Assembly: GCA_947165255.1 (NCBI GenBank)
Contig: CAMUZR010000001.1
Location: forward strand, 186,001-250,000
Source of the DNA: an uncultured Bacteroidales bacterium
GTDB lineage: Bacteria; Bacteroidota; Bacteroidia; Bacteroidales; P3
Direction: 5' to 3'
Length of the DNA: 64,000 nucleotides
In this document: positions 1 to 64,000 of the stretch, piece by piece
Layout of the letters: each line of letters opens with the position of its first letter
Position numbering within the stretch: position 1 is the first letter of the stretch
Notes under the pieces: generated by a model
What the model was told of the DNA's origin: nothing
Databases searched by the model: none
The model's input: only the letters and a program-made list of their open reading frames with translations
Translations under genes and position numbers: made by a program

Positions 1-420
1 CTGGGTCGCGGCTACAACTATCCCGTCGCCCTCGAAGGAGCTCTCAAACTTAAGGAAATCAGCTATATCCATGCCGAAGGCTATCCCGCAGCCGAGATGA
101 AGCACGGTCCCATCGCCCTTGTCGACGAGGAAATGCCCGTCGTGGTCGTCGCCCCCAAGCACGGCATGTACGAGAAAGTAGTCAGCAACATACAGGAAAT
201 CAAGTCCCGTGGAGGCAGAATAATCTCCGTCATCACCGAGGGTGACACCACCGTCAAGGAAATGAGCGATTACTACTTCACCATCCCTGACACCCGCGAC
301 TGCTATGTCCCCCTCCTGGCCGTCATCCCCTTGCAGCTGCTTTCCTACTATGTGGCCGTTACTAAGGGCCGCAACGTCGACCAGCCGCGCAACCTTGCCA
401 AGAGCGTGACAGTTGAGTAG
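1..420 (+). CDS. glmS: Glutamine-fructose-6-phosphate aminotransferase, C-terminal part (5' truncated by window edge)
   Basis: The reading frame is open from base 1 and ends at TAG 418-420, giving 139 residues of the second SIS (sugar isomerase) domain. Motifs typical of GlmS are visible: [19 protein letters not shown], the [19 protein letters not shown] region, and the C-terminal end LAKSVTVE that closes this family. GlmS makes glucosamine-6-phosphate from fructose-6-phosphate and glutamine in the cytoplasm, the first step toward UDP-GlcNAc. The glutaminase domain and first SIS domain lie outside the window. The next gene overlaps the last 8 bases, so the two may be co-transcribed. Confidence 0.95.
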
Positions 421-3055
421 CCCCGACAAAGACCAGCAGGCCGTCATCGACCTGCGTGGCGGCCGCCATCTTGTACTGGCCCCGCCTGGCTGTGGCAAGA
501 CTTTCATTCTTGCCGAGCGTGTCATTCATGCCCATGCCCACGGTGTCGACTATGCCGACATGGTATGTCTCACCTTCACCAATCGTGCCAGCCGCGGCAT
601 GCGCGACCGCATCAGCCAGCGCACCCACAACCCCGTCCCTACCGACCTCTTTGTGGGCAATGTCCATCGTTTCTGCTCCAACTACCTCTTCGACCAGAAA
701 AAAGTTCCCCAGAACAGCGCCGTCATAGACGACCTCGATGCCGAAAGTATAATAGCATATCTTGCCCGTCTCGACCCCACCGAAGACCACGCCCGCTTTG
801 CCGCCGAAATAGTCAACTACCAGCATGCCCTCAGCCAGCAGCAGGCCGGCATGCCTTCCCACCTTATCGTCCATGGCGACCTCCTCTCCACCGCCCTGCT
901 TCCCACCATGCAGCGCAAGGCCGAACTGGCCCGCCTTTACGCCGAGTACAAAGAAACCGACAGCCTGCTCGATTTCGAAGACCTCCTCGAAAAAACCTAT
1001 CTTGTCGCCTCCCAGGATCCCGACCGTCATCGCTACAGCTGGATCCAAGTCGACGAAGTTCAAGACCTCAGCTTCCTACAGCTGGCCATCATCGACCTCT
1101 TCGCCACCGACGACGCCACCATCGTCTACCTTGGCGACGAGCAGCAAGCCATCTTCTCCTTCGTAGGAGCCAAACTCGAGGCCCTTGAGGATCTCAAACG
1201 CCGCTGTGCCCCCAATCTTCACCATCTTGGCAAAAACCACCGGTCGCCTCGCTATCTCTTAGACATCTGCAACACCTATGCCGCCCGCCAGCTAGGCATC
1301 GACCCATCCCTCCTGCCCACCACCGACGACTCCCTCCAGGCCTCCCCGCCCGACCGCTGCCTTTTCCGCGCCTGCTATCACGACTTCTCCGCCCTCGCCC
1401 ATAAAGAGCAAATGCGCTGCCCGTCCGACGGCTCCTACTGCACCCTTTGTACCCGCCCCGTTGCAAGCGAGTACCGCATGGCAGTCGCCCTCGCCAAACG
1501 TTATGCCGCCATGGAACCCAACGGCCGTGTAGCCATCATCGTCTCCACCAATGCCGAAGCCGACCGCCTCAGCCGCGAGTTTGGACAGACTCCCCATTTC
1601 AAAATCTCGGGTCGCGACCTCTTCGCCACCCCCACCGTCCAGCTCCTCAGCTCCCATCTCAATGTCATCGCCAACGAAACCTGCTTCATCGCCTGGGCCC
1701 GCCTGCTCTTCCATCTGCACGTCCTGCCCGAATATGCCGCCGCCCGCAATCTCATGCGCCAGCTGCGCAGCCTTGCCATTTCGCCCACCGACCTCCTCGT
1801 CTACGACCACGACACCTACCTCCAGCACTTCGTCCAAGTACTCGACAGCGAAGAGATAGTCCTTTTCGACACCGAAACCACTGGCCTCGACCTCTTCCAC
1901 GACGACATCATACAAATCGCCGCAGTCAAAGTCCGCGGCGGGCAGTACGTCCCCGGCTCCGACTTCAACATCATTATCGAAACCACCAAGGAAATTCCAC
2001 CCACCGTTGGCGGCCACGACAACCCCATGCTCGAAGTCTACCTCAACAGCGAGCGCTGCACCCGTGCCGAAGGCCTCGGTCGATTCCTAAAATACTGTGC
2101 CGGCCATGTCCTCGTCGGCCACAACGTCGAGTTCGACTTCCACATCCTCGACCAAAACGTCCGCCGCACCCTTGGCTTCGATCTCGGCCACCGCCAGCGT
2201 TTCGACACCCTCAAACTCATCCGCCTCGTCCAACCACGCCTGCGGGTCTACAAGCTCGAGCGCCTCCTCCAAACCCTCCACCTCCAAGGCACCAACTCCC
2301 ACAACGCCATCGACGACGTCAGGGCCACCCTCTCCCTCCTTACCTATTGCCGCCAGCAGGCAGCCACCTTCCTCCCCCGCCAGCGTCAGTTTCTCGCCCA
2401 ACCCGCCGTCCGCTCCATGGCCTTGCGTTTCCGCCAGGTCTACCGCCCCCTCTTCCTCCACAGCCAGCAGCGCCTCTTCGCCCAACCTTCCCCCGATACG
2501 CAGCTCCCCGCCCTCGTCGACGAACTGCAGTACCTCTACATCCGCCTCCTGGCCCAGGGGGTAGTCAAGCCCGTGTCCAAATGGCAGCATATCGTCGACT
2601 ACCTCTCCGTCGATATCATCGACCCCGACCTTGCCCCCACCTTCCGCCAGCAGCTCGAACGCTATCTCGTCGAAATCAACACCCTCCGCGAGTCCGACCT
2701 CTGCGACAGCAAAAGTATGCTCCAGTTCATGCGCGAGCGCTTCTTCATCGCCACCGCCCACAAAGCCAAGGGCCTCGAATTCGAAAGCGTCATCATCTTC
2801 AACGCTGTCGAAGGCTCCTACCCCTTCCGCAACAACCTCCAAAGCGCCAATCAAGAGCGCCTCCGCGAAGACGCCCGCCGCTTCTATGTGGCCCTCTCCC
2901 GTGCCAAGAAACACCTCTGCATCACCCTCTCCGACTTCGACCGCCACGGCCTCCCTGCCAAGCCCACCCCCTTCCTCCTGTCCATCGCACCCATGTTCCA
3001 GGCCTACGCCTTCAACCCCGCCACCGGCCGCATTGAATCCCTCGTCCATCCCTAG
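413..3055 (+). CDS. UvrD/Rep-type SF1 helicase with inserted DnaQ-like 3'-5' exonuclease domain
   Basis: 880 residues starting at TTG 413, overlapping glmS by 8 bases. Helicase motifs are in order: Q-motif plus Walker A APPGCGKT (about 23-30), motif Ia LTFTNRAS, motif II DEVQD (about 213), motif [14 protein letters not shown] (about 240), motif [13 protein letters not shown] (about 780) and motif [12 protein letters not shown] (about 825). Between motifs III and V sits a DEDDh exonuclease: FDTETTGLD (about 484), [10 protein letters not shown] (about 569) and [11 protein letters not shown] (about 629). A Cys-rich patch [11 protein letters not shown] (about 337-347) could bind metal. The family unwinds DNA using ATP; the fusion suggests coupled unwinding and 3' trimming during repair or recombination. 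Start choice is uncertain because TTG is weak, but the Q-motif begins right after it. Codons are strongly C-ending. Confidence 0.85.
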
Positions 3056-3157
3056 CGGGTTCTTTTCCCCCTCTGCCTCCCTCACCGCAGCCCCACCCCC
3101 GTGTCCCCTCCATTCCATTTTTTTTGGCTTTTGAAAATTTTTTTCTAAAAAAATCTG

Positions 3158-3187
3158 TTTGTTTCAAATAAAGTTCTTATACTTGCA
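3158..3187 (+). promoter_or_regulatory. Bacteroidetes-type promoter for the AT-hook protein gene
   Basis: TTTG at 3158-3161, a 17-base spacer and TATACTTGC at 3179-3187, one base off the usual -7 box. It lies 16 bases upstream of the next start codon in an AT-rich stretch, so the 5' leader would be very short. Confidence 0.6.
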
Positions 3188-3203
3188 CAAAATTTGATGC
3201 TCC

Positions 3204-3935
3204 ATGAACCCACACAGAACTCACAAAAAGAACTTGATAGTCAGCTACAAAAACCTATCCGAAGAGCTCAAACAACTCTTCAAAGACACCTATCCCGAAG
3301 GATATAACGACTATCTGCAACGCTTCGACAAGCCCAATGGCGACTCCATCTTCGTTGTCCCCATGGAAACCGAGGACACCGTCTATATGGTCAAATTCGA
3401 CGTCAAAATCGACACCACCATCACCGATGCCGACGACGAGAAAGACTATTACGATGAAGAAATCGAGAAGGCCGACCACGAGTTCGCCCCCCTATCCGAG
3501 GCCATCGAAAAAGAAGAAAACAAAAATCCCCATACCGAGCGCTCCATACGCCACGGCGACTACGAGGAAGCCGCCGCATCCAACAAGCGCAAAGGCTCGC
3601 TCAGCGGGCTGGGCAAAGAACTGGAAGAAGCCTTTGACAACGGCGGCTACGAAGACGACGAATACGTCAACGAAGACGCCGACGGCGACCCCGACCAAGA
3701 CCCCGACGAAGACCTCGAACCCACCGACGAGGAACTCATGGACATCGACAGCGACTTCTACCTCCAGAACGCCGAAATCCCGCCCGAAGAGCTGGCCCTT
3801 ATGGAAGCCGACAAAGCCGCTGCCGCCAAGCCCAAACGGGGCCGTCCCCGCAAGAATGCCGCTGCCGCCCCCGCCGTCCCCGCTGCGCCCAAGAAGAAGG
3901 GTCGTCCCCGCAAGAACCCCCTCCCCGAAGAGTAG
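3204..3935 (+). CDS. Acidic hypothetical protein with two C-terminal AT-hook motifs
   Basis: 243 residues, function unknown. The N-terminal 85 residues look folded (SEELKQLFKDTYPEGYNDYL, then alternating hydrophobic strands). The middle is extremely acidic and low in complexity (runs of D/E around 80-200). The C-terminus carries two AT-hook cores, RGRPRKN and KGRPRKN, in an Ala/Pro/Lys-rich linker. AT-hooks bind the minor groove of AT-rich DNA, so a DNA-associated or nucleoid role is inferred. It has its own promoter upstream and a strong terminator downstream, so it is probably monocistronic. No known family was recognised beyond the hooks. Confidence 0.75.
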   Translation: MNPHRTHKKNLIVSYKNLSEELKQLFKDTYPEGYNDYLQRFDKPNGDSIFVVPMETEDTVYMVKFDVKIDTTITDADDEKDYYDEEIEKADHEFAPLSEAIEKEENKNPHTERSIRHGDYEEAAASNKRKGSLSGLGKELEEAFDNGGYEDDEYVNEDADGDPDQDPDEDLEPTDEELMDIDSDFYLQNAEIPPEELALMEADKAAAAKPKRGRPRKNAAAAPAVPAAPKKKGRPRKNPLPEE

Positions 3936-3964
3936 TTCCCGCACATAGTCAGTATATATACAGC

Positions 3965-4009
3965 GAGAGCGGATTTTTCCCACGTCGGAAAAATCCGCTC
4001 TCCCTTTTT
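3965..4009. terminator. Strong hairpin terminator between convergent genes
   Basis: A perfect 16-bp stem (3965-3980 with 3987-4002), a 6-base loop and then a T-rich run. It lies between the AT-hook gene (plus) and ackA (minus) and may serve both strands. Confidence 0.85.
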
Positions 4010-4048
4010 CCGTCGGCGTGGCGTCCGCAGGCGCCGAATGCCGCGGGG

Positions 4049-5251
4049 CTAGGCCTGGCGCACCAGCCGGTAGGTGTCCTCGGCAATCACGCGCTCCTCG
4101 TCGGTGGTCACCACCACCACCTTCACGCGCGAGTCGGGAGTGCTCAGCACGAAGTCCTCGCCCATCACCCCGTCGTTCTTGCTCATGTCGCATTCTATGC
4201 CCAGGAACTCCATATTCTCCAAAATGGGGCGGCGCATAAACCAGGCGTTCTCGCCTATGCCGCCCGTCAGCAGCAGCAGGTCGCAGCCGTTCATGGCGGC
4301 CATATAGGCCCCAATGTACTTCTTCACGCGGTAGGCAAAGGCGTCGAAGGCGTTGCTTGCGCGCACGTCCCCCGCCTGCTTGCCGGCGTAGATGTCGCGC
4401 ATGTCCTGCTTGTCGCCGCTGATGCCCAGCAGGCCGCTCTTCTTGTTCAGTATGACGTTCATCTCGGCGGGCGAGAGGCGCTCCTTCTCCATCAGATAGA
4501 GAATGGCGCCCGCATCCACGTCGCCGCAGCGGCTGCCCATGATCAGACCCTCTACGGGAGTCATGCCCAGGGTGGTGTCCACCGACTTGCCGTGGTCCAC
4601 GGCGCAGATGCTGGCTCCGCTGCCCAAGTGGCAGCTGATGATTTTCAAATCGTTCCAGTCGCGTCCGATCAGCCTGGCAGCCTTCTCGGCCACAAAGCGG
4701 TGGCTCGTGCCGTGGAAGCCATAGCGGCGCAGGTCGTACTTCTCGGCATACTCGTAAGGCAGGCCGTAGATATATGCCTTAGGGGGCATAGTGGAGTGGA
4801 AGGCAGTGTCAAACACGGCCACCTGCGCAATGCCGGGCAGGGCCTCCTCCATGGCGCGGATGCCCGCGAGGTTGCCGGGGATATGCAGGGGGAAAACGTC
4901 CTTAATGCTTTCGATAAGGCCAATCACCTTGTCCGTCACAATGCAGCTCTCCTTGAAAATGCTGCCGCCGAACACAATGCGGTTGCCCACCGCGCCAATC
5001 TCCTTCAGGTCCTTGATAACCCCAATCTCGGAGTCCGTCAGCGCCTTCAGTACAATCTTAATGCCCGCCGTATGGTCGGCGATAGGCAGCTGCTCATAGT
5101 GCTTCTGACCCTTGAACTTGTGGGTAAACTCACCCATGGCCAGGCCAATGCGCTCCAGCACACCCTTGGCCATCACCTCGGCATCATTATCCATGTCCAC
5201 CAGCTGGTACTTGATGGACGAACTTCCGCAGTTGAGAACTAAAATCTTCAT
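4049..5251 (-). CDS. ackA: Acetate kinase
   Basis: 400 residues from ATG at 5251 (MKILVLNCGSSSIKYQL), the normal length for AckA. Family motifs are present: NCGSSSIK at the N-terminus, DTAFHSTMP, GFHGTSHRFV and LLLTGGIGEN. The enzyme interconverts acetyl phosphate plus ADP with acetate plus ATP, the ATP-yielding last step of acetate fermentation in the cytoplasm. An in-frame extension upstream to 5458 is rejected because it crosses the -7 box and has no AckA-like sequence. No pta lies beside it within the window. The gene ends 40 bases from a shared terminator. Confidence 0.97.
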   Translation of the reverse strand: MKILVLNCGSSSIKYQLVDMDNDAEVMAKGVLERIGLAMGEFTHKFKGQKHYEQLPIADHTAGIKIVLKALTDSEIGVIKDLKEIGAVGNRIVFGGSIFKESCIVTDKVIGLIESIKDVFPLHIPGNLAGIRAMEEALPGIAQVAVFDTAFHSTMPPKAYIYGLPYEYAEKYDLRRYGFHGTSHRFVAEKAARLIGRDWNDLKIISCHLGSGASICAVDHGKSVDTTLGMTPVEGLIMGSRCGDVDAGAILYLMEKERLSPAEMNVILNKKSGLLGISGDKQDMRDIYAGKQAGDVRASNAFDAFAYRVKKYIGAYMAAMNGCDLLLLTGGIGENAWFMRRPILENMEFLGIECDMSKNDGVMGEDFVLSTPDSRVKVVVVTTDEERVIAEDTYRLVRQA

Positions 5252-5289
5252 ATTGTGTCTTTTATTTATTTCTATCCAAACTTCAAAAT

Positions 5290-5298
5290 GCAAAGATA
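5290..5298 (-). promoter_or_regulatory. -7 promoter box for ackA
   Basis: TATCTTTGC on the minus strand, the exact Bacteroidetes -7 consensus, about 40 bases upstream of the ackA start. A clear -33 TTTG is not seen at the expected distance. Confidence 0.7.
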
Positions 5299-5885
5299 CG
5301 CAAATAATCTGACACAGCAGCCCCCGCCCCTCATTTTTAACAAAAAAAACCACCTTCTCCGCCCTCCGCCCCTCACCGTCCGCTCCCAGCCGCCAGTCAG
5401 GACCTATTGCTGCCGGCCGCCATCGCCGCACCCAGAAGAAAAGCCACCCCCTCAGCACAACCTCCAGTCATGAGAAAAAACATAGAAAGTACCCCATCGC
5501 GCCGCGCCCAGTAGCCTGCCTCATAAGCCTCGCCCACCCCCTGCCACGCGTACTTTCCCAGCCCAAAAGAACCAGCATCGACTCAATCACCGCCCACCCT
5601 ATCGCTTCCCCCCTTGCAAAACGCCTTCCATTCACCCAAACACCGCCCAAGCCAACATGCAGAGCATTTCATCCTATCGGCGCCACATCCTCGTTACTGA
5701 ATCCATGATATATAGACGAACTATACACGATCAATCGAAGAACGACCGGCCCTTTAGCGAACCCGCAGCAAAATCCCCGCCACCACCCCACCAAATCAAC
5801 CACCCCTCCCGTCATGCCCCGCCGCCCCGCACACCCCCGCCCGCCCTCAATGAAAATAACTAGTGCCTATGTCAAAAAAAAAGTG
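5299..5885. other. Gene-poor, C-rich intergenic stretch at the left edge of the AT-rich island
   Basis: About 590 bases with no ORF that resembles a protein. Short ORFs here (for example near 5468-5650 on the minus strand and 5657-5863 on the plus strand) are Pro/Arg-rich translations of C-rich DNA with no start signal. Composition changes abruptly near 5865, where the AT-rich island begins. I see no tRNA, direct repeat or recombinase marking an attachment site. Confidence 0.6.
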
Positions 5886-5894
5886 TATCTTTGC
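5886..5894 (+). promoter_or_regulatory. -7 promoter box for the sulfur/defence-like operon
   Basis: TATCTTTGC, the exact Bacteroidetes -7 consensus, 22 bases upstream of the first operon start codon at 5916. No obvious TTTG lies at the usual -33 spacing. It is the only convincing promoter before the nine overlapping genes. Confidence 0.75.
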
Positions 5895-5915
5895 AGTCTA
5901 AATATATTATTATAT

Positions 5916-6776
5916 ATGGCTAACTATACCTTTTCTGGGCATGAATCTTTCGCTTGTAAGTCACTGTGGCTTAAGAAAGGATATGATTTCGTGCGAGAGG
6001 GAAATGATTTTAATTCTTCAGATGCTGTTGTCCATCTTGGTGTTGGGAAAAATATGGTTTCTTCTATCCGTTATTGGCTTAAAGTATGCCAAATAGTGGA
6101 AGAAGGTAATATAACGAGGTTAGGAGAATACCTTTTTGATAACCAGACTGGTAAGGATCCCTATCTAGAAGATTTGGCTACTCTTTGGCTGCTTCATTTT
6201 AATTTGGTGTTCAACGCGCAGGCTTCCATTTATCAGATATTTTTTTGTGAGTTTCAACGAGAACGTATGCAGTTTGTCAAAGAACAACTGGTTAATCACG
6301 TTAAACACAAGTTGTTTGATGAGGGAATGAGGAATTCATATAATGAGAATACCGTTAAGAAAGACATCGATGTGCTTTTTCACAATTATGCATTGCCTCG
6401 AAAACCAAAATCTAATGAGGATTTCTCTATGTTGTTCATCGACCTTGATTTGTTGCGTATAACACCAGACGGAAAGGGATATTATTTCAATATAGAGGGC
6501 AAGCGTAAAGTACCAATGCAGATATTTCTATATGCATTGGTCAAGCTAAAGGATAAACAAGGTGACAGCACTATTTCTTACGAAGAGATTCGTCATCACA
6601 TTGGGATGGCTTATTGTATGACTGATGCGGAAATAATTGATATGCTCAAACAACTGGCTAACCGTTATTCGGATAAGTTGGCATACAGTGATGAGTCTGG
6701 CATTAGGCAAATACAGTTTATAGAAGATATTCAAGAGAAACAAATACTGGATGATTACTATGAAGCGAACGTTTAA
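5916..6776 (+). CDS. DUF4007 family protein, first gene of the putative DNA-phosphorothioation-type operon
   Basis: 286 residues from ATG 5916, chosen because it lies just after the -7 box; the longer frame from 5814 runs through the promoter. The N-terminus MANYTFSGHESFACKSLWLK and the following KKGYDFV segment are characteristic of DUF4007 proteins, which from memory are often found beside PAPS-reductase/DndC-like genes in defence islands. The rest is mostly helical, with a possible winged-helix C-terminus (SYEEIRHHIGMAYCMTDAEI). Molecular function is unknown; a DNA-binding or target-recognition role is only inferred. It overlaps the next gene by 17-26 bases, indicating translational coupling. 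Confidence 0.8.
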   Translation: MANYTFSGHESFACKSLWLKKGYDFVREGNDFNSSDAVVHLGVGKNMVSSIRYWLKVCQIVEEGNITRLGEYLFDNQTGKDPYLEDLATLWLLHFNLVFNAQASIYQIFFCEFQRERMQFVKEQLVNHVKHKLFDEGMRNSYNENTVKKDIDVLFHNYALPRKPKSNEDFSMLFIDLDLLRITPDGKGYYFNIEGKRKVPMQIFLYALVKLKDKQGDSTISYEEIRHHIGMAYCMTDAEIIDMLKQLANRYSDKLAYSDESGIRQIQFIEDIQEKQILDDYYEANV

Positions 6777-9700
6777 TCTTTCGGCCAACATCGAAAATGG
6801 CTTTGCCGAGGGTTCTCACTACATAGTAACCCCCAATGCAAAGAAAGCTATAAGCCATATTGTCAATGGCTTTAATTCGGGTGTGCATTCCTATACCATA
6901 ATTGGTACATACGGCACGGGAAAATCGAGTTTCTTGTTAGCGATGGAAGCAGACTTGAAGCGAGCCAATAAAAAACCACTATTATTTGATTCTCGAACTC
7001 TTTCTGAGGCTAAAGACTATGAAGTCCTGAATATAGTGGGCGACTATTGCGAACTACTCACCCTTTTGCAAAAAAAACTGGATTTTGTCAATTCTGGTGA
7101 AAGTATTATTGATGCACTCAATCGTTATTATAAAAAATGCCAGAAACAAGGTAAATTCCTGGTGATAGTCATTGACGAGTTTGGCAAGATTCTGGAACAT
7201 GCCGCAAAGAATAATCCAGAAAAGGAACTATATTTTCTTCAGCAATTTGCTGAGTACGTAAATCATCCCTCACGCCAAATACTACTGCTAACTACACTCC
7301 ATCAGAATTTTGGCTCGTATGCTAAAAACTTAACTGAAGAACAGAAAAATGAGTGGAAAAAAGTAAAAGGTCGTTTTAAGGAGGTCACTTTTGCTGAACC
7401 GATTGAGCAACTCTTACATCTTGCCTCCATCCAATTGCATGAAGAAGCACATGGTGTGCCCCTTGCCAATGCAAAGAATCTATATCGACTTGCTGTTGAG
7501 ACAGGATTTGTAGCAAAAGATTTTGAGGAGTCCACTGCGTTGCAGCTATATCCGTTAGACCTCTTTTCGGCTTTTGCGGTAACTTCTGCCATACAACGTT
7601 ATGGACAGAATGAGCGTTCCCTGTTCTCTTTCCTCTCCACCAAAGGCGAGGACTCTGTTTCCGAATTTCGTTCAGAGGAACGTCTGACATATAATTTGGC
7701 CATAGTCTATGACTATATCACATACAACTTCCAGACTGCCCTGACTGACGCCAGCGCAGACTCTATGTCTTGGGCAGCAATGCGGTGTTCTATTGAGCGA
7801 GTGGAGAAAGCTAAATGGGATACAGAGGAGCAAGAACTCACTGCCATCAGACTTATCAAGGCTCTTGGTTTGCTGAATACATTTGGTAATGCGGGATTCC
7901 GTCTAGACGTTTTACAATTCTCCAGCTATGCAAAGTGGGCGATGAATATTTCAAATGCGGAAGAGGTATTGCAAAGTCTAATCAATATGAAAATTGTCCG
8001 CTATGCAGATTACAGGGGACGGCTCGTATTGTTTGAAGGAACAGACATTAATCTGGATGCCGAATTCCATGAGGCTGGCCTTCGTGTTCCCCGTCCTGAA
8101 TATTATATTGATAAACTTAATCTTTTCTTTCATGAGAGGATTGCACCTGTCAAAGCCCATTTCTATCAGAAAGGCACACCTCGTTTCTTTGATTACAAAA
8201 TACTGGAGGCTCCTGAATTTACAACACCTGATGGAGATACAGATGGCTATATAGAGCTTATTTTTTCAACCAAGAAAAACGCTCTAAAAGAATTAAAAGA
8301 CCGAAGTGCGTCTACAGGCGTTCCAATTGTTTTCGCATACTTCAAGGAAACAGAATCACTTATTGACCACCTTTACAATATTGAAAAGTATGATTATTTG
8401 TTAAAGAAAGTCGTTATTGAGACCGACAAGGTGGCGCGTGACGAATTCAAAAAACTAATGGAGCACGAACAAGACTTGCTGAATAAAGAACTTAGTGATA
8501 GTCTCTTTTCGTACAACAATAAGGTTGTTTGGATTTATGATGGTGAAGAAAGAAACGTGCGTTCTCATCGTGATTTCAATAAATTGCTATCACAGGTTTG
8601 CGATAAGGTCTACTATAAAACCCCGGTGATGAACAATGAGTTGTTCAACCGTCACAAACTTAGCGGCAGTATTTCGACGGCCCGTAAAAACTATTTGACA
8701 GCGCTTATCGAACACAATGCAGAAGAAGACCTTGGATTTCCCAAAGATAAGTTCCCTCCAGAAAAGACCATATACTACTCTCTTTTGAAGGATACGGGAC
8801 TGCACCAGAATGGCGAATTCTCTGATGCCGACATCAAAGAAGGGTTCAGGCCTCTCTGGGATGCCTCCGAGGGGTTTTTACAAAGTACCGTCAACAAACC
8901 TCGCCGCATTTCCGAACTGATAGGGATACTGACAGACAAGCCCTACAAGGTGAAACAGGGTTTGCTTGACTTCTGGATTCCCACTTATCTGTTTATCCGT
9001 AGGCAGGATTTTGCCCTCTATGATGCCACTCGTGGCAGCTTTATTCCAAATGTCAATATGGAATTCTTTGACCTGCTACAGAAACATCCTCGAGACTATC
9101 AAGTGAAAAAGTTTGCTGTCGACGGAGTCAAACTCAGTTTCTTCAACCAATATCGCCGTTTTGTCAATCTCGGCGATGAGTTCTCGATATCCACTCAGAG
9201 TTTTATTGAGACCATCAAGCCCTTCCTTAGTTTCTATGTCCGGCTGAACGACTATACCAAACATACTCGCAAGTTCAACCACCGTTCCACAATGCGCTTC
9301 CGCGATGTACTTGCCAAAGCCAAAGACCCGGAACAAGCCTTTTTCGAAGACTTGCCTGACGCGCTGGGTTTTGACCGCTCAAAGATGAAAGACGAACAAA
9401 CAATCAACGAGTATGGACAGATCATTGAGCGCGCCATTCGCGAGCTTCGCACCTGCTACACCAATCTGATTGACCGCATTGAGGAGCGCCTTGTTGATGA
9501 ATTCGGTCTTGATTCTGGCGACTACTCCGAATACATAACCGAAATCCGTCAGCGGTTGGCCAATGTCAAGACACATCTGCTCACCGGCAAACAGAAGGAG
9601 TTTTATCACCACGTGATGACCGAATACGACAATCGCACGCAGTGGTATCAGTCTATCTGTTATACCATACTTGACCAGCGCCTCGACACTCTGCGTGATG

Positions 9701-9993
9701 AGCAAGAAGATAAACTTGTTGACGACCTCATCTATATGTTCCGTGAATGTGAAAAGTATTCCGACATATCACGACGGTTGAAAGAGGCCGACAATAGCGA
9801 CGCTTACTCATTCGATATGGTGACCAATCAAGGCACAAACATCCGCACACAGACCTACATACTTCCCGAAAAAGACAAGAAAAGATCTTCCGAACTGGAA
9901 GATAAGATAAATCGAATTCTTTCTGGCAATAACAACGTGGATGTATGTACACTTCTTTCCCTGTTGAACAAAAAAATGAAAGGAGGTGATTAA
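6751..9993 (+). CDS. Giant P-loop ATPase (1080 aa), operon component
   Basis: About 1080 residues; the start could be ATG 6751 or ATG 6760 (MKRTFNLSANIENGF), both inside the end of the DUF4007 gene. Near the N-terminus is Walker A GTYGTGKSS (about 51-59), then Walker B with a following acidic residue, FLVIVIDEFGK (about 136-146), and a sensor-like LLLTTLHQNF. This resembles AAA+/STAND-like ATPases of defence systems such as BrxC/PglY, but I cannot assign the exact family. The remaining 850 residues are mainly helical with no recognised catalytic motif. Likely a large ATP-driven DNA-binding or scaffold component. The second half is visibly less AT-rich than the first. It ends with a textbook Shine-Dalgarno site for the next gene. 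Confidence 0.8.
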   Translation: MITMKRTFNLSANIENGFAEGSHYIVTPNAKKAISHIVNGFNSGVHSYTIIGTYGTGKSSFLLAMEADLKRANKKPLLFDSRTLSEAKDYEVLNIVGDYCELLTLLQKKLDFVNSGESIIDALNRYYKKCQKQGKFLVIVIDEFGKILEHAAKNNPEKELYFLQQFAEYVNHPSRQILLLTTLHQNFGSYAKNLTEEQKNEWKKVKGRFKEVTFAEPIEQLLHLASIQLHEEAHGVPLANAKNLYRLAVETGFVAKDFEESTALQLYPLDLFSAFAVTSAIQRYGQNERSLFSFLSTKGEDSVSEFRSEERLTYNLAIVYDYITYNFQTALTDASADSMSWAAMRCSIERVEKAKWDTEEQELTAIRLIKALGLLNTFGNAGFRLDVLQFSSYAKWAMNISNAEEVLQSLINMKIVRYADYRGRLVLFEGTDINLDAEFHEAGLRVPRPEYYIDKLNLFFHERIAPVKAHFYQKGTPRFFDYKILEAPEFTTPDGDTDGYIELIFSTKKNALKELKDRSASTGVPIVFAYFKETESLIDHLYNIEKYDYLLKKVVIETDKVARDEFKKLMEHEQDLLNKELSDSLFSYNNKVVWIYDGEERNVRSHRDFNKLLSQVCDKVYYKTPVMNNELFNRHKLSGSISTARKNYLTALIEHNAEEDLGFPKDKFPPEKTIYYSLLKDTGLHQNGEFSDADIKEGFRPLWDASEGFLQSTVNKPRRISELIGILTDKPYKVKQGLLDFWIPTYLFIRRQDFALYDATRGSFIPNVNMEFFDLLQKHPRDYQVKKFAVDGVKLSFFNQYRRFVNLGDEFSISTQSFIETIKPFLSFYVRLNDYTKHTRKFNHRSTMRFRDVLAKAKDPEQAFFEDLPDALGFDRSKMKDEQTINEYGQIIERAIRELRTCYTNLIDRIEERLVDEFGLDSGDYSEYITEIRQRLANVKTHLLTGKQKEFYHHVMTEYDNRTQWYQSICYTILDQRLDTLRDEQEDKLVDDLIYMFRECEKYSDISRRLKEADNSDAYSFDMVTNQGTNIRTQTYILPEKDKKRSSELEDKINRILSGNNNVDVCTLLSLLNKKMKGGD
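9981..9990 (+). promoter_or_regulatory. Unusually strong Shine-Dalgarno site
   Basis: AGGAGGTGAT lies 7 bases upstream of ATG 9994 (measured from the end of AGGAGG). It is fully complementary to the usual 16S 3' end. Such sites are rare in Bacteroidetes, and it fixes the start of the sulfurtransferase gene. Confidence 0.85.
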
Positions 9994-11100
9994 ATGAATA
10001 TACGGCATATATTAGGTATTTCCGGTGGCAAAGATAGCGCAGCACTTGCTATTTATCTGAAACAGAAATACCCGAACTTGGGGATTGAGTATTATAATTC
10101 AGATACGGGATGTGAATTAGACGAAACTGAAGCTCTAATCAATCGTCTAGAAGCGTATTTGGGAAAGATTGTTCGATTAAAGGCTGTAGAAGTTGAAAAT
10201 AGTCCAGAACCAACACCTTTCCATCATTATTTGAAAGCCATGGGTGGTTTTTTGCCATCGCCACAAGCGCGTTGGTGTACTAAAAAAATGAAACTTGATC
10301 GGTTCGAGGAATTCGTTGGCGATGACTATGCAATCTCTTATGTGGGCATTCGAGGGGATGAAGATAGGGATGGATATATTTCATCTAAGCCAAATATTCA
10401 AGCAATATTCCCATTTAGAAAAAATATATGGAGTATCGATGTTATCAATAAAGTGTTGCATAATGACAATATAAAACTGTTGATTGATATATACGATAAA
10501 CTATGTCCGGACGGAATTATGAAAGAAGATATAATGGATATCGTGAGAAAACCTCTTTCGAAAACATTCTTCTATTCAAAAAAAATGAATGCTTTACTTG
10601 ATTTTGATATCAAGTTATTCAATCATGTGGTTTTTGAATATCTGAAAATGACTGATTATCCTGTGGGAAAATTGGATGAATTTCCATTGTTAGATAATAC
10701 GGATGTTCTTGTAAAGGACGATATTTTTAGAATATTGAGGGAAAGTGGAGTCGGAGTTCCTGCTTACTATGAGGAGATACCCTTTGAAGTGGATGGAAAA
10801 CAGGGAACGTATTGCCGTAGTCGGTCGGGCTGTTATTTCTGTTTCTTTCAACAGAAGATAGAGTGGATTTGGCTCCTGGAACAACATCCTGACTTGTATA
10901 AAAAAGCAATGGAATTTGAAAAAGACGGATATACGTGGAATCAGAATGAAAGTTTGGAGGAACTATGCAAACCAGAGCGTGTGCGTCAAATCAAACTTGA
11001 TATAATTAAACGCCAAGAAGAAAATAGAAAGCAAGAAAAAGGCACAACCCTTGCAGATATTCTTGGCGATGAAATAATGTGTGCAAATTGTTTCATATAA
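9994..11100 (+). CDS. PAPS-reductase/DndC-like ATP-pyrophosphatase (sulfurtransferase)
   Basis: 368 residues. The N-terminus has the PP-loop HILGISGGKDSAALA, followed by YYNSDTGCELDET and ARWCTKKMKLDRFE, which match the phosphoadenosine-phosphosulfate reductase/DndC superfamily. The C-terminal half has a Cys cluster CRSRSGCYFC and an FFQQKIEW motif, as expected for the 4Fe-4S-binding part of DndC/SspD-type enzymes; a final CANC lies at the very end. In Dnd/Ssp systems this protein activates the DNA backbone and transfers sulfur supplied by a cysteine desulfurase. No desulfurase (DndA/SspA) is in the window, so a housekeeping IscS/NifS would have to supply sulfur. It directly follows the ATPase stop codon (TAAATG). 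Confidence 0.87.
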   Translation: MNIRHILGISGGKDSAALAIYLKQKYPNLGIEYYNSDTGCELDETEALINRLEAYLGKIVRLKAVEVENSPEPTPFHHYLKAMGGFLPSPQARWCTKKMKLDRFEEFVGDDYAISYVGIRGDEDRDGYISSKPNIQAIFPFRKNIWSIDVINKVLHNDNIKLLIDIYDKLCPDGIMKEDIMDIVRKPLSKTFFYSKKMNALLDFDIKLFNHVVFEYLKMTDYPVGKLDEFPLLDNTDVLVKDDIFRILRESGVGVPAYYEEIPFEVDGKQGTYCRSRSGCYFCFFQQKIEWIWLLEQHPDLYKKAMEFEKDGYTWNQNESLEELCKPERVRQIKLDIIKRQEENRKQEKGTTLADILGDEIMCANCFI

Positions 11101-11111
11101 AATTAAAAAAT

Positions 11112-12230
11112 ATGGAATACATAATAAAAGAACAGACAATTCAAAGCCTTTATGAGCTAATTAAAACCAATATGATAGACCTCCGTCCTTCATATCAAAG
11201 GAATTTTATTTGGGGAAAGAAGGATCAACAATTACTTGTTGATTCAATATTAAGAGGCTGGCCTCTGCCAACATTTTTTTTATACAAGAGACCCAATGGC
11301 CGATATGAAATGGTAGATGGACAACAGAGAGCTGAAACGATCTGTAGATTTATTAAAGGAGACATTACAAGTTCAGATAAACAGAAATTTGAAAGCATAG
11401 ACAAACAATTATTTTTATCATATCGAATCAATATAACTGAGATAACAAAAGTTGATGAAGCTGGTGGTGAAAATATATCTGAATTTTATGCTTTAGTTAA
11501 CAAGCGTGGAGTTCATCTGAACCCAGCTGAAGTAAATAAAGCTCAGTATGCAGAACATCCATTTATGAGACTTGTTGAGAATTTATTAAGCACAAACGAA
11601 ATAACCAATCTAAACATTTTTACTGACAAAACCATAAATCGAATGAACGACAGAACTTTGATTGAGGAGTTGGTCGCTTATTTGTATGGAGGCATCTTTG
11701 ATAAAAGAGATCTTGTAAACGAAATATATCAAAACAATATTTCCGAAGAGAAGGTTCAATCACTAAAGGAAACATTTATGCAAACAATAAGTCGCATTGT
11801 AGTGTTGAACGATAATTTCCCGATTAATGACACTCGATATAGGCAAAGAAATGATTTTTTTACATTGTTCACATTCATTCATGAGCATTTTTCTGAACTT
11901 ACTGATGAATTATTGAAATTCCAATATGGATTATTATGTTGGATTGACAGAGAAGAACTAATTCGTCCCTCCAATGATGAATGTGAATTATTACAAAAGT
12001 ATGCCTTTTCTTGTGTAACGCAATCAAACTCTAAAAATGCAAGAAAAACCAGATTGGATATATTTGATAAAATATTATTACACAAAAAAGAAGTAATAAG
12101 CGATGAATATGAACGTTTCCTTGAAGACTTACGGGATATTTACAATATTGAAATAATTCCAGAAAGAGAAATCTGTGGATATTCACTAATCGACTATAAT
12201 AAAATGGAAAACTCGGATAATGATGAATGA
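11112..12230 (+). CDS. DUF262 (ParB/DGQQR-type) protein
   Basis: 372 residues from ATG 11112; an upstream in-frame ATG at 11079 lies inside the previous gene and is not preferred. The DUF262 fold is marked by LRPSYQRNFIWGKKDQQLLV, ILRGWPLPTFFLY and VDGQQRAETICRFI (about 66-79). The DGQQR motif binds or hydrolyses NTP in GmrSD and in SspE, where it senses phosphorothioate and licenses a C-terminal HNH nuclease. Here the C-terminal half shows no HNH/DUF1524 signature, so this is a DUF262-only protein that might sense modification and act through partners. It overlaps the kinase gene by 11 bases. Confidence 0.85.
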   Translation: MEYIIKEQTIQSLYELIKTNMIDLRPSYQRNFIWGKKDQQLLVDSILRGWPLPTFFLYKRPNGRYEMVDGQQRAETICRFIKGDITSSDKQKFESIDKQLFLSYRINITEITKVDEAGGENISEFYALVNKRGVHLNPAEVNKAQYAEHPFMRLVENLLSTNEITNLNIFTDKTINRMNDRTLIEELVAYLYGGIFDKRDLVNEIYQNNISEEKVQSLKETFMQTISRIVVLNDNFPINDTRYRQRNDFFTLFTFIHEHFSELTDELLKFQYGLLCWIDREELIRPSNDECELLQKYAFSCVTQSNSKNARKTRLDIFDKILLHKKEVISDEYERFLEDLRDIYNIEIIPEREICGYSLIDYNKMENSDNDE

Positions 12231-13176
12231 CCTTCTGAAAATAGAGTGTTCTATCGATTTTGACCAAATAATGAATGGCTCCGATGGGGAGATATTGATT
12301 GGTGAAGAAAAATATATAATTCGCAGGTTGGATAAAAACATCCGTGCCAATAAAGGAGGCAATTCGTGGGTGATGAAAATGTTTCAAATTTCGGATGATG
12401 GAGATGATTCATTTGACAGTGCTCCAGCTGGTATAATAAAAGTCAATAAAGCGGATTATTATATAAAACGAAGAATCTTCAACCGCAAGATGAACAAAAG
12501 AATAAATCAAGAAATTGACGCTCTAAAAGAATGCAAGAAACAGAAAGCACAGTATGTAATTTCTATTAATCTTGATGGGATTTTATTCAATTATAATGGG
12601 ACAGCTCATCGATTCTATACCATGGAAGTGGCAGAATGCGATTTAAAACAGTATATGGAACGATATGATTTGGATTTTCTTGAGCGTATTGAAACCTGCA
12701 TGGAACTTACAAAATCTTTAAGAGAATTGTGGGAATTAGGATTCTATCATAGAGACATTAAACCTGATAATTTTTTTTATCTTGAAACTGGAGAATGGAA
12801 AGTCGGAGATTTAGGGCTTGTCGCCAAAAGGAATACACCAGAAACATATGATGGCGAAAATGAGTTTGTTGGGCCAAAGGGGTGGACTTCTCCAGAAACA
12901 ATGAACAAATATCTTGTTGCAGAGGGTGATGGTAGGTTTGATAGGATAATTGACGAAAAATCAGATATGTTTCAATTGGGGATGGTATTCTGGTATATTA
13001 TGCAAGGGAATGCTCCTATTGGCTGTATTATGGAAAAAGATTTTTTAGAAAACAATCATGATTTATATAGTCTAATAAGAACAATGATTAGTCATGACAA
13101 AAGATTAAGGCCACAGACCTTTGATGACATAATTTACAGACTGAATCAGATTGCAGATAAGTATTTACTGGGCTAA
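12220..13176 (+). CDS. Serine/threonine protein kinase-like protein
   Basis: 318 residues. The C-terminal two thirds form a Hanks-type kinase: catalytic loop HRDIKPDNF (about 176-184), metal-binding GDLG in place of DFG (about 197), APE-like region GWTSPET, and an ECDLKQYM hinge. The N-terminal lobe is divergent: NKGGNSWVMKMF could be the glycine loop and lysine. There is no membrane segment or sensor domain. Kinases accompany some defence systems (PglW in type 2 BREX, Stk2), so regulation or activation of operon partners by phosphorylation is inferred. Its stop overlaps the next start (TAATG). Confidence 0.85.
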   Translation: MMNDLLKIECSIDFDQIMNGSDGEILIGEEKYIIRRLDKNIRANKGGNSWVMKMFQISDDGDDSFDSAPAGIIKVNKADYYIKRRIFNRKMNKRINQEIDALKECKKQKAQYVISINLDGILFNYNGTAHRFYTMEVAECDLKQYMERYDLDFLERIETCMELTKSLRELWELGFYHRDIKPDNFFYLETGEWKVGDLGLVAKRNTPETYDGENEFVGPKGWTSPETMNKYLVAEGDGRFDRIIDEKSDMFQLGMVFWYIMQGNAPIGCIMEKDFLENNHDLYSLIRTMISHDKRLRPQTFDDIIYRLNQIADKYLLG

Positions 13177-15410
13177 TGCTGTTTGACTGTTCATATCCAC
13201 CTCATCGCCGATACAAATCTGGCACAGAATGGGAACCGATTGGTTACTTTTCGGAATGCCTGTGCAATAGCACAAGGTTTGATTTGATGTTGGGCTTTTT
13301 TAGTTCTTCTGCTATACGTATATTAGCATCTGGATTTGCGGTATTTCTTTATAATGGTGGAAGGATGCGTATGATTATTAATAATCTTTTGTCACCTCAA
13401 GACAAACAAACTATTATATCAGGGCAGAATAGGACTTTTCCAGACGTAATTGATATAACAGACATCTCTTCTATTCAAAAGAGCCTTTCCAACGAAGGAA
13501 AACATTTTTTTGAATGTCTTGCCTGGCTGATTTCAAATAAGCGAATTGACATAAAAATAGTTCAGCCCAAAGACCACAATGGCATCGCGCATACCAAATA
13601 CGGACTTTTTTCTGATGAGAAAAACAAAGTGTCTTTTGAAGGCTCCTGCAATTTTACAAGAGCGGCGTTGATTGACAACATTGAGAGTTTTTCAGTGTCC
13701 TGCGATTGGGACGGTGAAATATTCAAATCCCAAATAATTAGTATTGAAAGTGATTTTGAACGAGCTTTTAAAGAAGAAGATAATAATCTCAGTTATATAA
13801 ATGCTGAACAAGTAATTGACCAGATAAGTAATACTTTTGGAGGGAAAGACCTTGAGGTATTACTTGAACAAGAGATGCAACTCTCGAGTATTCATATTAG
13901 GCCATATGTAGCGTCAGCTATTGATGCTGCTCAAAAGAAAGTCTCTGAAATTGCTAATAACGATGCTCTGAAAAAAGAGACGCCTCATTTCCCATATTCT
14001 AGTGGTCCTCGAGATTATCAGAAACAAGCCTTCGAAAATTGGAAAGAAAATGGTCAAAAAGGCCTCTTTGCAATGGCCACAGGAACGGGTAAGACTATTA
14101 CAGCACTGAATTGCCTGTTGGAAGTTTATAAAAAATGCAACTATTATAAAGCAATTATACTCGTTCCGACTCTTACATTGGTAGAACAGTGGGAAAGTGA
14201 GTGTTTGAAGTTCGGATTTAAAAACATTATTAAGATATCCTCTAAAAACAAGTGGAATGATGAGATAGACGGACTTCTTTTAAGAGAAAAGGTTTCAAAG
14301 CAATCAGATTTATCGTTCGTAATTATTTGTACATATCAATCTTATTCTAAAAGAAAAGTATTTGATGTGTTGAATGGGTTTTCAGCCAGAACGATGTTTG
14401 TTGCAGATGAGTGTCACAATATGGGTTCTCCTCAAATGCTTAAGTTGTTGCCTCAAATTAATCAAGCACGTAGAATCGGTTTGTCGGCAACTCCAAATCG
14501 TCAGTTTGACGAAGCCGCAAATGAAGCAATCTATTCTTTCTTCAATGCCACAGATGGCTACGCTTTTGAATACTCTATGGAAGAGGCCATTGCTAATGGC
14601 GTCCTTTGTAAATACTATTACTACCCTCATTCCGTGTCGCTTACAGCTGAAGAAATGAATGAATATTCAAGACTCACAAAGAGAATTGTAAAATACTATA
14701 ACTCTGAAAATGGAAAATTCAAAGACGATCCCATATTAACGGCTTTACTACTTGCTCGAAAACGAATAATCCATAAAGCGACAAATAAAGTTGAGGTATT
14801 CCGTTCGATAATAGAACAACATTATGCGGATCACGGAAACCTTAACTATACTCTTGTATATGTTCCTGAAGGGAATGAGGTGAGTGATTATAAAGGGATT
14901 GAGGTCTTTGACGAAGAGGAGATTAATGAAGATGTGATAACTCAGAGCATTATAGACACATATACTACAGTAGTTAAAGATGTAGATAAGCGAATAACTG
15001 TAAGAAAATTCACATCTAATAGCACCGAACGTGATGAAATACTAAATCAGTTTGCGAAAGGAGATATATCTGTCTTGACATCAATGAAGTGTTTAGACGA
15101 AGGTGTTGATATTCCTCGTGCGGAAATGGCAGTTTTCTGTGCAAGCACCGGTAATCCGAGACAGTTTGTTCAGCGAAGAGGAAGGATTTTGCGTAAACAT
15201 CCAGATAAAGAATATGCCATAATTCACGATTTAGTAGTCATCCCTACAATCAATGATGACGAATGTTTTGAAATGGAAAGAAATCTTCTCAAGAATGAAC
15301 TTGAACGAGTAAGAAATTTTGCATTACTTTCTCGAAATAGTGCAGATTCATTTAGTGAATTGCTACAAATAATGAATTATTATAATCTTAACCTATACGA
15401 CAATGCATAG
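13176..15410 (+). CDS. SF2 DEAD/DEAH-type helicase with N-terminal PLD-nuclease-like domain
   Basis: 744 residues. Residues about 1-200 resemble a phospholipase-D-type nuclease: IAHTKYGLFSDE followed by EGSCNFTRAAL (one HxK...D/GSxNxT half-site). The helicase has Walker A ATGTGKTITAL (about 301), motif II ADECHNMG (about 409), motif III GLSATPNR, and motif VI QFVQRRGRILRK (about 663). The architecture matches DISARM/type III-like and 'DNA phosphorothioation system restriction enzyme' helicases I recall from dnd neighbourhoods. Most likely a DNA translocase-nuclease that attacks unmodified DNA. The stop overlaps the next gene by 8 bases. Confidence 0.87.
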   Translation: MLFDCSYPPHRRYKSGTEWEPIGYFSECLCNSTRFDLMLGFFSSSAIRILASGFAVFLYNGGRMRMIINNLLSPQDKQTIISGQNRTFPDVIDITDISSIQKSLSNEGKHFFECLAWLISNKRIDIKIVQPKDHNGIAHTKYGLFSDEKNKVSFEGSCNFTRAALIDNIESFSVSCDWDGEIFKSQIISIESDFERAFKEEDNNLSYINAEQVIDQISNTFGGKDLEVLLEQEMQLSSIHIRPYVASAIDAAQKKVSEIANNDALKKETPHFPYSSGPRDYQKQAFENWKENGQKGLFAMATGTGKTITALNCLLEVYKKCNYYKAIILVPTLTLVEQWESECLKFGFKNIIKISSKNKWNDEIDGLLLREKVSKQSDLSFVIICTYQSYSKRKVFDVLNGFSARTMFVADECHNMGSPQMLKLLPQINQARRIGLSATPNRQFDEAANEAIYSFFNATDGYAFEYSMEEAIANGVLCKYYYYPHSVSLTAEEMNEYSRLTKRIVKYYNSENGKFKDDPILTALLLARKRIIHKATNKVEVFRSIIEQHYADHGNLNYTLVYVPEGNEVSDYKGIEVFDEEEINEDVITQSIIDTYTTVVKDVDKRITVRKFTSNSTERDEILNQFAKGDISVLTSMKCLDEGVDIPRAEMAVFCASTGNPRQFVQRRGRILRKHPDKEYAIIHDLVVIPTINDDECFEMERNLLKNELERVRNFALLSRNSADSFSELLQIMNYYNLNLYDNA

Positions 15411-15642
15411 CGAAGACGAAATGCTTAAATTGGTTCTTTCGGATAAAAACTTATGGGAAATGTATGGGTTTAATCCGAATGACTATCCAACAATGAAATC
15501 GGCACTGTCAGCCGAAGACTATCCTGTTGTAGTTGCTGTTGCAAAAATAATACGCAATCTCAATGGCAAACAGGATAAATCAAAGTACAAAGAAGTATAT
15601 AAAGAGATTTATGAATACCTTAACAACAACATAATCTCATGA
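15403..15642 (+). CDS. Small hypothetical protein (79 aa) of the operon
   Basis: 79 residues, no recognised family. It is charged and predicted helical (NLWEMYGFNPNDYPTMKSAL, then VVVAVAKIIRNLNG, then a Lys/Tyr/Glu-rich end). It overlaps the helicase upstream by 8 bases and the zinc-hook ATPase downstream by 4 (ATGA), so it is translationally coupled on both sides, which supports it being a real gene and perhaps a subunit of one of its neighbours. No metal-binding or catalytic motif is seen. Confidence 0.7.
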   Translation: MHSEDEMLKLVLSDKNLWEMYGFNPNDYPTMKSALSAEDYPVVVAVAKIIRNLNGKQDKSKYKEVYKEIYEYLNNNIIS

Positions 15643-17789
15643 AAATAAAAAACATATCCATAAAGAACTTCAGAAGTTACTATGGCACTCATACCATTGA
15701 ACTATACGAAGGCCTGAATATTTTCATCGGAGACAATGGCGACGGGAAAAGCACTCTATTTGATTCGTTAAACTGGCTTTTTGACACCACTCTGACAGAA
15801 CAGAAAAATGAACGTCTTATATCTAAAAAATGTTTAGCTCACTTAGTCTCTGGAGGCGATGCAGAAAGCGTTTCTGTTTCTATGACATTTGAGCATGACG
15901 GAGAAAAATATATTGAAAAGTCTTTTGACTTTTTCCTAGATGCAAATGGTAATTTGAAAACTGCAAACTATCAATTTGTCGGATATGAAGAATATGGATC
16001 AGAGCGCCAAAGAGTTGATGGACGCAGATTACTTGACCGGTGTTTTGATGCATCAATACGTCAATATTGTCTTTTTAAAGGAGAGGAAAAACTTGATATC
16101 TTTAATACGGACAATGCATTACAATACCTTGTCAATACTTTCTCCGAAGTTCATGATTTCGACATGTTTTATACAGGCGATGAAGAAGGGTTTACAGAAT
16201 TTGCTGTTCAAAATGCAAAACGTGCTAGAGATGTCGCTATCAAAAATGCAAATGCTACTACCCAAAAAGAAAGAGATTTAAATACAGCAATTGGAGAAAT
16301 CAGTAGACAATTGACATCTGTAGAACGAGATTTGAAGGATGCAGAAAATAACTATAATAAATATGACAAGCTACTGACAGATATAGAAAGCCACGCAGAA
16401 GCAAGTGAAGACTTGCGTAGAATTAATGATCGAATAAAAAATCTGAAAGAGCGAAAGGAGAATACCGAGCTGAAAATTGATGATGCATACTCGAAGAAGC
16501 TACTAGATGATTATTGGATCATGTGTGGTATGTCTCCGGTAATAGAGTTGTTTAGTGAGAAAACAAACGCTTTCATTAAAGAAAAACAGAAGCTGGAAAT
16601 AAAAGAAGCCGAAAAAAAAGGGAAAAAAGAAGCTATAAAAGAAATAGCGGCAGGAGTTCTTCCTCTTGATCCATTGATTCCTGACAGGAAATCGATGGAG
16701 AATATGATACATGATGAATTTTGTAAAGTTTGTGGCCGTCCCGCACCAAAAGGAAGTGATCCTTACAACTTCATGGTTCAGAAACTGCAGAGTCTACTTG
16801 ATTCGATTTCCGGAGAAGTACCCAATGACGAAGAGGATTCTAATTTGTTTACCAACAACTATTCTGTAGAATTGCAACAAATCCTGCGTAATGTTGATTA
16901 TATGACAATGCGAATAAACGGATTGCAGAATGAAATTTCCGGTAGTGTCAAAGAAAATAATCGATTAAAGATGCTCGCCAAGAATTTTCAGCGAAGCATT
17001 GACGACGCAATAGATGAAAAGAACAAACTCCTATCGAAAAATAACAATATCACAGAGGAAGAGCTTGACACCGATTACAAAAACATTTCCAACTGGAATA
17101 AGTATAGAAACGATGCAGACCATAGTAGAGAAAAGTTGAAAATTAGGAAAAAAGAATTGAACGACAAACTAACAGAATTACAAAGTGAATTGGCAGGAAT
17201 ATCGAAGGATGATAAATCAAAAACGGCAGTACTCGTTCATCAAGCATTGCAATATATTTGTTCTGCATTTGCTTATGCCAAACAAAAAAATACCCGCAAT
17301 TTTATTGAACTGCTAACAACACATGCAAATGGTTATTTGAAAAAACTCAACGTCGATGATTTCCATGGTGTGATTCAGATTATAGAACGAGCTAATGGAG
17401 CGGCTCGATTGCAACTTGTTGACAATGATGGAACCATTGTTACCAATCCCAATACGGCACTTGAAACATCAAAATTCATGTCTGTCTTGTTCGCCATATC
17501 AGACTTAACCACACTGAAACGAGAAAATGATTATCCTTTAATATTCGATGCACCAACAAGTTCATTCGGACCACAAAAAGAACGTGATTTCTATGCGGCA
17601 ATCTCAAGCGTCAACAAACAATGTATTATTGCGACAAAAAGTTTTTTGAAAGAAGACGGATCCCTTGATATGCCAAAGATAGAACATCAAAAAGGAAAAA
17701 TATTCCGGCTGAGTCTAAATCCTGACTGTGATCTCGAAAAGATGTCGACGATTCAAACTAACATTGAACCCATTAAAATGAATATTTGA
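15639..17789 (+). CDS. Rad50/DndD-like SMC-type ATPase with zinc hook
   Basis: 716 residues. N-terminal MKIKNISIKNFRSYYGTHTI and Walker A GDNGDGKSTLFDSLNW (about 32-47), a long charged coiled coil, a central CxxC hook CKVCGRPAP (about 361-369), a second coiled coil, then a signature-like segment and Walker B YPLIFDAPTSSFG (about 629-641) at the C-terminus. This is the RecF/RecN/SMC class that includes DndD. In Dnd systems DndD works with DndC and DndE to place sulfur on nicked DNA. DndD-like identity is inferred from its place in the operon with a DndC-like gene. It starts in ATGA overlap with the 79-aa gene. Confidence 0.87.
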   Translation: MKIKNISIKNFRSYYGTHTIELYEGLNIFIGDNGDGKSTLFDSLNWLFDTTLTEQKNERLISKKCLAHLVSGGDAESVSVSMTFEHDGEKYIEKSFDFFLDANGNLKTANYQFVGYEEYGSERQRVDGRRLLDRCFDASIRQYCLFKGEEKLDIFNTDNALQYLVNTFSEVHDFDMFYTGDEEGFTEFAVQNAKRARDVAIKNANATTQKERDLNTAIGEISRQLTSVERDLKDAENNYNKYDKLLTDIESHAEASEDLRRINDRIKNLKERKENTELKIDDAYSKKLLDDYWIMCGMSPVIELFSEKTNAFIKEKQKLEIKEAEKKGKKEAIKEIAAGVLPLDPLIPDRKSMENMIHDEFCKVCGRPAPKGSDPYNFMVQKLQSLLDSISGEVPNDEEDSNLFTNNYSVELQQILRNVDYMTMRINGLQNEISGSVKENNRLKMLAKNFQRSIDDAIDEKNKLLSKNNNITEEELDTDYKNISNWNKYRNDADHSREKLKIRKKELNDKLTELQSELAGISKDDKSKTAVLVHQALQYICSAFAYAKQKNTRNFIELLTTHANGYLKKLNVDDFHGVIQIIERANGAARLQLVDNDGTIVTNPNTALETSKFMSVLFAISDLTTLKRENDYPLIFDAPTSSFGPQKERDFYAAISSVNKQCIIATKSFLKEDGSLDMPKIEHQKGKIFRLSLNPDCDLEKMSTIQTNIEPIKMNI

Positions 17790-17791
17790 TT

Positions 17792-18367
17792 ATGGCAGCA
17801 CGAAATACAACAGATAGTCTATTCGCATTGTGGGCTAAACGAGATGCATATTTTGAAACTCATTTCCAAGATGAGATTATCAGCAAGTTCTCTGACTATG
17901 GAGTCGGCTCTTCAAAAAGCAATGAGGCAAAGGGTAAGACGTTTGGTGGTGGATATGAAATGTTTATCATCGCATTTTTTATCGGTCTATATTCCGATAG
18001 TCGCCGTGAATTAGACAAAAGCCTTGACAAAAAGAAATTCGGCCAGCCAATAGAATACTGGGGTAACCTCGACTCCAGAACCGGCAGAAAGTCTTATCCA
18101 GAAATACGTAAACATATTTTCGCTGCATTGATAGCCAAGACTGACATCGACCTGATTGCGCTAGAAAAAGGAGAAATCGAAGCCGGCGACGTGGTCTCAA
18201 CATTGATTGATGCTATGAATGAATATGCCAACTACGGTTTTTATTACCTCGCCGAAAAACTGAAAGACAATCCCAACTCTCTGTATCGCAACTCCGGCTT
18301 CCTTGACATCTTCCTCGACTTGACACGAAAGAAACAACCCAAAGACGAAGAACTGGAAGAACTATAA
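17792..18367 (+). CDS. Hypothetical protein (191 aa), last gene of the operon
   Basis: 191 residues from ATG 17792, two bases after the zinc-hook ATPase stop; an in-frame TTG at 17786 is possible. No recognised family. It is mainly helical with a glycine-rich turn and hydrophobic helix (KTFGGGYEMFIIAFFIGLYS), a GRKSYPEIRKHIFAALIAKTD segment and an acidic tail. Its position after the DndD-like gene is where DndE (DNA-binding, nicking) sits in dnd clusters, but it is longer and I see no DndE signature, so it may be an analogue or something new. No terminator is seen after it. Confidence 0.75.
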   Translation: MAARNTTDSLFALWAKRDAYFETHFQDEIISKFSDYGVGSSKSNEAKGKTFGGGYEMFIIAFFIGLYSDSRRELDKSLDKKKFGQPIEYWGNLDSRTGRKSYPEIRKHIFAALIAKTDIDLIALEKGEIEAGDVVSTLIDAMNEYANYGFYYLAEKLKDNPNSLYRNSGFLDIFLDLTRKKQPKDEELEEL

Positions 18368-18377
18368 CAAAGAGCGT

Positions 18378-18490
18378 GTGAATGTGTAAATGCGTTTGCT
18401 CGGCAAGCTCGCAGGCCATGTCTCCAACAAAGCCAGGAAGAGTGCGTGAATATATGAATGCGTAAATCATAGAATGTATAAATGCGTTAG
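18378..18490 (+). repeat. Three imperfect short repeats after the operon
   Basis: Three degenerate units of about 19 bases built on GAATGTGTAAATGCGTTTG occur near 18380, 18447 and 18472. They lie in the 240-base gap between the operon and the frameshifted ATPase gene. Function unknown; they contain no spacer pattern of a CRISPR array. Confidence 0.45.
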
Positions 18491-18498
18491 TCTGTAAT

Positions 18499-18530
18499 TT
18501 TGACATTTGAAATAAAACCCGTATCTTTGC
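18499..18530 (+). promoter_or_regulatory. Promoter of the DUF4143 ATPase gene, first copy of a repeated promoter
   Basis: TTTG at 18499-18502, a 19-base spacer and TATCTTTGC at 18522-18530, an ideal Bacteroidetes promoter. A 38-base block containing it (18495-18532) recurs with three mismatches at 19882-19919. Confidence 0.8.
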
Positions 18531-18609
18531 ACCCTAAACAGAAATAATCAAATGTATTGAAGAATAAGGACATTTGGAAAACCATACAACAAGTTCAAAA
18601 AGGAATAAA

Positions 18610-19835
18610 ATGCAGAAGCAGGATTATATATATCGCAAACAATACATGCAGCAACTGCGCAACCTGAAAGACCAGAATATCATAAAGGTCATTACTGGTG
18701 TGAGACGTTGCGGGAAGTCAACACTGTTGATGATGTTTGCAGACGAGCTGATAGATAACGGAATTCAAAAAGAGCAAATACAGTTTTATAATTTTGAAGA
18801 CCTCGACACTCTTGCAATAGGTGACATCTACCAAATTCATACCCTCATTAAGCAACGTCTGGTGGAAGATAAACCAAACTATATTTTTCTGGATGAGGTT
18901 CAGAATGTGAAAGAATTCCAACGGCTTGTTGACAGCCTTTATATCCTAATGTAGATGTATATATCACAGGTTCCAATGCGTATATGCTCTCTGGCGAGCT
19001 GGCAACACTACTTACCGGTCGTTATGTGGAGATTAATATTCTACCATTACAATTTTCTGAATATTACAATTTTATAATGTTAAAATCGCCAAACTTGACA
19101 AAAACAGAAACTTTGGCGAATTTTATATATTACGGTGGTGTACCTGAATATGTTAAGCAAATACAGGTTGATGAAAAACAAGCCGATTTGTTTGCTGATA
19201 GCATATTAAGAACGATTGTGGAAAAAGACATCTTCCAACGTCTCAATATTACCAATAAACACGACTTCAACAAGATACTTGATTTTATATTCGATTCAGT
19301 AGGCTCATATGTGTCACCTCGTTCTGTCTCAGACACATTGAGAAGTCAAGGAACTGTGGTTGACAAAGAGACGGTGGCCAAATACCTCGATGCAATGTGC
19401 GAGGCTTATCTAATCTACAAGGTTCCTCGATTTGAAATAAAAGGCAAAGGTTTATTGCAAACCCTAAACAAATACTATGTTGTAGACCCCTGTTTCGCCA
19501 AAGTACGCTTAAAGAAAGGAATTCTAAAAGATCGTTCTCATTGGCTTGAGAATATGGTATACCTTGAACTTGTCCGACGCAACAGAGATGTATTCATCGG
19601 CAAGCGCAACAATCTGGAAGTTGATTTTGTTGTCACAGACAACGACGGCTATACATCCTATTATCAAGTGGCTTGGACAACTGAAAATCCAGAGACATTG
19701 GAACGTGAATTGGCATCGCTCCGAGCAATCAAAGATTCCAACCCGAAGTATTTGCTGACGACAGACAACGACTTTAACCCTGTCTACGATGGAATTAGAA
19801 AACTGAACGTGATTGACTGGATGTTGCAGTCATAA
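18610..19835 (+). pseudogene. AAA ATPase with DUF4143 domain, split by a frameshift
   Basis: The first part (ATG 18610 to TAG 18952-18954) carries Walker A TGVRRCGKSTLL and Walker B YIFLDEVQNV; the second continues in another frame from about 18948 (VDVYITGSNAYMLSGELAT) to 19835 with the DUF4143 nuclease-like C-terminal domain (LEVDFVV). A single base missing near 18946-18949 joins the two into a normal protein of about 408 residues. This family is common in Bacteroidetes and of poorly defined, possibly defence-linked function. Either a recent inactivating mutation or a sequencing error. An upstream ATG at 18574 is in frame but less like family starts. Confidence 0.85.
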
Positions 19836-19885
19836 TACAATCGTTGAAACGTATAGAAAACAGAGACCCATGGCAGATGTTTAAT

Positions 19886-19917
19886 TTTGACACTTGAAAT
19901 AAACCCTGTATCTTTGC
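19886..19917 (+). promoter_or_regulatory. Promoter of the LD-carboxypeptidase gene, second copy of the repeated promoter
   Basis: TTTG at 19886-19889, a 19-base spacer and TATCTTTGC at 19909-19917. It gives a leader of about 55 bases before ATG 19981. Nearly identical to 18495-18532. Confidence 0.8.
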
Positions 19918-19980
19918 ACAAAAAATTGAAACGAGATTTAATATAACCCCAATACCGAAACCTCTTAAAATTAGTATAGT

Positions 19981-21099
19981 ATGATTCCAAGAAAACCATG
20001 GATGATGGCCGCCATCCTGACAATTAGTGGCCTGTTGTCTTTGACCTCCTGCACCAAGGAGGACGTTTTGCGCGTGATGCCCGAGGGCAGCGGCATCTAT
20101 CTGAACCCTGTGAAGCCCGACTACCTCAGGCCTGGCGACACGGTGGCCCTGATCTCCCCCTCTTATTTCACCCCCATGGAGAATGTGAAGAAGGCCGCCG
20201 AGGTGCTGCGCGGCTGGGGGCTGGTGCCGGTGATAGGCCCCAATGTGGGCAAGGTGGAGGCCGGCCGTTATGCCGGAACCGTGGAGGAACGCCTCAGCGA
20301 CATCCGCTGGGCCCTGCGCGCCCCCGGTGTCAAGGCCATTATCTGCAACCGTGGCGGCTACGGTTCCATTCAGCTTATCGACCACCTGTCGCTGCAAGAG
20401 CTGGCCGCCAGTCCTAAGTGGATGGTGGGCTTCAGCGACATCTCCACCCTCCACGGTCTGTGGACCCGTGCCGACGTGATGAGCATCCACGGCACGATGA
20501 GTTCCTTCCTGGCGCAGGGCGGCACCGACGAGACCAGCACCCTCCTGCGCGACTTGCTGATGGGGCGGGTCCCCCGCTACGAGCTGCCTGCCCACCCGCA
20601 GAATATCGAGGGCCGTGCCTCCGGCATCCTGGTGGGCGGCAATCTATGCACCTTCGTGCCCAATCTGGGCACCCGTGCCGATGCCACCCTGGGCCACGAC
20701 ATCATCCTCTTTATTGAGGAGGTGGAGGAGTCGATGCACAACATTGACCGCCAGTTCAACATCCTGGCCATGAACGGTGTGCTCTCACGCTGCAAAGGGG
20801 TGGTGCTGGGCGAGTTCACCGACTGTGGCTCCGAGTTCACCTATGGAAGCGTAGAGGCCATGCTGCGTCCTTATCTGCTGAAGTACAACATCCCGCTGCT
20901 GTGCGGTTTCCCCGCCGGGCACGATGCTGTCAATCTGCCGCTGGTGATGGGTGCGCCTGTCACCATGGATGTGCGCTCCGATGGTGCTACGCTAACTTTT
21001 GACATCAACGGAGACCAGACCGAGGTACACACTGCCGACATCGTAGCCCCGCCAGCCGATGTCGACCAGCAGCTGGTCCTCTCCGGCAAGAGGGAGTAG
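19981..21099 (+). CDS. LD-carboxypeptidase-like S66 peptidase, predicted lipoprotein
   Basis: 372 residues with a signal peptide and lipobox LTSC (Cys 23 or so), so it is probably anchored in a membrane facing the periplasm. The S66 (LdcA/MccF) family is shown by DTVALISPSYFT near the N-terminus, NRGGYGSIQLIDHL, the nucleophile region VGFSDISTLHG, the acidic FIEEVEESMHNIDR and the His-containing CGFPAGHD near the C-terminus. Members cleave the terminal D-Ala from L,D-tetrapeptides in cell-wall recycling or degrade microcins. Most LdcA enzymes are cytoplasmic; an exported lipidated form is typical of Bacteroidetes. It marks the return to GC-rich DNA and has its own promoter and terminator. Confidence 0.9.
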   Translation: MIPRKPWMMAAILTISGLLSLTSCTKEDVLRVMPEGSGIYLNPVKPDYLRPGDTVALISPSYFTPMENVKKAAEVLRGWGLVPVIGPNVGKVEAGRYAGTVEERLSDIRWALRAPGVKAIICNRGGYGSIQLIDHLSLQELAASPKWMVGFSDISTLHGLWTRADVMSIHGTMSSFLAQGGTDETSTLLRDLLMGRVPRYELPAHPQNIEGRASGILVGGNLCTFVPNLGTRADATLGHDIILFIEEVEESMHNIDRQFNILAMNGVLSRCKGVVLGEFTDCGSEFTYGSVEAMLRPYLLKYNIPLLCGFPAGHDAVNLPLVMGAPVTMDVRSDGATLTFDINGDQTEVHTADIVAPPADVDQQLVLSGKRE

Positions 21100-21128
21100 G
21101 CCGTCCCCGGCTGTTTCCCCTTTAGTCT

Positions 21129-21169
21129 ACGGTCCCGCAGCCCAGCCTTTAGGCCACGGGACCGTTTTT
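21129..21169 (+). terminator. Rho-independent terminator after the S66 peptidase gene
   Basis: A 9-bp perfect stem (21129-21137 with 21157-21165) followed directly by TTTTT. Confidence 0.8.
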
Positions 21170-21233
21170 CATTTGTTCTGAATGGCATCAGCCAGATGTT
21201 TTCTCCTCCTTTTTTTACAATAAAGCATCTTTT

Positions 21234-21267
21234 TTTGCGTTATGTCTTAAAAAATGCGTATTTTTGC
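21234..21267 (+). promoter_or_regulatory. Promoter of the secreted 198-aa protein gene
   Basis: TTTG at 21234-21237, a 21-base spacer, TATTTTTGC at 21259-21267, and ATG 23 bases later. Confidence 0.7.
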
Positions 21268-21289
21268 ATTTTGAAATTATTGGAAGATT

Positions 21290-21886
21290 ATGAAGAAATA
21301 TATCCTTGTAGCTGTTTTGCTCTTTACTGTGCTTTCCGTTAATGCCCAGCAGGTTAGTTCGCGCGCCAAGGCGGTGCGGATGTTGGCCTACGCCCGTCCC
21401 GAGTATCAGGTGAAGGACGTGAAAGTCTATGCCGACACGATGACGGTGTTCTCGCTGGCGGACTATCCGATCTATCCTTTTGGCAAATGGAACACGGTGG
21501 AGCAGTATATCACCAATAGTCAGTTGCTGTGGTATCGCGAGAGCGGCTACAAGAGTTTCTACGACACGATGACGGTGGCTGTGAACACGCTGTCGCGCCT
21601 CGATGGTTCGAATATCAACTGGTACCGCAGTATCTGGACGAAGAATTTGGAGATGGTTTCGGCCAAAATTACCGATACGGCCGTGGTGATGGACAACGGC
21701 ATTAAGGTGGGCATGACGAAGGAGGAGGTCTTTAAGGTTATCTTTAAGAGCTACCCGAAGTCCTATACTTCTGAAATCAATGTGCTGAAGGTGATTGCCG
21801 GGGCCGCCGAGGTGGGTGAAATTTACACCTTCAAGGGCAACAAGCTCCGCCACATCAAGGTCATAAGCCGCTATAAGTATTATTAA
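21290..21886 (+). CDS. Hypothetical secreted protein
   Basis: 198 residues with a clear cleavable signal peptide (MKKYILVAVLLFTVLSVNAQ). The mature part is of mixed strand/helix character with no family I recognise; the segment GIKVGMTKEEVFKVIFKSYP resembles the SmpA/BamE-like GMTKEEV motif found in small periplasmic proteins. Located in the periplasm or outer membrane by inference. It lies 36 bases upstream of nadD on the same strand and may be co-transcribed with it. Confidence 0.75.
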   Translation: MKKYILVAVLLFTVLSVNAQQVSSRAKAVRMLAYARPEYQVKDVKVYADTMTVFSLADYPIYPFGKWNTVEQYITNSQLLWYRESGYKSFYDTMTVAVNTLSRLDGSNINWYRSIWTKNLEMVSAKITDTAVVMDNGIKVGMTKEEVFKVIFKSYPKSYTSEINVLKVIAGAAEVGEIYTFKGNKLRHIKVISRYKYY

Positions 21887-21922
21887 TCCCGTGCTGTCTC
21901 CCTCAGCGGTCGCATTCTCGCC

Positions 21923-22501
21923 ATGCGGAAGATAGGTCTCTTTTTCGGTTCGTTCAACCCTGTCCACATAGGGCATTTGGTTATTGCGCATGAGGTGTTG
22001 CAGAACAGCAACCTAGACGAGGTATGGTTTGTGGTCTCGCCACAGAACCCCCTCAAGGAACGCAAGACCTTGCTGGACGACTACCAGCGGCTGGAGATGG
22101 TCCGTCGCGCCATTACCGACGACTACCAGCTGCGGGCCTGCGATGCCGAATTCCACCTGCCCAAGCCGAGCTATACGGTGCTCACCTTGGCTCACTTGGG
22201 TGAGCAGTATCGCGATAAGGAGTTTTGCCTGATTATGGGTTCGGATAATCTCGCCACATTTGAAAAGTGGCGCAACTGGGAGTATATCTTGGATCACTAC
22301 CACATCTATTGCTATCCGCGTCCGGGATGGGAGCGTTGCCAGCTGACCGACCACCCACACGTAACGATGGTTCAGGTGCCTATGATGGACATTTCTTCTA
22401 CCTATATCCGATCGCAGATACGCTCGGGTAAGGATGTGCGCTATTTGGTGCCCGAGCCGGCATACCAGTATCTTACCGAGATGCACTTCTACGAAAAGTA
22501 A
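21923..22501 (+). CDS. nadD: Nicotinate-nucleotide adenylyltransferase
   Basis: 192 residues, the usual NadD length. The nucleotidyltransferase signature GLFFGSFNPVHIGHL is at the N-terminus and DISSTYIRSQI near the C-terminus; LIMGSDNLATFEKWRNW is the conserved middle motif. The cytoplasmic enzyme adenylates nicotinate mononucleotide to deamido-NAD, an essential step of NAD synthesis. It follows a secreted-protein gene with a short gap and has no obvious promoter of its own. Confidence 0.95.
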   Translation: MRKIGLFFGSFNPVHIGHLVIAHEVLQNSNLDEVWFVVSPQNPLKERKTLLDDYQRLEMVRRAITDDYQLRACDAEFHLPKPSYTVLTLAHLGEQYRDKEFCLIMGSDNLATFEKWRNWEYILDHYHIYCYPRPGWERCQLTDHPHVTMVQVPMMDISSTYIRSQIRSGKDVRYLVPEPAYQYLTEMHFYEK

Positions 22502-22780
22502 CGCAGAGGGTTTGTCTTTGCTTTTCCTTTTGAGTGGTTTATACCCAAACGGTCGTTAGACGACTTTTCAATCAATTGCTTTTTGTCGCAGAGTTGAGAT
22601 TAATCGCATTTCTTTCTCGGAGCGGGACACACTGGGGTTCGACAGCATTGTTCCATGCAGGTAACCTTCAAAATGGCTCGGAAGGGGCTTGAACAAATCT
22701 AGCCAGATGGCAACTATTTGGTGATGCTGAACATGTCGGTTTCGTTAGCAATCCTTTGGCAGACTTTTGACCGTAATAGA
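22502..22780. other. Intergenic region with a tmRNA-5'-like motif, no gene assigned
   Basis: About 280 bases between nadD and the icd terminator. I see no protein. The stretch CTGGGGTTCGACAGC at 22632-22646 resembles the 5' end of tmRNA, but no tag ORF and no tRNA-like 3' end follows, so it is not called as tmRNA. A small plus-strand RNA ending at the 22781-22807 hairpin remains possible. Confidence 0.4.
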
Positions 22781-22807
22781 AAAGAGGAGGCTTGTGGCCT
22801 CCTCTTT
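22781..22807. terminator. Hairpin terminator downstream of icd
   Basis: A perfect 11-bp stem (22781-22791 with 22797-22807) with a 5-base loop. On the minus strand it is followed by a T-rich run, fitting the end of the citrate operon 33 bases after the icd stop. Confidence 0.8.
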
Positions 22808-22839
22808 CAGTATGATATGCTTTGGCGTAATCGGTGCGA

Positions 22840-24051
22840 TTAGGCAAGGCGTTTTTCGAGACGGGTGCGGATTTCCTTGATGAAGACGTCGCTGTTGACG
22901 CTCTTGGGGGTGATGCCCTCCATGAGGCCGGCGAGGTCCTTGGTGCAGATGCCTTCGTTGAGGGTGTCGAAGCAGGCGCCTTCGAGCTGGTTGGCGAAGT
23001 TGACCAGTTCGTTGATGCCGTCCATCTCACCACGTTTGCGCAGGGCGCCGCTCCATGCGAAGATGGTGGCCATGGGGTTGGTGGAGGTCATCTGGTGGTC
23101 TTCCATGTATTTGTAGTAGTGGCGGGTGACGGTGCCGTGGGCAGCCTCGAACTCGTACTTTCCGTCGGGGCTGACGAGGACGGAGGTCATCATGGCCAGG
23201 GAGCCGAAGGCGGTGGACACCATGTCGGACATGACGTCGCCGTCGTAGTTCTTGCAGGCCCAGATGAAGCCGCCCTTGCTGCGGATGACGCGGGCAACTG
23301 CATCGTCGATGAGGGTGTAGAAGTACTCGATGCCGAGTTCTTCAAATTTGGCCTTATATTCCTCGAAGACTTCCTCGAAGATGATGCGGAACTGGGCATC
23401 GTACTTCTTGGAGATGGTGTCCTTGGTGGAGAACCAGAGACTCTTCTTGGTGTCGATGGCGAATTTGAAGCAACTGTGGGCGAAGGAGCGGATGGACTTG
23501 TCGAGGTTGTGCATGCCCTGGATGACGCCGGCGCCTTTGAAGTTGTGTATAACTACCTCTTCGTGCTGGCCGTTCTCGCCGTCGAAGACCAGTTTGGCTA
23601 CGCCGGGTTCGTTGGCACGGATTTCAACACTCTTGTACACGTCGCCGTAGGCATGACGGGCGATGGTGATGGGGGCCTCCCAGTTCTTGACCACGGGGTG
23701 GATGCTGGGGATGGTGATGGGGGTGCGGAAGACGGTGCCGTCCAGGATGGAGCGGATGGTGCCGTTGGGCGACTTCCACATCTCGTGGAGCTTGTACTCG
23801 TCCATGCGTTTGAGGTTGGGGGTGATGGTGGCGCACTTGACGGCGACACCGTATTTCTTGGTGGCCTCAGCGGCTTCGACGGTGATTTGGTCGCGGGTTT
23901 CGTCGCGTTTGACCAGACCGAGGTCGTAGTATTCGGTCTTGAGGTCGACGAAGGGGAGGATGAGGTCGTCTTTAATCATTTGCCAAAGGATGCGGGTCAT
24001 TTCGTCGCCATCCATCTCCACAAGGGGAGTAGTCATTTTAATTTTTGCCAT
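22840..24051 (-). CDS. icd: NADP-dependent isocitrate dehydrogenase (eukaryote-like class)
   Basis: 403 residues. The sequence (MTTPLVEMDGDEMTRILWQM near the start, TITPNLKRMDEYKLHEMWKS, SPNGTIRSILDGTVFR, CKNYDGDVMSDM, EAAHGTVTRHYYKY) belongs to the homodimeric type II class typical of mitochondria and many Bacteroidetes, not the E. coli Icd class. It oxidatively decarboxylates isocitrate to 2-oxoglutarate with NADP in the cytoplasm. It lies 57 bases after aconitase with a GC-rich hairpin between. As the last gene of the block it carries citrate carbon toward 2-oxoglutarate and glutamate. Confidence 0.96.
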   Translation of the reverse strand: MAKIKMTTPLVEMDGDEMTRILWQMIKDDLILPFVDLKTEYYDLGLVKRDETRDQITVEAAEATKKYGVAVKCATITPNLKRMDEYKLHEMWKSPNGTIRSILDGTVFRTPITIPSIHPVVKNWEAPITIARHAYGDVYKSVEIRANEPGVAKLVFDGENGQHEEVVIHNFKGAGVIQGMHNLDKSIRSFAHSCFKFAIDTKKSLWFSTKDTISKKYDAQFRIIFEEVFEEYKAKFEELGIEYFYTLIDDAVARVIRSKGGFIWACKNYDGDVMSDMVSTAFGSLAMMTSVLVSPDGKYEFEAAHGTVTRHYYKYMEDHQMTSTNPMATIFAWSGALRKRGEMDGINELVNFANQLEGACFDTLNEGICTKDLAGLMEGITPKSVNSDVFIKEIRTRLEKRLA

Positions 24052-24070
24052 GGTGTAGTTTTTAATGGAA

Positions 24071-24090
24071 GGCCGCCGCTTGCGGCGGCC
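24071..24090. other. Intercistronic GC-rich hairpin between acn and icd
   Basis: A 9-bp all-GC stem with a 2-base loop (24071-24079 with 24082-24090). No T-run follows on the minus strand, so it is more likely an RNA-stabilising or attenuating element than a full terminator. Confidence 0.6.
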
Positions 24091-24108
24091 GTTATTGTTG
24101 TTTATTAA

Positions 24109-26355
24109 TTATTTCTTGTTCTGATTTGCGTAGTAGTTCATCAGGCAGCCATCGGTGAGGATTTCGCGCTCGTCCTTGGTGAGGTTCTGGAAGAAGAGGT
24201 GGATGTCTTTGACGCCGGATTTGGTAATGACCTTGGCGTCGATTTCTTCCTTGCCGTCGAGAACGGCCTGACGGATGCCGGGGACGAAGACCATGTCGCC
24301 CACCTCGTAGTCGAAGGGGGTGTCAGGGGCGATGGTGAAGGGCATGATGCCCCAGTTGATGCAGTTGCTGCGATAGCGCTTGGTGGCGTACTCGTAGCAG
24401 ATGTTGGCATCGCCGCCGAGGACCTTCTGACAGGAAGCAGCCTGCTCACGGGCAGAGCCGTCGCCGGGTTTGTTGGCAAACACGCAGGAGCCGAAGGAGG
24501 TGTTCTTCTCGTCGGCACCGACCTTGGCCAGGGCTTCCTTGACGTGGGCGGGGCAGTTGCCTGCACGGCGTTCAAGGTCTTCGCTTTGGATGCGCTTGCT
24601 GAGGCCGACGTACTCAGGGCAGCGGCGGCTGAGGGCAAACTCGGAGAGCTTGAGGGGGTTGGAACGATAGGAAGAAGTCTCGCCAGAGGGGATGAGCTCG
24701 TCGGTGGTGGTGACGGGGTCGTGGATGACGGCGGCCAGCTCTACGAGTATGTTGTCCTGCATGGCGTACATCTTGGGCCAGTCTTTGATATTGGGGCCGT
24801 AGCGGAGGTCGAGGCTGCCGTCGGCGTGGCCGTAGCCGTTGTAGACGCGTTTCTCATAGATTGCACCATCAAATTTGTAGCCTTCGTGGTTGTCGGTGTA
24901 GTCGACATCGGTGGCCGGGGTGAGGATACCGCCGTTGGCAGCGGTGGCAGCGATGCTGCGGGCATCCATCAGGCTGACGAACGAAATCTGGCCAGCACCG
25001 GGTTTGGAACCTTCGCGGTTGGGGAAGTTGCGGGTGGTGTGGCGGATGGAGAAGCCGTTGTTGGCGGGCACGTCGCCGGCACCAAAGCAAGGACCGCAGA
25101 AGGCAGGCTTGATGGCGACACCGGCCTCGAGCAGCTCTTCGGCAATGCCGCTGCGGGTGGTGGCCAGGTAGACGGGGATGCTCTGCGGATAGGCACTCAT
25201 GGTGAAGTAGTCGTTGCCGGTGGATTTGCCCTTGAGGATGGCGGCGGCGGCAGAGAGGTTGTCGTAGGTGCCACCGGCGCAACCGGCTATGATGCCTTGG
25301 TCGGCTACTACCTTGCCGTTGTGAATCTTGCTGACGAGGTCAATTTCGATCTTGTCGCCGAAACGTTTGCGAGCGTCGGCTTCGACGGTGCGGAGGATTT
25401 CTTCGGGGTTCTCCTGCAGTTCGCGGATGGTGTAGGCGTTGGAGGGGTGGAAGGGCAGGGCTATCATGCACTCCTGTTTGGAGAGGTCGATGCGGATCAT
25501 GCTGTCGTAGTAGGCCACTTTGCCGGGTTTGAGCTCGCGATAGGCTTCGGGACGGCCGTGCATGGTGTAGTAGTTCTTCACCTCGTCGTCGGTGCACCAG
25601 ATGGAGGTGAGGCAGGTGGTTTCGGTGGTCATGACTTCGATACCGTTGCGGAAGTCGATGGGGAGGTTCTTAACACCAGGACCGGCAAATTCGAGCACTT
25701 TATTCTTGACGAAACCGTTCTCGAAGGTGGCTTTGACCAGCGAGATGGCCACGTCGTGGGGACCTACGCCCTTGCGGGGAGTACCTTCGAGCCATACGAG
25801 TACCACTTCGGGTGCGTTGATGTCCCATGTGTTGTTGAGCAGTTGTTTGACGAGCTCGCCGCCGCCTTCGCCAACACCCATATTGCCGAGGGAACCATAG
25901 CGGGTGTGGGAGTCGGAACCGAGAATCATGTTGCCGCACTTGGCCATGGCCTCGCGGGCATACTGGTGGATGACGGCCTGGTTAGTGGGGACGAAGATGC
26001 CGCCGTATTTTTTGGCTGCGGAAAGACCGAAGACGTGGTCGTCCTCGTTGATGGTGCCGCCAACAGCGCAGAGCGAGTTGTGGCAGTTGGTCATTGCATA
26101 GGGGAGGGGAAATTTGGTGAGTCCACTAGCGCGGGCGGTCTGGATGATGCCGACGTAGGTGATGTCGTGCGAAATCAGGGCGTCGAATTTGATGCGCATC
26201 TTATTGCCTTTCTCGCCCGTGGTGTCGTGGGAACGGAGAATGGAATAAGCAATGGTGTTTTCGCGGGCTTCTTCCTTGGAAGGCATGCCGGCGGCATCCA
26301 TCTTGATTTCTTTACCGTCTAGCAGGTAAACTCCTTTGTTGATTAATTCTACCAT
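24109..26355 (-). CDS. acn: Aconitate hydratase
   Basis: 748 residues. Iron-sulfur aconitase motifs are present: ILGSDSHTRYGSLGNMGVG, the Cys ligands in the AFCGPCFGAGDVP segment, a first Cys in GIIAGCAGGTYDN and the swivel-domain GDGSAREQAA serine region. It interconverts citrate and isocitrate in the cytoplasm. This is the Bacteroidetes/mitochondrial-like short form. It lies 61 bases downstream of citCG and upstream of icd, so the same transcript can serve both citrate cleavage and oxidation. Confidence 0.95.
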   Translation of the reverse strand: MVELINKGVYLLDGKEIKMDAAGMPSKEEARENTIAYSILRSHDTTGEKGNKMRIKFDALISHDITYVGIIQTARASGLTKFPLPYAMTNCHNSLCAVGGTINEDDHVFGLSAAKKYGGIFVPTNQAVIHQYAREAMAKCGNMILGSDSHTRYGSLGNMGVGEGGGELVKQLLNNTWDINAPEVVLVWLEGTPRKGVGPHDVAISLVKATFENGFVKNKVLEFAGPGVKNLPIDFRNGIEVMTTETTCLTSIWCTDDEVKNYYTMHGRPEAYRELKPGKVAYYDSMIRIDLSKQECMIALPFHPSNAYTIRELQENPEEILRTVEADARKRFGDKIEIDLVSKIHNGKVVADQGIIAGCAGGTYDNLSAAAAILKGKSTGNDYFTMSAYPQSIPVYLATTRSGIAEELLEAGVAIKPAFCGPCFGAGDVPANNGFSIRHTTRNFPNREGSKPGAGQISFVSLMDARSIAATAANGGILTPATDVDYTDNHEGYKFDGAIYEKRVYNGYGHADGSLDLRYGPNIKDWPKMYAMQDNILVELAAVIHDPVTTTDELIPSGETSSYRSNPLKLSEFALSRRCPEYVGLSKRIQSEDLERRAGNCPAHVKEALAKVGADEKNTSFGSCVFANKPGDGSAREQAASCQKVLGGDANICYEYATKRYRSNCINWGIMPFTIAPDTPFDYEVGDMVFVPGIRQAVLDGKEEIDAKVITKSGVKDIHLFFQNLTKDEREILTDGCLMNYYANQNKK

Positions 26356-26416
26356 AGTGTTTTGTTTTTGTTGTTTAATTATTTTATTGGGTTGTTTCGT
26401 GTTGGGTTAAAATGGG

Positions 26417-28165
26417 TTAAATATTGTGTATGAGGTGGGCTGCGAAAAGGGTGAGGGCCAGCATGTCGGCAGAGCCGCCAGGAGAGAGGTTGCGAGCCTT
26501 CATCCAGTCGTTGAGCGCCTGAATGTTTTCTATGCTAAAGTCTTGCAGCACCTGGGCGCAGCGTTGCTGAGCCTCGTGTGCCAGTTGTTCTCCGCCGCGA
26601 TGATAGAGGTTGTTGTCGTCGAGGGTGGAGATGATGTGGAGGAGCAGCCGTAGCTGTGGGTGATCGTCGACGATGTGCTGGCGATAGAAGGGAAGCCACT
26701 GCTCGAAGAGTTGGCAGTAGCCTTCGACAGCTAGGTCGAGGGCACCTTTGACACGGTATTGTTGGCGCACATGGGCGCCGTGGGTGTCGTGGGCGGAGGG
26801 TATTTCCTGAGCCATGGTTTTGATGGCCGCCTGAAGGAGTTGGGGACTTACCCGCTGGAGGTGATAGAAACTGTTGGCGGCGGCGATGCAGAAGAGGCCA
26901 AGGGAGAAGATGGCCCCTTTGTGTGTGTTGATGCCGCCAGTGGCGGCTAACATGGCCTTTTCGGCTTCGAGTCCGCAGCGGATAATGTCTGGTACGGCGG
27001 GCAGCTCCGCTTGACAGCCCATGTCGGCCAGCTGGATAAGGTATGGCTCGATGGTGCGGATGCTGCGCAGCATAAGGGCATGGTTCATGTCGCCATGGGA
27101 GCCGTTGTCCTGATGGTCGATAAGGCCGGGCTTGGGTGTGAGGTCGAGTTCCTGTCGGAGGGCTTGGGCGGCGAACACGCCGATGGCGTAGGGAAGGCTG
27201 GTGGGGTGGAGTAGGGTGAGGTCGTAGGTGTTTCGCAAAGCGCTGGCGCTGACGGCCTGGCCGTTTTGCTCTAGGCGGGGAATTTCCACAAAATCCACTC
27301 CCTGTGGGGGCAGGATTTGCCGCATGAGTTGGTTGTATCGGGCGGTGAGGGGGTCGGTGGGTTCGCTGCCCGCAAAGCGTGTGAGACGGCTTCCGGGAGC
27401 GGTGAGGTTGGGTGCGATGTGGCGGAGGCAGACGTCAAGGTCAAGCCGGATGTGCTCGTCGGTGGCGTCGGTCACCTGCTTGAGGAAGTAGGTGGGGAAG
27501 GTGGCGGCGGATATTTGGTAGTCGGAGCCCTCCAATACGGTCACATTGGCGAGGTCGCTACAGCCGCGGGTGACCATTTCCAGCCGATAGCGGTAGTCGA
27601 AAAGCGAGAGGTTTTCCTTCACCACGATGACGAAGAGGTGGTTCACCTGTGCCGAGGCTTGTTCCACCAGGTAGCGGTGTCCTTTGGTGAAGGGGTTGGC
27701 GTTCATGATGACAAGGCCGATATGGCTGCCTGTGGCCTTGCTGCGTTCGGCGGCCAGGTAGGCTTTGTAGCGGTTGAGCTCGGTGAGAGAGTTCTCCATG
27801 AACAGGGCATGGGGCGACTGGGCAATCAGTTTGAACCCAAGAGAGTTGAAAATGTCGAGATTCTCGGGCTTGGTGTAGACTTTGGTAGAGAAATAGCCGT
27901 TCTGCATGGCTACGCTCATCAGATGCGAAACCAGCATGTTGAACAGCCGCTCCTCCCGCATGTCCTGCCGGACGGCCACACATTTGATAATGTCGTGGTA
28001 GAGCCCTCCGGCAGCCAAGATGTCGTCTTCCTCAAGACGGAAAATACCGAAATACTGCTCCACCGTGTCCAGTCGCAGGTCGTTGTCGGCAAGGAAGGCC
28101 TCTACCTTCAGCCGTGTGCGGCGGTCCTTGACATTGAGGGAGCGTATTTCGAATTCAGAGTTCAT
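26417..28165 (-). CDS. citC-citG: Fused citrate lyase ligase (CitC) and triphosphoribosyl-dephospho-CoA synthase (CitG)
   Basis: 582 residues from ATG 28165 (MNSEFEIRSLNV), overlapping citX by 11 bases; the longer frame to 28300 runs back into citX. Residues 1-320 are CitC: a GNAT-like start, nucleotidyltransferase motif MNANPFTKGHRYLVEQA (about 154-170) and SASALR (about 306). Residues about 325-582 are CitG: LTPKPGLIDHQDNGSHGDMN and the later TGGINTHKGAIFSLG. CitG makes the prosthetic-group precursor from dephospho-CoA and ATP; CitC acetylates the CitD thiol with acetate and ATP to activate the lyase. CitG is often fused to CitX elsewhere; here it is fused to CitC. Confidence 0.92.
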   Translation of the reverse strand: MNSEFEIRSLNVKDRRTRLKVEAFLADNDLRLDTVEQYFGIFRLEEDDILAAGGLYHDIIKCVAVRQDMREERLFNMLVSHLMSVAMQNGYFSTKVYTKPENLDIFNSLGFKLIAQSPHALFMENSLTELNRYKAYLAAERSKATGSHIGLVIMNANPFTKGHRYLVEQASAQVNHLFVIVVKENLSLFDYRYRLEMVTRGCSDLANVTVLEGSDYQISAATFPTYFLKQVTDATDEHIRLDLDVCLRHIAPNLTAPGSRLTRFAGSEPTDPLTARYNQLMRQILPPQGVDFVEIPRLEQNGQAVSASALRNTYDLTLLHPTSLPYAIGVFAAQALRQELDLTPKPGLIDHQDNGSHGDMNHALMLRSIRTIEPYLIQLADMGCQAELPAVPDIIRCGLEAEKAMLAATGGINTHKGAIFSLGLFCIAAANSFYHLQRVSPQLLQAAIKTMAQEIPSAHDTHGAHVRQQYRVKGALDLAVEGYCQLFEQWLPFYRQHIVDDHPQLRLLLHIISTLDDNNLYHRGGEQLAHEAQQRCAQVLQDFSIENIQALNDWMKARNLSPGGSADMLALTLFAAHLIHNI

Positions 28166-28694
28166 AGTCGTCGGGAGTGTCGTGATATTGTTGAAAGAGT
28201 TCTTCCACGCGGGCGTAGAGGTCGGGTTTGGAGTGGCGACGGGCGCGGATGCAGTTGATGGCGTCTTGGTTGCCGCAAATAATGCATTTGCGTGGGGCAA
28301 GGCCTATCTCGGTACGCGAGAGGGGGGTGGAGTCGGGTTGGATGACGTCGAAGTCCCACAGACGCCCCAACGGGTGCTCGTCCTCGATACGGCAGCAGAG
28401 CGCCTTCGCCTCCAGTATTGGCAGCCGACTGATAAAATAGATTTCGGAACCTGTGTTGAGGTCCCGACGGGTGATATGTTCAATCTGAAGTGGCTGGTAG
28501 TGGTGGAGGAAGGCTTCGGCCTTGTCGGCCAGGGAGAGTGAGATAAAGTTACTCTTGACGGGTCCGGGCATCACCATGGTAACCGATACCAATGTGCGGC
28601 CGGGATATTGTTTCAGCAGTTCCAAGTGCATCTGGTGGCGGTTGTCGCGGCTGAGCAGGAGCTCGTCAAGAGTGACTTCCATAAAATGATTCAT
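28155..28694 (-). CDS. citX: Apo-citrate lyase phosphoribosyl-dephospho-CoA transferase
   Basis: 179 residues, normal for CitX. Motifs PLGRLWDFDVIQP and the Cys/His-containing RKCIICGNQDAINCIRARRH are diagnostic. The enzyme attaches the 2'-(5''-triphosphoribosyl)-3'-dephospho-CoA group to a serine of the CitD acyl carrier subunit. It sits 54 bases downstream of citF and overlaps citCG, consistent with coupled translation of the two maturation proteins. Confidence 0.93.
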   Translation of the reverse strand: MNHFMEVTLDELLLSRDNRHQMHLELLKQYPGRTLVSVTMVMPGPVKSNFISLSLADKAEAFLHHYQPLQIEHITRRDLNTGSEIYFISRLPILEAKALCCRIEDEHPLGRLWDFDVIQPDSTPLSRTEIGLAPRKCIICGNQDAINCIRARRHSKPDLYARVEELFQQYHDTPDDYEL

Positions 28695-28748
28695 TAGTCA
28701 TAAGCTGCTGGCCATCGGAGGTGTCCGTGGCCAGCAGCATGGAAAAGA

Positions 28749-30287
28749 TTAGGCGTTGATGTTCTTGATAACGTCGAGGACGGAACCGTCGCGGTTCATT
28801 ACCACGCCGACCACTTTGTCACCGAAGGGCAGTGGGGCGGGGGTGCCGATAACCTTAAGGGCGCGTTCTTTCAGCCAGTTAATGTCGACCACATTCAGGC
28901 CGGCTTTCTTCAGACGCTCGGCAATTTCGGGACGGTTGGGGTTGACGGCGATGCCGTATTCGGTCACCACCACGTCGACGCTCTTGCCGGGGGTGATGAG
29001 CGTGGTGACCTTGTCAACTACGCAAGGAATGCGTCCACGGAGGAGCGGGCATACGATGATGGAGAGGGCCGAGTCGGCTGCAGTGTCGGGGTGACCACCG
29101 ATGGCGCCACGGATGATGCCGTCGGAACCCACCAGCACGTTCACGTTGAAGTCGGTGTCGACCTCGAGGGCCGAGAGGATGACGATGTCCAGATAATGGG
29201 TGGCGCTGCCGGGCTCGTCGGCGGAGGCGTACTCATTGGCCGAAACCTCTTTGTGTTTGGGATCGTTCATGATGGACTCGGCGGCCACGCGGTCGAAGGA
29301 CTGAACGTCGATGAGGCGGTCGATAAGGCCTTCTTCATGCAGTTTGACCATGTGGGCGGTGATGCCGCCCAGGGCGAAGGAGGCGTGGATGTTCTGGTCG
29401 ATCATGCTCTGGCGGATGTACTTGACGGCGGCCAGCGAAGCACCGCCGGAACCGGTCTGAATGCTGAAGCCTTCTTTGAAGTAACCGCTGTTGACGATAA
29501 CCTTGGCAGCCTGTTTGGCCAGGAGAATGTCGCGGGGGTTCTTGGTGTCGCGAATGGCACCGCTGGCAATCTTGGAGGAGTCGCCAACGCTGTCCACCTC
29601 AACCACATAGTCCACATTGTGCTCCGAAATGGAGTTGGGGGTGTTGGGGTAGGCCACCAAGTCGTCGGTGAGAATGACCACCTTGTCGGCATACTGGGCA
29701 TCGGGCAGGGCATAACCTAAGGAGCCGCAGATGCTCTTGGCGTTCTCGCTACGCGAATAGCCGCAGGCGTTGCCCAGGGGATCGGACGAGGAGGCGCCGA
29801 TGAAGGCCACGTCGATGTGGAGGTCGCCGTTGGCAATGGCGCTGCCGCGGCCGCCATGGGAGCGGAAAATCACGGGCTTTTCCATCAGACCGCGTGAAAT
29901 CTCGTCGGCCAGTTTGCCGCGCAGACCCGAAGTGGAAATGCTGGTGATGACTCCGTTCTTGATGTGCTCGATAAGAGGCTCATGGACGTCCTGCAGCGAG
30001 GAGGCGGCCAGCGAGAGATTCTTGAAGCCCATCTCGGCCAGTTTGTCCACCACCATGTTCACCACCTTGTCGCCGCCACGGAAGTGGTGGTGGAAGGAAA
30101 TGGTCATGCCGTCCTTGAGGCCGCTCTTGCGGATGGCCTCTTCCAGGGTCACCAGCTTGGGAGATTCTTTCTGGAACTGCTGTTTCTCGGTGGGGTTCTT
30201 CACGAGGTTCTTTTCGTCGAAAACCTCTTTATTGAGTTTCTTAGCCTCGGCTAAGATTAAATCTTGTCTATCTTTGGTTGCGTTCAT
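28749..30287 (-). CDS. citF: Citrate lyase alpha subunit (citrate CoA-transferase)
   Basis: 512 residues, full length. Family features include MTISFHHHFRGGDKVVNMV, FRSHGGRGSAIANGDLHID and GGHPDTAADSALSIIVCPL. The alpha subunit swaps the acetyl group on the acyl carrier for citrate, forming citryl-ACP. Its ATG overlaps the citE stop (TAATG) and is preceded by AGGAGG, showing tight coupling with citE. Together with CitD and CitE it forms the cytoplasmic citrate lyase complex that yields acetate and oxaloacetate. Confidence 0.96.
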   Translation of the reverse strand: MNATKDRQDLILAEAKKLNKEVFDEKNLVKNPTEKQQFQKESPKLVTLEEAIRKSGLKDGMTISFHHHFRGGDKVVNMVVDKLAEMGFKNLSLAASSLQDVHEPLIEHIKNGVITSISTSGLRGKLADEISRGLMEKPVIFRSHGGRGSAIANGDLHIDVAFIGASSSDPLGNACGYSRSENAKSICGSLGYALPDAQYADKVVILTDDLVAYPNTPNSISEHNVDYVVEVDSVGDSSKIASGAIRDTKNPRDILLAKQAAKVIVNSGYFKEGFSIQTGSGGASLAAVKYIRQSMIDQNIHASFALGGITAHMVKLHEEGLIDRLIDVQSFDRVAAESIMNDPKHKEVSANEYASADEPGSATHYLDIVILSALEVDTDFNVNVLVGSDGIIRGAIGGHPDTAADSALSIIVCPLLRGRIPCVVDKVTTLITPGKSVDVVVTEYGIAVNPNRPEIAERLKKAGLNVVDINWLKERALKVIGTPAPLPFGDKVVGVVMNRDGSVLDVIKNINA

Positions 30288-31174
30288 TACAAGTCCTCCT
30301 TAGTTAAAACGCCGGCGCTGATGGCCAGCTCGATGGTACGTTGTGCTCTAATGACGACGGGTTTGTCAATCATCTTGCCGTTGAGGGCGATGACGCCGCT
30401 GCCCTTGGCCTCGGCCTCCTTGATGGCACCCATGATGGCCTTGGCTTTGTCAATGTCCTTCTGGGTGGGAGTGAAAATCTCATTGATAATTTCAATCTGG
30501 CGGGGATTGATGATGCTCTTGCCGTCGAAGCCCAAGTGCTTGATGAGCTCCACTTCTTTGCGGAAGGTTTCCATGTCGTTAAGGTTGGAGAAGACGGTGT
30601 CGAGGGCGTCGATGCCGGCGGCGCGGGCGGCCACCACGATGGTCTCGCGGGCCAGGAGCAGCTCCTCACCGGTGGTGGTGCGCTGGGTCTTCAGGTTGGC
30701 GCAATAGTCTTCGGCGCCCAGGGCGATGCCCATCATGCGCTTGCTGGCGGTGGCAATGGCATAGGCATTGATGATGCCCTTGGTGGACTCGATGGCGGCC
30801 ATGATCTGGGTGCGGCCCACGCAGCCGAGTCTCTTCTCTACCTTCTCAATCTCCTCCTCCAGTTCCACCACCTCTTCGGCGGTCTCGGTCTTGGGCATAC
30901 GTATGACATGTACGCCGGCAGTCACGACGGCCTCCACGTCCTTCTTGCCGAAAGGAGTGTTCAGGGGGTTGATACGCACCACCATTTCGGTGTTGCCGTA
31001 GTTAATGCTCTTCAGAGCGTTGTGCACGAGCAGGCGGGCGGCGTCCTTCTCGGCCATGGTCACAGAGTCCTCGAGGTCCAGCATGATGGAGTCGGGACCG
31101 TAAATGAATGCGTCAGACATCATCCCGGGATTGTTGCCCGGCACAAACATCATAGTTCTTCTTAATCTTTGCAT
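30287..31174 (-). CDS. citE: Citrate lyase beta subunit (citryl-CoA lyase)
   Basis: 295 residues. Signature segments are RRTMMFVPGNNPGMM, SIMLDLEDSV, RINPLNTPFGKKDVEAVV, IESTKGIINAYAIA and GAEDYCANL with the metal-binding glutamate and aspartate. It cleaves citryl-ACP to acetyl-ACP and oxaloacetate. It follows citD by 25 bases and precedes citF with a 1-base overlap. Confidence 0.96.
   Translation of the reverse strand: MQRLRRTMMFVPGNNPGMMSDAFIYGPDSIMLDLEDSVTMAEKDAARLLVHNALKSINYGNTEMVVRINPLNTPFGKKDVEAVVTAGVHVIRMPKTETAEEVVELEEEIEKVEKRLGCVGRTQIMAAIESTKGIINAYAIATASKRMMGIALGAEDYCANLKTQRTTTGEELLLARETIVVAARAAGIDALDTVFSNLNDMETFRKEVELIKHLGFDGKSIINPRQIEIINEIFTPTQKDIDKAKAIMGAIKEAEAKGSGVIALNGKMIDKPVVIRAQRTIELAISAGVLTKEDL
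30295..30300 (-). promoter_or_regulatory. Strong Shine-Dalgarno site for citF
   Basis: AGGAGG on the minus strand, 7 bases before the citF ATG and inside the end of citE. It supports the citF start and coupled translation; such sites are uncommon in this phylum. Confidence 0.75.
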
Positions 31175-31199
31175 AGTACTAAGAGTTTAAATGAAACGA

Positions 31200-31478
31200 T
31201 TAAGCCCAGACATCCTTACCCGTTGCGCGGACGGCAGCGCAGGTAACACGAGCTTTAATAGTGCAGTCGAGGGCACCCTTGTCGGTGGCCTTCACGTTAG
31301 CACTGGTTACGCCAAGCTCCGTCAGGGTCTCGGCAATCACTTTTTTGATCTGTTCACCGAACTGGTACATCACGGTGCTGTCCAGCTCGATGTTCAGGCC
31401 CTCTTTGTCCGAAGGCTCAATCTGAATCATGATGTCGCCTGACTCCAAGGTTCCGGCGAATGCTTTGTTGATTGTCAT
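31200..31478 (-). CDS. citD: Citrate lyase gamma subunit (acyl carrier protein)
   Basis: 92 residues. The N-terminal AFAGTLESGDIMIQIEP holds the serine (in ESGD, about residue 13) that carries the phosphoribosyl-dephospho-CoA arm. It is the first gene of the citD-E-F-X-CG-acn-icd block. Its leader of roughly 110 bases separates it from a Bacteroidetes promoter. No citrate transporter or CitAB-type sensor lies next to it. Confidence 0.95.
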   Translation of the reverse strand: MTINKAFAGTLESGDIMIQIEPSDKEGLNIELDSTVMYQFGEQIKKVIAETLTELGVTSANVKATDKGALDCTIKARVTCAAVRATGKDVWA

Positions 31479-31596
31479 GTTGTGAATTTTATTTTAATAT
31501 AATTAAGTTTATTTTTGAACTCTTTTTCTCAACATAGGCCGTTAACAAAATGACAGACAATGCATAGAGACATCACCTATCCTTTCTATTTCCTTA

Positions 31597-31627
31597 GCAA
31601 AGATATACATTTATTTTTAAATAGCAA
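31597..31627 (-). promoter_or_regulatory. Promoter of the citrate operon
   Basis: On the minus strand: TTG (31627-31625), a 19-base spacer and TATCTTTGC (31605-31597). It predicts a leader of about 110 bases before citD. The rest of 31479-31792 shows no gene. Confidence 0.65.
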
Positions 31628-31792
31628 CTCTTTAACAAAACTTTTTTTTCCAGCATTGGTTTTCAGTCATTTGTGCCATTTGTGCCTCTCTTGGCAACTA
31701 CTGAAATACCACCACTTTGGGCCAATTATTACTAGTGCTCCTCATCCCCAAAATCACTACTAATAATGATTCGTCGTGTGTGTAAAAATACC

Positions 31793-31801
31793 TACTTTTG
31801 C
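31793..31801 (+). promoter_or_regulatory. -7 promoter box for the 207-aa outer-membrane-like protein gene
   Basis: TACTTTTGC, matching TAnnTTTGC, 30 bases before ATG 31831. No clear TTTG at -33. Confidence 0.6.
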
Positions 31802-31830
31802 AAAAAATTTATTTTTTTAAATTTTAAGAC

Positions 31831-32454
31831 ATGAGATATAAAATTTTAGTTTCAATTATTCTTATGTTACCCATGTCGCTGCTGTCGCAAGAGACTTCCG
31901 GCATCTATCAAGGTTTCTCCGGCGGCATGGTGCTCCATGCCGGCTATCTTTCGGGTGTGAATGTCAGTGCGCCGGTCAGTCCACAAGGGCTCACTACCGG
32001 CATCGGCGGTGCCCTAAGGGTTAACCTCGGCAAAATCCTTCGGGTAGGGCTGGACGGCCATGTGTCCACCCTCAGCTCCAACCATTCCGATGCGCGCGAC
32101 GTGCTGTCCGACGGAAGTTACATACGCACCGGGTCGGGCGGTCTGCTGGCCGACCTCTGCTGGCGGCAGAGTAAATGGTGGCCGTACATTGGTTTTGGGG
32201 TTGGCGGTGGCTCTATGAAAGGGCTCTACATCCTCGATGGCAGTCAGGATGACTGGGCACCTGAGTCTAGTGCTGTCTATAACAAGCAGTCGTTCTTTTA
32301 TCTATCGCCCTATTTGGGCACTGATTTCTGCTTGACCCCCCGTGTGCATCTCACGTTTAAGGTCGACTGGATGCTGGCCGTCCACGATGGCGCCCTGCTT
32401 AAACCGTCAGGCCCCCGTGGCTATTTTGGCTTCATGTTCTGCCATTCAAGGTAA
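31831..32454 (+). CDS. Hypothetical outer-membrane beta-barrel-like protein
   Basis: 207 residues with signal peptide (MRYKILVSIILMLPMSLLSQ). The mature region alternates polar and hydrophobic residues in short glycine-rich strands (LTTGIGGALRVNLGKILRVG, WWPYIGFGVGGGS, YFGFMFCHSR) and ends in an aromatic-containing strand, as in small 8-stranded outer-membrane proteins. No specific family is recognised. It stands alone, followed by repeats and a terminator. Confidence 0.7.
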   Translation: MRYKILVSIILMLPMSLLSQETSGIYQGFSGGMVLHAGYLSGVNVSAPVSPQGLTTGIGGALRVNLGKILRVGLDGHVSTLSSNHSDARDVLSDGSYIRTGSGGLLADLCWRQSKWWPYIGFGVGGGSMKGLYILDGSQDDWAPESSAVYNKQSFFYLSPYLGTDFCLTPRVHLTFKVDWMLAVHDGALLKPSGPRGYFGFMFCHSR

Positions 32455-32490
32455 AAGGTAAAAACTAAAAACTAAAGGATGGGCGGGGGG
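32450..32490 (+). repeat. Dispersed repeat copy A (TAAAAGGTAAAAACTAAAAA type)
   Basis: An A-rich block running into a G-rich tail, directly after the 207-aa gene. It recurs with a few changes at about 32716-32758. Confidence 0.7.
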
Positions 32491-32597
32491 AGATGGTAGA
32501 TGTTGATTATTGGCTGGTTCGTAAGTAATTGGACCTTTGATTCTTGATTATGGAAGGTGCCTAATGCATAATCACCAATGCCCCTTTAAACTTTTTG

Positions 32598-32635
32598 CGC
32601 CCTCGCGATACCCCTAGCCGCGAGGGCGTTTTTTT
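32598..32635 (+). terminator. Hairpin terminator
   Basis: A 10-bp GC-rich stem (32598-32607 with 32619-32628) followed by seven T residues, between the two outer-membrane-like genes. Confidence 0.85.
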
Positions 32636-32715
32636 CTTCCACGAGAAATATTTGCCCCCCTTTGAACGTTTATTGGGTATTAAAAAAGGAGAATTGGGAA
32701 TTGAGAATTTTTTAA

Positions 32716-32819
32716 AGTAAAAGGTAAAAACTAAAAATTAAAAGGGTGGACGGGGGGTGGGAATTGAGAATTGAGAATTGGGAATTGAGAATTGGGAATT
32801 GAGAAAACAAGATATTGCT
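32716..32819 (+). repeat. Dispersed repeat copy B plus GAATTGAGAATTGGGA tandem repeat
   Basis: 32716-32758 repeats copy A. From 32759 to about 32806, units of 7 bases (GAATTGA/GAATTGG) are tandemly repeated; one more pair lies near 32690-32709. The array ends just before the next start codon and could change in length by slippage. Confidence 0.75.
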
Positions 32820-33512
32820 ATGAGAACACTTGGGTACTTTTTTTTATGGATGGGTTATTCGCTGTATTCTTTAAGTGGATTAGGCGTTTATGCTCCCACA
32901 TGTATGGATTTCGCCATGCTTGACGGCAAGAATGATGTCCGTCTGGACGTGGCGGTGTTGCCAATATCCCTCGGCCTTAGGTCCACCGTGTCGTATGGCC
33001 TGACGGACCATGTCCTGATTCAGGCTGATGCCAAGTATCATGATAATCAATATTATGGTCAGTTGGTCTCGGGCTGGTATAGCAATGCTGACAGCAGGGT
33101 CCTTGAGGTGCTTGGTGGGGCTTCTGTTGGGTATGGTAACGATCGGCTGCACGATATGGAATCTTGGCATAGTGGTAACTACATTACGTGCTTCCTGCAA
33201 GGCAATATGGGATGGAAGAATCTTGCCAATAATCATATCGACGTTGCGTTTGGCGCCAGGTGCGGCTACTATTATGCTTCGCTCATCAATTCTGCGTTTT
33301 TCGGCAATACCGTGAAGGAAGAAGATGTGGTTGCCCATTCGTTTTTTGTAGAGCCGAACATTAATTTCAGATTCGGTTGGGAAAAGCTAAAGTTCAACCT
33401 CAAAACGGGCTATAACTTCCATCACGTTTCTGCCCTGTGCCCCGGCAAGGGTGCCCATACGGGCATGGGAGACTTCGTGAGCATGGAGCTTTCGCTCAAT
33501 TATCATTTCTGA
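32820..33512 (+). CDS. Hypothetical outer-membrane beta-barrel-like protein
   Basis: 230 residues from ATG 32820; the in-frame TTG at 32778 lies inside the tandem repeat and is rejected. A weak N-terminal hydrophobic segment (MRTLGYFFLWMGYSLYSLSG) may be a signal. The rest alternates in strand-like blocks (LRSTVSYGLTDHVLIQADAK, FRFGWEKLKFNLKTGYNF) and ends in LSLNYHF, a typical C-terminal aromatic end of outer-membrane barrels. No family recognised. It converges with the MATE gene, overlapping by 10 bases. Confidence 0.7.
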   Translation: MRTLGYFFLWMGYSLYSLSGLGVYAPTCMDFAMLDGKNDVRLDVAVLPISLGLRSTVSYGLTDHVLIQADAKYHDNQYYGQLVSGWYSNADSRVLEVLGGASVGYGNDRLHDMESWHSGNYITCFLQGNMGWKNLANNHIDVAFGARCGYYYASLINSAFFGNTVKEEDVVAHSFFVEPNINFRFGWEKLKFNLKTGYNFHHVSALCPGKGAHTGMGDFVSMELSLNYHF

Positions 33513-34852
33513 CTGGCTACAGAGGGGGAGGTCACTAAGCGGATGCGGCGGAGGGTGCGCCGCATCAGGGGCAGCGAAACCGAGAGCGTCAGCACTTCGG
33601 CAATGGGCATACTCAGCCAGATGCCCATGTCGCCTATCATGGGGGTGAGCAGAAAGAGCGGCAGCAGCACAAACACGATGCTTCGGCACAAGGCAATGAC
33701 CGCCGACTCCAGCGGCCGCTCCACCGCCGTGTGAAAACTGCTGCCTATGATGTTGACGAAAGAGACTAGGTAGTGCAGCGTCACCCATGTGGTGGCCGTG
33801 GTGGCAATGGCTTTCAACTCCATGTCGCCCGAGGCAAAGGCTCCCACAATGGGGTGCTTAAATACCAATACGGCCAGGTACACCCCTATGCCGATGCAGC
33901 CGCTGAACAGCAGCGACGACACCAGCAGGCTTCGCACCCCACGGTAGTTGCGCGCCCCCATCTGGAACGACATCAGCGGATACAGCGCCTGCGAAAGCCC
34001 AAAAATGGACATGTTCACTATGAAGTTCAGGTAGCACACAATGGTCAGTGCTGCCACGCCTGTGGGTCCCACCTCGCGCATCAGCACCAGGTTGAACACA
34101 AACGTGGTGATGGCGGCGGACACCGATGTGAGCATCTCCGACGATCCGTTGTAGAAAATCCGCCCCACCTCGCGCCACGAACCCCGCAGTCGTCCGAATC
34201 TCACCAGCGGGGCCAGCACCAACGCCGCCGTGCTGTTGGCCGCGCAAGTGGCTATGGCCGCCCCGCTCACGCCCCAATTCAGCTTCAGCACAAAGAAATA
34301 GTCCAGCACCACATTCACCACACAGCATATCGTGCCGCTCACAAACACCCAGTTGGGTTTCCCCGAAAGGCGGGTGAAGGCCTCGGTAAAATTAGGTATG
34401 CAGTAGAAGATAAAGGCGCAACCGATAATGCCTAGGTAGCTGCGCACGTATGGGTAAACCTCGTCGTTGGCCCCTAGGAAATAGCACACGCGGTGCAGGT
34501 TCAGACCCACCAGCAGCGACAGCAATCCTATAGTCGCTACCAGCACCAGAAAAGTCAGCGTCGTGTAGCCCCTCACCAGCCCGTGGTCGCCGCGTCCCTG
34601 TGCCGTCCCGGCTATCACCACTCCGCCCGAAATAATCATGATGGCCACGCTCAGCATGACGTTAATCAGCGGCATGGATATGTTCACGGCGGCCAGCCCC
34701 AAGGTGCCAACCCCCTTGGAAACAAAAAGCCCGTCAATAATAGTCTGCAGCCCCACGATGAGCATCCCTACCACACTGGGCAGGGCATATTTCAGCAACT
34801 GGCGGCTCAGCCCCTTGGGCTTGTTAAACTTGAATCTGTTGGTATCAGCCAT
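33503..34852 (-). CDS. MATE family multidrug/Na+ efflux transporter
   Basis: 449 residues with about 12 hydrophobic segments in two similar halves, the usual MATE topology in the inner membrane. Characteristic segments are LPSVVGMLIVGLQTIIDGLF near the N-terminus and GISGAA-like WGVSGAAIATCAANS in the middle. Substrate is unknown; members expel cationic drugs in exchange for Na+ or H+. Its start overlaps the end of the upstream esterase gene by 8 bases, so the two are coupled. Confidence 0.9.
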   Translation of the reverse strand: MADTNRFKFNKPKGLSRQLLKYALPSVVGMLIVGLQTIIDGLFVSKGVGTLGLAAVNISMPLINVMLSVAIMIISGGVVIAGTAQGRGDHGLVRGYTTLTFLVLVATIGLLSLLVGLNLHRVCYFLGANDEVYPYVRSYLGIIGCAFIFYCIPNFTEAFTRLSGKPNWVFVSGTICCVVNVVLDYFFVLKLNWGVSGAAIATCAANSTAALVLAPLVRFGRLRGSWREVGRIFYNGSSEMLTSVSAAITTFVFNLVLMREVGPTGVAALTIVCYLNFIVNMSIFGLSQALYPLMSFQMGARNYRGVRSLLVSSLLFSGCIGIGVYLAVLVFKHPIVGAFASGDMELKAIATTATTWVTLHYLVSFVNIIGSSFHTAVERPLESAVIALCRSIVFVLLPLFLLTPMIGDMGIWLSMPIAEVLTLSVSLPLMRRTLRRIRLVTSPSVASQK

Positions 34853-35492
34853 TTAATATTTTCGAGATGCACCAGGCAAAACCCTTTGCCTTGCGCAGCT
34901 CAATCTCGTTGAAATGCCCTCCCTCGTTCCATTCCAGAGTGCATCGTTCGTGCCCCACGTGCCGGAGGTTTCGCTCGTGCTGGGCCCTCAAGCTGTCGCC
35001 CATCAGTGAGAAGGGCATTTTGCGCGTCTTCTCCTCGGTGTCGCCAACGCTCAGGTAGATGTACTGGGCCAAACTGGGGTGGGCCGCTCCGTAGCCGCTC
35101 CACCACTCCACCCACAGTGAGGGCGAACAGGCCGCCACCGCCTCGAAGGCATCGGTGCGCGTGGAACACCAAAGGGCAAAGAGCCCCCCCAGCGAGTAGC
35201 CGCCCAGCACCAGTGGCCGCCGGCCGAACCGATCGCGCAGCGCAGGCACCAAGTCCTTGGTTACAAAATCAAACGTATTCTCATCTTCCTGGCGGAAACG
35301 GTCCATCTCCTCCACCTCGAAGGCCGCCATGGCAAACGGCACTGCGGCACGCTCCCCAATCATGCCGCACTCCTCCGTCAGACACCTCCGTTCAAAGGAA
35401 CCCAACGGCTTCACCAGCACGCATCGGGGCTCCTCCTCGCCTGTGACAAGGTGGCAGCGGTGGTCGGCAATATAGATAATCTCTTCCGTCAT
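34845..35492 (-). CDS. Alpha/beta-hydrolase, putative esterase
   Basis: 215 residues, no signal peptide. The nucleophile elbow GGYSLGGLFALW is clear; SVGDTEEK and NEGGHFNEIE supply the likely acid and base of the triad. The arrangement resembles the esterase D/enterochelin esterase group (segments before the elbow DLVPALRDRFG). Substrate unknown. It lies between an EamA permease gene 40 bases upstream and the MATE pump gene it overlaps. Confidence 0.8.
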   Translation of the reverse strand: MTEEIIYIADHRCHLVTGEEEPRCVLVKPLGSFERRCLTEECGMIGERAAVPFAMAAFEVEEMDRFRQEDENTFDFVTKDLVPALRDRFGRRPLVLGGYSLGGLFALWCSTRTDAFEAVAACSPSLWVEWWSGYGAAHPSLAQYIYLSVGDTEEKTRKMPFSLMGDSLRAQHERNLRHVGHERCTLEWNEGGHFNEIELRKAKGFAWCISKILNG

Positions 35493-35532
35493 AAACTGTC
35501 AGCAGTAACGCCTCCCCGACCTAATTATTGTG

Positions 35533-36534
35533 TCAGAGAAAGAAAAAGCAAACCCCCACCACGCTGATGACGGCGCCCACCACCTCGCGGAAGGTCACCC
35601 TCTGATGGAAGAGCAGCGCCGCCGGCGCAATGATGAGGATGGGCGTGAGCGACATTATAGTCTGCGCGATGCCCGTGCTGGTGTACAGCGTGGCCATGAG
35701 CGAAAGGCTCACCCCCACGCAGGGGCCGAAGAACGAGGAGCAAAGGGCGCACAGCATCGACTTGCGGTCGCGCACGGCGCCCACCAGCTGCTGCCCGCCC
35801 TTGGGGGTGAACAGCAGCAGCGCTATGCTGAACCCCACAATCCCCATCAGGCCGCGTATCATGGTGGAGGAGAAGGGCATTACCGTGCCCAGCGGCACGT
35901 GCAGCCACGCCTCCGCTGGCACAAAGGTGTTCAGGTCGCCGATGCCGGCGGCAGCAATAGAGGCTTCGTAGTGCCGCATGCCCACCTTGCTCAGCACCAG
36001 CCCGCAGCCCTGCCCCACACCCGCGCCGGTGGCATAGAGGATGCCTTTCAACGGCAGTCGCAGCTTCAAACCGGGTGACTGTTTGTCGCCCTCTTTCTCG
36101 GGTTCTTTTTTGGCCAGAATGGTGATGGCAATGCCCACCAGCGTCACCACCATGCCCACGTAGGCCATGACGCCCATGTGCTCGCCCAGCAGCAGGCGCC
36201 CCACCAGTGCCGCCGTCGGCGCCGAAAGGGTCATGAACAGCTGCCCGAAACGCGAGCCGATGTGGATGTAGCTGTTGAAAAGGCAGAAGTCGCCAAACAC
36301 ATAGCCCACCACGCCCGACAGGCAAAGCCACAGCCAGGTGCGGCCGTCGGTATAAAGAGGGTAGGGGACACCCGTGGTCAGAAATAAAATCAGCGCCAAC
36401 AGCAGCAGCGAAATGGCCATGCGGGTGACGTTCAGCGGCAGCGAACCAATGCGCTTCGAGGCCACCTCGGCCGTCAGTGCCGTGATGGTCCACGAACAGG
36501 CCACGCCCAATGAGATGAGTTCTCCTGTGTACAA
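35533..36534 (-). CDS. EamA/DMT family permease
   Basis: 333 residues with ten hydrophobic segments in two EamA repeats (ITALTAEVASKRIGSLPLNV in the first; TGIAQTIMSLTPILIIAPAA in the second). Inner-membrane metabolite exporter of unknown substrate. It is probably in one transcript with the esterase and MATE genes downstream. Confidence 0.87.
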   Translation of the reverse strand: MYTGELISLGVACSWTITALTAEVASKRIGSLPLNVTRMAISLLLLALILFLTTGVPYPLYTDGRTWLWLCLSGVVGYVFGDFCLFNSYIHIGSRFGQLFMTLSAPTAALVGRLLLGEHMGVMAYVGMVVTLVGIAITILAKKEPEKEGDKQSPGLKLRLPLKGILYATGAGVGQGCGLVLSKVGMRHYEASIAAAGIGDLNTFVPAEAWLHVPLGTVMPFSSTMIRGLMGIVGFSIALLLFTPKGGQQLVGAVRDRKSMLCALCSSFFGPCVGVSLSLMATLYTSTGIAQTIMSLTPILIIAPAALLFHQRVTFREVVGAVISVVGVCFFFL

Positions 36535-36552
36535 TTCCGTTATTTTAGAAGT

Positions 36553-37554
36553 TTACCAATATTCGTACTCGTATTCATACACCGGTTCGCCCGGGTAGGC
36601 CGTCCGCACCACGTCGCCCTGCTTGTTATAGTAGGTGCGCAGAATGGCCTGCGGGTAGCCCTCGGGGTCGCCCTCCTCCTCCAGGTTCCACCAGGTGGTG
36701 GTCTCTTCCAGCGGCTTGCCGTCGGTCTGGCAGCGGATATGTATGTCCACCTTCATGTCCTCCGAGTAGCCCACGCCGTCCATGCCAATCAGCTGGCCCA
36801 GTATATTATAGCGGTAAAAGAGCGTGTCTAAGCCCTCGTAAGTGTTGCGGTACTCCTGCACGATGCGCCCCTGTTCGTCGTAGACAAACTCGCGGTCGTA
36901 GCTGTGCAGTCCCTCGTCGCAGTCCTCGCTCACCTCCTTCACCAGCCTTCCCTGCTCGTCGAACACGCGCTCGCAGCGGCAGGTGGCCTCCATGCTGTAG
37001 GGCACGTCGCCCTCGCGGCCCTGGTTGAAGCCGAAGTAGGAAGCCGGCCGCCACTGGTGGATGCGGCGGTAAGTGCAACGCGTCACCCCCAGGCCTGCCT
37101 GCAGGCTCATGCCCGTCAGCTGGTAAGTGTTGATGTGGGTGTCAATCATCGATGTGTACCACCTGTTGCCTATGCGGTGCAGGCTCATGTCGCTGTAGCG
37201 GCTCACCAGCCCTTCGGGCGAATAGCTGAGGGTCTGAATCCGCACCGTGTCGACGAACTTCACCCCGGCCACCTCGCGCTCCTCTTTCTCCTGTCGGCGT
37301 ATCAGCCGGCCCAAGGTGTCGTACTCAAGGTCTATCATCGGCCCCGTCTCGTAGCCGTGGCGGTCGTAGACAGCCGTGCGCACCACCTCGCGGGCGCCTA
37401 TCACGCTGTCCGACGGAATGTATTGCACCATTCGCCGCATGCCGCCCGCGCGCCGCTCGGGCATCCACGGCAGGTCCACACCCACCCACGAGGTCTGTGC
37501 CGCGCATGCCAGCGCGCTTAACGAGAGCAATATAGTGATAATTAGACGTTTCAT
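36553..37554 (-). CDS. Secreted protein with YD/RHS-like strands
   Basis: 333 residues from ATG 37554; an in-frame ATG at 37578 lies within the -7 box, so it is rejected. The signal peptide is MKRLIITILLSLSALACAAQ. The mature part has repeated units of the type YDTLGRLIRRQ, FDEQGRLVKEVS, YDEQGRIVQEYR and YNILGQLIGMD, reminiscent of YD repeats of RHS-like wall or surface proteins. The C-terminus is an unusual YEYEYEYW run. Likely exported; function unknown. Confidence 0.75.
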   Translation of the reverse strand: MKRLIITILLSLSALACAAQTSWVGVDLPWMPERRAGGMRRMVQYIPSDSVIGAREVVRTAVYDRHGYETGPMIDLEYDTLGRLIRRQEKEEREVAGVKFVDTVRIQTLSYSPEGLVSRYSDMSLHRIGNRWYTSMIDTHINTYQLTGMSLQAGLGVTRCTYRRIHQWRPASYFGFNQGREGDVPYSMEATCRCERVFDEQGRLVKEVSEDCDEGLHSYDREFVYDEQGRIVQEYRNTYEGLDTLFYRYNILGQLIGMDGVGYSEDMKVDIHIRCQTDGKPLEETTTWWNLEEEGDPEGYPQAILRTYYNKQGDVVRTAYPGEPVYEYEYEYW

Positions 37555-37574
37555 CTCGGCCGTTTTTTGAGCCT

Positions 37575-37583
37575 GCAAAGATA
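37575..37583 (-). promoter_or_regulatory. -7 promoter box for the YD-repeat protein gene
   Basis: TATCTTTGC on the minus strand, about 20 bases before ATG 37554, giving a very short leader and deciding the start codon. Confidence 0.7.
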
Positions 37584-37660
37584 CAACTTTTTTGCGACAT
37601 GTTGTCCTTCGCTCATCGCCATTCCTCCATGCTTTCTTCGCTCTTTGACTTATATTTCAT

Positions 37661-37728
37661 TTGCATTTCATTTGCATTTAGTTTTTCATTGATAAATTAA
37701 ATACAAACTAAATGCAAACTAAATGCAA
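37661..37728. repeat. Inverted repeat in the divergent promoter region
   Basis: Two 24-base arms (37661-37684 and 37705-37728) are inverted complements with only two or so mismatches, each made of two TTGCATTTAGTTT-like units. The 20-base centre is AT-rich. It lies between two divergently transcribed genes. Confidence 0.75.
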
Positions 37729-37799
37729 GTAAAAGGGCGGAAAATGAGGGAGTAGCGTGATACGGCTTAGGGCGGTGCGGATTGAGGGGGAAAAAGTCG

Positions 37800-37828
37800 T
37801 TGGGATGAGAATAATTTTGTATCTTTGC
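37800..37828 (+). promoter_or_regulatory. Promoter of the 242-aa lipoprotein gene
   Basis: TTG near 37800, then TATCTTTGC at 37820-37828, 35 bases before ATG 37864. Confidence 0.65.
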
Positions 37829-37863
37829 AGGCCTAATGTTTTATGTCCAATTGACCTAATGCT

Positions 37864-38592
37864 ATGAAAATTACACACATTGTTCTCCTTCTTGGCGCTG
37901 CGTCTGTCCTTGCTGGATGCCACAGGGTGTGGGGCGATACCCACCACCAGGCTGAGAACGACAGTTACACCCTCACGGTCAGCGGCCGACGCCTGATGCG
38001 GGACAGTGAGGTGGCTGCTTTCCCCGCACTAACTTTTGTCTTTTCGGGCGACACGGTGCGCCTAGAGGGCGAGGTGACCGACGTGGCCCAAGTTCTACAG
38101 GACCTTTCCGAGGGTTGGTACAACACCTCCGAGTTCATAGTCAGTAGGGGTGACTATGTCTTGCGCATGGAGCTGATTGACCGTCCGGGCAGCGACCCGG
38201 ATTCCAACGCGGCGGCTGCGCTGAAGCAGCTGGCTCGTTGGGGATATGTCGACATTGACACCAACTGGCATCGTCCGGTGGCCTTGGTGCGAGCGGGCGA
38301 GCCGTTCGATAGGGGCGACAAGCAAAACCAGTATGGATTCGGCGGCTACAATTTGTATGTGGCCAGAGGAATGATGGGTGATAGCGTGGGTGGAGGAACT
38401 GTCGAGGAAGCCATCGACGGGTATATGGAGTCGGTCTTCGGCGAGCCTTCCGAACTCTTTGCCTTCTTCCTGTCCCATGGCTACGACACCCTTCAGGTGG
38501 CCCCGGCCTACCAGTTGGTCGATGTCCGGGGCAGTCGGCCTTACCGCCCTTTTAGATTGCTATCCTTTAGATTACTAAGACCTTTCAAATGA
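37864..38592 (+). CDS. Hypothetical lipoprotein
   Basis: 242 residues with a signal peptide and lipobox LAGC (Cys 19). No known family. The middle shows a repeated 'WYNTSEFIVSRGDYVLRMEL' type mixed alpha/beta pattern and an acidic C-terminal half. Exported to the periplasmic or outer-membrane face by inference. The next gene overlaps it by 4 bases (ATGA), so the two probably function together. Confidence 0.7.
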   Translation: MKITHIVLLLGAASVLAGCHRVWGDTHHQAENDSYTLTVSGRRLMRDSEVAAFPALTFVFSGDTVRLEGEVTDVAQVLQDLSEGWYNTSEFIVSRGDYVLRMELIDRPGSDPDSNAAAALKQLARWGYVDIDTNWHRPVALVRAGEPFDRGDKQNQYGFGGYNLYVARGMMGDSVGGGTVEEAIDGYMESVFGEPSELFAFFLSHGYDTLQVAPAYQLVDVRGSRPYRPFRLLSFRLLRPFK

Positions 38593-39131
38593 CAGATATG
38601 GATAAGTTTGAACTGGGTGTCCGCGAGGACCTATTTAAATACCTGCTTTCGGTGGAAGAGGTGGACGAACGCCTGCCCGAGGCGGTGGACATTGAAGCAA
38701 AATACCGCGCGGTGGCGGAGTCCTACCTGGCCGACGGAGTGCGCGAGTTTGCCAACTACCCGACCGTAAGCCTCGGGTGGATGATGTACATAGGCATGGC
38801 GGTGGCGCGCTTTTGGGACGACGACTGGGCAATATACGACCATTTAGACGACCTCTACCTGTATATGCGCGACAAGAGTGGTTATGACCTGATGGACGAG
38901 TATATTCGAGGCGTTGTGCTGGGATTGCAGCAGCCCGACTTTGACACCACCGAGCAGCTGGTGCAGGAGTGCGCCGAGCGCACCTATAGTCTGTTGCTGC
39001 GCGAACGTCTGGAACCTGGCACCGAGGCGGCCTTCAGGGGCTATGTGGCCTGCATTCACCAGCTCTACCTCATGGGTGCCTATGTCCAGTTGCACCGCAT
39101 GGGCTACCACATGGTGCGGGCCGAGATGTGA
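38589..39131 (+). CDS. Hypothetical cytoplasmic helical protein
   Basis: 180 residues, no signal peptide, predicted almost entirely helical and rich in Tyr, Asp and Leu (LGWMMYIGMAVARFWDDDWA; DHLDDLYLYMRDKSGYDLMD). No family recognised with confidence. Coupled by ATGA overlap to the lipoprotein gene upstream; the tight link is more informative than the sequence. No catalytic motif seen. Confidence 0.7.
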   Translation: MTDMDKFELGVREDLFKYLLSVEEVDERLPEAVDIEAKYRAVAESYLADGVREFANYPTVSLGWMMYIGMAVARFWDDDWAIYDHLDDLYLYMRDKSGYDLMDEYIRGVVLGLQQPDFDTTEQLVQECAERTYSLLLRERLEPGTEAAFRGYVACIHQLYLMGAYVQLHRMGYHMVRAEM

Positions 39132-39209
39132 CAATGGCGCCTGGCGGTGCCATGCGTGGGCATGCCGTGGCAAATGCCGACGCATGGACACGGGTGGCGC
39201 TTAACGGCC

Positions 39210-39695
39210 TCAGAGCGCTTGGGCGATGATGGGGTCGAGTTTTTCGGGGGTGACCATGCTGCCGTAGCGACCGATGACGTTGCCTTCGCGGTCGAGGAGG
39301 AATTTGGTGAAGTTCCACTTGATTTTGCTGCTCAGCAGTCCGTGGCCTTTCTTTTGGCTTTTGAGCCACTGGTATATGGGGTGGGCGTTGGGACCGTTGA
39401 CGTCGATTTTGGAGAACATTTGGAAGGTGACCCCGTAGTTGACCATGCAGGTGGAGGCAATCTCCTTTTCGCCACCGGGCTCTTGGTTGGCAAACTGGTT
39501 GCAGGGGAAGCCGAGGATGACCAGCCCTTTGTCCTGGTATTTCTCGTAGAGGTTTTCGAGTCCCTCGTACTGGGGAGTGAAGCCGCACTTGCTGGCGGTG
39601 TTGACAATGAGGACCACCTTGCCGCGGTACTCTTCCATGCTGATTTCTTTCTTCTGAATGCTGACGGCCTTGAAGTCGTAGAATTTCTGTTCCAT
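39210..39695 (-). CDS. Glutathione peroxidase-like thiol peroxidase (BsaA type)
   Basis: 161 residues, cytoplasmic. The catalytic segment is [16 protein letters not shown] with Cys 37 in place of selenocysteine; the partner Gln lies in [13 protein letters not shown] and the Trp in IKWNFTKFL. Bacterial members reduce organic hydroperoxides, usually with thioredoxin. It is 9 bases downstream of an OhrR-type regulator, so it is probably the peroxide-inducible output of that regulator. Confidence 0.93.
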
Positions 39696-39704
39696 AGTAT
39701 CGTT

Positions 39705-40133
39705 TTATATGATGATTTTTTCAAGTAGAGATTTCAGTTGCAGAGCCTCGTCGAGGGTGAGGTTGACGCAGGAACTGACTTTTGCGGGCACTTCGATGGC
39801 CTGTTTGCGCAGGGCTTTGCCCTCAGGGGTGATGCTGATGATGGTTTCGCGCTCGTCTCTCTTGCTGCGCTGACGGAGGATGAGGCCGTTGGACTCCATT
39901 TTCTTGAGCATGGGGGTGAGGGTGCCGGTGTCGAGATGCAGGTATTCGCCTATTTGCGACACGGTTAGCTCTTTGTGCTCCCACATCACCATCATGGTGA
40001 TGTACTGCGTGTAGGTCAGGCCCAAGGGGTCTAGAAAGGGTTTGTACCGGTGGACCACCTCTTTGGCCGCCGCATAGAGCGGGAAACAGAGTTGGTTTTC
40101 CAGTTTTAGTGCATCGTATTTTTGAGGTTTCAT
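39705..40133 (-). CDS. OhrR-like MarR family organic-peroxide sensor
   Basis: 142 residues from ATG 40133 (MKPQKYDALKLENQLCFPLY); the longer frame to 40226 would start upstream of the promoter. Cys 16 in LENQLC matches the peroxide-sensing Cys 15 of OhrR, with Tyr 20 and Tyr 30 at the places of its hydrogen-bond partners; a second Cys (122, SSCVNLT) could form a 2-Cys disulfide. The winged-helix follows (LTVSQIGEYLHLDTGTLTPM). OhrR proteins repress peroxidase genes until oxidised; here it leads an operon with the peroxidase and likely autoregulates. Confidence 0.9.
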   Translation of the reverse strand: MKPQKYDALKLENQLCFPLYAAAKEVVHRYKPFLDPLGLTYTQYITMMVMWEHKELTVSQIGEYLHLDTGTLTPMLKKMESNGLILRQRSKRDERETIISITPEGKALRKQAIEVPAKVSSCVNLTLDEALQLKSLLEKIII

Positions 40134-40163
40134 CTCGGTGTTCCTTTCATTATGAATTCGTTT

Positions 40164-40172
40164 GCAAAAGTA
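40164..40172 (-). promoter_or_regulatory. -7 promoter box for ohrR-like/peroxidase operon
   Basis: TACTTTTGC on the minus strand, 31 bases before the regulator start. Confidence 0.65.
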
Positions 40173-40201
40173 CAAAGAAAAAATGATTGCATGAAATAAA
40201 A

Positions 40202-40230
40202 TTGTGCAAAATTTAATTGTGTACAATTTA
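40202..40230. promoter_or_regulatory. Candidate OhrR operator
   Basis: AATTGT-GT-ACAATT (40215-40228) is a perfect 6-bp inverted repeat in an AT-rich flank, with a second AATTGT half-site at about 40200. OhrR sites in other bacteria use TACAATT-AATTGTA. It lies some 40 bases upstream of the -7 box. Confidence 0.5.
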
Positions 40231-40338
40231 AAATATTTGTAATATAAAGTGTAATAAGTGATTAGTGTAGTATTAAATAATGCTAATTAGGTTGTTGGGT
40301 GTGTGTTTTTTTAGGATTTTTACCTCTTTTTTCTTTCT

Positions 40339-40374
40339 TTTGTCTGCAATGTCAGAAAAAATGTGTATATTTGC
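40339..40374 (+). promoter_or_regulatory. Promoter of the S1/P1-nuclease-like gene
   Basis: TTTG at 40339-40342 and TATATTTGC at 40366-40374, spacer 23 bases. The leader to ATG 40488 is about 110 bases and holds no recognised riboswitch. Confidence 0.6.
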
Positions 40375-40487
40375 AAGTTGAAAGAAATAGACTTTTTTGT
40401 GTTGCAGAATGAATTGACTTGTGGTCGGTTGGGTTCAGAAGTCTTACAGGGCAGTAATTTAAATAATATTAACTATAATTTGTAATT

Positions 40488-41429
40488 ATGAAGAAGTTCA
40501 CTCACGCATGGCTGGCTTTTATGGCCATAAAGAGGCTCCAGTATGCCAATATTCCCGATACGTATAAGGCCGACGCCCAGGCGCTGGTGAAATGGTTTAA
40601 TGATTATCGCGATTTTGTCATCAAGGGATCGTGGTACCCTGACGCGGTGTTTAAGGACATGGCTACCAGCCATATCTTGAAGTATCGTCCAGACGAAAAG
40701 TCGCTTGACAGCCGCTTTAAGAAATTGCCCAAGACGATAGAAATGTACCAGCTGGGCAAGAGTTCGCCGCTGTACGGCAAGCCTTTCACTATTGAGGACG
40801 GCAACCTGGCCGACCGCTGCGAGTCGCTCTCGCACGGCATTATCGATAGCTTTAAGATGCTGCGCATGGAGGAGAAGGGGAATCCGGTGTCGCCTACGGG
40901 CAACCACATTGCCATGCGGTTCTTTATTTTAAGCCACTATATCGCCGACTGCCACATGCCGCTACACTGCGACTGCCGGTCTTTCTCGTCGGGCGATAAC
41001 GTGCACGGGTTCATCGAGACGCAGTGGGACACCCAGGTGAAGAAGTCTTACAAGGTGGATACTGCCAACGAGCGTTTCTTCTACGACCCCGACGGCTATC
41101 CGTTGAAACTGAAAATAACGCCGCTGATGCAGCAGGTGGAGGACGACTTGGAAAACCGGGAGTATCTGCACAGTTGGGGCACGGACAACGGCAATGTGTG
41201 GGACTATATCAGTTCGCTGTCGCAGTATTCCTACCTGATGGCCTATCGCATGTTTCCTGCCCAGTATGACGAGAATAATCTGACTAAGGCCGTTTACAAG
41301 ACAACCGAGGAGTGGCAGCACTTTGAGGAGTACAGCCGCATTATCTTTTCCGATGCCATAGACTCTATTGCCCGCGTGTGGCTCCACGTCTGGATTCGCT
41401 ACCGCAAATGGGCCACTGGCAGAGAATGA
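40488..41429 (+). CDS. S1/P1-nuclease / zinc phospholipase C-fold protein
   Basis: 313 residues. HAWLAFMAIKRL near the N-terminus, HGIIDSFKML in the middle and HYIADCHMPLHCD correspond to the His/Asp ligands of the trinuclear-zinc fold shared by S1/P1 nucleases and phospholipase C (HxxxDxxxPxH core). There is no recognisable signal peptide, unlike most members, although the N-terminal Met is followed by the conserved His-containing helix directly; processing is therefore unclear. Substrate (nucleic acid or phospholipid) cannot be told. Confidence 0.7.
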   Translation: MKKFTHAWLAFMAIKRLQYANIPDTYKADAQALVKWFNDYRDFVIKGSWYPDAVFKDMATSHILKYRPDEKSLDSRFKKLPKTIEMYQLGKSSPLYGKPFTIEDGNLADRCESLSHGIIDSFKMLRMEEKGNPVSPTGNHIAMRFFILSHYIADCHMPLHCDCRSFSSGDNVHGFIETQWDTQVKKSYKVDTANERFFYDPDGYPLKLKITPLMQQVEDDLENREYLHSWGTDNGNVWDYISSLSQYSYLMAYRMFPAQYDENNLTKAVYKTTEEWQHFEEYSRIIFSDAIDSIARVWLHVWIRYRKWATGRE

Positions 41430-41660
41430 GCCCTAATTGGTCATTGCTTTTTTGACCGGAGCGGTATTTGTTTTGAAAAGAAAGACTGCGAAGCAGGCGA
41501 AGGCTTTGTGGGCTGCATCTAGCCAGGGATATGGGCTAGAGACGGAAGAGATGCGGAAATGGCATAAGTAGGCCTCAGAATGAGGGAAAGGATGTAAAAG
41601 TCGGCCGAATGGCCGAGTGGGTGATTTTGCTCGTTTCTTTTTTGAAACAGCCGTTCCCCG
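41430..41660 (-). other. Intergenic block, possibly a conserved non-coding element
   Basis: About 230 bases following the nuclease-like gene. The only ORF (minus strand 41433-41669) is Pro/Ser/Phe-rich without a start signal. A short palindrome GGCCGAATGGCC lies near 41603-41614. I recall similar blocks in other Bacteroidales intergenic regions, but cannot confirm this. Confidence 0.4.
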
Positions 41661-41665
41661 ACACC

Positions 41666-41699
41666 GCATAGTGAAAACGCTCGGCTGTTTTCACTATGC
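41666..41699. other. Perfect hairpin preceding the tandem repeat
   Basis: A 13-bp perfect stem (41666-41678 with 41687-41699) with an 8-base loop. It borders the 83-bp repeats and shares the GCATAGTG core with them. Confidence 0.75.
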
Positions 41700-41702
41700 G
41701 TT

Positions 41703-41969
41703 CGGCTTAACGGAAAGGTTCCATTTCATGAGTCGTTTTCTCGCCTCGGCATAGTGCAAACACTGGGTGATTTGCCCTCTGCACTCGGCTTAACGAAAAC
41801 GTTCCATTTCATGAGTCGTTTTCTCGCCTCAGCATAGTGCAAACACTTCGTGATTTGCCCTCTGCATTCGGCTTAACGAAAACGTTCCATTTCATGAGTC
41901 GTTTTCTCGCCTCAGCATAGTGCAAACACTTCGTGATTTGCCCTCTGCACTCGGCTTAACGAAAACGTT
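41703..41969. repeat. 83-bp tandem repeat, three copies plus a partial fourth
   Basis: Units start at 41703, 41786, 41869 and 41952, exactly 83 bases apart. Units two and three are nearly identical; the first is more diverged. Each has CATTTCATGAGTCGTTTTC and a GCAAACAC...GTG-TTTGC small hairpin. No spacers, so not CRISPR; no ORF spans it. Confidence 0.9.
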
Positions 41970-41987
41970 GTATAAGTTGCAGCCTGT

Positions 41988-42215
41988 TCAGGCGATTGTG
42001 ATAATGTAATGTTTGAACTCGATTGTGTCGCCGGGGATGAGTTTGGCACGTTTGCGCAGTTCGGTCTGGCCATTGCGTTTCACAAGGCCACGGGTGACGG
42101 ATTCTTGCGCTTCGGCTCCGGTCTCTACACAGCCGACGGCTTTGAGGAGTTGGATGAGTTGGATGTATTCTTCTCCTTGGCGGAGGGTGAAGGTGGTGTT
42201 CTGTTGGGCTATCAT
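41988..42215 (-). CDS. S4 domain RNA-binding protein
   Basis: 75 residues forming one S4 fold: FTLRQGEEYIQLIQLLKAVG, then a segment ESVTRGLVKRNGQTELRKR and PGDTIEFKHYIITIA. Small S4 proteins of the YbcJ/YaaA kind bind structured RNA, possibly in ribosome assembly or rescue. It follows the C45 peptidase gene by 62 bases on the same strand and could share its transcript. Confidence 0.85.
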   Translation of the reverse strand: MIAQQNTTFTLRQGEEYIQLIQLLKAVGCVETGAEAQESVTRGLVKRNGQTELRKRAKLIPGDTIEFKHYIITIA

Positions 42216-42277
42216 GTCTTCTGTTTCTGAATTCTATTTTTATGGTGGTAGGGCTGCGCCGGAGTGTGTGCGGTTCC

Positions 42278-43420
42278 TTATAGTTGGAATTGGTAGGTGT
42301 GGTCGTAGTTGTTCCAGTTGCGGAGGTAGAGGGTGTGGGAGGTTTGGTCGTAGACGTTGCTGTATTGTGTGTCTTCGATGGTGCCTTTGGGGTCGCCCCA
42401 GGCCAGGCCTACCCAGTGCACGAGGCTGAGGCATTCTTGCGCCTGCTGGAGGGTGAGTATTCCGCCACGCTGGGTGAGGTATTCCTCCACCGTGTCGTAG
42501 CGCCACCAGCTGCGGCTGTAGGGGTTGCCGTATTTGGGATTGGGTTCGTCGGTGTGGAACTTGGGGCTGAGCAGGTGGTTGGTGACGGTCATGTGTACGA
42601 GGGCGGTGTCTTTGGGCACGACGAGGGTTTTCCAGCCGTCTTCGAGGTCGAATTCGACGACGGCGGCATTGCCTTGGGCATCGGCCACCATGTAGTGGTA
42701 GCCGCCGCCAGTGACTGTGTCGTGGCGGACGTCGACACTACGGATAAGTTCCACAGCCTCCTCTACAGTGGCGCAGCGGTCAAGCACCAGGCGGATGAGC
42801 ACACTGGTGGCGGCTTTGTGCTTGCCACTCTCTTGGCGGGCGGCTTGCTTGGGCAGGGCCATGATGGACATGCAGAGTCCTTTCTCGTTGACTCCGTCGA
42901 GGGGAGTGTAGATGGCGGCCAGGCACATGAATTTGTCGGTCAGCCGTGTGGGCAGTTTGTCAAGGCTGAAGCCGAAATGAGACATGTCGCAGCAGCTGAT
43001 GGAGGCGTAGCCTTTCTTGGGATGGGAGGTGACCACGAGGGTGGGGTTCTTGAAGTAGTCGTAGTTGCGGCCATACCAGTAGCCGGTGGTGTCGGCCTTG
43101 CGGGCTTGGAAGCTGGTGCATCCGAAGCCGTGGTATTCCCCGTTCTCGTCGGCAAGTTGGTTGCTCTTGATGGTGATGTGGAAGAGGCCTTTGCCGATGC
43201 GGTCGGCTACGTACTGGCCCAGTTTGGCGTTGCCGTCGATGTCATGGCTGAGGAGGTCGTCGAGGTCGTAGTTGGCCTTGTAGTTCATGGTGTAGAGATA
43301 GGGGTTGTCCTCTACGGATTGGATGGAGGCCACGGCTCCGATTTCCTTGCCCCAGATGCAGCCCACGGCAATGAGCAGCGCGAGGATGATGCCTAGGATG
43401 ATGTATAATATCTTCTTCAT
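42278..43420 (-). CDS. C45-type/linear amide C-N hydrolase (Ntn hydrolase), membrane-anchored
   Basis: 380 residues. A hydrophobic N-terminal segment (ILYIILGIILALLIAVGCIW) anchors or exports the protein. The likely nucleophile is Cys 101 in EYHGFGCTSFQ, followed by YWYGRNYDY, as in acyl-CoA:6-APA acyltransferase and choloylglycine hydrolase relatives; LDGVNEKGLCMSIM is also typical. In most Ntn hydrolases the Cys becomes N-terminal after cleavage; here it lies 100 residues in, implying autoprocessing or an inactive form. Substrate amide unknown. Confidence 0.85.
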   Translation of the reverse strand: MKKILYIILGIILALLIAVGCIWGKEIGAVASIQSVEDNPYLYTMNYKANYDLDDLLSHDIDGNAKLGQYVADRIGKGLFHITIKSNQLADENGEYHGFGCTSFQARKADTTGYWYGRNYDYFKNPTLVVTSHPKKGYASISCCDMSHFGFSLDKLPTRLTDKFMCLAAIYTPLDGVNEKGLCMSIMALPKQAARQESGKHKAATSVLIRLVLDRCATVEEAVELIRSVDVRHDTVTGGGYHYMVADAQGNAAVVEFDLEDGWKTLVVPKDTALVHMTVTNHLLSPKFHTDEPNPKYGNPYSRSWWRYDTVEEYLTQRGGILTLQQAQECLSLVHWVGLAWGDPKGTIEDTQYSNVYDQTSHTLYLRNWNNYDHTYQFQL

Positions 43421-43457
43421 AATTGTGTAGTATTAAATAATTTTTTGTAATTATGGT

Positions 43458-43466
43458 GCAAAGGTA
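43458..43466 (-). promoter_or_regulatory. -7 promoter box for the C45 hydrolase gene
   Basis: TACCTTTGC on the minus strand, about 38 bases before the start at 43420. Confidence 0.65.
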
Positions 43467-43576
43467 CGACTTTTTTTCGGTATGGGAAGAAAATTCTTTT
43501 TAAGAGGTAATAAAATGTCCTGAATGTCGTTATTAGAACGAAATTAACCCTATTATTAATTAATCTTTTTTCAGTT

Positions 43577-45892
43577 ATGAATTCCACAATTCTTTTCCGT
43601 CGGGCAGCGATGTTGCTGAGCGCGATGTTGCTGAGCTGCACTGTTGGCTTTGCCCAGAATGACGAGGAAAACCTTAACAAGACCCTCTCGCCCTATTTTG
43701 TGGTGGTGAGCGACAACCCCGAGCAGGACAACCTGCCCCTGAAGGAAACTTCGGTGGATGCGAATATCGTGGGCTCTATTGCCGACGTGACGGTGCGGCA
43801 GGTGTATGTGAACAGCGGCAGGAACCCCATCGAGGCCATCTACACTTTCCCTCTCTCGACCCGTGCCGCCGTATACGGTATGCAGATGCGCATTGGCAAG
43901 CGGCTGGTGCGCGCCCAGATTGAGGAGAAGAAGAAGGCCCGCGCCGACTATGAGAAGGCCAAGCAAGAGGGCAAACGCGCTTCGCTGCTGGAGCAGAGCC
44001 GCCCCAATGTGTTCACCATGAACGTGAGCAACGTCATGGTGGGCGACACCATCGAGGTGGAGCTGAAGTATACCGAGCTTATCGTGCCGGAGAAGGGCAC
44101 TTACAGCTTTGTCTACCCCACCGTGGTGGGTCCCCGCTACAGCAAGGCCAGCAAGAGCAACCAGAACACGGGCGACAGCTTTGTGGAGACGCCCTATACG
44201 AAGGCTGGTACGATGCCTACCTATCGATTTGGCTACAAGGTGCAAATCAGTTCCGCGGTGCCCATTCAGGACATCACCTGCACCAGCCACAAGATGGACA
44301 TCCGCCACGCCGGTACCGGTCGTGCCACCGTCACCCTCAGCCCTGCTGAGGTCCAAGGCGGCAACCGCGACGTGGTGCTCAACTACTCACTGCAGGGCAA
44401 TAAGATTGAGAGCGGTATGCTTTTCTACGAAGGGCAAGACGAGAACTTCTTCCTCTGCATGGTGCAGCCGCCCAAGCGGGTGGCAAAGGAAGAGATACCG
44501 CCGCGTGAGTATATCTTCATCGTAGACGTGTCGGGCTCGATGAATGGTTTCCCGTTGGACCTCACCAAGAAACTGATGCGCAACCTCATTCTGGGGCTGA
44601 AACCCACCGACCGCTTCAACGTCATCCTTTTCTCCTTTGCGCAAGAACAGATGAGCCCGCAGTCGGTGACGGCCACCAAAGAAAATGTCGAGAAGGCCAT
44701 ACACTTTATCGACAACCAGCGCGGCTCGGGCAGTACCGAAGTGCTGGGCGCCCTGCAGATGGCTTTCTCCATACCGCGGGCAGACGAGGACGTCAGCCGC
44801 TCCTTTGTGGTTGTCACCGACGGCTATGTGGATGTGGAGCAGCAGTGCTTCGACCTCATTCGTCGCAACAGCGGCGAGACCAATTTCTTTGCCATCGGCA
44901 TCGGCTCATCGGTCAACCGCTACCTGATAGAGGGCATGGCTTTCTGCGGTGGGGGCGAGCCGCTGATTGTTACGAAGGAAAGTGAGGCGGCCGCCCAGGC
45001 CGAGCGTTTCCGCTCCTATATCAGCACCCCGGTCCTCACCCGCATCACGTTCGACGCGGGTCGCTTCCAGGCATACGACATCGAGCCCGTCAGTGTGCCC
45101 GATATGATGGCCGAACGCCCCATTCTCATCTTTGGCAAGTACAAAGGCAAGCCCCAAGGCACCGTGACCCTGACGGGCAAGGTGGGGCGCAAACCTTTCC
45201 GACAGACCTTCGACCTCTCCAAGGCCAAGGCCGAAAAGGACAATTCGGCGTTACGCTACCTCTGGGCGCGCGAGCGTATCAAATACCTTACCTACAGCGA
45301 GACCCAGCCATACGAGGAAACCTATGGCGAGGGGGCAAAGAAGATTTTGGCGTTGGGCCTCAAGTATAACCTGATGACCAACTACACCTCCTTTGTTGCC
45401 ATCGACGAGGAGATTGTGAACAAGGGAGGCAAGCAGACCACCGTCAAACAGGCGGTGCCGCTGCCCGAAGGTGTTTCGGACTATGCCATAGGGGCCGACG
45501 TGCCAGTTCTCTCGCTGAGTAAGACGGCCTCGATTGGAGGCATTTATGTAGAAGAGGAGGTTGAAGAAGAGGTCTTTCTTGTGGTAGAGGATGACCCCGA
45601 GTTCCCAGGCGGTTTGGATTCGTTGACCCGTTTCATCAAAGCCCACCTCCGCTATCCCCAAGAGGCTCTGGAGAAAGGCATTGAGGGTCGAGTGTATGTG
45701 ACTTTCACGATTGAGGAAGACGGCTCGGTGAGCAACGTGCGGCTGCTGCGCGACATTGGCGGCGGCTGCGGCGCGGAAGCCGTCCGGGTGGTGAAACTGA
45801 TGCCCAAGTGGAAGCCCGGCCGTCAGCGTGGCAAGGCGGTCCGCACCCAATTTAACCTGCCTGTCCAGTTCGTGATTCCTAAAGACAAATGA
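43577..45892 (+). CDS. VIT - von Willebrand A - TonB C-terminal domain protein
   Basis: 771 residues with a signal peptide (ends near CTVGFAQ). Domains in order: VIT (about 40-170; AIYTFPLSTRAAVYGMQM, RADYEKAKQEGKRASLLEQ), vWA (about 310-480; MIDAS IVDVSGSMNG and VVTDGYVD), a linker with acidic run VEEEVEEEV, and a C-terminal TonB-like domain (about 670-771; LRYPQEALEKGIEGRVYVTF and WKPGRQRGKAV). VIT-vWA pairs bind proteins through metal; TonB C-termini contact outer-membrane receptors or fold as periplasmic adaptors. Probably periplasmic. The downstream lipoprotein gene overlaps its stop by 4 bases. Confidence 0.9.
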   Translation: MNSTILFRRAAMLLSAMLLSCTVGFAQNDEENLNKTLSPYFVVVSDNPEQDNLPLKETSVDANIVGSIADVTVRQVYVNSGRNPIEAIYTFPLSTRAAVYGMQMRIGKRLVRAQIEEKKKARADYEKAKQEGKRASLLEQSRPNVFTMNVSNVMVGDTIEVELKYTELIVPEKGTYSFVYPTVVGPRYSKASKSNQNTGDSFVETPYTKAGTMPTYRFGYKVQISSAVPIQDITCTSHKMDIRHAGTGRATVTLSPAEVQGGNRDVVLNYSLQGNKIESGMLFYEGQDENFFLCMVQPPKRVAKEEIPPREYIFIVDVSGSMNGFPLDLTKKLMRNLILGLKPTDRFNVILFSFAQEQMSPQSVTATKENVEKAIHFIDNQRGSGSTEVLGALQMAFSIPRADEDVSRSFVVVTDGYVDVEQQCFDLIRRNSGETNFFAIGIGSSVNRYLIEGMAFCGGGEPLIVTKESEAAAQAERFRSYISTPVLTRITFDAGRFQAYDIEPVSVPDMMAERPILIFGKYKGKPQGTVTLTGKVGRKPFRQTFDLSKAKAEKDNSALRYLWARERIKYLTYSETQPYEETYGEGAKKILALGLKYNLMTNYTSFVAIDEEIVNKGGKQTTVKQAVPLPEGVSDYAIGADVPVLSLSKTASIGGIYVEEEVEEEVFLVVEDDPEFPGGLDSLTRFIKAHLRYPQEALEKGIEGRVYVTFTIEEDGSVSNVRLLRDIGGGCGAEAVRVVKLMPKWKPGRQRGKAVRTQFNLPVQFVIPKDK

Positions 45893-47043
45893 TGCCGCAC
45901 GGGACCCAGTGGCTCTTGGGGGCAGTGCTGCTGGCCTGCTGCATGGCCTGCAAGGGTGGGGGAGAACCCGCCCCGCCCGCTGCTGACAGCGTGGCCGACA
46001 CAGTCCCCATCGCCGAGGAGCCAGCGCCACGCGCCTCCGTCACCTTCATTTTAGGCGAGGACCACTCGCAGTACAACCAGTACTATACTTTGGCCAACCA
46101 TTACTACCGCCTCAGTTCCACCGAGCGGACCGAGGCGGTGGTGACGGGCCTCACCTCGCTGCAGGAGGTGTTGCGCTACCTACAGAAGCACCCGCCAGCC
46201 AATGGCCGTCCCTATGGCCTTATCAACTTGGTGAGTCACGGAAACGAGTTTGTCGACATGGCAATGACCGTCCGCCGTGGCGGCGAGCGCACCTCGGCGC
46301 AGCGCTTACGTGAGGCTCTGCGGCTGCATCGGCTTCCCGTCCTTGACAGCACACTGGTGGACAGCCTTACGGTTGTCTTCCTCCACGGCTGTGCGGTGGG
46401 GCGCAATCAGGAACTATTGAACCAACTGGCAAAGGCCTTCGAGGGCGGAAAGGGCGTGACGGTCAAGGCCGCTAAGCATTTTGAGTACTATGCCTACCTG
46501 GCGGCCAATAGGAATCCCCAATCCATCCGCCATTACTATGCACGGGTGTGGTATGCTTTCTACCATCCCGACTCGGCCATGACCGAAAACGACTATGTGC
46601 GGCAGCTCAACCGTCGCTACCCTCACGACCGGGTACGTTGGCGCAAGGGGCTGCGGTGCCGTTTCCAGCAGAATCCGGCCGATTGCTATCACTATAGTTT
46701 CGAGGTTCCCTGCACATGGGATGAGGTATTCGAATCTCCAAGCGAAATGCCCATGGTAGGTTCACGCAGCCTCCGGAAGCAATGGATTGAGGCGCATGAT
46801 GACTTCCGCCAACTGATGGCGCAGTCGCAGGTGCCGGAGGAATATTTCCAGGTAAAGTTCTTTCGCCGTACCTATCTAGTGTCCGACGACAGCACCGCCC
46901 TCGGGCTGCATGTGCGCGCCAAGGCGGGCGTAATCTGTCTCATTCAGCCCCTCACCGTCAGCGACTCGTCGGGTTGCAACTATCTGCCTTTCGAGCCTGA
47001 CCCATCCGACACCACTGTCTTTGCCTTTGCTCGGCTGCCTTAG
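45889..47043 (+). CDS. Lipoprotein with caspase-like (clan CD) motif
   Basis: 384 residues, start ATGATG overlapping the vWA gene stop. The N-terminus has a hydrophobic segment and a probable lipobox at CMAC (Cys 21). A strand ending GLINLVSHGNE (His 117) and a later strand TVVFLHGCAVG (Cys 168) match the His-Gly and Cys dyad placement of clan CD cysteine peptidases (caspase, gingipain and C25 types). The remainder, including a Cys-containing region, is unlike any family I know. Function inferred as a surface or periplasmic peptidase, or a dead relative, working with the vWA protein. Confidence 0.7.
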   Translation: MMPHGTQWLLGAVLLACCMACKGGGEPAPPAADSVADTVPIAEEPAPRASVTFILGEDHSQYNQYYTLANHYYRLSSTERTEAVVTGLTSLQEVLRYLQKHPPANGRPYGLINLVSHGNEFVDMAMTVRRGGERTSAQRLREALRLHRLPVLDSTLVDSLTVVFLHGCAVGRNQELLNQLAKAFEGGKGVTVKAAKHFEYYAYLAANRNPQSIRHYYARVWYAFYHPDSAMTENDYVRQLNRRYPHDRVRWRKGLRCRFQQNPADCYHYSFEVPCTWDEVFESPSEMPMVGSRSLRKQWIEAHDDFRQLMAQSQVPEEYFQVKFFRRTYLVSDDSTALGLHVRAKAGVICLIQPLTVSDSSGCNYLPFEPDPSDTTVFAFARLP

Positions 47044-47055
47044 GGGTGCTGCGGT

Positions 47056-47733
47056 CTACCACAAAGCTTTCGCCCAGCGGAAATTCTCTTTGCCCGCACC
47101 CATCTCAAAGTAGTAGCAGAAAATGCCCAAGTCTATCTTGGCGTAAGGCGAGAGGCCGGCCTTGGCCTCCACAGTGCCATCGGCAAGGAGGCGGAAGGTG
47201 ACTCGGAACTGATTGAGTGCCGAGGGGGCAAGCAGCACAGCGTCGATGCCGCGGCGGAACCATTCGGGCGCCTGGTCGTAGTCAGGGGCTATCCTGGTGG
47301 CCGCCTTCATGGGATGCTGCTGGCCTTGGGTGGCGCCATGGCCGATGCACATCACGCCCTTGATGGCCTCGTCGGGGCCAATGAGCATATTCTCGGTACG
47401 GCTATAGGTTAGTCCCACCCAGCAGGTGTTTAGCCCCATCATCTGAGCCGAAAGACACAGTTCGGCACCATAGTAGCCCAGTCGTTGGCTAAGGGTGGGC
47501 TGTTTTTTGCCCACAAGGGCGATGAGGTTCTCCACGCCGCTGAATTTGCCGTAGTGGGCCAGCCTTCCGTCGAAGGCCTTGGGGTCGTCCAGCACCAGCT
47601 GCAGGTGCAGGTCGGCCTGGCGGTTGATTTCGGCAATGCGGTTGTTTAGTTGCATCTTCTGCTCCTCAGAGAGGGGCTTTTGCAAATACTGCCGCACAGA
47701 GTGGCGGGCTTGTATGGCATCTTGAATTGTCAT
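47056..47733 (-). CDS. Nitroreductase family protein
   Basis: 225 residues from ATG 47733; the in-frame TTG at 47754 lies at the transcription start and is rejected. FMN-binding features: IQARHSVRQYLQKPLSEEQK at the N-terminus and YYGAELCLSAQMMGLNTCW in the middle. The last part, QFRVTFRLLADGTVEAKAGL, resembles the C-terminal extension of the TM1586-type subgroup. NAD(P)H-dependent reduction of unknown substrates in the cytoplasm. Monocistronic with its own promoter. Confidence 0.88.
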   Translation of the reverse strand: MTIQDAIQARHSVRQYLQKPLSEEQKMQLNNRIAEINRQADLHLQLVLDDPKAFDGRLAHYGKFSGVENLIALVGKKQPTLSQRLGYYGAELCLSAQMMGLNTCWVGLTYSRTENMLIGPDEAIKGVMCIGHGATQGQQHPMKAATRIAPDYDQAPEWFRRGIDAVLLAPSALNQFRVTFRLLADGTVEAKAGLSPYAKIDLGIFCYYFEMGAGKENFRWAKALW

Positions 47734-47757
47734 AGGGTTTGATATTAATTCCAAGGT

Positions 47758-47766
47758 GCAAAGATA
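47758..47766 (-). promoter_or_regulatory. -7 promoter box for the nitroreductase gene
   Basis: TATCTTTGC on the minus strand, 25 bases before ATG 47733. Confidence 0.7.
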
Positions 47767-47938
47767 CTATTTTTTTGTAAAGCCATGAATATTTTTTCTC
47801 CACAGGGTTGTCTTCTACACTCTTATTAGGGAGGATGAAAATATTGGATTGGAGAGATAGAGCACTGTAGAATAGAGGCTTAGTATTCTTCCTTCTGCAA
47901 TGAAAATGTTAAATGCTTGTTATTTTTCAAAAGGATGG

Positions 47939-47969
47939 TTTGTTAATTTTTTTTTCTTAGTACTTTTGC
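47939..47969 (+). promoter_or_regulatory. Promoter of the radical SAM gene
   Basis: TTTG at 47939-47942, 18-base spacer, TACTTTTGC at 47961-47969; ATG 48011 follows after about 40 bases. Confidence 0.75.
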
Positions 47970-48010
47970 ATTGATTTTATTATAAAATATTGTTGTATAG
48001 ACACATTTAC

Positions 48011-49102
48011 ATGTTCAATCTACAGGAATATATGAGCAACAACATCAGCAACATGATGTTGACCGGCTATAAAAACATGCTCAAGAATCCGCGCGAAGCC
48101 CGTTTCATGCTCAAGATGCAGCAAACCTTTAAGAAGTCCGAGCGCCGACGCCAACAGACCGCCCAGGCCGAAGGATTCGAAGTGCCGCCATTTCTTATCT
48201 CCAGCATTTCCAACTCCTGCAATCTGCAATGCAAGGGCTGCTATGCTCGTAAAAACGGCATTGCCGCGGACCCAGGCGCCAGCACCCGTCCCACCCTCAC
48301 CGCCGACCAGTGGAAGCAAATCTTTGAGGAGGCTGCCGCCATTGGCATCAACTTCTCCCTCTTGGTGGGAGGCGAACCCATGATGCGGCGCGACGTGATG
48401 GACAAGGTGGCCGAAGTGAAGGACATGATTTTCCCCGTCTTCACCAACGGCACCCTCATCTCGCCCGTCTCTATCGACTTCTTCCGCAAAAATCTCAACA
48501 TGGTGCCCGTCATCAGTCTTGAGGGCGATATGCAGGGCACCGACAGCCGTCGGGGCAAAGGCATCTTCGAGCGGATACAGCGTTCCATGGCTATGCTGCA
48601 TGAAGAAGACATTTTCTACGGCGTCAGCATCACAGTCACCAGCGAAAACCTCCACCAGGTGGCCGGTGACGAATTTGTAGCACAGTTGCGAAAACAGGGC
48701 TGCCGACTAATCTTCTATGTCGAGTACGTCCCCATCGACGCGGGCACCGAACACCTGGCCCTTACCGAGGCCCAACTTGAAGAGCAGGACCACATCAACG
48801 ACCACCTGCGGCAACTTTTCCCCGACATCATTTTCCTCTCCTTCCCAGGCGACGAGAAATACATGGAGGGCTGCCTGGCGGCCGGCCGCGGATTCTTCCA
48901 CATAGCCCCCGACGGGGCTGCCGAGCCATGCCCCTTCTCGCCCTTCAGCGACAGCAACGTCGTCAGCCTCGGGCTGAAAGGAGCCCTCAAGAGCCCACTC
49001 TTCCGCAAGTTGCGCGACGTGCGGCTGGTAGGCGGCGAGCATAACGGGGGCTGTGCCCTCTACGAGCATCGCGACGAGGTGGAGCAGCTGCTGCACCAAT
49101 AG
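48011..49102 (+). CDS. Radical SAM protein with SPASM-like C-terminus
   Basis: 363 residues from ATG 48011 (MFNLQEYMSN); ATG 48032 is an alternative. The SAM-binding 4Fe-4S motif is CNLQCKGC (Cys 70, 74, 77), followed by the glycine-rich LLVGGEPMMRRDV. The C-terminal third has spaced cysteines (EGCLAAGRGFF, AAEPCPFSPF, NGGCALYEH), as in SPASM/twitch proteins that hold an extra cluster. Related to peptide- or cofactor-modifying enzymes; the substrate is unknown. A flavodoxin-like gene follows by 66 bases and may supply electrons. Confidence 0.9.
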   Translation: MFNLQEYMSNNISNMMLTGYKNMLKNPREARFMLKMQQTFKKSERRRQQTAQAEGFEVPPFLISSISNSCNLQCKGCYARKNGIAADPGASTRPTLTADQWKQIFEEAAAIGINFSLLVGGEPMMRRDVMDKVAEVKDMIFPVFTNGTLISPVSIDFFRKNLNMVPVISLEGDMQGTDSRRGKGIFERIQRSMAMLHEEDIFYGVSITVTSENLHQVAGDEFVAQLRKQGCRLIFYVEYVPIDAGTEHLALTEAQLEEQDHINDHLRQLFPDIIFLSFPGDEKYMEGCLAAGRGFFHIAPDGAAEPCPFSPFSDSNVVSLGLKGALKSPLFRKLRDVRLVGGEHNGGCALYEHRDEVEQLLHQ

Positions 49103-49168
49103 TGAGTTCGCATAAGGCGCTAACTACCAATATCCATTAGATTATTAACCCCAAAACAATAATAAAAC

Positions 49169-49579
49169 ATGAGTATAGCAATCCGCTACTTCAGCCGCAC
49201 CGGCCACATGAAACAGATGGCCGAAGCCGCCGCCTCTGTCCTTGGTCTGGAGGCCCAAACCATTGAACAACCCCTCGACGCCCCCGTGGACGTACTTTTG
49301 CTCGGCACAGCCGTCTATGCCGCAGGCGTCGACGGCAAGGTGAAGGACTTCATTGCCCAACTCGACCCAGCCAAAGTGGGCAAAGTCATCTGCTTCAGCT
49401 CCTCGGCCATTTTGGAGTCCTCCTATGCCCAAGTCAAGAAACTCCTGGAGGAAAGAGGCATAGCGGTCGACAGCCGCGAGTTCCACTGCCGGGGACAGCT
49501 CACCCTGCTCCACCGCGGCCATCCCGACTCCGCCGACATCGAAAACCTCAAAACCTTCGTAAAGTCGCTCAATCTCTAG
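49169..49579 (+). CDS. Flavodoxin-like protein
   Basis: 136 residues. The N-terminal phosphate-binding loop YFSRTGHMKQMAE is a flavodoxin FMN site; VLLLGTAVYAAGVDGKVKDF is the second loop region. Short for the family. It probably carries electrons, possibly to the radical SAM enzyme encoded just upstream on the same strand. Ends 48 bases before a strong terminator. Confidence 0.85.
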   Translation: MSIAIRYFSRTGHMKQMAEAAASVLGLEAQTIEQPLDAPVDVLLLGTAVYAAGVDGKVKDFIAQLDPAKVGKVICFSSSAILESSYAQVKKLLEERGIAVDSREFHCRGQLTLLHRGHPDSADIENLKTFVKSLNL

Positions 49580-49627
49580 TTCGACCAATTGGCCAAACGG
49601 GACCGATTAGAATTGCAGTTAGAAAGA

Positions 49628-49659
49628 AAAAACACAGCCAAAAGCTGTGTTTTTCTTTT
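49628..49659. terminator. Bidirectional hairpin terminator
   Basis: An 11-bp stem (49628-49638 with 49644-49654) with A-rich left and T-rich right flanks. Serves the flavodoxin gene (plus) and the tRNA (minus). Confidence 0.85.
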
Positions 49660-49661
49660 AG

Positions 49662-49733
<72 letters not shown>

Positions 49734-49761
49734 ATGCTTAATTCTTCTGTCGAATTCGGTT

Positions 49762-49770
49762 GCAAAAGTA
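49762..49770 (-). promoter_or_regulatory. -7 promoter box for the initiator tRNA gene
   Basis: TACTTTTGC on the minus strand, about 29 bases upstream of the tRNA 5' end. Confidence 0.7.
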
Positions 49771-50378
49771 CTAACTTTTTCCGACATGGCAAACTTTTTT
49801 TCCTGTCAAAAGTGCACTTTAACATAAGGCACAATCATTCTCAGTGCCTTATAACAAAACTTTAACAAATATATTGTTACTATTTCTGCCCATCAAAATG
49901 CGCCCACAGACCTTTGGAGAACATTTTTTTCACCCTTTTCGGTCTCTATGCTGAGCAATTGATAGGCTTTTTCTGTATATCGTATTCATTATTAGATAAT
50001 AAGGGGATTTTTGTAACGGTTTGCCTTCCGTGGCCGCAGGTTATGGGTGGCTTCGCCATTTCTTGTATACATCCTCTATAGATGCTCTATAGTTCCTCGT
50101 AGCGAGCATCCAAGAACAATAGTCTATCGCCCCCTTGGCGGAGAAGGTAAGAGAGGGGCTACTGGAGCGGCGGAAAGTGAGTGAGTCACAGCCGCTAACG
50201 TGGCCATGCTGGGGTAGGAGGCGAGTGAGGGTTGGGGCGGGGTATGATGGAATGTGGGAGCGCTGCTATGGGCGGAGGGTGATGCGGCGGAAGGCGTTTC
50301 TTTTTTGAGGCGGTGGCACAATATTTCGCATCAGACGGCGTTATGCCTTCTGAATTTGAAGAAATAAAATAACATCCT
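49771..50378. other. Gene-free stretch between tRNA-fMet and porX
   Basis: About 600 bases. AT-rich on the left, G-rich on the right. Minus-strand ORFs near 50124-50516 are low-complexity translations. I see no RNA gene, repeat or canonical promoter for porX. Confidence 0.6.
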
Positions 50379-51938
50379 ATGGACGCTATCACCATTCTTT
50401 GGGCCGACGACGAGATTGATTTGCTGAAACCCCACATTCTGTTTCTGAAGGAACGCGGCTACGAGGTCGTGGCCGTCACCAGCGGCACCGAAGCGCTCGA
50501 CGAGTTGGAGGAACACTCCAGCCAGATTGACATTGTGTTTTTGGACGAGAATATGCCCGGTTTGAGCGGCCTAGATACCCTGGGCCAGATAAAGGCCCGC
50601 TATCCGCAGGTGCCGGTCATCATGATTACCAAAAGTGAGGAGGAGCATATTATGGATCAGGCCTTGGGTAGTAAAATCAGCGACTACCTGATTAAGCCTG
50701 TGAACCCGAACCAGATTCTAATGGCCATCAAGAAGCACACCGACGCCCGCCGCCTGCAGAGCGAGCACTCTACGATGGGCTACCAGCAGCAGTTCCGACA
50801 GATTGGCATGGAACTGTCCGGCCCGTTGGACCACGAGGGGTGGAAGCAGCTCTACCGCAAGCTGGTCTACTGGGACCTGGAGCTGAGCAACACCGACGAC
50901 GAGAACATCCATGAGATTTTTGCCTCGCAGCGGGCTGAGGCCAACCAGTTGTTCTGTAAGTACTACGAGAAAAATTACATCGACTGGCTCAACAGCCCCA
51001 ACTCCGACAAGCCTGTGCTCTCGACCATGGTGCTGCGCGAAAAGCTCTTTCCGCTGTTGCGCGAGGATCGCCCGACGTTTCTGATAGTGATTGACAATTT
51101 CCGCTACGACCAGTGGAAATACCTTCAGCCTGCCATCGAGCAGTACCTACACACCGTGGAGGACGACCTCTATTACTCCATACTGCCTACCACCACTCAG
51201 TTTGCCCGCAACGCCATGTTCGGCGGCCTGATGCCGTCGGAGATTGAGCGCAAGTATCCCCAATACTGGGTGAACGAGGACCAAGAAGGTTTTAAAAACC
51301 AGTACGAGAACGAGTTGCTGGACGAAAACCTGCGCCGCAACGGCTTCAACATTCGCCACAGCTACAGCAAGGTTATCAATGCGCAGTTCGGCCACCGACT
51401 GGTGGAGGGTATGGGCAATATGATGAGTAACAAGTTGAATGTGATTATCTATAACTTTGTGGACATGCTCTCGCATGCCAGCACCGACTCCAATATCGTG
51501 CGCGAGTTGGCCATTGACGAAAAGGCCTACCGCTCGGTGACGTTGAGTTGGTTCGAACATTCGCCGCTGATGGAGGCGCTGCGGTTCTTGAGCGACAAGG
51601 ACGTGAACGTTGTCATTACTACCGACCACGGCTCGGTGCGCATCGACCGGCCCGTGCGCGTGAAAGGCGACATAAGTGTGAGCGTGAACCTTCGATACAA
51701 GCAGGGCCGCCTATTGGACTACAACCCCAAGGAGGTCTTCGAGGTGAAAGAGCCGGCTAAAATCTTCCTTCCGCGCCGCCACATCACCTCGCCTTATATC
51801 TTCTGCCACCAGAACGACTTTTTCGCCTACCCCAATAATTACAACCAGTACGTTCAGTACTATACCAACACTTTCCAACACGGCGGGGTGTCGATGGAAG
51901 AGGTGCTGATACCGTTTGTCACCCTTAGAAACAAGTAG
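50379..51938 (+). CDS. porX: PorX-like response regulator with PglZ (alkaline phosphatase superfamily) domain
   Basis: 519 residues. The receiver domain (1-125) has acidic D10/D11, phospho-acceptor Asp 56 in VFLDENMPG, and MITKSEEE with the conserved Lys. A helical linker follows, then a PglZ-type phosphatase-fold domain (about 210-519): LIVIDNFRYDQW, the TTTQFARNAMFGGL substrate-loop segment and VITTDHGSVR near the C-terminus. This is the architecture of PorX, which with PorY and SigP regulates type IX secretion genes and has nucleotide-phosphodiesterase activity in Porphyromonas. In non-T9SS Bacteroidetes its targets are unclear. Cytoplasmic. Confidence 0.93.
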   Translation: MDAITILWADDEIDLLKPHILFLKERGYEVVAVTSGTEALDELEEHSSQIDIVFLDENMPGLSGLDTLGQIKARYPQVPVIMITKSEEEHIMDQALGSKISDYLIKPVNPNQILMAIKKHTDARRLQSEHSTMGYQQQFRQIGMELSGPLDHEGWKQLYRKLVYWDLELSNTDDENIHEIFASQRAEANQLFCKYYEKNYIDWLNSPNSDKPVLSTMVLREKLFPLLREDRPTFLIVIDNFRYDQWKYLQPAIEQYLHTVEDDLYYSILPTTTQFARNAMFGGLMPSEIERKYPQYWVNEDQEGFKNQYENELLDENLRRNGFNIRHSYSKVINAQFGHRLVEGMGNMMSNKLNVIIYNFVDMLSHASTDSNIVRELAIDEKAYRSVTLSWFEHSPLMEALRFLSDKDVNVVITTDHGSVRIDRPVRVKGDISVSVNLRYKQGRLLDYNPKEVFEVKEPAKIFLPRRHITSPYIFCHQNDFFAYPNNYNQYVQYYTNTFQHGGVSMEEVLIPFVTLRNK

Positions 51939-51975
51939 CCGGCAACACCAGAGAGGAAAGCCATTGGAGACGACG

Positions 51976-52371
51976 ATGAGGAGATTTGTGCCACTGCTGC
52001 TGTTGCTTCTGCCCCTGTGTTCCATGGGGCAGAAGGTTCCCACACGGGCTGAGAAATTCTTGTCGCAATACGAATCGTTTGTGGTGGAGGTGACGGAGCT
52101 GCCGTTCGATGCCTTCCACGGCGACACGTTGGTGCGGGTGCAGCGCACAGAGCGACGTTTCCTCCGCCGCTACCGTTGGTTCTACGATAAGCGGCTGTCG
52201 ATTGAGCAGTTGGAGCAGTTCAATAAGTTGCGTGGCCGCTATCGGCGCAAACTTACCGCCCTTAACAACCGCCGCCGCATGGCTGCGCTGAAAGGGCGGA
52301 TAGAGGGCTTTTTCTATCGCGACTCCACACGGGCCGACACGGTGGTGCTGGATACGGTGTACATTGAATAG
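51976..52371 (+). CDS. Small secreted hypothetical protein
   Basis: 131 residues from ATG 51976, with signal peptide MRRFVPLLLLLLPLCSMGQ; the frame from 51916 runs back into porX. The mature part is basic and Arg-rich (RRFLRRYRWFYDKRLSIEQL). No family recognised. It lies between porX (37 bases) and mfd (42 bases) on the same strand. Confidence 0.7.
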   Translation: MRRFVPLLLLLLPLCSMGQKVPTRAEKFLSQYESFVVEVTELPFDAFHGDTLVRVQRTERRFLRRYRWFYDKRLSIEQLEQFNKLRGRYRRKLTALNNRRRMAALKGRIEGFFYRDSTRADTVVLDTVYIE

Positions 52372-52413
52372 GCTTAAAGGAGTTTTCCTGGGAAATATAG
52401 AATTGATTGAAGA

Positions 52414-55400
52414 ATGAAAATAACTGAATACTACCGCCGGTCAAAGATATTGGAGCAGTTGGTCGGCCTGTTGCAGAATGGGGCCAACCGCATACACGTG
52501 AGCGGCATGGTAGGCTCGATGCCCGCCGCTGTGGCGGCCGCCTTGGCACTGGAAGAACCCACCCGCAGCCAGCTCTTGGTGGCTGGCAATAAGGAGGAGG
52601 CCTATTATCTGCAAAACGACCTCGAAACCTTGCTGGAAGAGACCGATGCGGAGGTGGAACAGAAGCGTGTGCTGCTGTTCCCCTCGTCGTACCGCACAAG
52701 CCACCGACCCGCAGGACCCATGGGTCAGGGACAGAAGGTAGAGGACGACGGCGGCGACCTCTTTGCCACCGACAATGCCAACATAATGCAGCGCAGCGAG
52801 GTGGTGAAGCAACTCAGCAGCGGACGGCCTCTGTGGGTGGTGACATACCCCCAGGCGCTGAGTGAGAAGGTGGTGTCCAGCCGCACCCTTACGCGCAACA
52901 CGCTGCGCGTGTCGAAGGGAGCACGGATGTCGATGGACCATGTGATGGAGGTGCTGCAGGACTATGACTTTGAGCGGGTAGACTTTGTGGTCGAGCCGGG
53001 GCAGTTTGCCATCCGCGGCGGTATATTGGACGTTTTTTCCTTTGCCAACGAGCACCCCTACCGCATTGAGTTTTTCGATGACGAAGTCGACTCGCTGCGC
53101 ACTTTCGACCCCGTGAGCCAGCTCTCGATAAAGCAATATGACCAGATAAGTGTCCTGCCCAATATTGAACGTCGGTCGCACGACGTGCTGACGGTGGAGG
53201 AGAAAGTGCCGCTGCTGCACTATTTTGGCTCCGACGACATTGTTTGGGTGCAAGGGTTGATGCTGGTGAGCGAGACGCTGGAAACCCTTTTTGCCAACGC
53301 AGGGAGCGACGGGCAGTACTATTGCTCTGGAAACGAGTTTATTCGTGGTCTGCTCCGTTGCCGCATTGTTGAGCAGGGCAATAGTAACTATTTTACAAAG
53401 GCTGAGCAAATTGCGACCGAAACGCGCCCGCAGCCGTCGTTCCACAAGCAGTTTGACATGCTCATGGATACCTTGGGGCAGTATCGCGACAGGGGCTACA
53501 AGATGCTCATCACCATAGCTAACGAGCAGCAGCAGCGCCGACTGGAGAAGGTTTTTGCCACGGCGCAGCCCCAGGTAGACATATTGGCTATGGCAAAAGG
53601 GAAAGGCATAACGATGGCCAGCCCCGCCTATGATGTTGAATTCATGCCCTGCCAGCTGAGCCACGGCTTCGTCGACGACGCGGAACGCATCCTTTGCTTT
53701 ACCGACCACGAAATATTTGAGCGCTATCACAAGTATACGGTGCGCAACTTGAGCGATGCCCATCAGGCCTTGACGCTGAAAGAACTGTTCGAACTGAAGC
53801 CGGGCGACTATGTGACCCATATTGATTATGGTGTGGGCCGGTTCAGCGGGCTGGAGAAGATTACCACCGGCGGCCATACGCAGGAGGTGATACGCCTGAT
53901 GTACAAGAATAACGACACGCTGTACATAAGTATTCACGGGCTACATAAAATCAGTCGCTATGTGGGCAAGGAAGGCACCGCGCCCACCCTCAACCGCTTG
54001 GGCAGCAACACCTGGCAGGTGCTGAAGCAGAAGACCAAGAAACAGGTGAAGGACATAGCCAAGGACCTCATTGCCCTTTACGCCAAGCGCAAGGCTTCCA
54101 AGGGTTTTGCCTTTAGCGCCGACAGCTATTTGCAGGAACAGTTGGAGGCCTCGTTCTTTTACGAAGACACGCCCGACCAATTGAAGGCCACTCAGGAGGT
54201 GAAGCACGACATGGAGGATCAGTCGCCGATGGACCGACTGGTGTGTGGCGATGTGGGATTTGGCAAGACCGAAGTGGCCATACGCGCGGCCTTTAAGGCA
54301 GTGTGCGACTCAAAGCAGGTGGCCGTGCTAGTGCCCAACACCATTCTGGCTTTCCAGCACTATAACACTTTCTGCGACCGACTGAAGGGGTTGCCGGTGA
54401 ATATTGACTATTTGAACCGTTTCCGCACGGCTAAGGATAAGAAAGAGATTTACAAGCGTGTGGAGGAAGGGAAGATAGACATACTTATCGGTACTCATGC
54501 CATTACGAATAAGAGTCTTAAATTTAAAGACTTGGGACTGCTTATCATTGACGAGGAGCAGAAGTTCGGCGTTAGTGCGAAAGAAAAGTTGCGGCAGATG
54601 AAGGTTAATGTGGACTGCCTGACACTGACGGCTACCCCCATACCCAGGACTTTGCAGTTCTCGCTTATGGGGGCGAGAGACCTCAGCGTAATCCGCACTC
54701 CGCCCCCCAACCGCCAACCCATACAGACCGAGTTGTGTAATTTTGACGAGGAGGTGATACGCGATGCCATCAGTTACGAAATGTCGCGCGGGGGGCAGAC
54801 TTTTTTTGTGAGTAACCGCGTGGAGAACCTGCCTGAAATGGCAGGGCTGGTGGGACGGCTGGTGCCGGACGCACGAGTGGGTATGGCACACGGCCAGATG
54901 GACGGAAAGCAGGTGGAAGAGACGATGATGCGCTTTTTGGAGGGCGAGTTGGATGTGCTGGTGGCCACTTCTATTATTGAAAACGGTTTGGATATTCCCA
55001 ACGCCAACACTATGATTATTAATAACGCTCAGAATTTTGGCCTGAGCGACCTTCATCAGATGCGCGGCCGCGTGGGGCGCAGCAATAAGAAGGCTTTCTG
55101 CTATATGCTCATCCCGTCTTATAGTGTGCTTACCGAGGAGGCACAGAAACGGCTGAAGGCAATTGAGGAGTTCAGCTCTATCGGAAGTGGGTTGAACATT
55201 GCCATGCGCGACTTGGATATCCGCGGAGCCGGTAATATCCTGGGTGCCGAACAGAGCGGTTTTATTAGCGATATTGGCTATGATATGTACCATAAGATAC
55301 TGAATGAGGCTATTGAGGAGTTGAAGGAGACCGACTTTAAGGAGCTTTTTCAGCAGGAGATAGAAGAGAGCCAGGAGTATGTAAAAGAATGTGTCATTGA

Positions 55401-55842
55401 AACCGACCTGGAGGTGCTGCTGCCCGATGACTATGTGACCAGTGTGAGCGAGCGTCTGCTGCTCTATAAAGAATTGAACGACTTGAGCACAGAGGAGGAG
55501 CTGGACCGTTATCGCGAGCGGTTGATAGACCGTTTCGGCCCCATACCCCAACCTACGCAGGAACTTATTAAGACCATCACTATGCGACGGATGGCTAAAG
55601 AATTCGGTATTGAAAAGATAGTGCTGAAGCAGAATAAGCTGGTTTGTTATTTCGTTTCTAATCAGGAAAATCCGTTCTATCGTTCGGCCAACTTTGCCAA
55701 GATGATACGCTACTCACAAGACCACCCCTCAACGGTGCATCTGAAAGAAACAAAGGACCGCCTGTCCATGGTGTGCGACGGAGTGGGGAGCATCCAACAG
55801 GCCATTGAGAAAATAAGTCAGTTGCTCAATTGCGAGATATAG
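52414..55842 (+). CDS. mfd: Transcription-repair coupling factor
   Basis: 1142 residues, full length. N-terminal UvrB-like region; RNA-polymerase-interaction/CarD-like domain around 470 (PGDYVTHIDYGVGRFSGLEK); translocase motifs Walker A VCGDVGFGKTEVAIRAAF (about 609), DEEQ box LIIDEEQKFGV (about 710), TATPIPRTLQFSLMGARD, and RVGRSNKKAFCYM; C-terminal TRCF domain. Mfd removes RNA polymerase stalled at damage and recruits UvrA. Cytoplasmic. Codon use is less C-biased than in the genes at both window ends. Confidence 0.97.
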   Translation: MKITEYYRRSKILEQLVGLLQNGANRIHVSGMVGSMPAAVAAALALEEPTRSQLLVAGNKEEAYYLQNDLETLLEETDAEVEQKRVLLFPSSYRTSHRPAGPMGQGQKVEDDGGDLFATDNANIMQRSEVVKQLSSGRPLWVVTYPQALSEKVVSSRTLTRNTLRVSKGARMSMDHVMEVLQDYDFERVDFVVEPGQFAIRGGILDVFSFANEHPYRIEFFDDEVDSLRTFDPVSQLSIKQYDQISVLPNIERRSHDVLTVEEKVPLLHYFGSDDIVWVQGLMLVSETLETLFANAGSDGQYYCSGNEFIRGLLRCRIVEQGNSNYFTKAEQIATETRPQPSFHKQFDMLMDTLGQYRDRGYKMLITIANEQQQRRLEKVFATAQPQVDILAMAKGKGITMASPAYDVEFMPCQLSHGFVDDAERILCFTDHEIFERYHKYTVRNLSDAHQALTLKELFELKPGDYVTHIDYGVGRFSGLEKITTGGHTQEVIRLMYKNNDTLYISIHGLHKISRYVGKEGTAPTLNRLGSNTWQVLKQKTKKQVKDIAKDLIALYAKRKASKGFAFSADSYLQEQLEASFFYEDTPDQLKATQEVKHDMEDQSPMDRLVCGDVGFGKTEVAIRAAFKAVCDSKQVAVLVPNTILAFQHYNTFCDRLKGLPVNIDYLNRFRTAKDKKEIYKRVEEGKIDILIGTHAITNKSLKFKDLGLLIIDEEQKFGVSAKEKLRQMKVNVDCLTLTATPIPRTLQFSLMGARDLSVIRTPPPNRQPIQTELCNFDEEVIRDAISYEMSRGGQTFFVSNRVENLPEMAGLVGRLVPDARVGMAHGQMDGKQVEETMMRFLEGELDVLVATSIIENGLDIPNANTMIINNAQNFGLSDLHQMRGRVGRSNKKAFCYMLIPSYSVLTEEAQKRLKAIEEFSSIGSGLNIAMRDLDIRGAGNILGAEQSGFISDIGYDMYHKILNEAIEELKETDFKELFQQEIEESQEYVKECVIETDLEVLLPDDYVTSVSERLLLYKELNDLSTEEELDRYRERLIDRFGPIPQPTQELIKTITMRRMAKEFGIEKIVLKQNKLVCYFVSNQENPFYRSANFAKMIRYSQDHPSTVHLKETKDRLSMVCDGVGSIQQAIEKISQLLNCEI

Positions 55843-56009
55843 CAAACCGGTTTTTGCCGAGCATGGGAAAGTTTAAAATGTTAAAAAAATATCGCTTCAA
55901 CACAATAAAAAAACATTTTTGGGGTTAATGAAGGTGATTGTATAATCTGGTACAAGTTTTGTAGAACGAAAAGGACATAATAGAAAACACATTAAAGACA
56001 TTTTATACC

Positions 56010-56432
56010 ATGAAAAAACTGTTTTTATTCTGCTTAGTCGCCGTGATGACGATTGGCGCTGCAAACGCTCAGGAAACCAAAAAGGAAGCTACTAATGAAG
56101 ACCAACATGGTCCTAAGATTGTTTTTGCCGAGAGAGAACACAATTACGGCACTGTCCAAAAGGGCGGCGACGGCAACTGCTCCTTCTCCTTCACCAACGT
56201 CGGCGACGAGCCGCTGATTCTTTCCAGTGTGCGCGCCAGCTGTGGCTGCACCACTCCTAAATGGACTCAGAAGCCCGTCATGCCCGGTAAGGCTGGAGAG
56301 ATTGGTGTCCGCTACAATACCAACAATGTGGGAGGTTTCACCAAGACCGTTACCATCACTTCCAATGCTGTTAACGAACCCCGTGTGGTGGTAAAGATTA
56401 AAGGTAATGTGGTCGCACCTGCCAATAAATAA
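56010..56432 (+). CDS. DUF1573 family secreted protein
   Basis: 140 residues with signal peptide (MKKLFLFCLVAVMTIGAANAQ). The DUF1573 Ig-like domain shows FTNVGDEPLILSSVRASCGC, then PGKAGEIGVRYNTNNVGGFT and TITSNAVNEPRVVVKIKGNV. These proteins are widespread in Bacteroidetes and of unknown role, probably periplasmic. It stands alone, 167 bases after mfd; the hairpin at 56461-56502 follows. Confidence 0.9.
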   Translation: MKKLFLFCLVAVMTIGAANAQETKKEATNEDQHGPKIVFAEREHNYGTVQKGGDGNCSFSFTNVGDEPLILSSVRASCGCTTPKWTQKPVMPGKAGEIGVRYNTNNVGGFTKTVTITSNAVNEPRVVVKIKGNVVAPANK

Positions 56433-56460
56433 GATTCTGAACAGCTAAATTTCAAATTAT

Positions 56461-56502
56461 GAATTCTGAGTGCTTTGCCTCCTGGGCATACACTCAGAAT
56501 TC
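56461..56502. other. Inverted repeat after the DUF1573 gene
   Basis: A perfect 12-bp stem (56461-56472 with 56491-56502) around an 18-base loop. No T-run follows, so it may be a weak terminator or an RNA structure. Confidence 0.6.
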
Positions 56503-56549
56503 GTATTCATAACTAACAAACCGTCATTATCAACCAATTATTATAAATC

Positions 56550-57752
56550 ATGCCTAGCATTTCAAAAAAAGGTTTAGAACTGCCTCAGTCGGCAATTCGT
56601 AAACTTGTCCCATTCTCCGATGCTGCTAAAGAACGCGGTATCCATGTATATCACCTGAATATCGGTCAGCCCGATATCGAGACCCCCAAAGGCGCGCTGA
56701 AGACCTTGGCCGAGACCAAGATTGGCGTTCTGGCCTACAGCCACAGTGCCGGTAACCTCTCCTACCGCAAGAAACTGGTGGAATACTATCACCGCCATCA
56801 GATTGAGGTCACTCCCGACCAAATCATCGTTACCACCGGCGGCAGCGAGGCATTGCAGTTTGCCTTCACCGTCTGCCTTAACCCTGGCGACGAAATCATC
56901 ATCCCCGAACCCTACTACACCAACTACAACACCTTTGCCAAACTCTGCGACGCTACTATCAAGACCATCCCCAGCGACATCAGAACGGGTTTCGCGCTGC
57001 CTCCTATCGAAGAGTTTGAAAAGGCCATTACTCCGCGCACCCGCGCCATTATGATTTGCAACCCCAACAACCCTACTGGCTACCTCTACACCAAAGAGGA
57101 ACTGCTCAAGGTGGCTGAAATCGTTAAGAAACACGACCTCTTCCTTTTTGCCGACGAAGTATATCGCGAATTCTGCTACGACGGACACGAACACTTCAGT
57201 GTGATGCAGCTCGAAGGCCTTGAGAAAAACGTCGTCCTTTTCGACTCCGTGTCCAAACGCTACAGTGCATGTGGTGCCCGTGTGGGATGTATGGTCACCC
57301 GCAACGAGGAGGTCTACAGCATCGCCATGCGTCTGGCTCAGGCTCGTCTCTCCCCTCCCAGCTTCGGACAGATTTTCGCTGAAGCCGCAGTGGATACCCC
57401 ACAGGACTATTTCGATGCCGTAAGCAAGGAATACGTCGCTCGTCGCAACGTCATCGTCGAGGGCATCAACAAGATTCCTGGATGCTTCTGCCCCAATCCC
57501 AAAGGTGCTTTCTACACCGTGGTTGACCTGCCCGTCGACGACAGCGACAAGTTCTGCCAGTGGCTGCTCACCGACTTTAACTACAACGGTGAAACCCTTA
57601 TGATGGCTCCTGCCACCGGTTTCTATGTCAATCCTGAAAGCGGCCGCCATCAGGCCCGCATCACCTACTGCCTCTGCATCGAAGACCTCAAGCATGCAAT
57701 CAAGTGCCTCGAAGAGGCTCTTAAGGTATATCCTGGACGGACTAACAAGTAG
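56550..57752 (+). CDS. Class I/II pyridoxal-phosphate aminotransferase
   Basis: 400 residues. PLP-binding features: TTGGSEALQFAF, the CNPNNPTGYLY Asn, the ADEVYREFCYDG Asp/Tyr and the Schiff-base Lys in LFDSVSKRYSACGARVG. Closest to the aspartate aminotransferase fold type I, subgroup I gamma/beta; the amino-acid substrate cannot be stated. Cytoplasmic. Ends with a rho-independent terminator 23 bases on. Confidence 0.9.
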   Translation: MPSISKKGLELPQSAIRKLVPFSDAAKERGIHVYHLNIGQPDIETPKGALKTLAETKIGVLAYSHSAGNLSYRKKLVEYYHRHQIEVTPDQIIVTTGGSEALQFAFTVCLNPGDEIIIPEPYYTNYNTFAKLCDATIKTIPSDIRTGFALPPIEEFEKAITPRTRAIMICNPNNPTGYLYTKEELLKVAEIVKKHDLFLFADEVYREFCYDGHEHFSVMQLEGLEKNVVLFDSVSKRYSACGARVGCMVTRNEEVYSIAMRLAQARLSPPSFGQIFAEAAVDTPQDYFDAVSKEYVARRNVIVEGINKIPGCFCPNPKGAFYTVVDLPVDDSDKFCQWLLTDFNYNGETLMMAPATGFYVNPESGRHQARITYCLCIEDLKHAIKCLEEALKVYPGRTNK

Positions 57753-57775
57753 TTATTACAATCGAACTAAACGTT

Positions 57776-57811
57776 GGGCTGAATCCTCACAAGGGTTCAG
57801 CCCTTCTTTTT
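57776..57811 (+). terminator. Rho-independent terminator after the aminotransferase gene
   Basis: An 11-bp stem with one G-U pair (57776-57786 with 57793-57803), followed by TTCTTTTTA. Confidence 0.8.
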
Positions 57812-57876
57812 ATCGGGTGGTCCCGCAATAAAACCATGTTTCCTGCGTTTACTAATAACCCATAAGTTTTGGCATT

Positions 57877-58353
57877 ATGACCCAAGAACAGAGACGCATA
57901 CAGATAATACAGGCCTGCATCGACAGGCAGCAGGCAGTGGCTGCCACGGCCAAACAGGAGATGGACTCGGCACAACAGCAAAGCAATGATTACGGTGCCA
58001 ATGTCGACCGTTACGACTCCTACCGTACCAAAATGATGCGCAACCGCGATATGTATGCCAAGCAACTCTCCAATGCAAATGCCAGCATAAGGGTGCTGCA
58101 GGAATTACTGCGCATGGCTCCGATGCGTGTGGCCGACCATGGGGCCATCGTCATCACCGACAAACAGAAGTTTTTTCTAAGTGTGGGTATAGGCAAATTC
58201 CTAGTGCCATTCAAAACCTCTGCCCTAACCCCTCAAGAGATTTTTTTTGCCATTAGCGCGCAAACTCCCATCTACATGGCCCTGAAAGGGAAGAGGGTAG
58301 GGGATAGCCTCACTTTCAACGGGGTGACGCAAGTGATAAGGGAAATACTCTAA
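57877..58353 (+). CDS. GreA/GreB-C-terminal-like protein with coiled coil
   Basis: 158 residues. The first 85 residues form a charged coiled coil (QRRIQIIQACIDRQQAVAAT; YAKQLSNANASIRVLQELL). The C-terminal part (DHGAIVITDKQKFFLSVGIG, then SAQTPIYMALKGKRVGDSLT) resembles the FKBP-like domain of GreA/GreB elongation factors (GALLGKKVGD-type ending). It may bind RNA polymerase's secondary channel like other Gre-like factors, but the coiled-coil acidic tip is not obvious. No operon partner. Confidence 0.65.
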   Translation: MTQEQRRIQIIQACIDRQQAVAATAKQEMDSAQQQSNDYGANVDRYDSYRTKMMRNRDMYAKQLSNANASIRVLQELLRMAPMRVADHGAIVITDKQKFFLSVGIGKFLVPFKTSALTPQEIFFAISAQTPIYMALKGKRVGDSLTFNGVTQVIREIL

Positions 58354-58365
58354 TAGAACGATGCG

Positions 58366-58932
58366 TCAGCAGTCCCGTTCCTTTAGGCTTTGTTCAAAAT
58401 GCGCCTTTAGTTCGTCAAATCGATAAAATCTGTGTCCGCACTTCTCTTTCCACACCACAGGACCATGGTTGGGGAAAAGCGTGAGAAGCGGCTGGTGGTC
58501 GCCGAGAAGCTCGTCGTCCGTGCTGAGGGCGAAATGCAGTTGCCCGTCTTTCGGTTGAAGTCGTTGGAAAACCCTCTTGTCAAACTCTTCGTATTCCTTT
58601 AATTTATCGGAAATATTATCCCCTTCACCCACAGAAAGGTGGCGGCGGATGGTGCCTACAATATCCCGCACGGGATTGATACACCACACTGCCTCCTGAT
58701 AGAATTGTGTGCAGCACAGGGCATAATATCCTCCCGTGCTGCTGCCCACGATAAGGGCCGGGCTTTCACGTGTTATTAGTTCCTGCAGTTGTCCGTATAC
58801 CTCCATTGGGGCAAGGCGGTCGTATTCCAATGTCGGGGCAATCACCTGGCACTGAGGAAACATAGACTGTAGTTTCTGTGCCTTCATGGCGTTGCCGGTG
58901 GAACCATAGCCGTGTATGTAAAGGAGTTTCAT
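58366..58932 (-). CDS. YqiA/UPF0227-type alpha/beta-hydrolase
   Basis: 188 residues, no signal peptide. LLYIHGYGSTGNAMKAQKL at the N-terminus, nucleophile LIVGSSTGGYYALC (Ser about 63), acid in ALSTDDELLGD and base in KEKCGHRFYRF make a full triad. Small cytoplasmic esterases of this family prefer short acyl or CoA esters. It converges with the Gre-like gene, 12 bases apart. Confidence 0.85.
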   Translation of the reverse strand: MKLLYIHGYGSTGNAMKAQKLQSMFPQCQVIAPTLEYDRLAPMEVYGQLQELITRESPALIVGSSTGGYYALCCTQFYQEAVWCINPVRDIVGTIRRHLSVGEGDNISDKLKEYEEFDKRVFQRLQPKDGQLHFALSTDDELLGDHQPLLTLFPNHGPVVWKEKCGHRFYRFDELKAHFEQSLKERDC

Positions 58933-59039
58933 GACTTGCTTCTATTTTCCGTAAAATAACTAAGATTTGCATTTTTTAGTATATGGCTACAATATTAAAA
59001 CCTATTTTCCGTTTTAAACTTAATTAAGATTTGTCCGGC

Positions 59040-60599
59040 ATGAAGTACAAACATATTTTTATCTTTCTATCTCTTCTCCTGCCCGTAGTCGCTGCCTTCG
59101 GCCAGACCCAGACACAGCGTTTGGAAAGCCATGTCTATTTTTTGGCAGCAGACTCATTGCAGGGGCGAAAGGCAGGCAGCGATGATGCTCGTAAGGCTCT
59201 TCGGTATATCGAGTCCGAATACTCCAGCATAGGCCTGCAGCCTTTCCTGGATGGCGATATGCGGCAGTACTTTATCCGCAGAAAATATACCACACCCAAT
59301 GGCAAGGGAGTTGACCAAAGGGTCATTTCAGCCGATTCTGTGGACTATTGGACTCAGAAGGCCAATAATGTCTACTGCAATCTTGTCGCCCTCATTCCGG
59401 GCAGCGACCCCGTGCTGAAGAATGAATATGTGCTTGTAGGCGCTCACTACGACCATTTGGGTGTGCGTGATGGGCAGGTCTACAATGGCGCCGACGACAA
59501 TGCGTCGGGTTCGGCTGCAGTGATAGAGCTGGCACGGCGGCTGATGCTGCAGCGCGACCACCTCGACCGTAGTGTGCTCATCTGTGCCTTTGATGCCGAA
59601 GAGTCGGGTCTCTGGGGTTCAAGCGCACTGGCCAATGAATTAGAGCTCAGGGGTCTGCTGAAAAATGTCAAGATGATGATGAGCGTGGATATGGTAGGCT
59701 GGCTAAAAACGGGCCACCTTTCCTTCAGCGGCACGGGCACCCTGAAGAACTGCTCCCGACTGATTCGTTCGGCGGCCGAGCAGAGTGGAATAAGCGAGCG
59801 GCATCATGGTTTTGAAACTTCACCCTTCGGTGCAACTGATACTGAGCCTTTTGCCAAATTGGGAATACCCACCCTGGCCGTCACCACAGGCTTGGGCTCC
59901 CCCTACCACAAGCCGGAGGACGATGCCGATCTGATAGACTATGTGGGGCTTTCCAAAGTCACCGACTGCCTTGTGCTGCTGACCTCCGCCATGGCTTCGG
60001 TGGACGAGCCCATGGAGCCTACCGGAAAAGTGTCGCCCAAACACACCGACGACCTCCCTTTCTTCCAAGGCGGATTGGTGCTGGGCATGGGACCCAACCA
60101 TTTGAATATTAAAAACTCCGCCTTCCGCACCAAGTCCCTTCCTGCCTATCAGTTAGGCCTTCTCGGCCAATTGAATTTTACCAACCATTTCGGATTGCAG
60201 GTGGATGCCCTCATAGATGGGGGCAGCACACGGTTTCCCTTGGGCGACAATCTCTTGGAAGGTGAATCCGAGTATGGACAACTGCAATTGCTCATCCCTG
60301 CGCAGCTGAAACTAATCTTAGGTACCAAGGACATTAACGTCCAGCTGGGCCTAGGTGGCTTTTACGGTTATGTCTTCCGGGCCGACCTTGTCAGTGGCAG
60401 TGGAAGAAATAAAGTAGTGCAGGACATTGACATTCAGCATCCCCACCAGTATGGCCTTGCGTTTGGCCTGTCGGTGCGTATGGCCCCCTTCATCTCGTTC
60501 GGCTTCACCCGTTTACGTGCCCTCAGTGGTGTGGATTCACCGCTTCCCGCAGAGGCACGTCGCTGCACCACTATGTATCAGATAAGCTACATTTTCTAA
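59040..60599 (+). CDS. M28 family zinc peptidase fused to a beta-barrel-like C-terminal domain
   Basis: 519 residues from ATG 59040 (TTG 59031 in frame but rejected). A signal peptide ends near AAFGQ. Residues about 80-320 are an M28 peptidase: VGAHYDHLG, NGADDNASGSAAV, FDAEESGLWG, SVDMVGW and SPYHKPEDDAD supply the metal ligands and catalytic Glu. Residues about 345-519 look like an 8-stranded outer-membrane barrel (QLGLLGQLNFTNHFGLQVDA; LKLILGTKDINVQLGLGGFY) and end in MYQISYIF. Thus probably an outer-membrane-tethered aminopeptidase. Confidence 0.87.
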   Translation: MKYKHIFIFLSLLLPVVAAFGQTQTQRLESHVYFLAADSLQGRKAGSDDARKALRYIESEYSSIGLQPFLDGDMRQYFIRRKYTTPNGKGVDQRVISADSVDYWTQKANNVYCNLVALIPGSDPVLKNEYVLVGAHYDHLGVRDGQVYNGADDNASGSAAVIELARRLMLQRDHLDRSVLICAFDAEESGLWGSSALANELELRGLLKNVKMMMSVDMVGWLKTGHLSFSGTGTLKNCSRLIRSAAEQSGISERHHGFETSPFGATDTEPFAKLGIPTLAVTTGLGSPYHKPEDDADLIDYVGLSKVTDCLVLLTSAMASVDEPMEPTGKVSPKHTDDLPFFQGGLVLGMGPNHLNIKNSAFRTKSLPAYQLGLLGQLNFTNHFGLQVDALIDGGSTRFPLGDNLLEGESEYGQLQLLIPAQLKLILGTKDINVQLGLGGFYGYVFRADLVSGSGRNKVVQDIDIQHPHQYGLAFGLSVRMAPFISFGFTRLRALSGVDSPLPAEARRCTTMYQISYIF

Positions 60600-60622
60600 T
60601 AACTATAATTAAACTTTCTAAA

Positions 60623-61213
60623 ATGATTGATTTCAAACAAATCATCGGAGCCTTCCTAGTCCTTTTCGCCATCATCGACATCACTGGCTCCATCCCCATC
60701 TTCCTGTCGCTGAAACAGAGCGGCAACAAGTATCATCCCCTTTTTGCCGCGCTTATCTCGCTGGCCATCTTTGTGGTCTTTTTCTTTCTGGGCGACGCGG
60801 CGTTGAAACTCTTTGGCGTCGACATCCAATCCTTCGCCGTGGCAGGTTCCATCGTCCTCTTTATCATGGCATTTGAGATGATTCTAGGGGTAGAAATCTT
60901 CAAAAATGACCCTGCTGGCGGCGGCTCCACCGTGGTGCCTATTGCTTTCCCCCTCATTGCCGGACCGGGTGCCCTCACCACTATCATTTCGCTGCGGGCC
61001 GAGTATGCCGATGTCAATATCCTCATTGCGCTCCTGCTCAACATCGTTATCGACTATCTGGTATTGCGCTATATCGACAAGCTGGAAAAACTCTTGGGTG
61101 CCACGCTGGTTTCCATCTTGAGAAAATTTTTCGGCGTCATACTGCTCGCCATAGGCGTAAGGCTCTTCACCACCAATTTGGGCAACATCATCCATTCAAT
61201 GAATATCCTTTGA
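60623..61213 (+). CDS. MarC family integral membrane protein
   Basis: 196 residues with six hydrophobic segments. LVLFAIIDITGSIPIFLSL and IAFPLIAGPGALTTIISL are the paired family motifs. Inner membrane; function unknown (not a resistance pump as once thought). It follows the M28 gene by 23 bases. Confidence 0.92.
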   Translation: MIDFKQIIGAFLVLFAIIDITGSIPIFLSLKQSGNKYHPLFAALISLAIFVVFFFLGDAALKLFGVDIQSFAVAGSIVLFIMAFEMILGVEIFKNDPAGGGSTVVPIAFPLIAGPGALTTIISLRAEYADVNILIALLLNIVIDYLVLRYIDKLEKLLGATLVSILRKFFGVILLAIGVRLFTTNLGNIIHSMNIL

Positions 61214-61251
61214 CCGGCTCGCTGGCGGCAGTCTAATAAATCGTCAATAAT

Positions 61252-61347
61252 ATGCGCCGCCTGCTTTACCTCCTCTCGTCCCTGCTGCTCTGGACCCTCC
61301 TGGCCTTTGCCAAAACTGCCCGCATAGGAACCCCGCGCAGGCAATAA
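61252..61347 (+). CDS. Possible small secreted peptide (31 aa)
   Basis: ATG 61252 to TAA 61345-61347 encodes MRRLLYLLSSLLLWTLLAFA then TARIGTPRRQ-like basic tail: a signal-peptide-like hydrophobic stretch with almost no mature part. No homologue known; it may be chance. Sits between marC and the LRR gene. Confidence 0.3.
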   Translation: MRRLLYLLSSLLLWTLLAFAKTARIGTPRRQ

Positions 61348-61374
61348 ATAAACCTCAATCACGTTATTAAAGAC

Positions 61375-61935
61375 ATGAAAAAATATCTGCTAGCATTTCT
61401 CGCCCTCCTGCCCCTTCTCTCCGCGGCGCAGGAATACGATTTTGCCAAGAAAGTAGGCGGCAACACGCTCTATTTCGCCATCCTCACCACCGGCGGCAAA
61501 AACGGTCCCACCGTCGAAGTCACCTTCCCCAACGCTGAAGAGAACCCCTGGAAGGGCTTCTCCAAGCCCCGCGGGCAGGTGGACATCCCCGAGGTGGTCA
61601 CCCCCGACCGCTCTAAGGCCAAGAATGCCGACCCCGAGGACGACGACACAACCCTCTACCGAGTAGTTTCCATCCGCTACAATGCTTTCCAGGGATGCGA
61701 CCGCATCACACGGCTGACCCTCCCTCCCTCGGTCACGAAGATTGAGGAGAACGCTTTCGACGGCTGCAAACGCATCGAATACCTTGTCTGCCAAGCCGTC
61801 GAACCGCCCAAACTGGACGAGTCCTCCTTCGACAAGGTCGACATCAACATCCCCGTGCGGGTTCCCGCCGGCACCTACGAGAAATACAAAGAGGCCCTCG
61901 GATGGCGTGTCTTTACCGAAATTATCGAGTATTAG
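61375..61935 (+). CDS. BspA-type leucine-rich repeat protein (short)
   Basis: 186 residues with signal peptide (MKKYLLAFLALLPLLSAAQ). The C-terminal half has LRR_5 units: YNAFQGCDRITRLTLPPSV, ENAFDGCKRIEYLVCQ and a last VPAGTYEKYKEALGW end, as in BspA surface proteins. It is much shorter than usual BspA proteins, with only two repeats. Probably exported and adhesive or structural. Confidence 0.8.
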   Translation: MKKYLLAFLALLPLLSAAQEYDFAKKVGGNTLYFAILTTGGKNGPTVEVTFPNAEENPWKGFSKPRGQVDIPEVVTPDRSKAKNADPEDDDTTLYRVVSIRYNAFQGCDRITRLTLPPSVTKIEENAFDGCKRIEYLVCQAVEPPKLDESSFDKVDINIPVRVPAGTYEKYKEALGWRVFTEIIEY

Positions 61936-61982
61936 CCGCCCGCCCGCGCCGCCATTGCGAATCCCATTATAGACCTATCGAT

Positions 61983-62354
61983 ATGAACACAAACGAAATC
62001 GAATCGCGTGTCGCCAAATCGCGCCAACTGCACCAGCAGGGCTACAACTGCTGCCAGTCGGTGGTGATGGCCTACGCCGACCTCCTCCCCATCGACCCCC
62101 AGTCCGCTGCCCAAATGTCTTCCGCTTTCGGCCGCGGCATGTCAGGCATGCAGCAGACCTGCGGCTGTGTCTCGGCCATGGCCATGGTATGCGGCCTCTG
62201 CGGCCAGACGGCCCTTTTCAAACCCCTTGCCACCCGTTTCCGTCAGGAGAACGGCGAGCTGAACTGCCCCGCCCTCCTGCGTATGCAGGGGCGCGACCAT
62301 TCCTGCAACGACCTTGTCGCCTCGGCCGCCCGCCTGCTAGGCGAGGCCCTTTAG
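61983..62354 (+). CDS. C_GCAxxG_C_C family redox protein
   Basis: 123 residues from ATG 61983; the frame from 61902 overlaps the LRR gene and is rejected. Conserved cysteines in QQGYNCCQSVVMAY, GMQQTCGCVSAMAMVCGLCG and two later ones (NCPALL, SCNDL) match this family, which may carry a metal or redox disulfides. Cytoplasmic, role unknown. Followed by the YhcH-type gene 25 bases on. Confidence 0.87.
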   Translation: MNTNEIESRVAKSRQLHQQGYNCCQSVVMAYADLLPIDPQSAAQMSSAFGRGMSGMQQTCGCVSAMAMVCGLCGQTALFKPLATRFRQENGELNCPALLRMQGRDHSCNDLVASAARLLGEAL

Positions 62355-62379
62355 TGCAACCCCTCACCACCATGCCGCT

Positions 62380-62874
62380 ATGATTTACGACACCCTTGAC
62401 CACATCGACCGCTATAGTCTTCTCCTTCCCGGCATCTCCGAGGGACTCCGCTTCCTCCGGCAGGCTCCCGCCGACATAGCGCCCGGACGCCACTGTCTCT
62501 CGGGCGACAACTACGCCAATGTCGACCTCTACACCACCCGCGAAGTCAACCCCCTGGGCTACGAAGCCCACCGCCGATATATCGACATCCAATTCCTCCT
62601 CTCAGGCGAGGAGGAGATACTGGTGCGCCCAGTCGAACAGCTCGACTGCACCACACCCTACGACGCCGGCCGCGATGTGGCCTTCTACCGCCATGACCTC
62701 CCCGCGGCAACGGTTCGGCTGGGCAATGGCGCCTTTGCCATCCTCTTCCCCCACGACGCCCACGAGCCACAGCATGCAGTGGCGCACCCCGCCCCCGTCA
62801 AAAAAATCGTCGTCAAAATAGCGCTTCCCACAACCCTCAGCCCTCTCCAATACACCTTCGACAACCCACAATAA
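62380..62874 (+). CDS. YhcH/YjgK/YiaL family protein
   Basis: 164 residues of cupin-like fold: GRHCLSGDNYANVDLYTTRE, YEAHRRYIDIQFLLSGEE, and FPHDAHEPQHAV with His ligands near the end. The family includes EbgC and enzymes acting on sugar anomers or sialic acid catabolism. Its neighbour aldose 1-epimerase, 10 bases downstream, supports a sugar-metabolism role, perhaps anomer or lactone handling. Confidence 0.9.
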   Translation: MIYDTLDHIDRYSLLLPGISEGLRFLRQAPADIAPGRHCLSGDNYANVDLYTTREVNPLGYEAHRRYIDIQFLLSGEEEILVRPVEQLDCTTPYDAGRDVAFYRHDLPAATVRLGNGAFAILFPHDAHEPQHAVAHPAPVKKIVVKIALPTTLSPLQYTFDNPQ

Positions 62875-62884
62875 CCACAAACAC

Positions 62885-63895
62885 ATGCAAATCTTCACCC
62901 TCACCAACCAGCACCGAATGGAAGTCCGCATTGCCAACTACGGAGCCCGCATCCTCTCGCTCCTAGTGCCCGACCGGCAGGGACGACTGCAGGACGTGGT
63001 GCTTGGCTTCGACAACCCCCAGGACTATCTGCGCGAGAACCACTCCAACGACTTTGGCGCCGCCATCGGCCGCTATGCCAACCGCCTCGGCCAGGGCCGC
63101 ATAACCATCGGCGGCCAGAGATACCAGCTGCCGCAGAACAACGGACCCCACTGCCTCCACGGCGGCCCTACCGGGTGGCAGTATCAGCCCTTCGAGGTCC
63201 AAAGCCATTCCGCCAACACCCTGGTCCTCACCCTTCTCAGCCCCGACGGCGACAACAACTTCCCAGGCGAGGTGCAGGTACAAGTCCGCTACACCCTCAC
63301 CGACGACAACCGGCTCCACATACGCTACTCCGCCACCACCTCGGCTCCCACCGTCATCAATATGACCAACCACAGCTATTTCAACCTCAACGGCGATGGC
63401 AGCACCACTGTCCTCAACCATCTCTTGACCATCGATGCCGACCGCTATGCCCCCATCGACCCCACCTTCCTTCCCATCGGGCCCCTTGAACCCGTCTGCG
63501 GCACTCCCTTCGACTTCCGCACCCCCAAAGCCGTGGGGTTCGAAATAGGCTCCGACCACCCCCAGCTGCGCAATGGCAACGGCTACGACCACAACTGGGT
63601 GCTCAACACCCGTGGCGACGACACGCGTCCCTGCGCCCGCCTCGAAAGTCCCCTCACAGGCATAGCCCTCGAAGTCTTCACCACCGAGCCCGGCATGCAG
63701 GTCTATACCGGTAACTTCCTCGACGGCACCGTCCAAGGCAAAAAAGGCATCCGCTACCAACAGCGCTCCGCCATCTGTCTCGAAACCCAGAAGTACCCCG
63801 ACAGCCCCAACCGCAGTTGGCCCGAGTCCAACGCTTTCCTCAATCCCGGCGAGACCTACTCCAGCCACACCGTCTTTGCCTTCTCCGTCCGCTAA
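62885..63895 (+). CDS. galM: Aldose 1-epimerase (mutarotase)
   Basis: 336 residues, normal length. Catalytic His in GPHCLHGGPTGWQYQPF and in TNHSYFNLNGDGS, and the catalytic Glu in CLETQKYPDSPN near the C-terminus. Interconverts alpha and beta anomers of galactose/glucose. No signal peptide. Last gene in the window, probably co-transcribed with the YhcH-type gene. Confidence 0.95.
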   Translation: MQIFTLTNQHRMEVRIANYGARILSLLVPDRQGRLQDVVLGFDNPQDYLRENHSNDFGAAIGRYANRLGQGRITIGGQRYQLPQNNGPHCLHGGPTGWQYQPFEVQSHSANTLVLTLLSPDGDNNFPGEVQVQVRYTLTDDNRLHIRYSATTSAPTVINMTNHSYFNLNGDGSTTVLNHLLTIDADRYAPIDPTFLPIGPLEPVCGTPFDFRTPKAVGFEIGSDHPQLRNGNGYDHNWVLNTRGDDTRPCARLESPLTGIALEVFTTEPGMQVYTGNFLDGTVQGKKGIRYQQRSAICLETQKYPDSPNRSWPESNAFLNPGETYSSHTVFAFSVR

Positions 63896-64000
63896 GGCTC
63901 CCTTCCCCAATACCCTGGCTTCCCACGCTCCCCGGCGGTGAGCCCTCGTTTCCAGTCCCTAGCCAGAGGATCGCCCCGCCTTTGCTTTCCCCGCCTCAGC
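63896..64000. other. Short C-rich tail of the window without a gene
   Basis: The final 105 bases after galM are C-rich and show no ORF, hairpin or promoter I can support. Confidence 0.5.

Follow-up and report, generated by a model that had tools for sequence, protein, structure and literature searches.

The window, by which we mean the whole 64,000-nucleotide stretch that we analysed from an uncultured Bacteroidales bacterium, contains nine plus-strand open reading frames that together fill positions 5916–18367. With the starts chosen here, spacing between neighbouring genes runs from a 26-base overlap (-26) to an 11-base gap (+11), and the GC content of the operon is 37.6% (0.376), compared with 55–59% in its flanks (0.586 at 1–5800 and 0.547 at 20000–64000). 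The original prediction of a tightly overlapping, AT-rich, nine-gene operon therefore holds. All nine frames are open and their catalytic motifs are intact. A plus-strand copy of TATCTTTGCA at 5886–5895, which matches TANNTTTGCA, a promoter motif of Bacteroidota, ends 20 bases before the first ATG. The next plus-strand match to TANNTTTGCA lies at 18522–18531 and none falls inside the operon on this strand; the window as a whole has 15 matches, compared with 2.3 expected. An Rfam search of positions 1–24000 returned no match.

On the left the operon is flanked by an acetate kinase gene, and on the right by a split ATPase gene followed by an LD-carboxypeptidase gene. Its low GC and its gene content suggest that it was probably acquired by transfer, and the same two features support the proposal that it is a defence operon of the DNA phosphorothioation (PT) type. 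We searched for the flanks in a genome of the same genus (G340); they hit separate contigs, which gave no view of an empty site. A scan of genome contigs gave one distant locus.

Gene content of the operon

The first three genes are, by sequence, the core of an Ssp PT modification system, with SspB, SspC and SspD encoded together. Gene 1 (5916–6776, 286 aa) encodes a DUF4007 protein that matches the PADLOC SspB model at 4e-90 and the solved SspB structures 6juf and 6lb9 at 1.2e-16 in a sequence search of the PDB; it is the predicted DNA-binding and nicking subunit. The original prediction recognised DUF4007 and reported SspB as missing, a slip of naming, since the DUF4007 protein is SspB. Gene 2 (6751–9993, 1080 aa), previously described as a giant ATPase, can now be identified as SspC, the AAA+ (Orc/Cdc6-type) ATPase of PT modification, with a PADLOC score of 1213.8 bits compared with 198.1 for BrxC. 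Gene 3 (9994–11100, 368 aa) encodes an ATP-pyrophosphatase/PAPS-reductase-like sulfur transferase that had been called DndC-like, and it matches SspD (1e-87, 292.4 bits) far better than DndC (22.7 bits). Its SGGKDS loop and cysteines are conserved: D14 and the cysteines C95, C280, C283, C363 and C366 do not vary across the 12 aligned sequences, and K13 is shared by 11 of the 12. Sequence searches of the PDB with SspC and with SspD gave no match. A Dnd system was considered and rejected, as a genome-wide search with TIGR03183 at E 0.001 came back empty.

Neither sspA nor any other cysteine desulfurase gene is present among the nine. Genome-wide, the only strong desulfurase match is of the SufS type, next to six weaker Aminotran_5 matches to which we assigned no class. 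IscS can replace SspA and DndA according to a passage of PMC8092258, which does not name SufS. With no sspA, the sulfur supply is a weak point of the mechanism proposed below.

Genes 4 and 5 form a pair. Gene 4 (11112–12230, with an alternative GTG start at 11079 also possible) encodes a protein of about 372 aa with a ParB-like, sensor-type DUF262 (GmrSD_N) domain only; the nuclease half of SspE (DUF1524/HNH) is absent. Among PADLOC models it fits NsnA best (4.5e-28), rather than SspE, and a literature search on NsnA produced nothing relevant. The only match in a PDB sequence search was BrxU (E 0.011), which was also the best Foldseek match to the predicted structure (E 1.5e-3). Across a 40-row alignment the DGQQR motif (D80–R84) is invariant, and the P-x-Y-Q sensor pocket (P37, Y39, Q40) nearly so; P-x-YQ is general in DUF262 proteins and is thus only weakly specific for an SspE-type sensor. 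On another contig, the genome also encodes a 789-aa DUF262 protein in which GmrSD_C is matched below threshold. Gene 5 (12220–13176, 318 aa) encodes a Ser/Thr-type protein kinase (Pkinase) with intact catalytic residues, for which the best PADLOC model is mad6 (5e-22).

The last four genes fit the PbeABCD cassette in types and order: a PLD nuclease-helicase, a small protein, a zinc-hook ABC ATPase and a DndE-like protein. Gene 6 (13176–15410, 744 aa) fuses an HKD (PLD) nuclease to an SF2 helicase and matches PADLOC PbeA at 1044.2 bits and TIGR04095 at 421.5 bits, under the cut-off of 600 for that model. Gene 7 (15403–15642, 79 aa) encodes a small, fast-evolving protein with counterparts at the same place in four other loci (L013–L016, 1.3e-13 to 1.9e-6); it matches no model except for a chance-level NCBIfam hit, and its position and size fit PbeB, which is 66 aa in Haloterrigena jeotgali according to the passage describing it (PMC6459918). 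Gene 8 (15639–17789, 716 aa) encodes an ABC ATPase with a Walker A motif and a CxxC hook (CKVC), both cysteines of which are kept in 12 of 12 aligned sequences, the window's included; its PADLOC matches are PbeC (5.2e-21) and LmuB (3.3e-21). The earlier domain calls for these and the preceding proteins stand: DUF4007, DUF262/GmrSD_N, Pkinase, PLD (sub-threshold) with a ResIII helicase, and an AAA_15/AAA_23 ATPase with the CKVC hook.

Gene 9 (17792–18367, 191–193 aa, with an alternative TTG start at 17786 also possible) encodes the candidate PbeD, a protein with a predicted DndE fold. After VIA re-alignment its structural model aligns to DndE, and the entries listed are all DndE; the Z score of this alignment is at a level that unrelated models can reach, which leaves the DndE call resting on the all-DndE listing and the TIGR04062 chain. 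Foldseek with the same model gave a best E of 1.5 and did not list DndE, the protein is too diverged to match TIGR04062, and a PDB sequence search with the dnd_assoc_4 set found nothing. At the level of fold, this alignment identifies the protein as the DndE cognate expected of PbeD and makes the original statement that DndE is absent doubtful. Of the two proteins first listed as of no recognised type, the 193-aa one is this putative PbeD and the 79-aa one sits in the PbeB position.

Ssp and Pbe genes in other genomes

We then looked at the surroundings of PbeA in two genome samples. Of the 393 genomes in the order sample, 11 have PbeA at E 1e-100 or better; with the window left out, seven of the ten PbeA genes adjoin Ssp genes (L014–L019, L022), one stands beside DndCDE (L020) and two end at contig edges. 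The phylum sample, at E 1e-40 or better, had PbeA in 10 of 395 genomes, and with the window again left out six of nine adjoin Ssp genes (L092–L095, L099, L100), two lie beside Dnd (L096, L098) and one beside neither (L097). Together, 13 of 19 PbeA loci are linked to Ssp, 3 to Dnd and 3 to neither or end at contig edges, proportions in which Ssp-linked forms may be over-sampled given that the window's own PbeA was the query. Not every one of the 13 is complete: L022, which we place with the Ssp-linked loci, has a truncated PbeA and no PbeBCD after it, L019 ends inside PbeA, and PbeB and PbeD are unmatched in L099 and L100. In L095, SspD is represented by no more than a fragment at the edge of the locus.

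PbeA and DUF4007 also share genomes much more often than chance predicts. With the window's genome excluded, DUF4007 is found in 8 of 10 PbeA genomes, compared with 23 of all 392 (p 1.6e-9). DndC and PbeA overlap in one genome of the order sample, no more than chance (p 0.39). Among the 24 DUF4007 genomes, the neighbourhoods read are those of all but G003, G107, G111 and G148. G371 and G282 break at contig ends and were assigned to neither Ssp nor Dnd. In a tree of 23 PbeA proteins the Ssp label (13 rows) needs three changes, at least two of them forced by well-supported branches; losses could explain some of the changes, and the long Rhizobium row has no firm position. Pbe cassettes are also found on plasmids: one from Rhizobium carries PbeBCDA facing SspABCD, and one from Ruegeria carries DndCDEA with PbeABCD.

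Pbe was originally reported alongside Dnd, as its restriction module. A later re-analysis, in the passages that treat it, notes Pbe where Dnd is missing too, in some cases together with methylases, and questions whether it stands in for DndFGH (PMC10853773). At many loci in Bacteroidota, and on the Rhizobium plasmid, the linkage reported here pairs the cassette with another PT writer, SspBCD; should PbeABCD work with Ssp as well as Dnd marks, its recognition target could be tested by writer swaps.

The operon resembles several catalogued systems without coinciding with one. Like SspABCD-SspE, it has SspB, SspC and SspD together with an adjoining DUF262 protein bearing DGQQR, but it lacks sspA, its DUF262 protein is missing the HNH half and precedes a kinase, and PbeABCD is added. 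It shares the pbeA-B-C-D order and protein types with DndCDEA-PbeABCD of H. jeotgali (the "CxC ABC-ATPase/DndE" systems), but here Pbe is partnered by SspBCD rather than DndCDE, with no DndC or DndD found beside Pbe by PADLOC, the hook is CxxC, and PbeD has no TIGR04062 match. As in SspABCD-SspFGH, Ssp marks would be combined with a restriction module other than SspE, here Pbe instead of FGH; no DndFGH or SspFGH gene is among the PADLOC matches listed for the nine proteins (for genes 5 and 8, the best 25 families). IscS-DndBCDE-DndI likewise has a DUF262 sensor acting with PT, as we propose for this operon, whereas DndI keeps its HNH nuclease and the core there is Dnd.

It was thus too strong to say that the operon matches no Dnd, Ssp or BREX layout, or that it is a distinct system, given that three genes are the SspBCD core, four fit PbeABCD and both modules are catalogued. 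A system of no catalogued type, lacking SspB or DndE, is rejected on the PADLOC SspB match together with the DndE model alignment. As a whole, the original prediction was right on the operon, its GC and its domains, wrong on the absence of SspB and doubtful on that of DndE. In the searched passages of the literature we found neither SspBCD and PbeABCD in one operon with a DUF262-kinase pair between them nor any record of such a pair near PT defence genes. No Ssp-Pbe operon is described in the passages seen of PMC7464106, PMC10853773 and PMC12707154, which name PbeA and SspC (the scope being the text, outside the supplementary tables), and the passages seen of PMC12839542, PMC8053081, PMC7461809, PMC11931770 and PMC11662687 hold no such description. 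In its available passages, PMC7464106 used ssp as well as pbe queries against genomes and gives a count of "PT genes with pbeA-D"; the co-occurrence may therefore be contained in its data.

A proposed mechanism and its alternatives

We consider it probable that this is a hybrid PT defence operon, in which an Ssp modification core is combined with a Pbe restriction cassette and a DUF262-kinase pair. What the sequence shows is which proteins the genes encode, that their motifs are intact, that their linkage is conserved and that one promoter motif precedes them; the PT chemistry, self/non-self logic and kinase output of the model are parts that we infer. A host cysteine desulfurase would feed sulfur to SspBCD, which would tag a short motif of the host's DNA with PT as a sign of self. 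PbeC and PbeD, as ABC ATPase and DndE-like partner, could then scan DNA, and PbeA, restrained by PbeB, would halt replication of unmarked DNA or cut it. On how Pbe acts, published views differ: the authors of the H. jeotgali work state, in the passage concerned, that Pbe blocks virus otherwise than by direct cleavage of viral DNA (PMC6459918), and Rakesh et al. argue, in theirs, for cleavage (PMC10853773). The DUF262 protein may sense PT or the state of a nucleotide in the manner of SspE's N-terminal half, but signal to its partner kinase where SspE has a fused HNH nuclease, so that a second arm would stop the phage or the cell.

The DUF262-kinase pair is most likely a further PT-dependent arm or switch. 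One tentative version is a "split SspE", in which a nuclease-less, PT-sensing DUF262 protein drives a separate Ser/Thr kinase beside Pbe in one dual-arm operon. If so, a sulfur mark on the DNA backbone would be read out as protein phosphorylation, and the slot following sspD would accept interchangeable outputs, among them HNH nuclease, SIR2, kinase, GHKL ATPase and DndB, under one PT mark. Elsewhere this slot holds a full SspE (L054), DUF262 with SIR2 (L053), an HNH protein with a methyltransferase-HIT protein (L051), or pairs or triplets of GHKL ATPases (L014, L017, L052, L056); in L015 it is empty before PbeA. By analogy, DUF262 with SIR2 is the nearest parallel to DUF262 with a kinase and favours an effector. 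Passages in the literature place kinases close to such systems, with kinase domains fused to some DndF proteins (PMC10853773) and, in 211 strains of Acinetobacter, histidine kinases next to SspE (PMC7464106).

The pair could instead be a regulator, a possibility that falls short of probable, sensing PT occupancy and using phosphorylation to tune SspBCD or to keep PbeABCD off until the host is marked. It would then stand in place of DndB, also ParB-like, of Dnd and some Ssp loci. DndB with a 183-aa-type partner does occupy the slot in L022 and L058 and adjoins sspD in reverse in L060 and L092, which by analogy favours this reading, and one source passage puts DndB, SspE and DUF262 in one ParB-like superfamily (PMC11662687). 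Against it stand the effector-like genes in the slot of three other loci (SspE, DUF262 with SIR2, and HNH). Moreover, in both of the other kinase-bearing genomes among 395 (L067, L068) the pair follows SspBCD without Pbe, which means that it must do more than regulate Pbe. The counts of slot contents tip neither way between effector and regulator.

Those two Pbe-free loci, together with Pbe without Ssp (L097) and the Pbe cassettes that lie near methylases, in our own loci and in passages of PMC10853773, also speak for a third reading, in which Ssp-DUF262-kinase and PbeABCD are independent neighbours packed together with no common PT logic. We regard this as unlikely, as the genes overlap within one operon, Ssp genes adjoin PbeA in most relatives, and the Ssp label needs at least two changes on the PbeA tree. 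That the island is decayed or inactive is more improbable again: the lack of sspA, the split ATPase gene just downstream and the truncated PbeA of L022 would fit, but the nine open frames and intact catalytic motifs argue against it. A relative of BREX type 4 (brxPCZL) is very improbable and we rejected it: BREX 4 shares homologues of SspB, SspC and SspD according to passages of PMC12839542, but, as originally noted for PglZ, neither PglZ nor BrxL is among the PADLOC matches listed for the nine genes, SspC far outscores BrxC, and the genome's only PglZ match (50379–51938) falls in a protein that also has a response-regulator domain.

Ssp-Pbe linkage in distant hosts

Two loci from a distantly related family within the phylum (L099 and L100) have operons with the arrangement SspBCD-PbeA-PbeC, and their PbeA proteins lie on a separate branch of the PbeA tree. 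On a Rhizobium indigoferae plasmid, typed as conjugative, PbeBCDA faces SspABCD (L074, 6409-17437).

Accessory genes and other DUF262 proteins

Directly 3' of pbeD, three related loci carry genes for a YhcG-like nuclease and/or Schlafen AlbA_2 (L014, 16251-18500; L015, 16193-18432; L016, 15639-16991). At two others, a large protein of about 820 aa faces the SspBCD-DUF262-kinase operon (L067, 5192-7672; L068, 7136-9595); over the residues displayed, the two proteins appear similar by eye.

At a further locus, genes for a DUF262 protein and then a SIR2_2 protein come after SspBCD (L053, 9516-11406), apparently another split of sensor and effector. The organism's own genome encodes a 789-aa DUF262 protein on contig C39 (L101, 22-2391) with a sub-threshold GmrSD_C match, possibly a separate GmrSD/SspE-like enzyme.

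PglZ-domain and ATPase genes in the window

Domain matches to Response_reg and PglZ identified a 519-aa protein at 50379-51938, which is PorX-like rather than like the PglZ of BREX. Downstream of the operon, a promoter motif matches at 18522-18531. Domain matches to AAA_14 (18634-18954) and DUF4143 (18984-19835) represent pieces of one ATPase type, and because each occupies its own frame, this gene looks broken.
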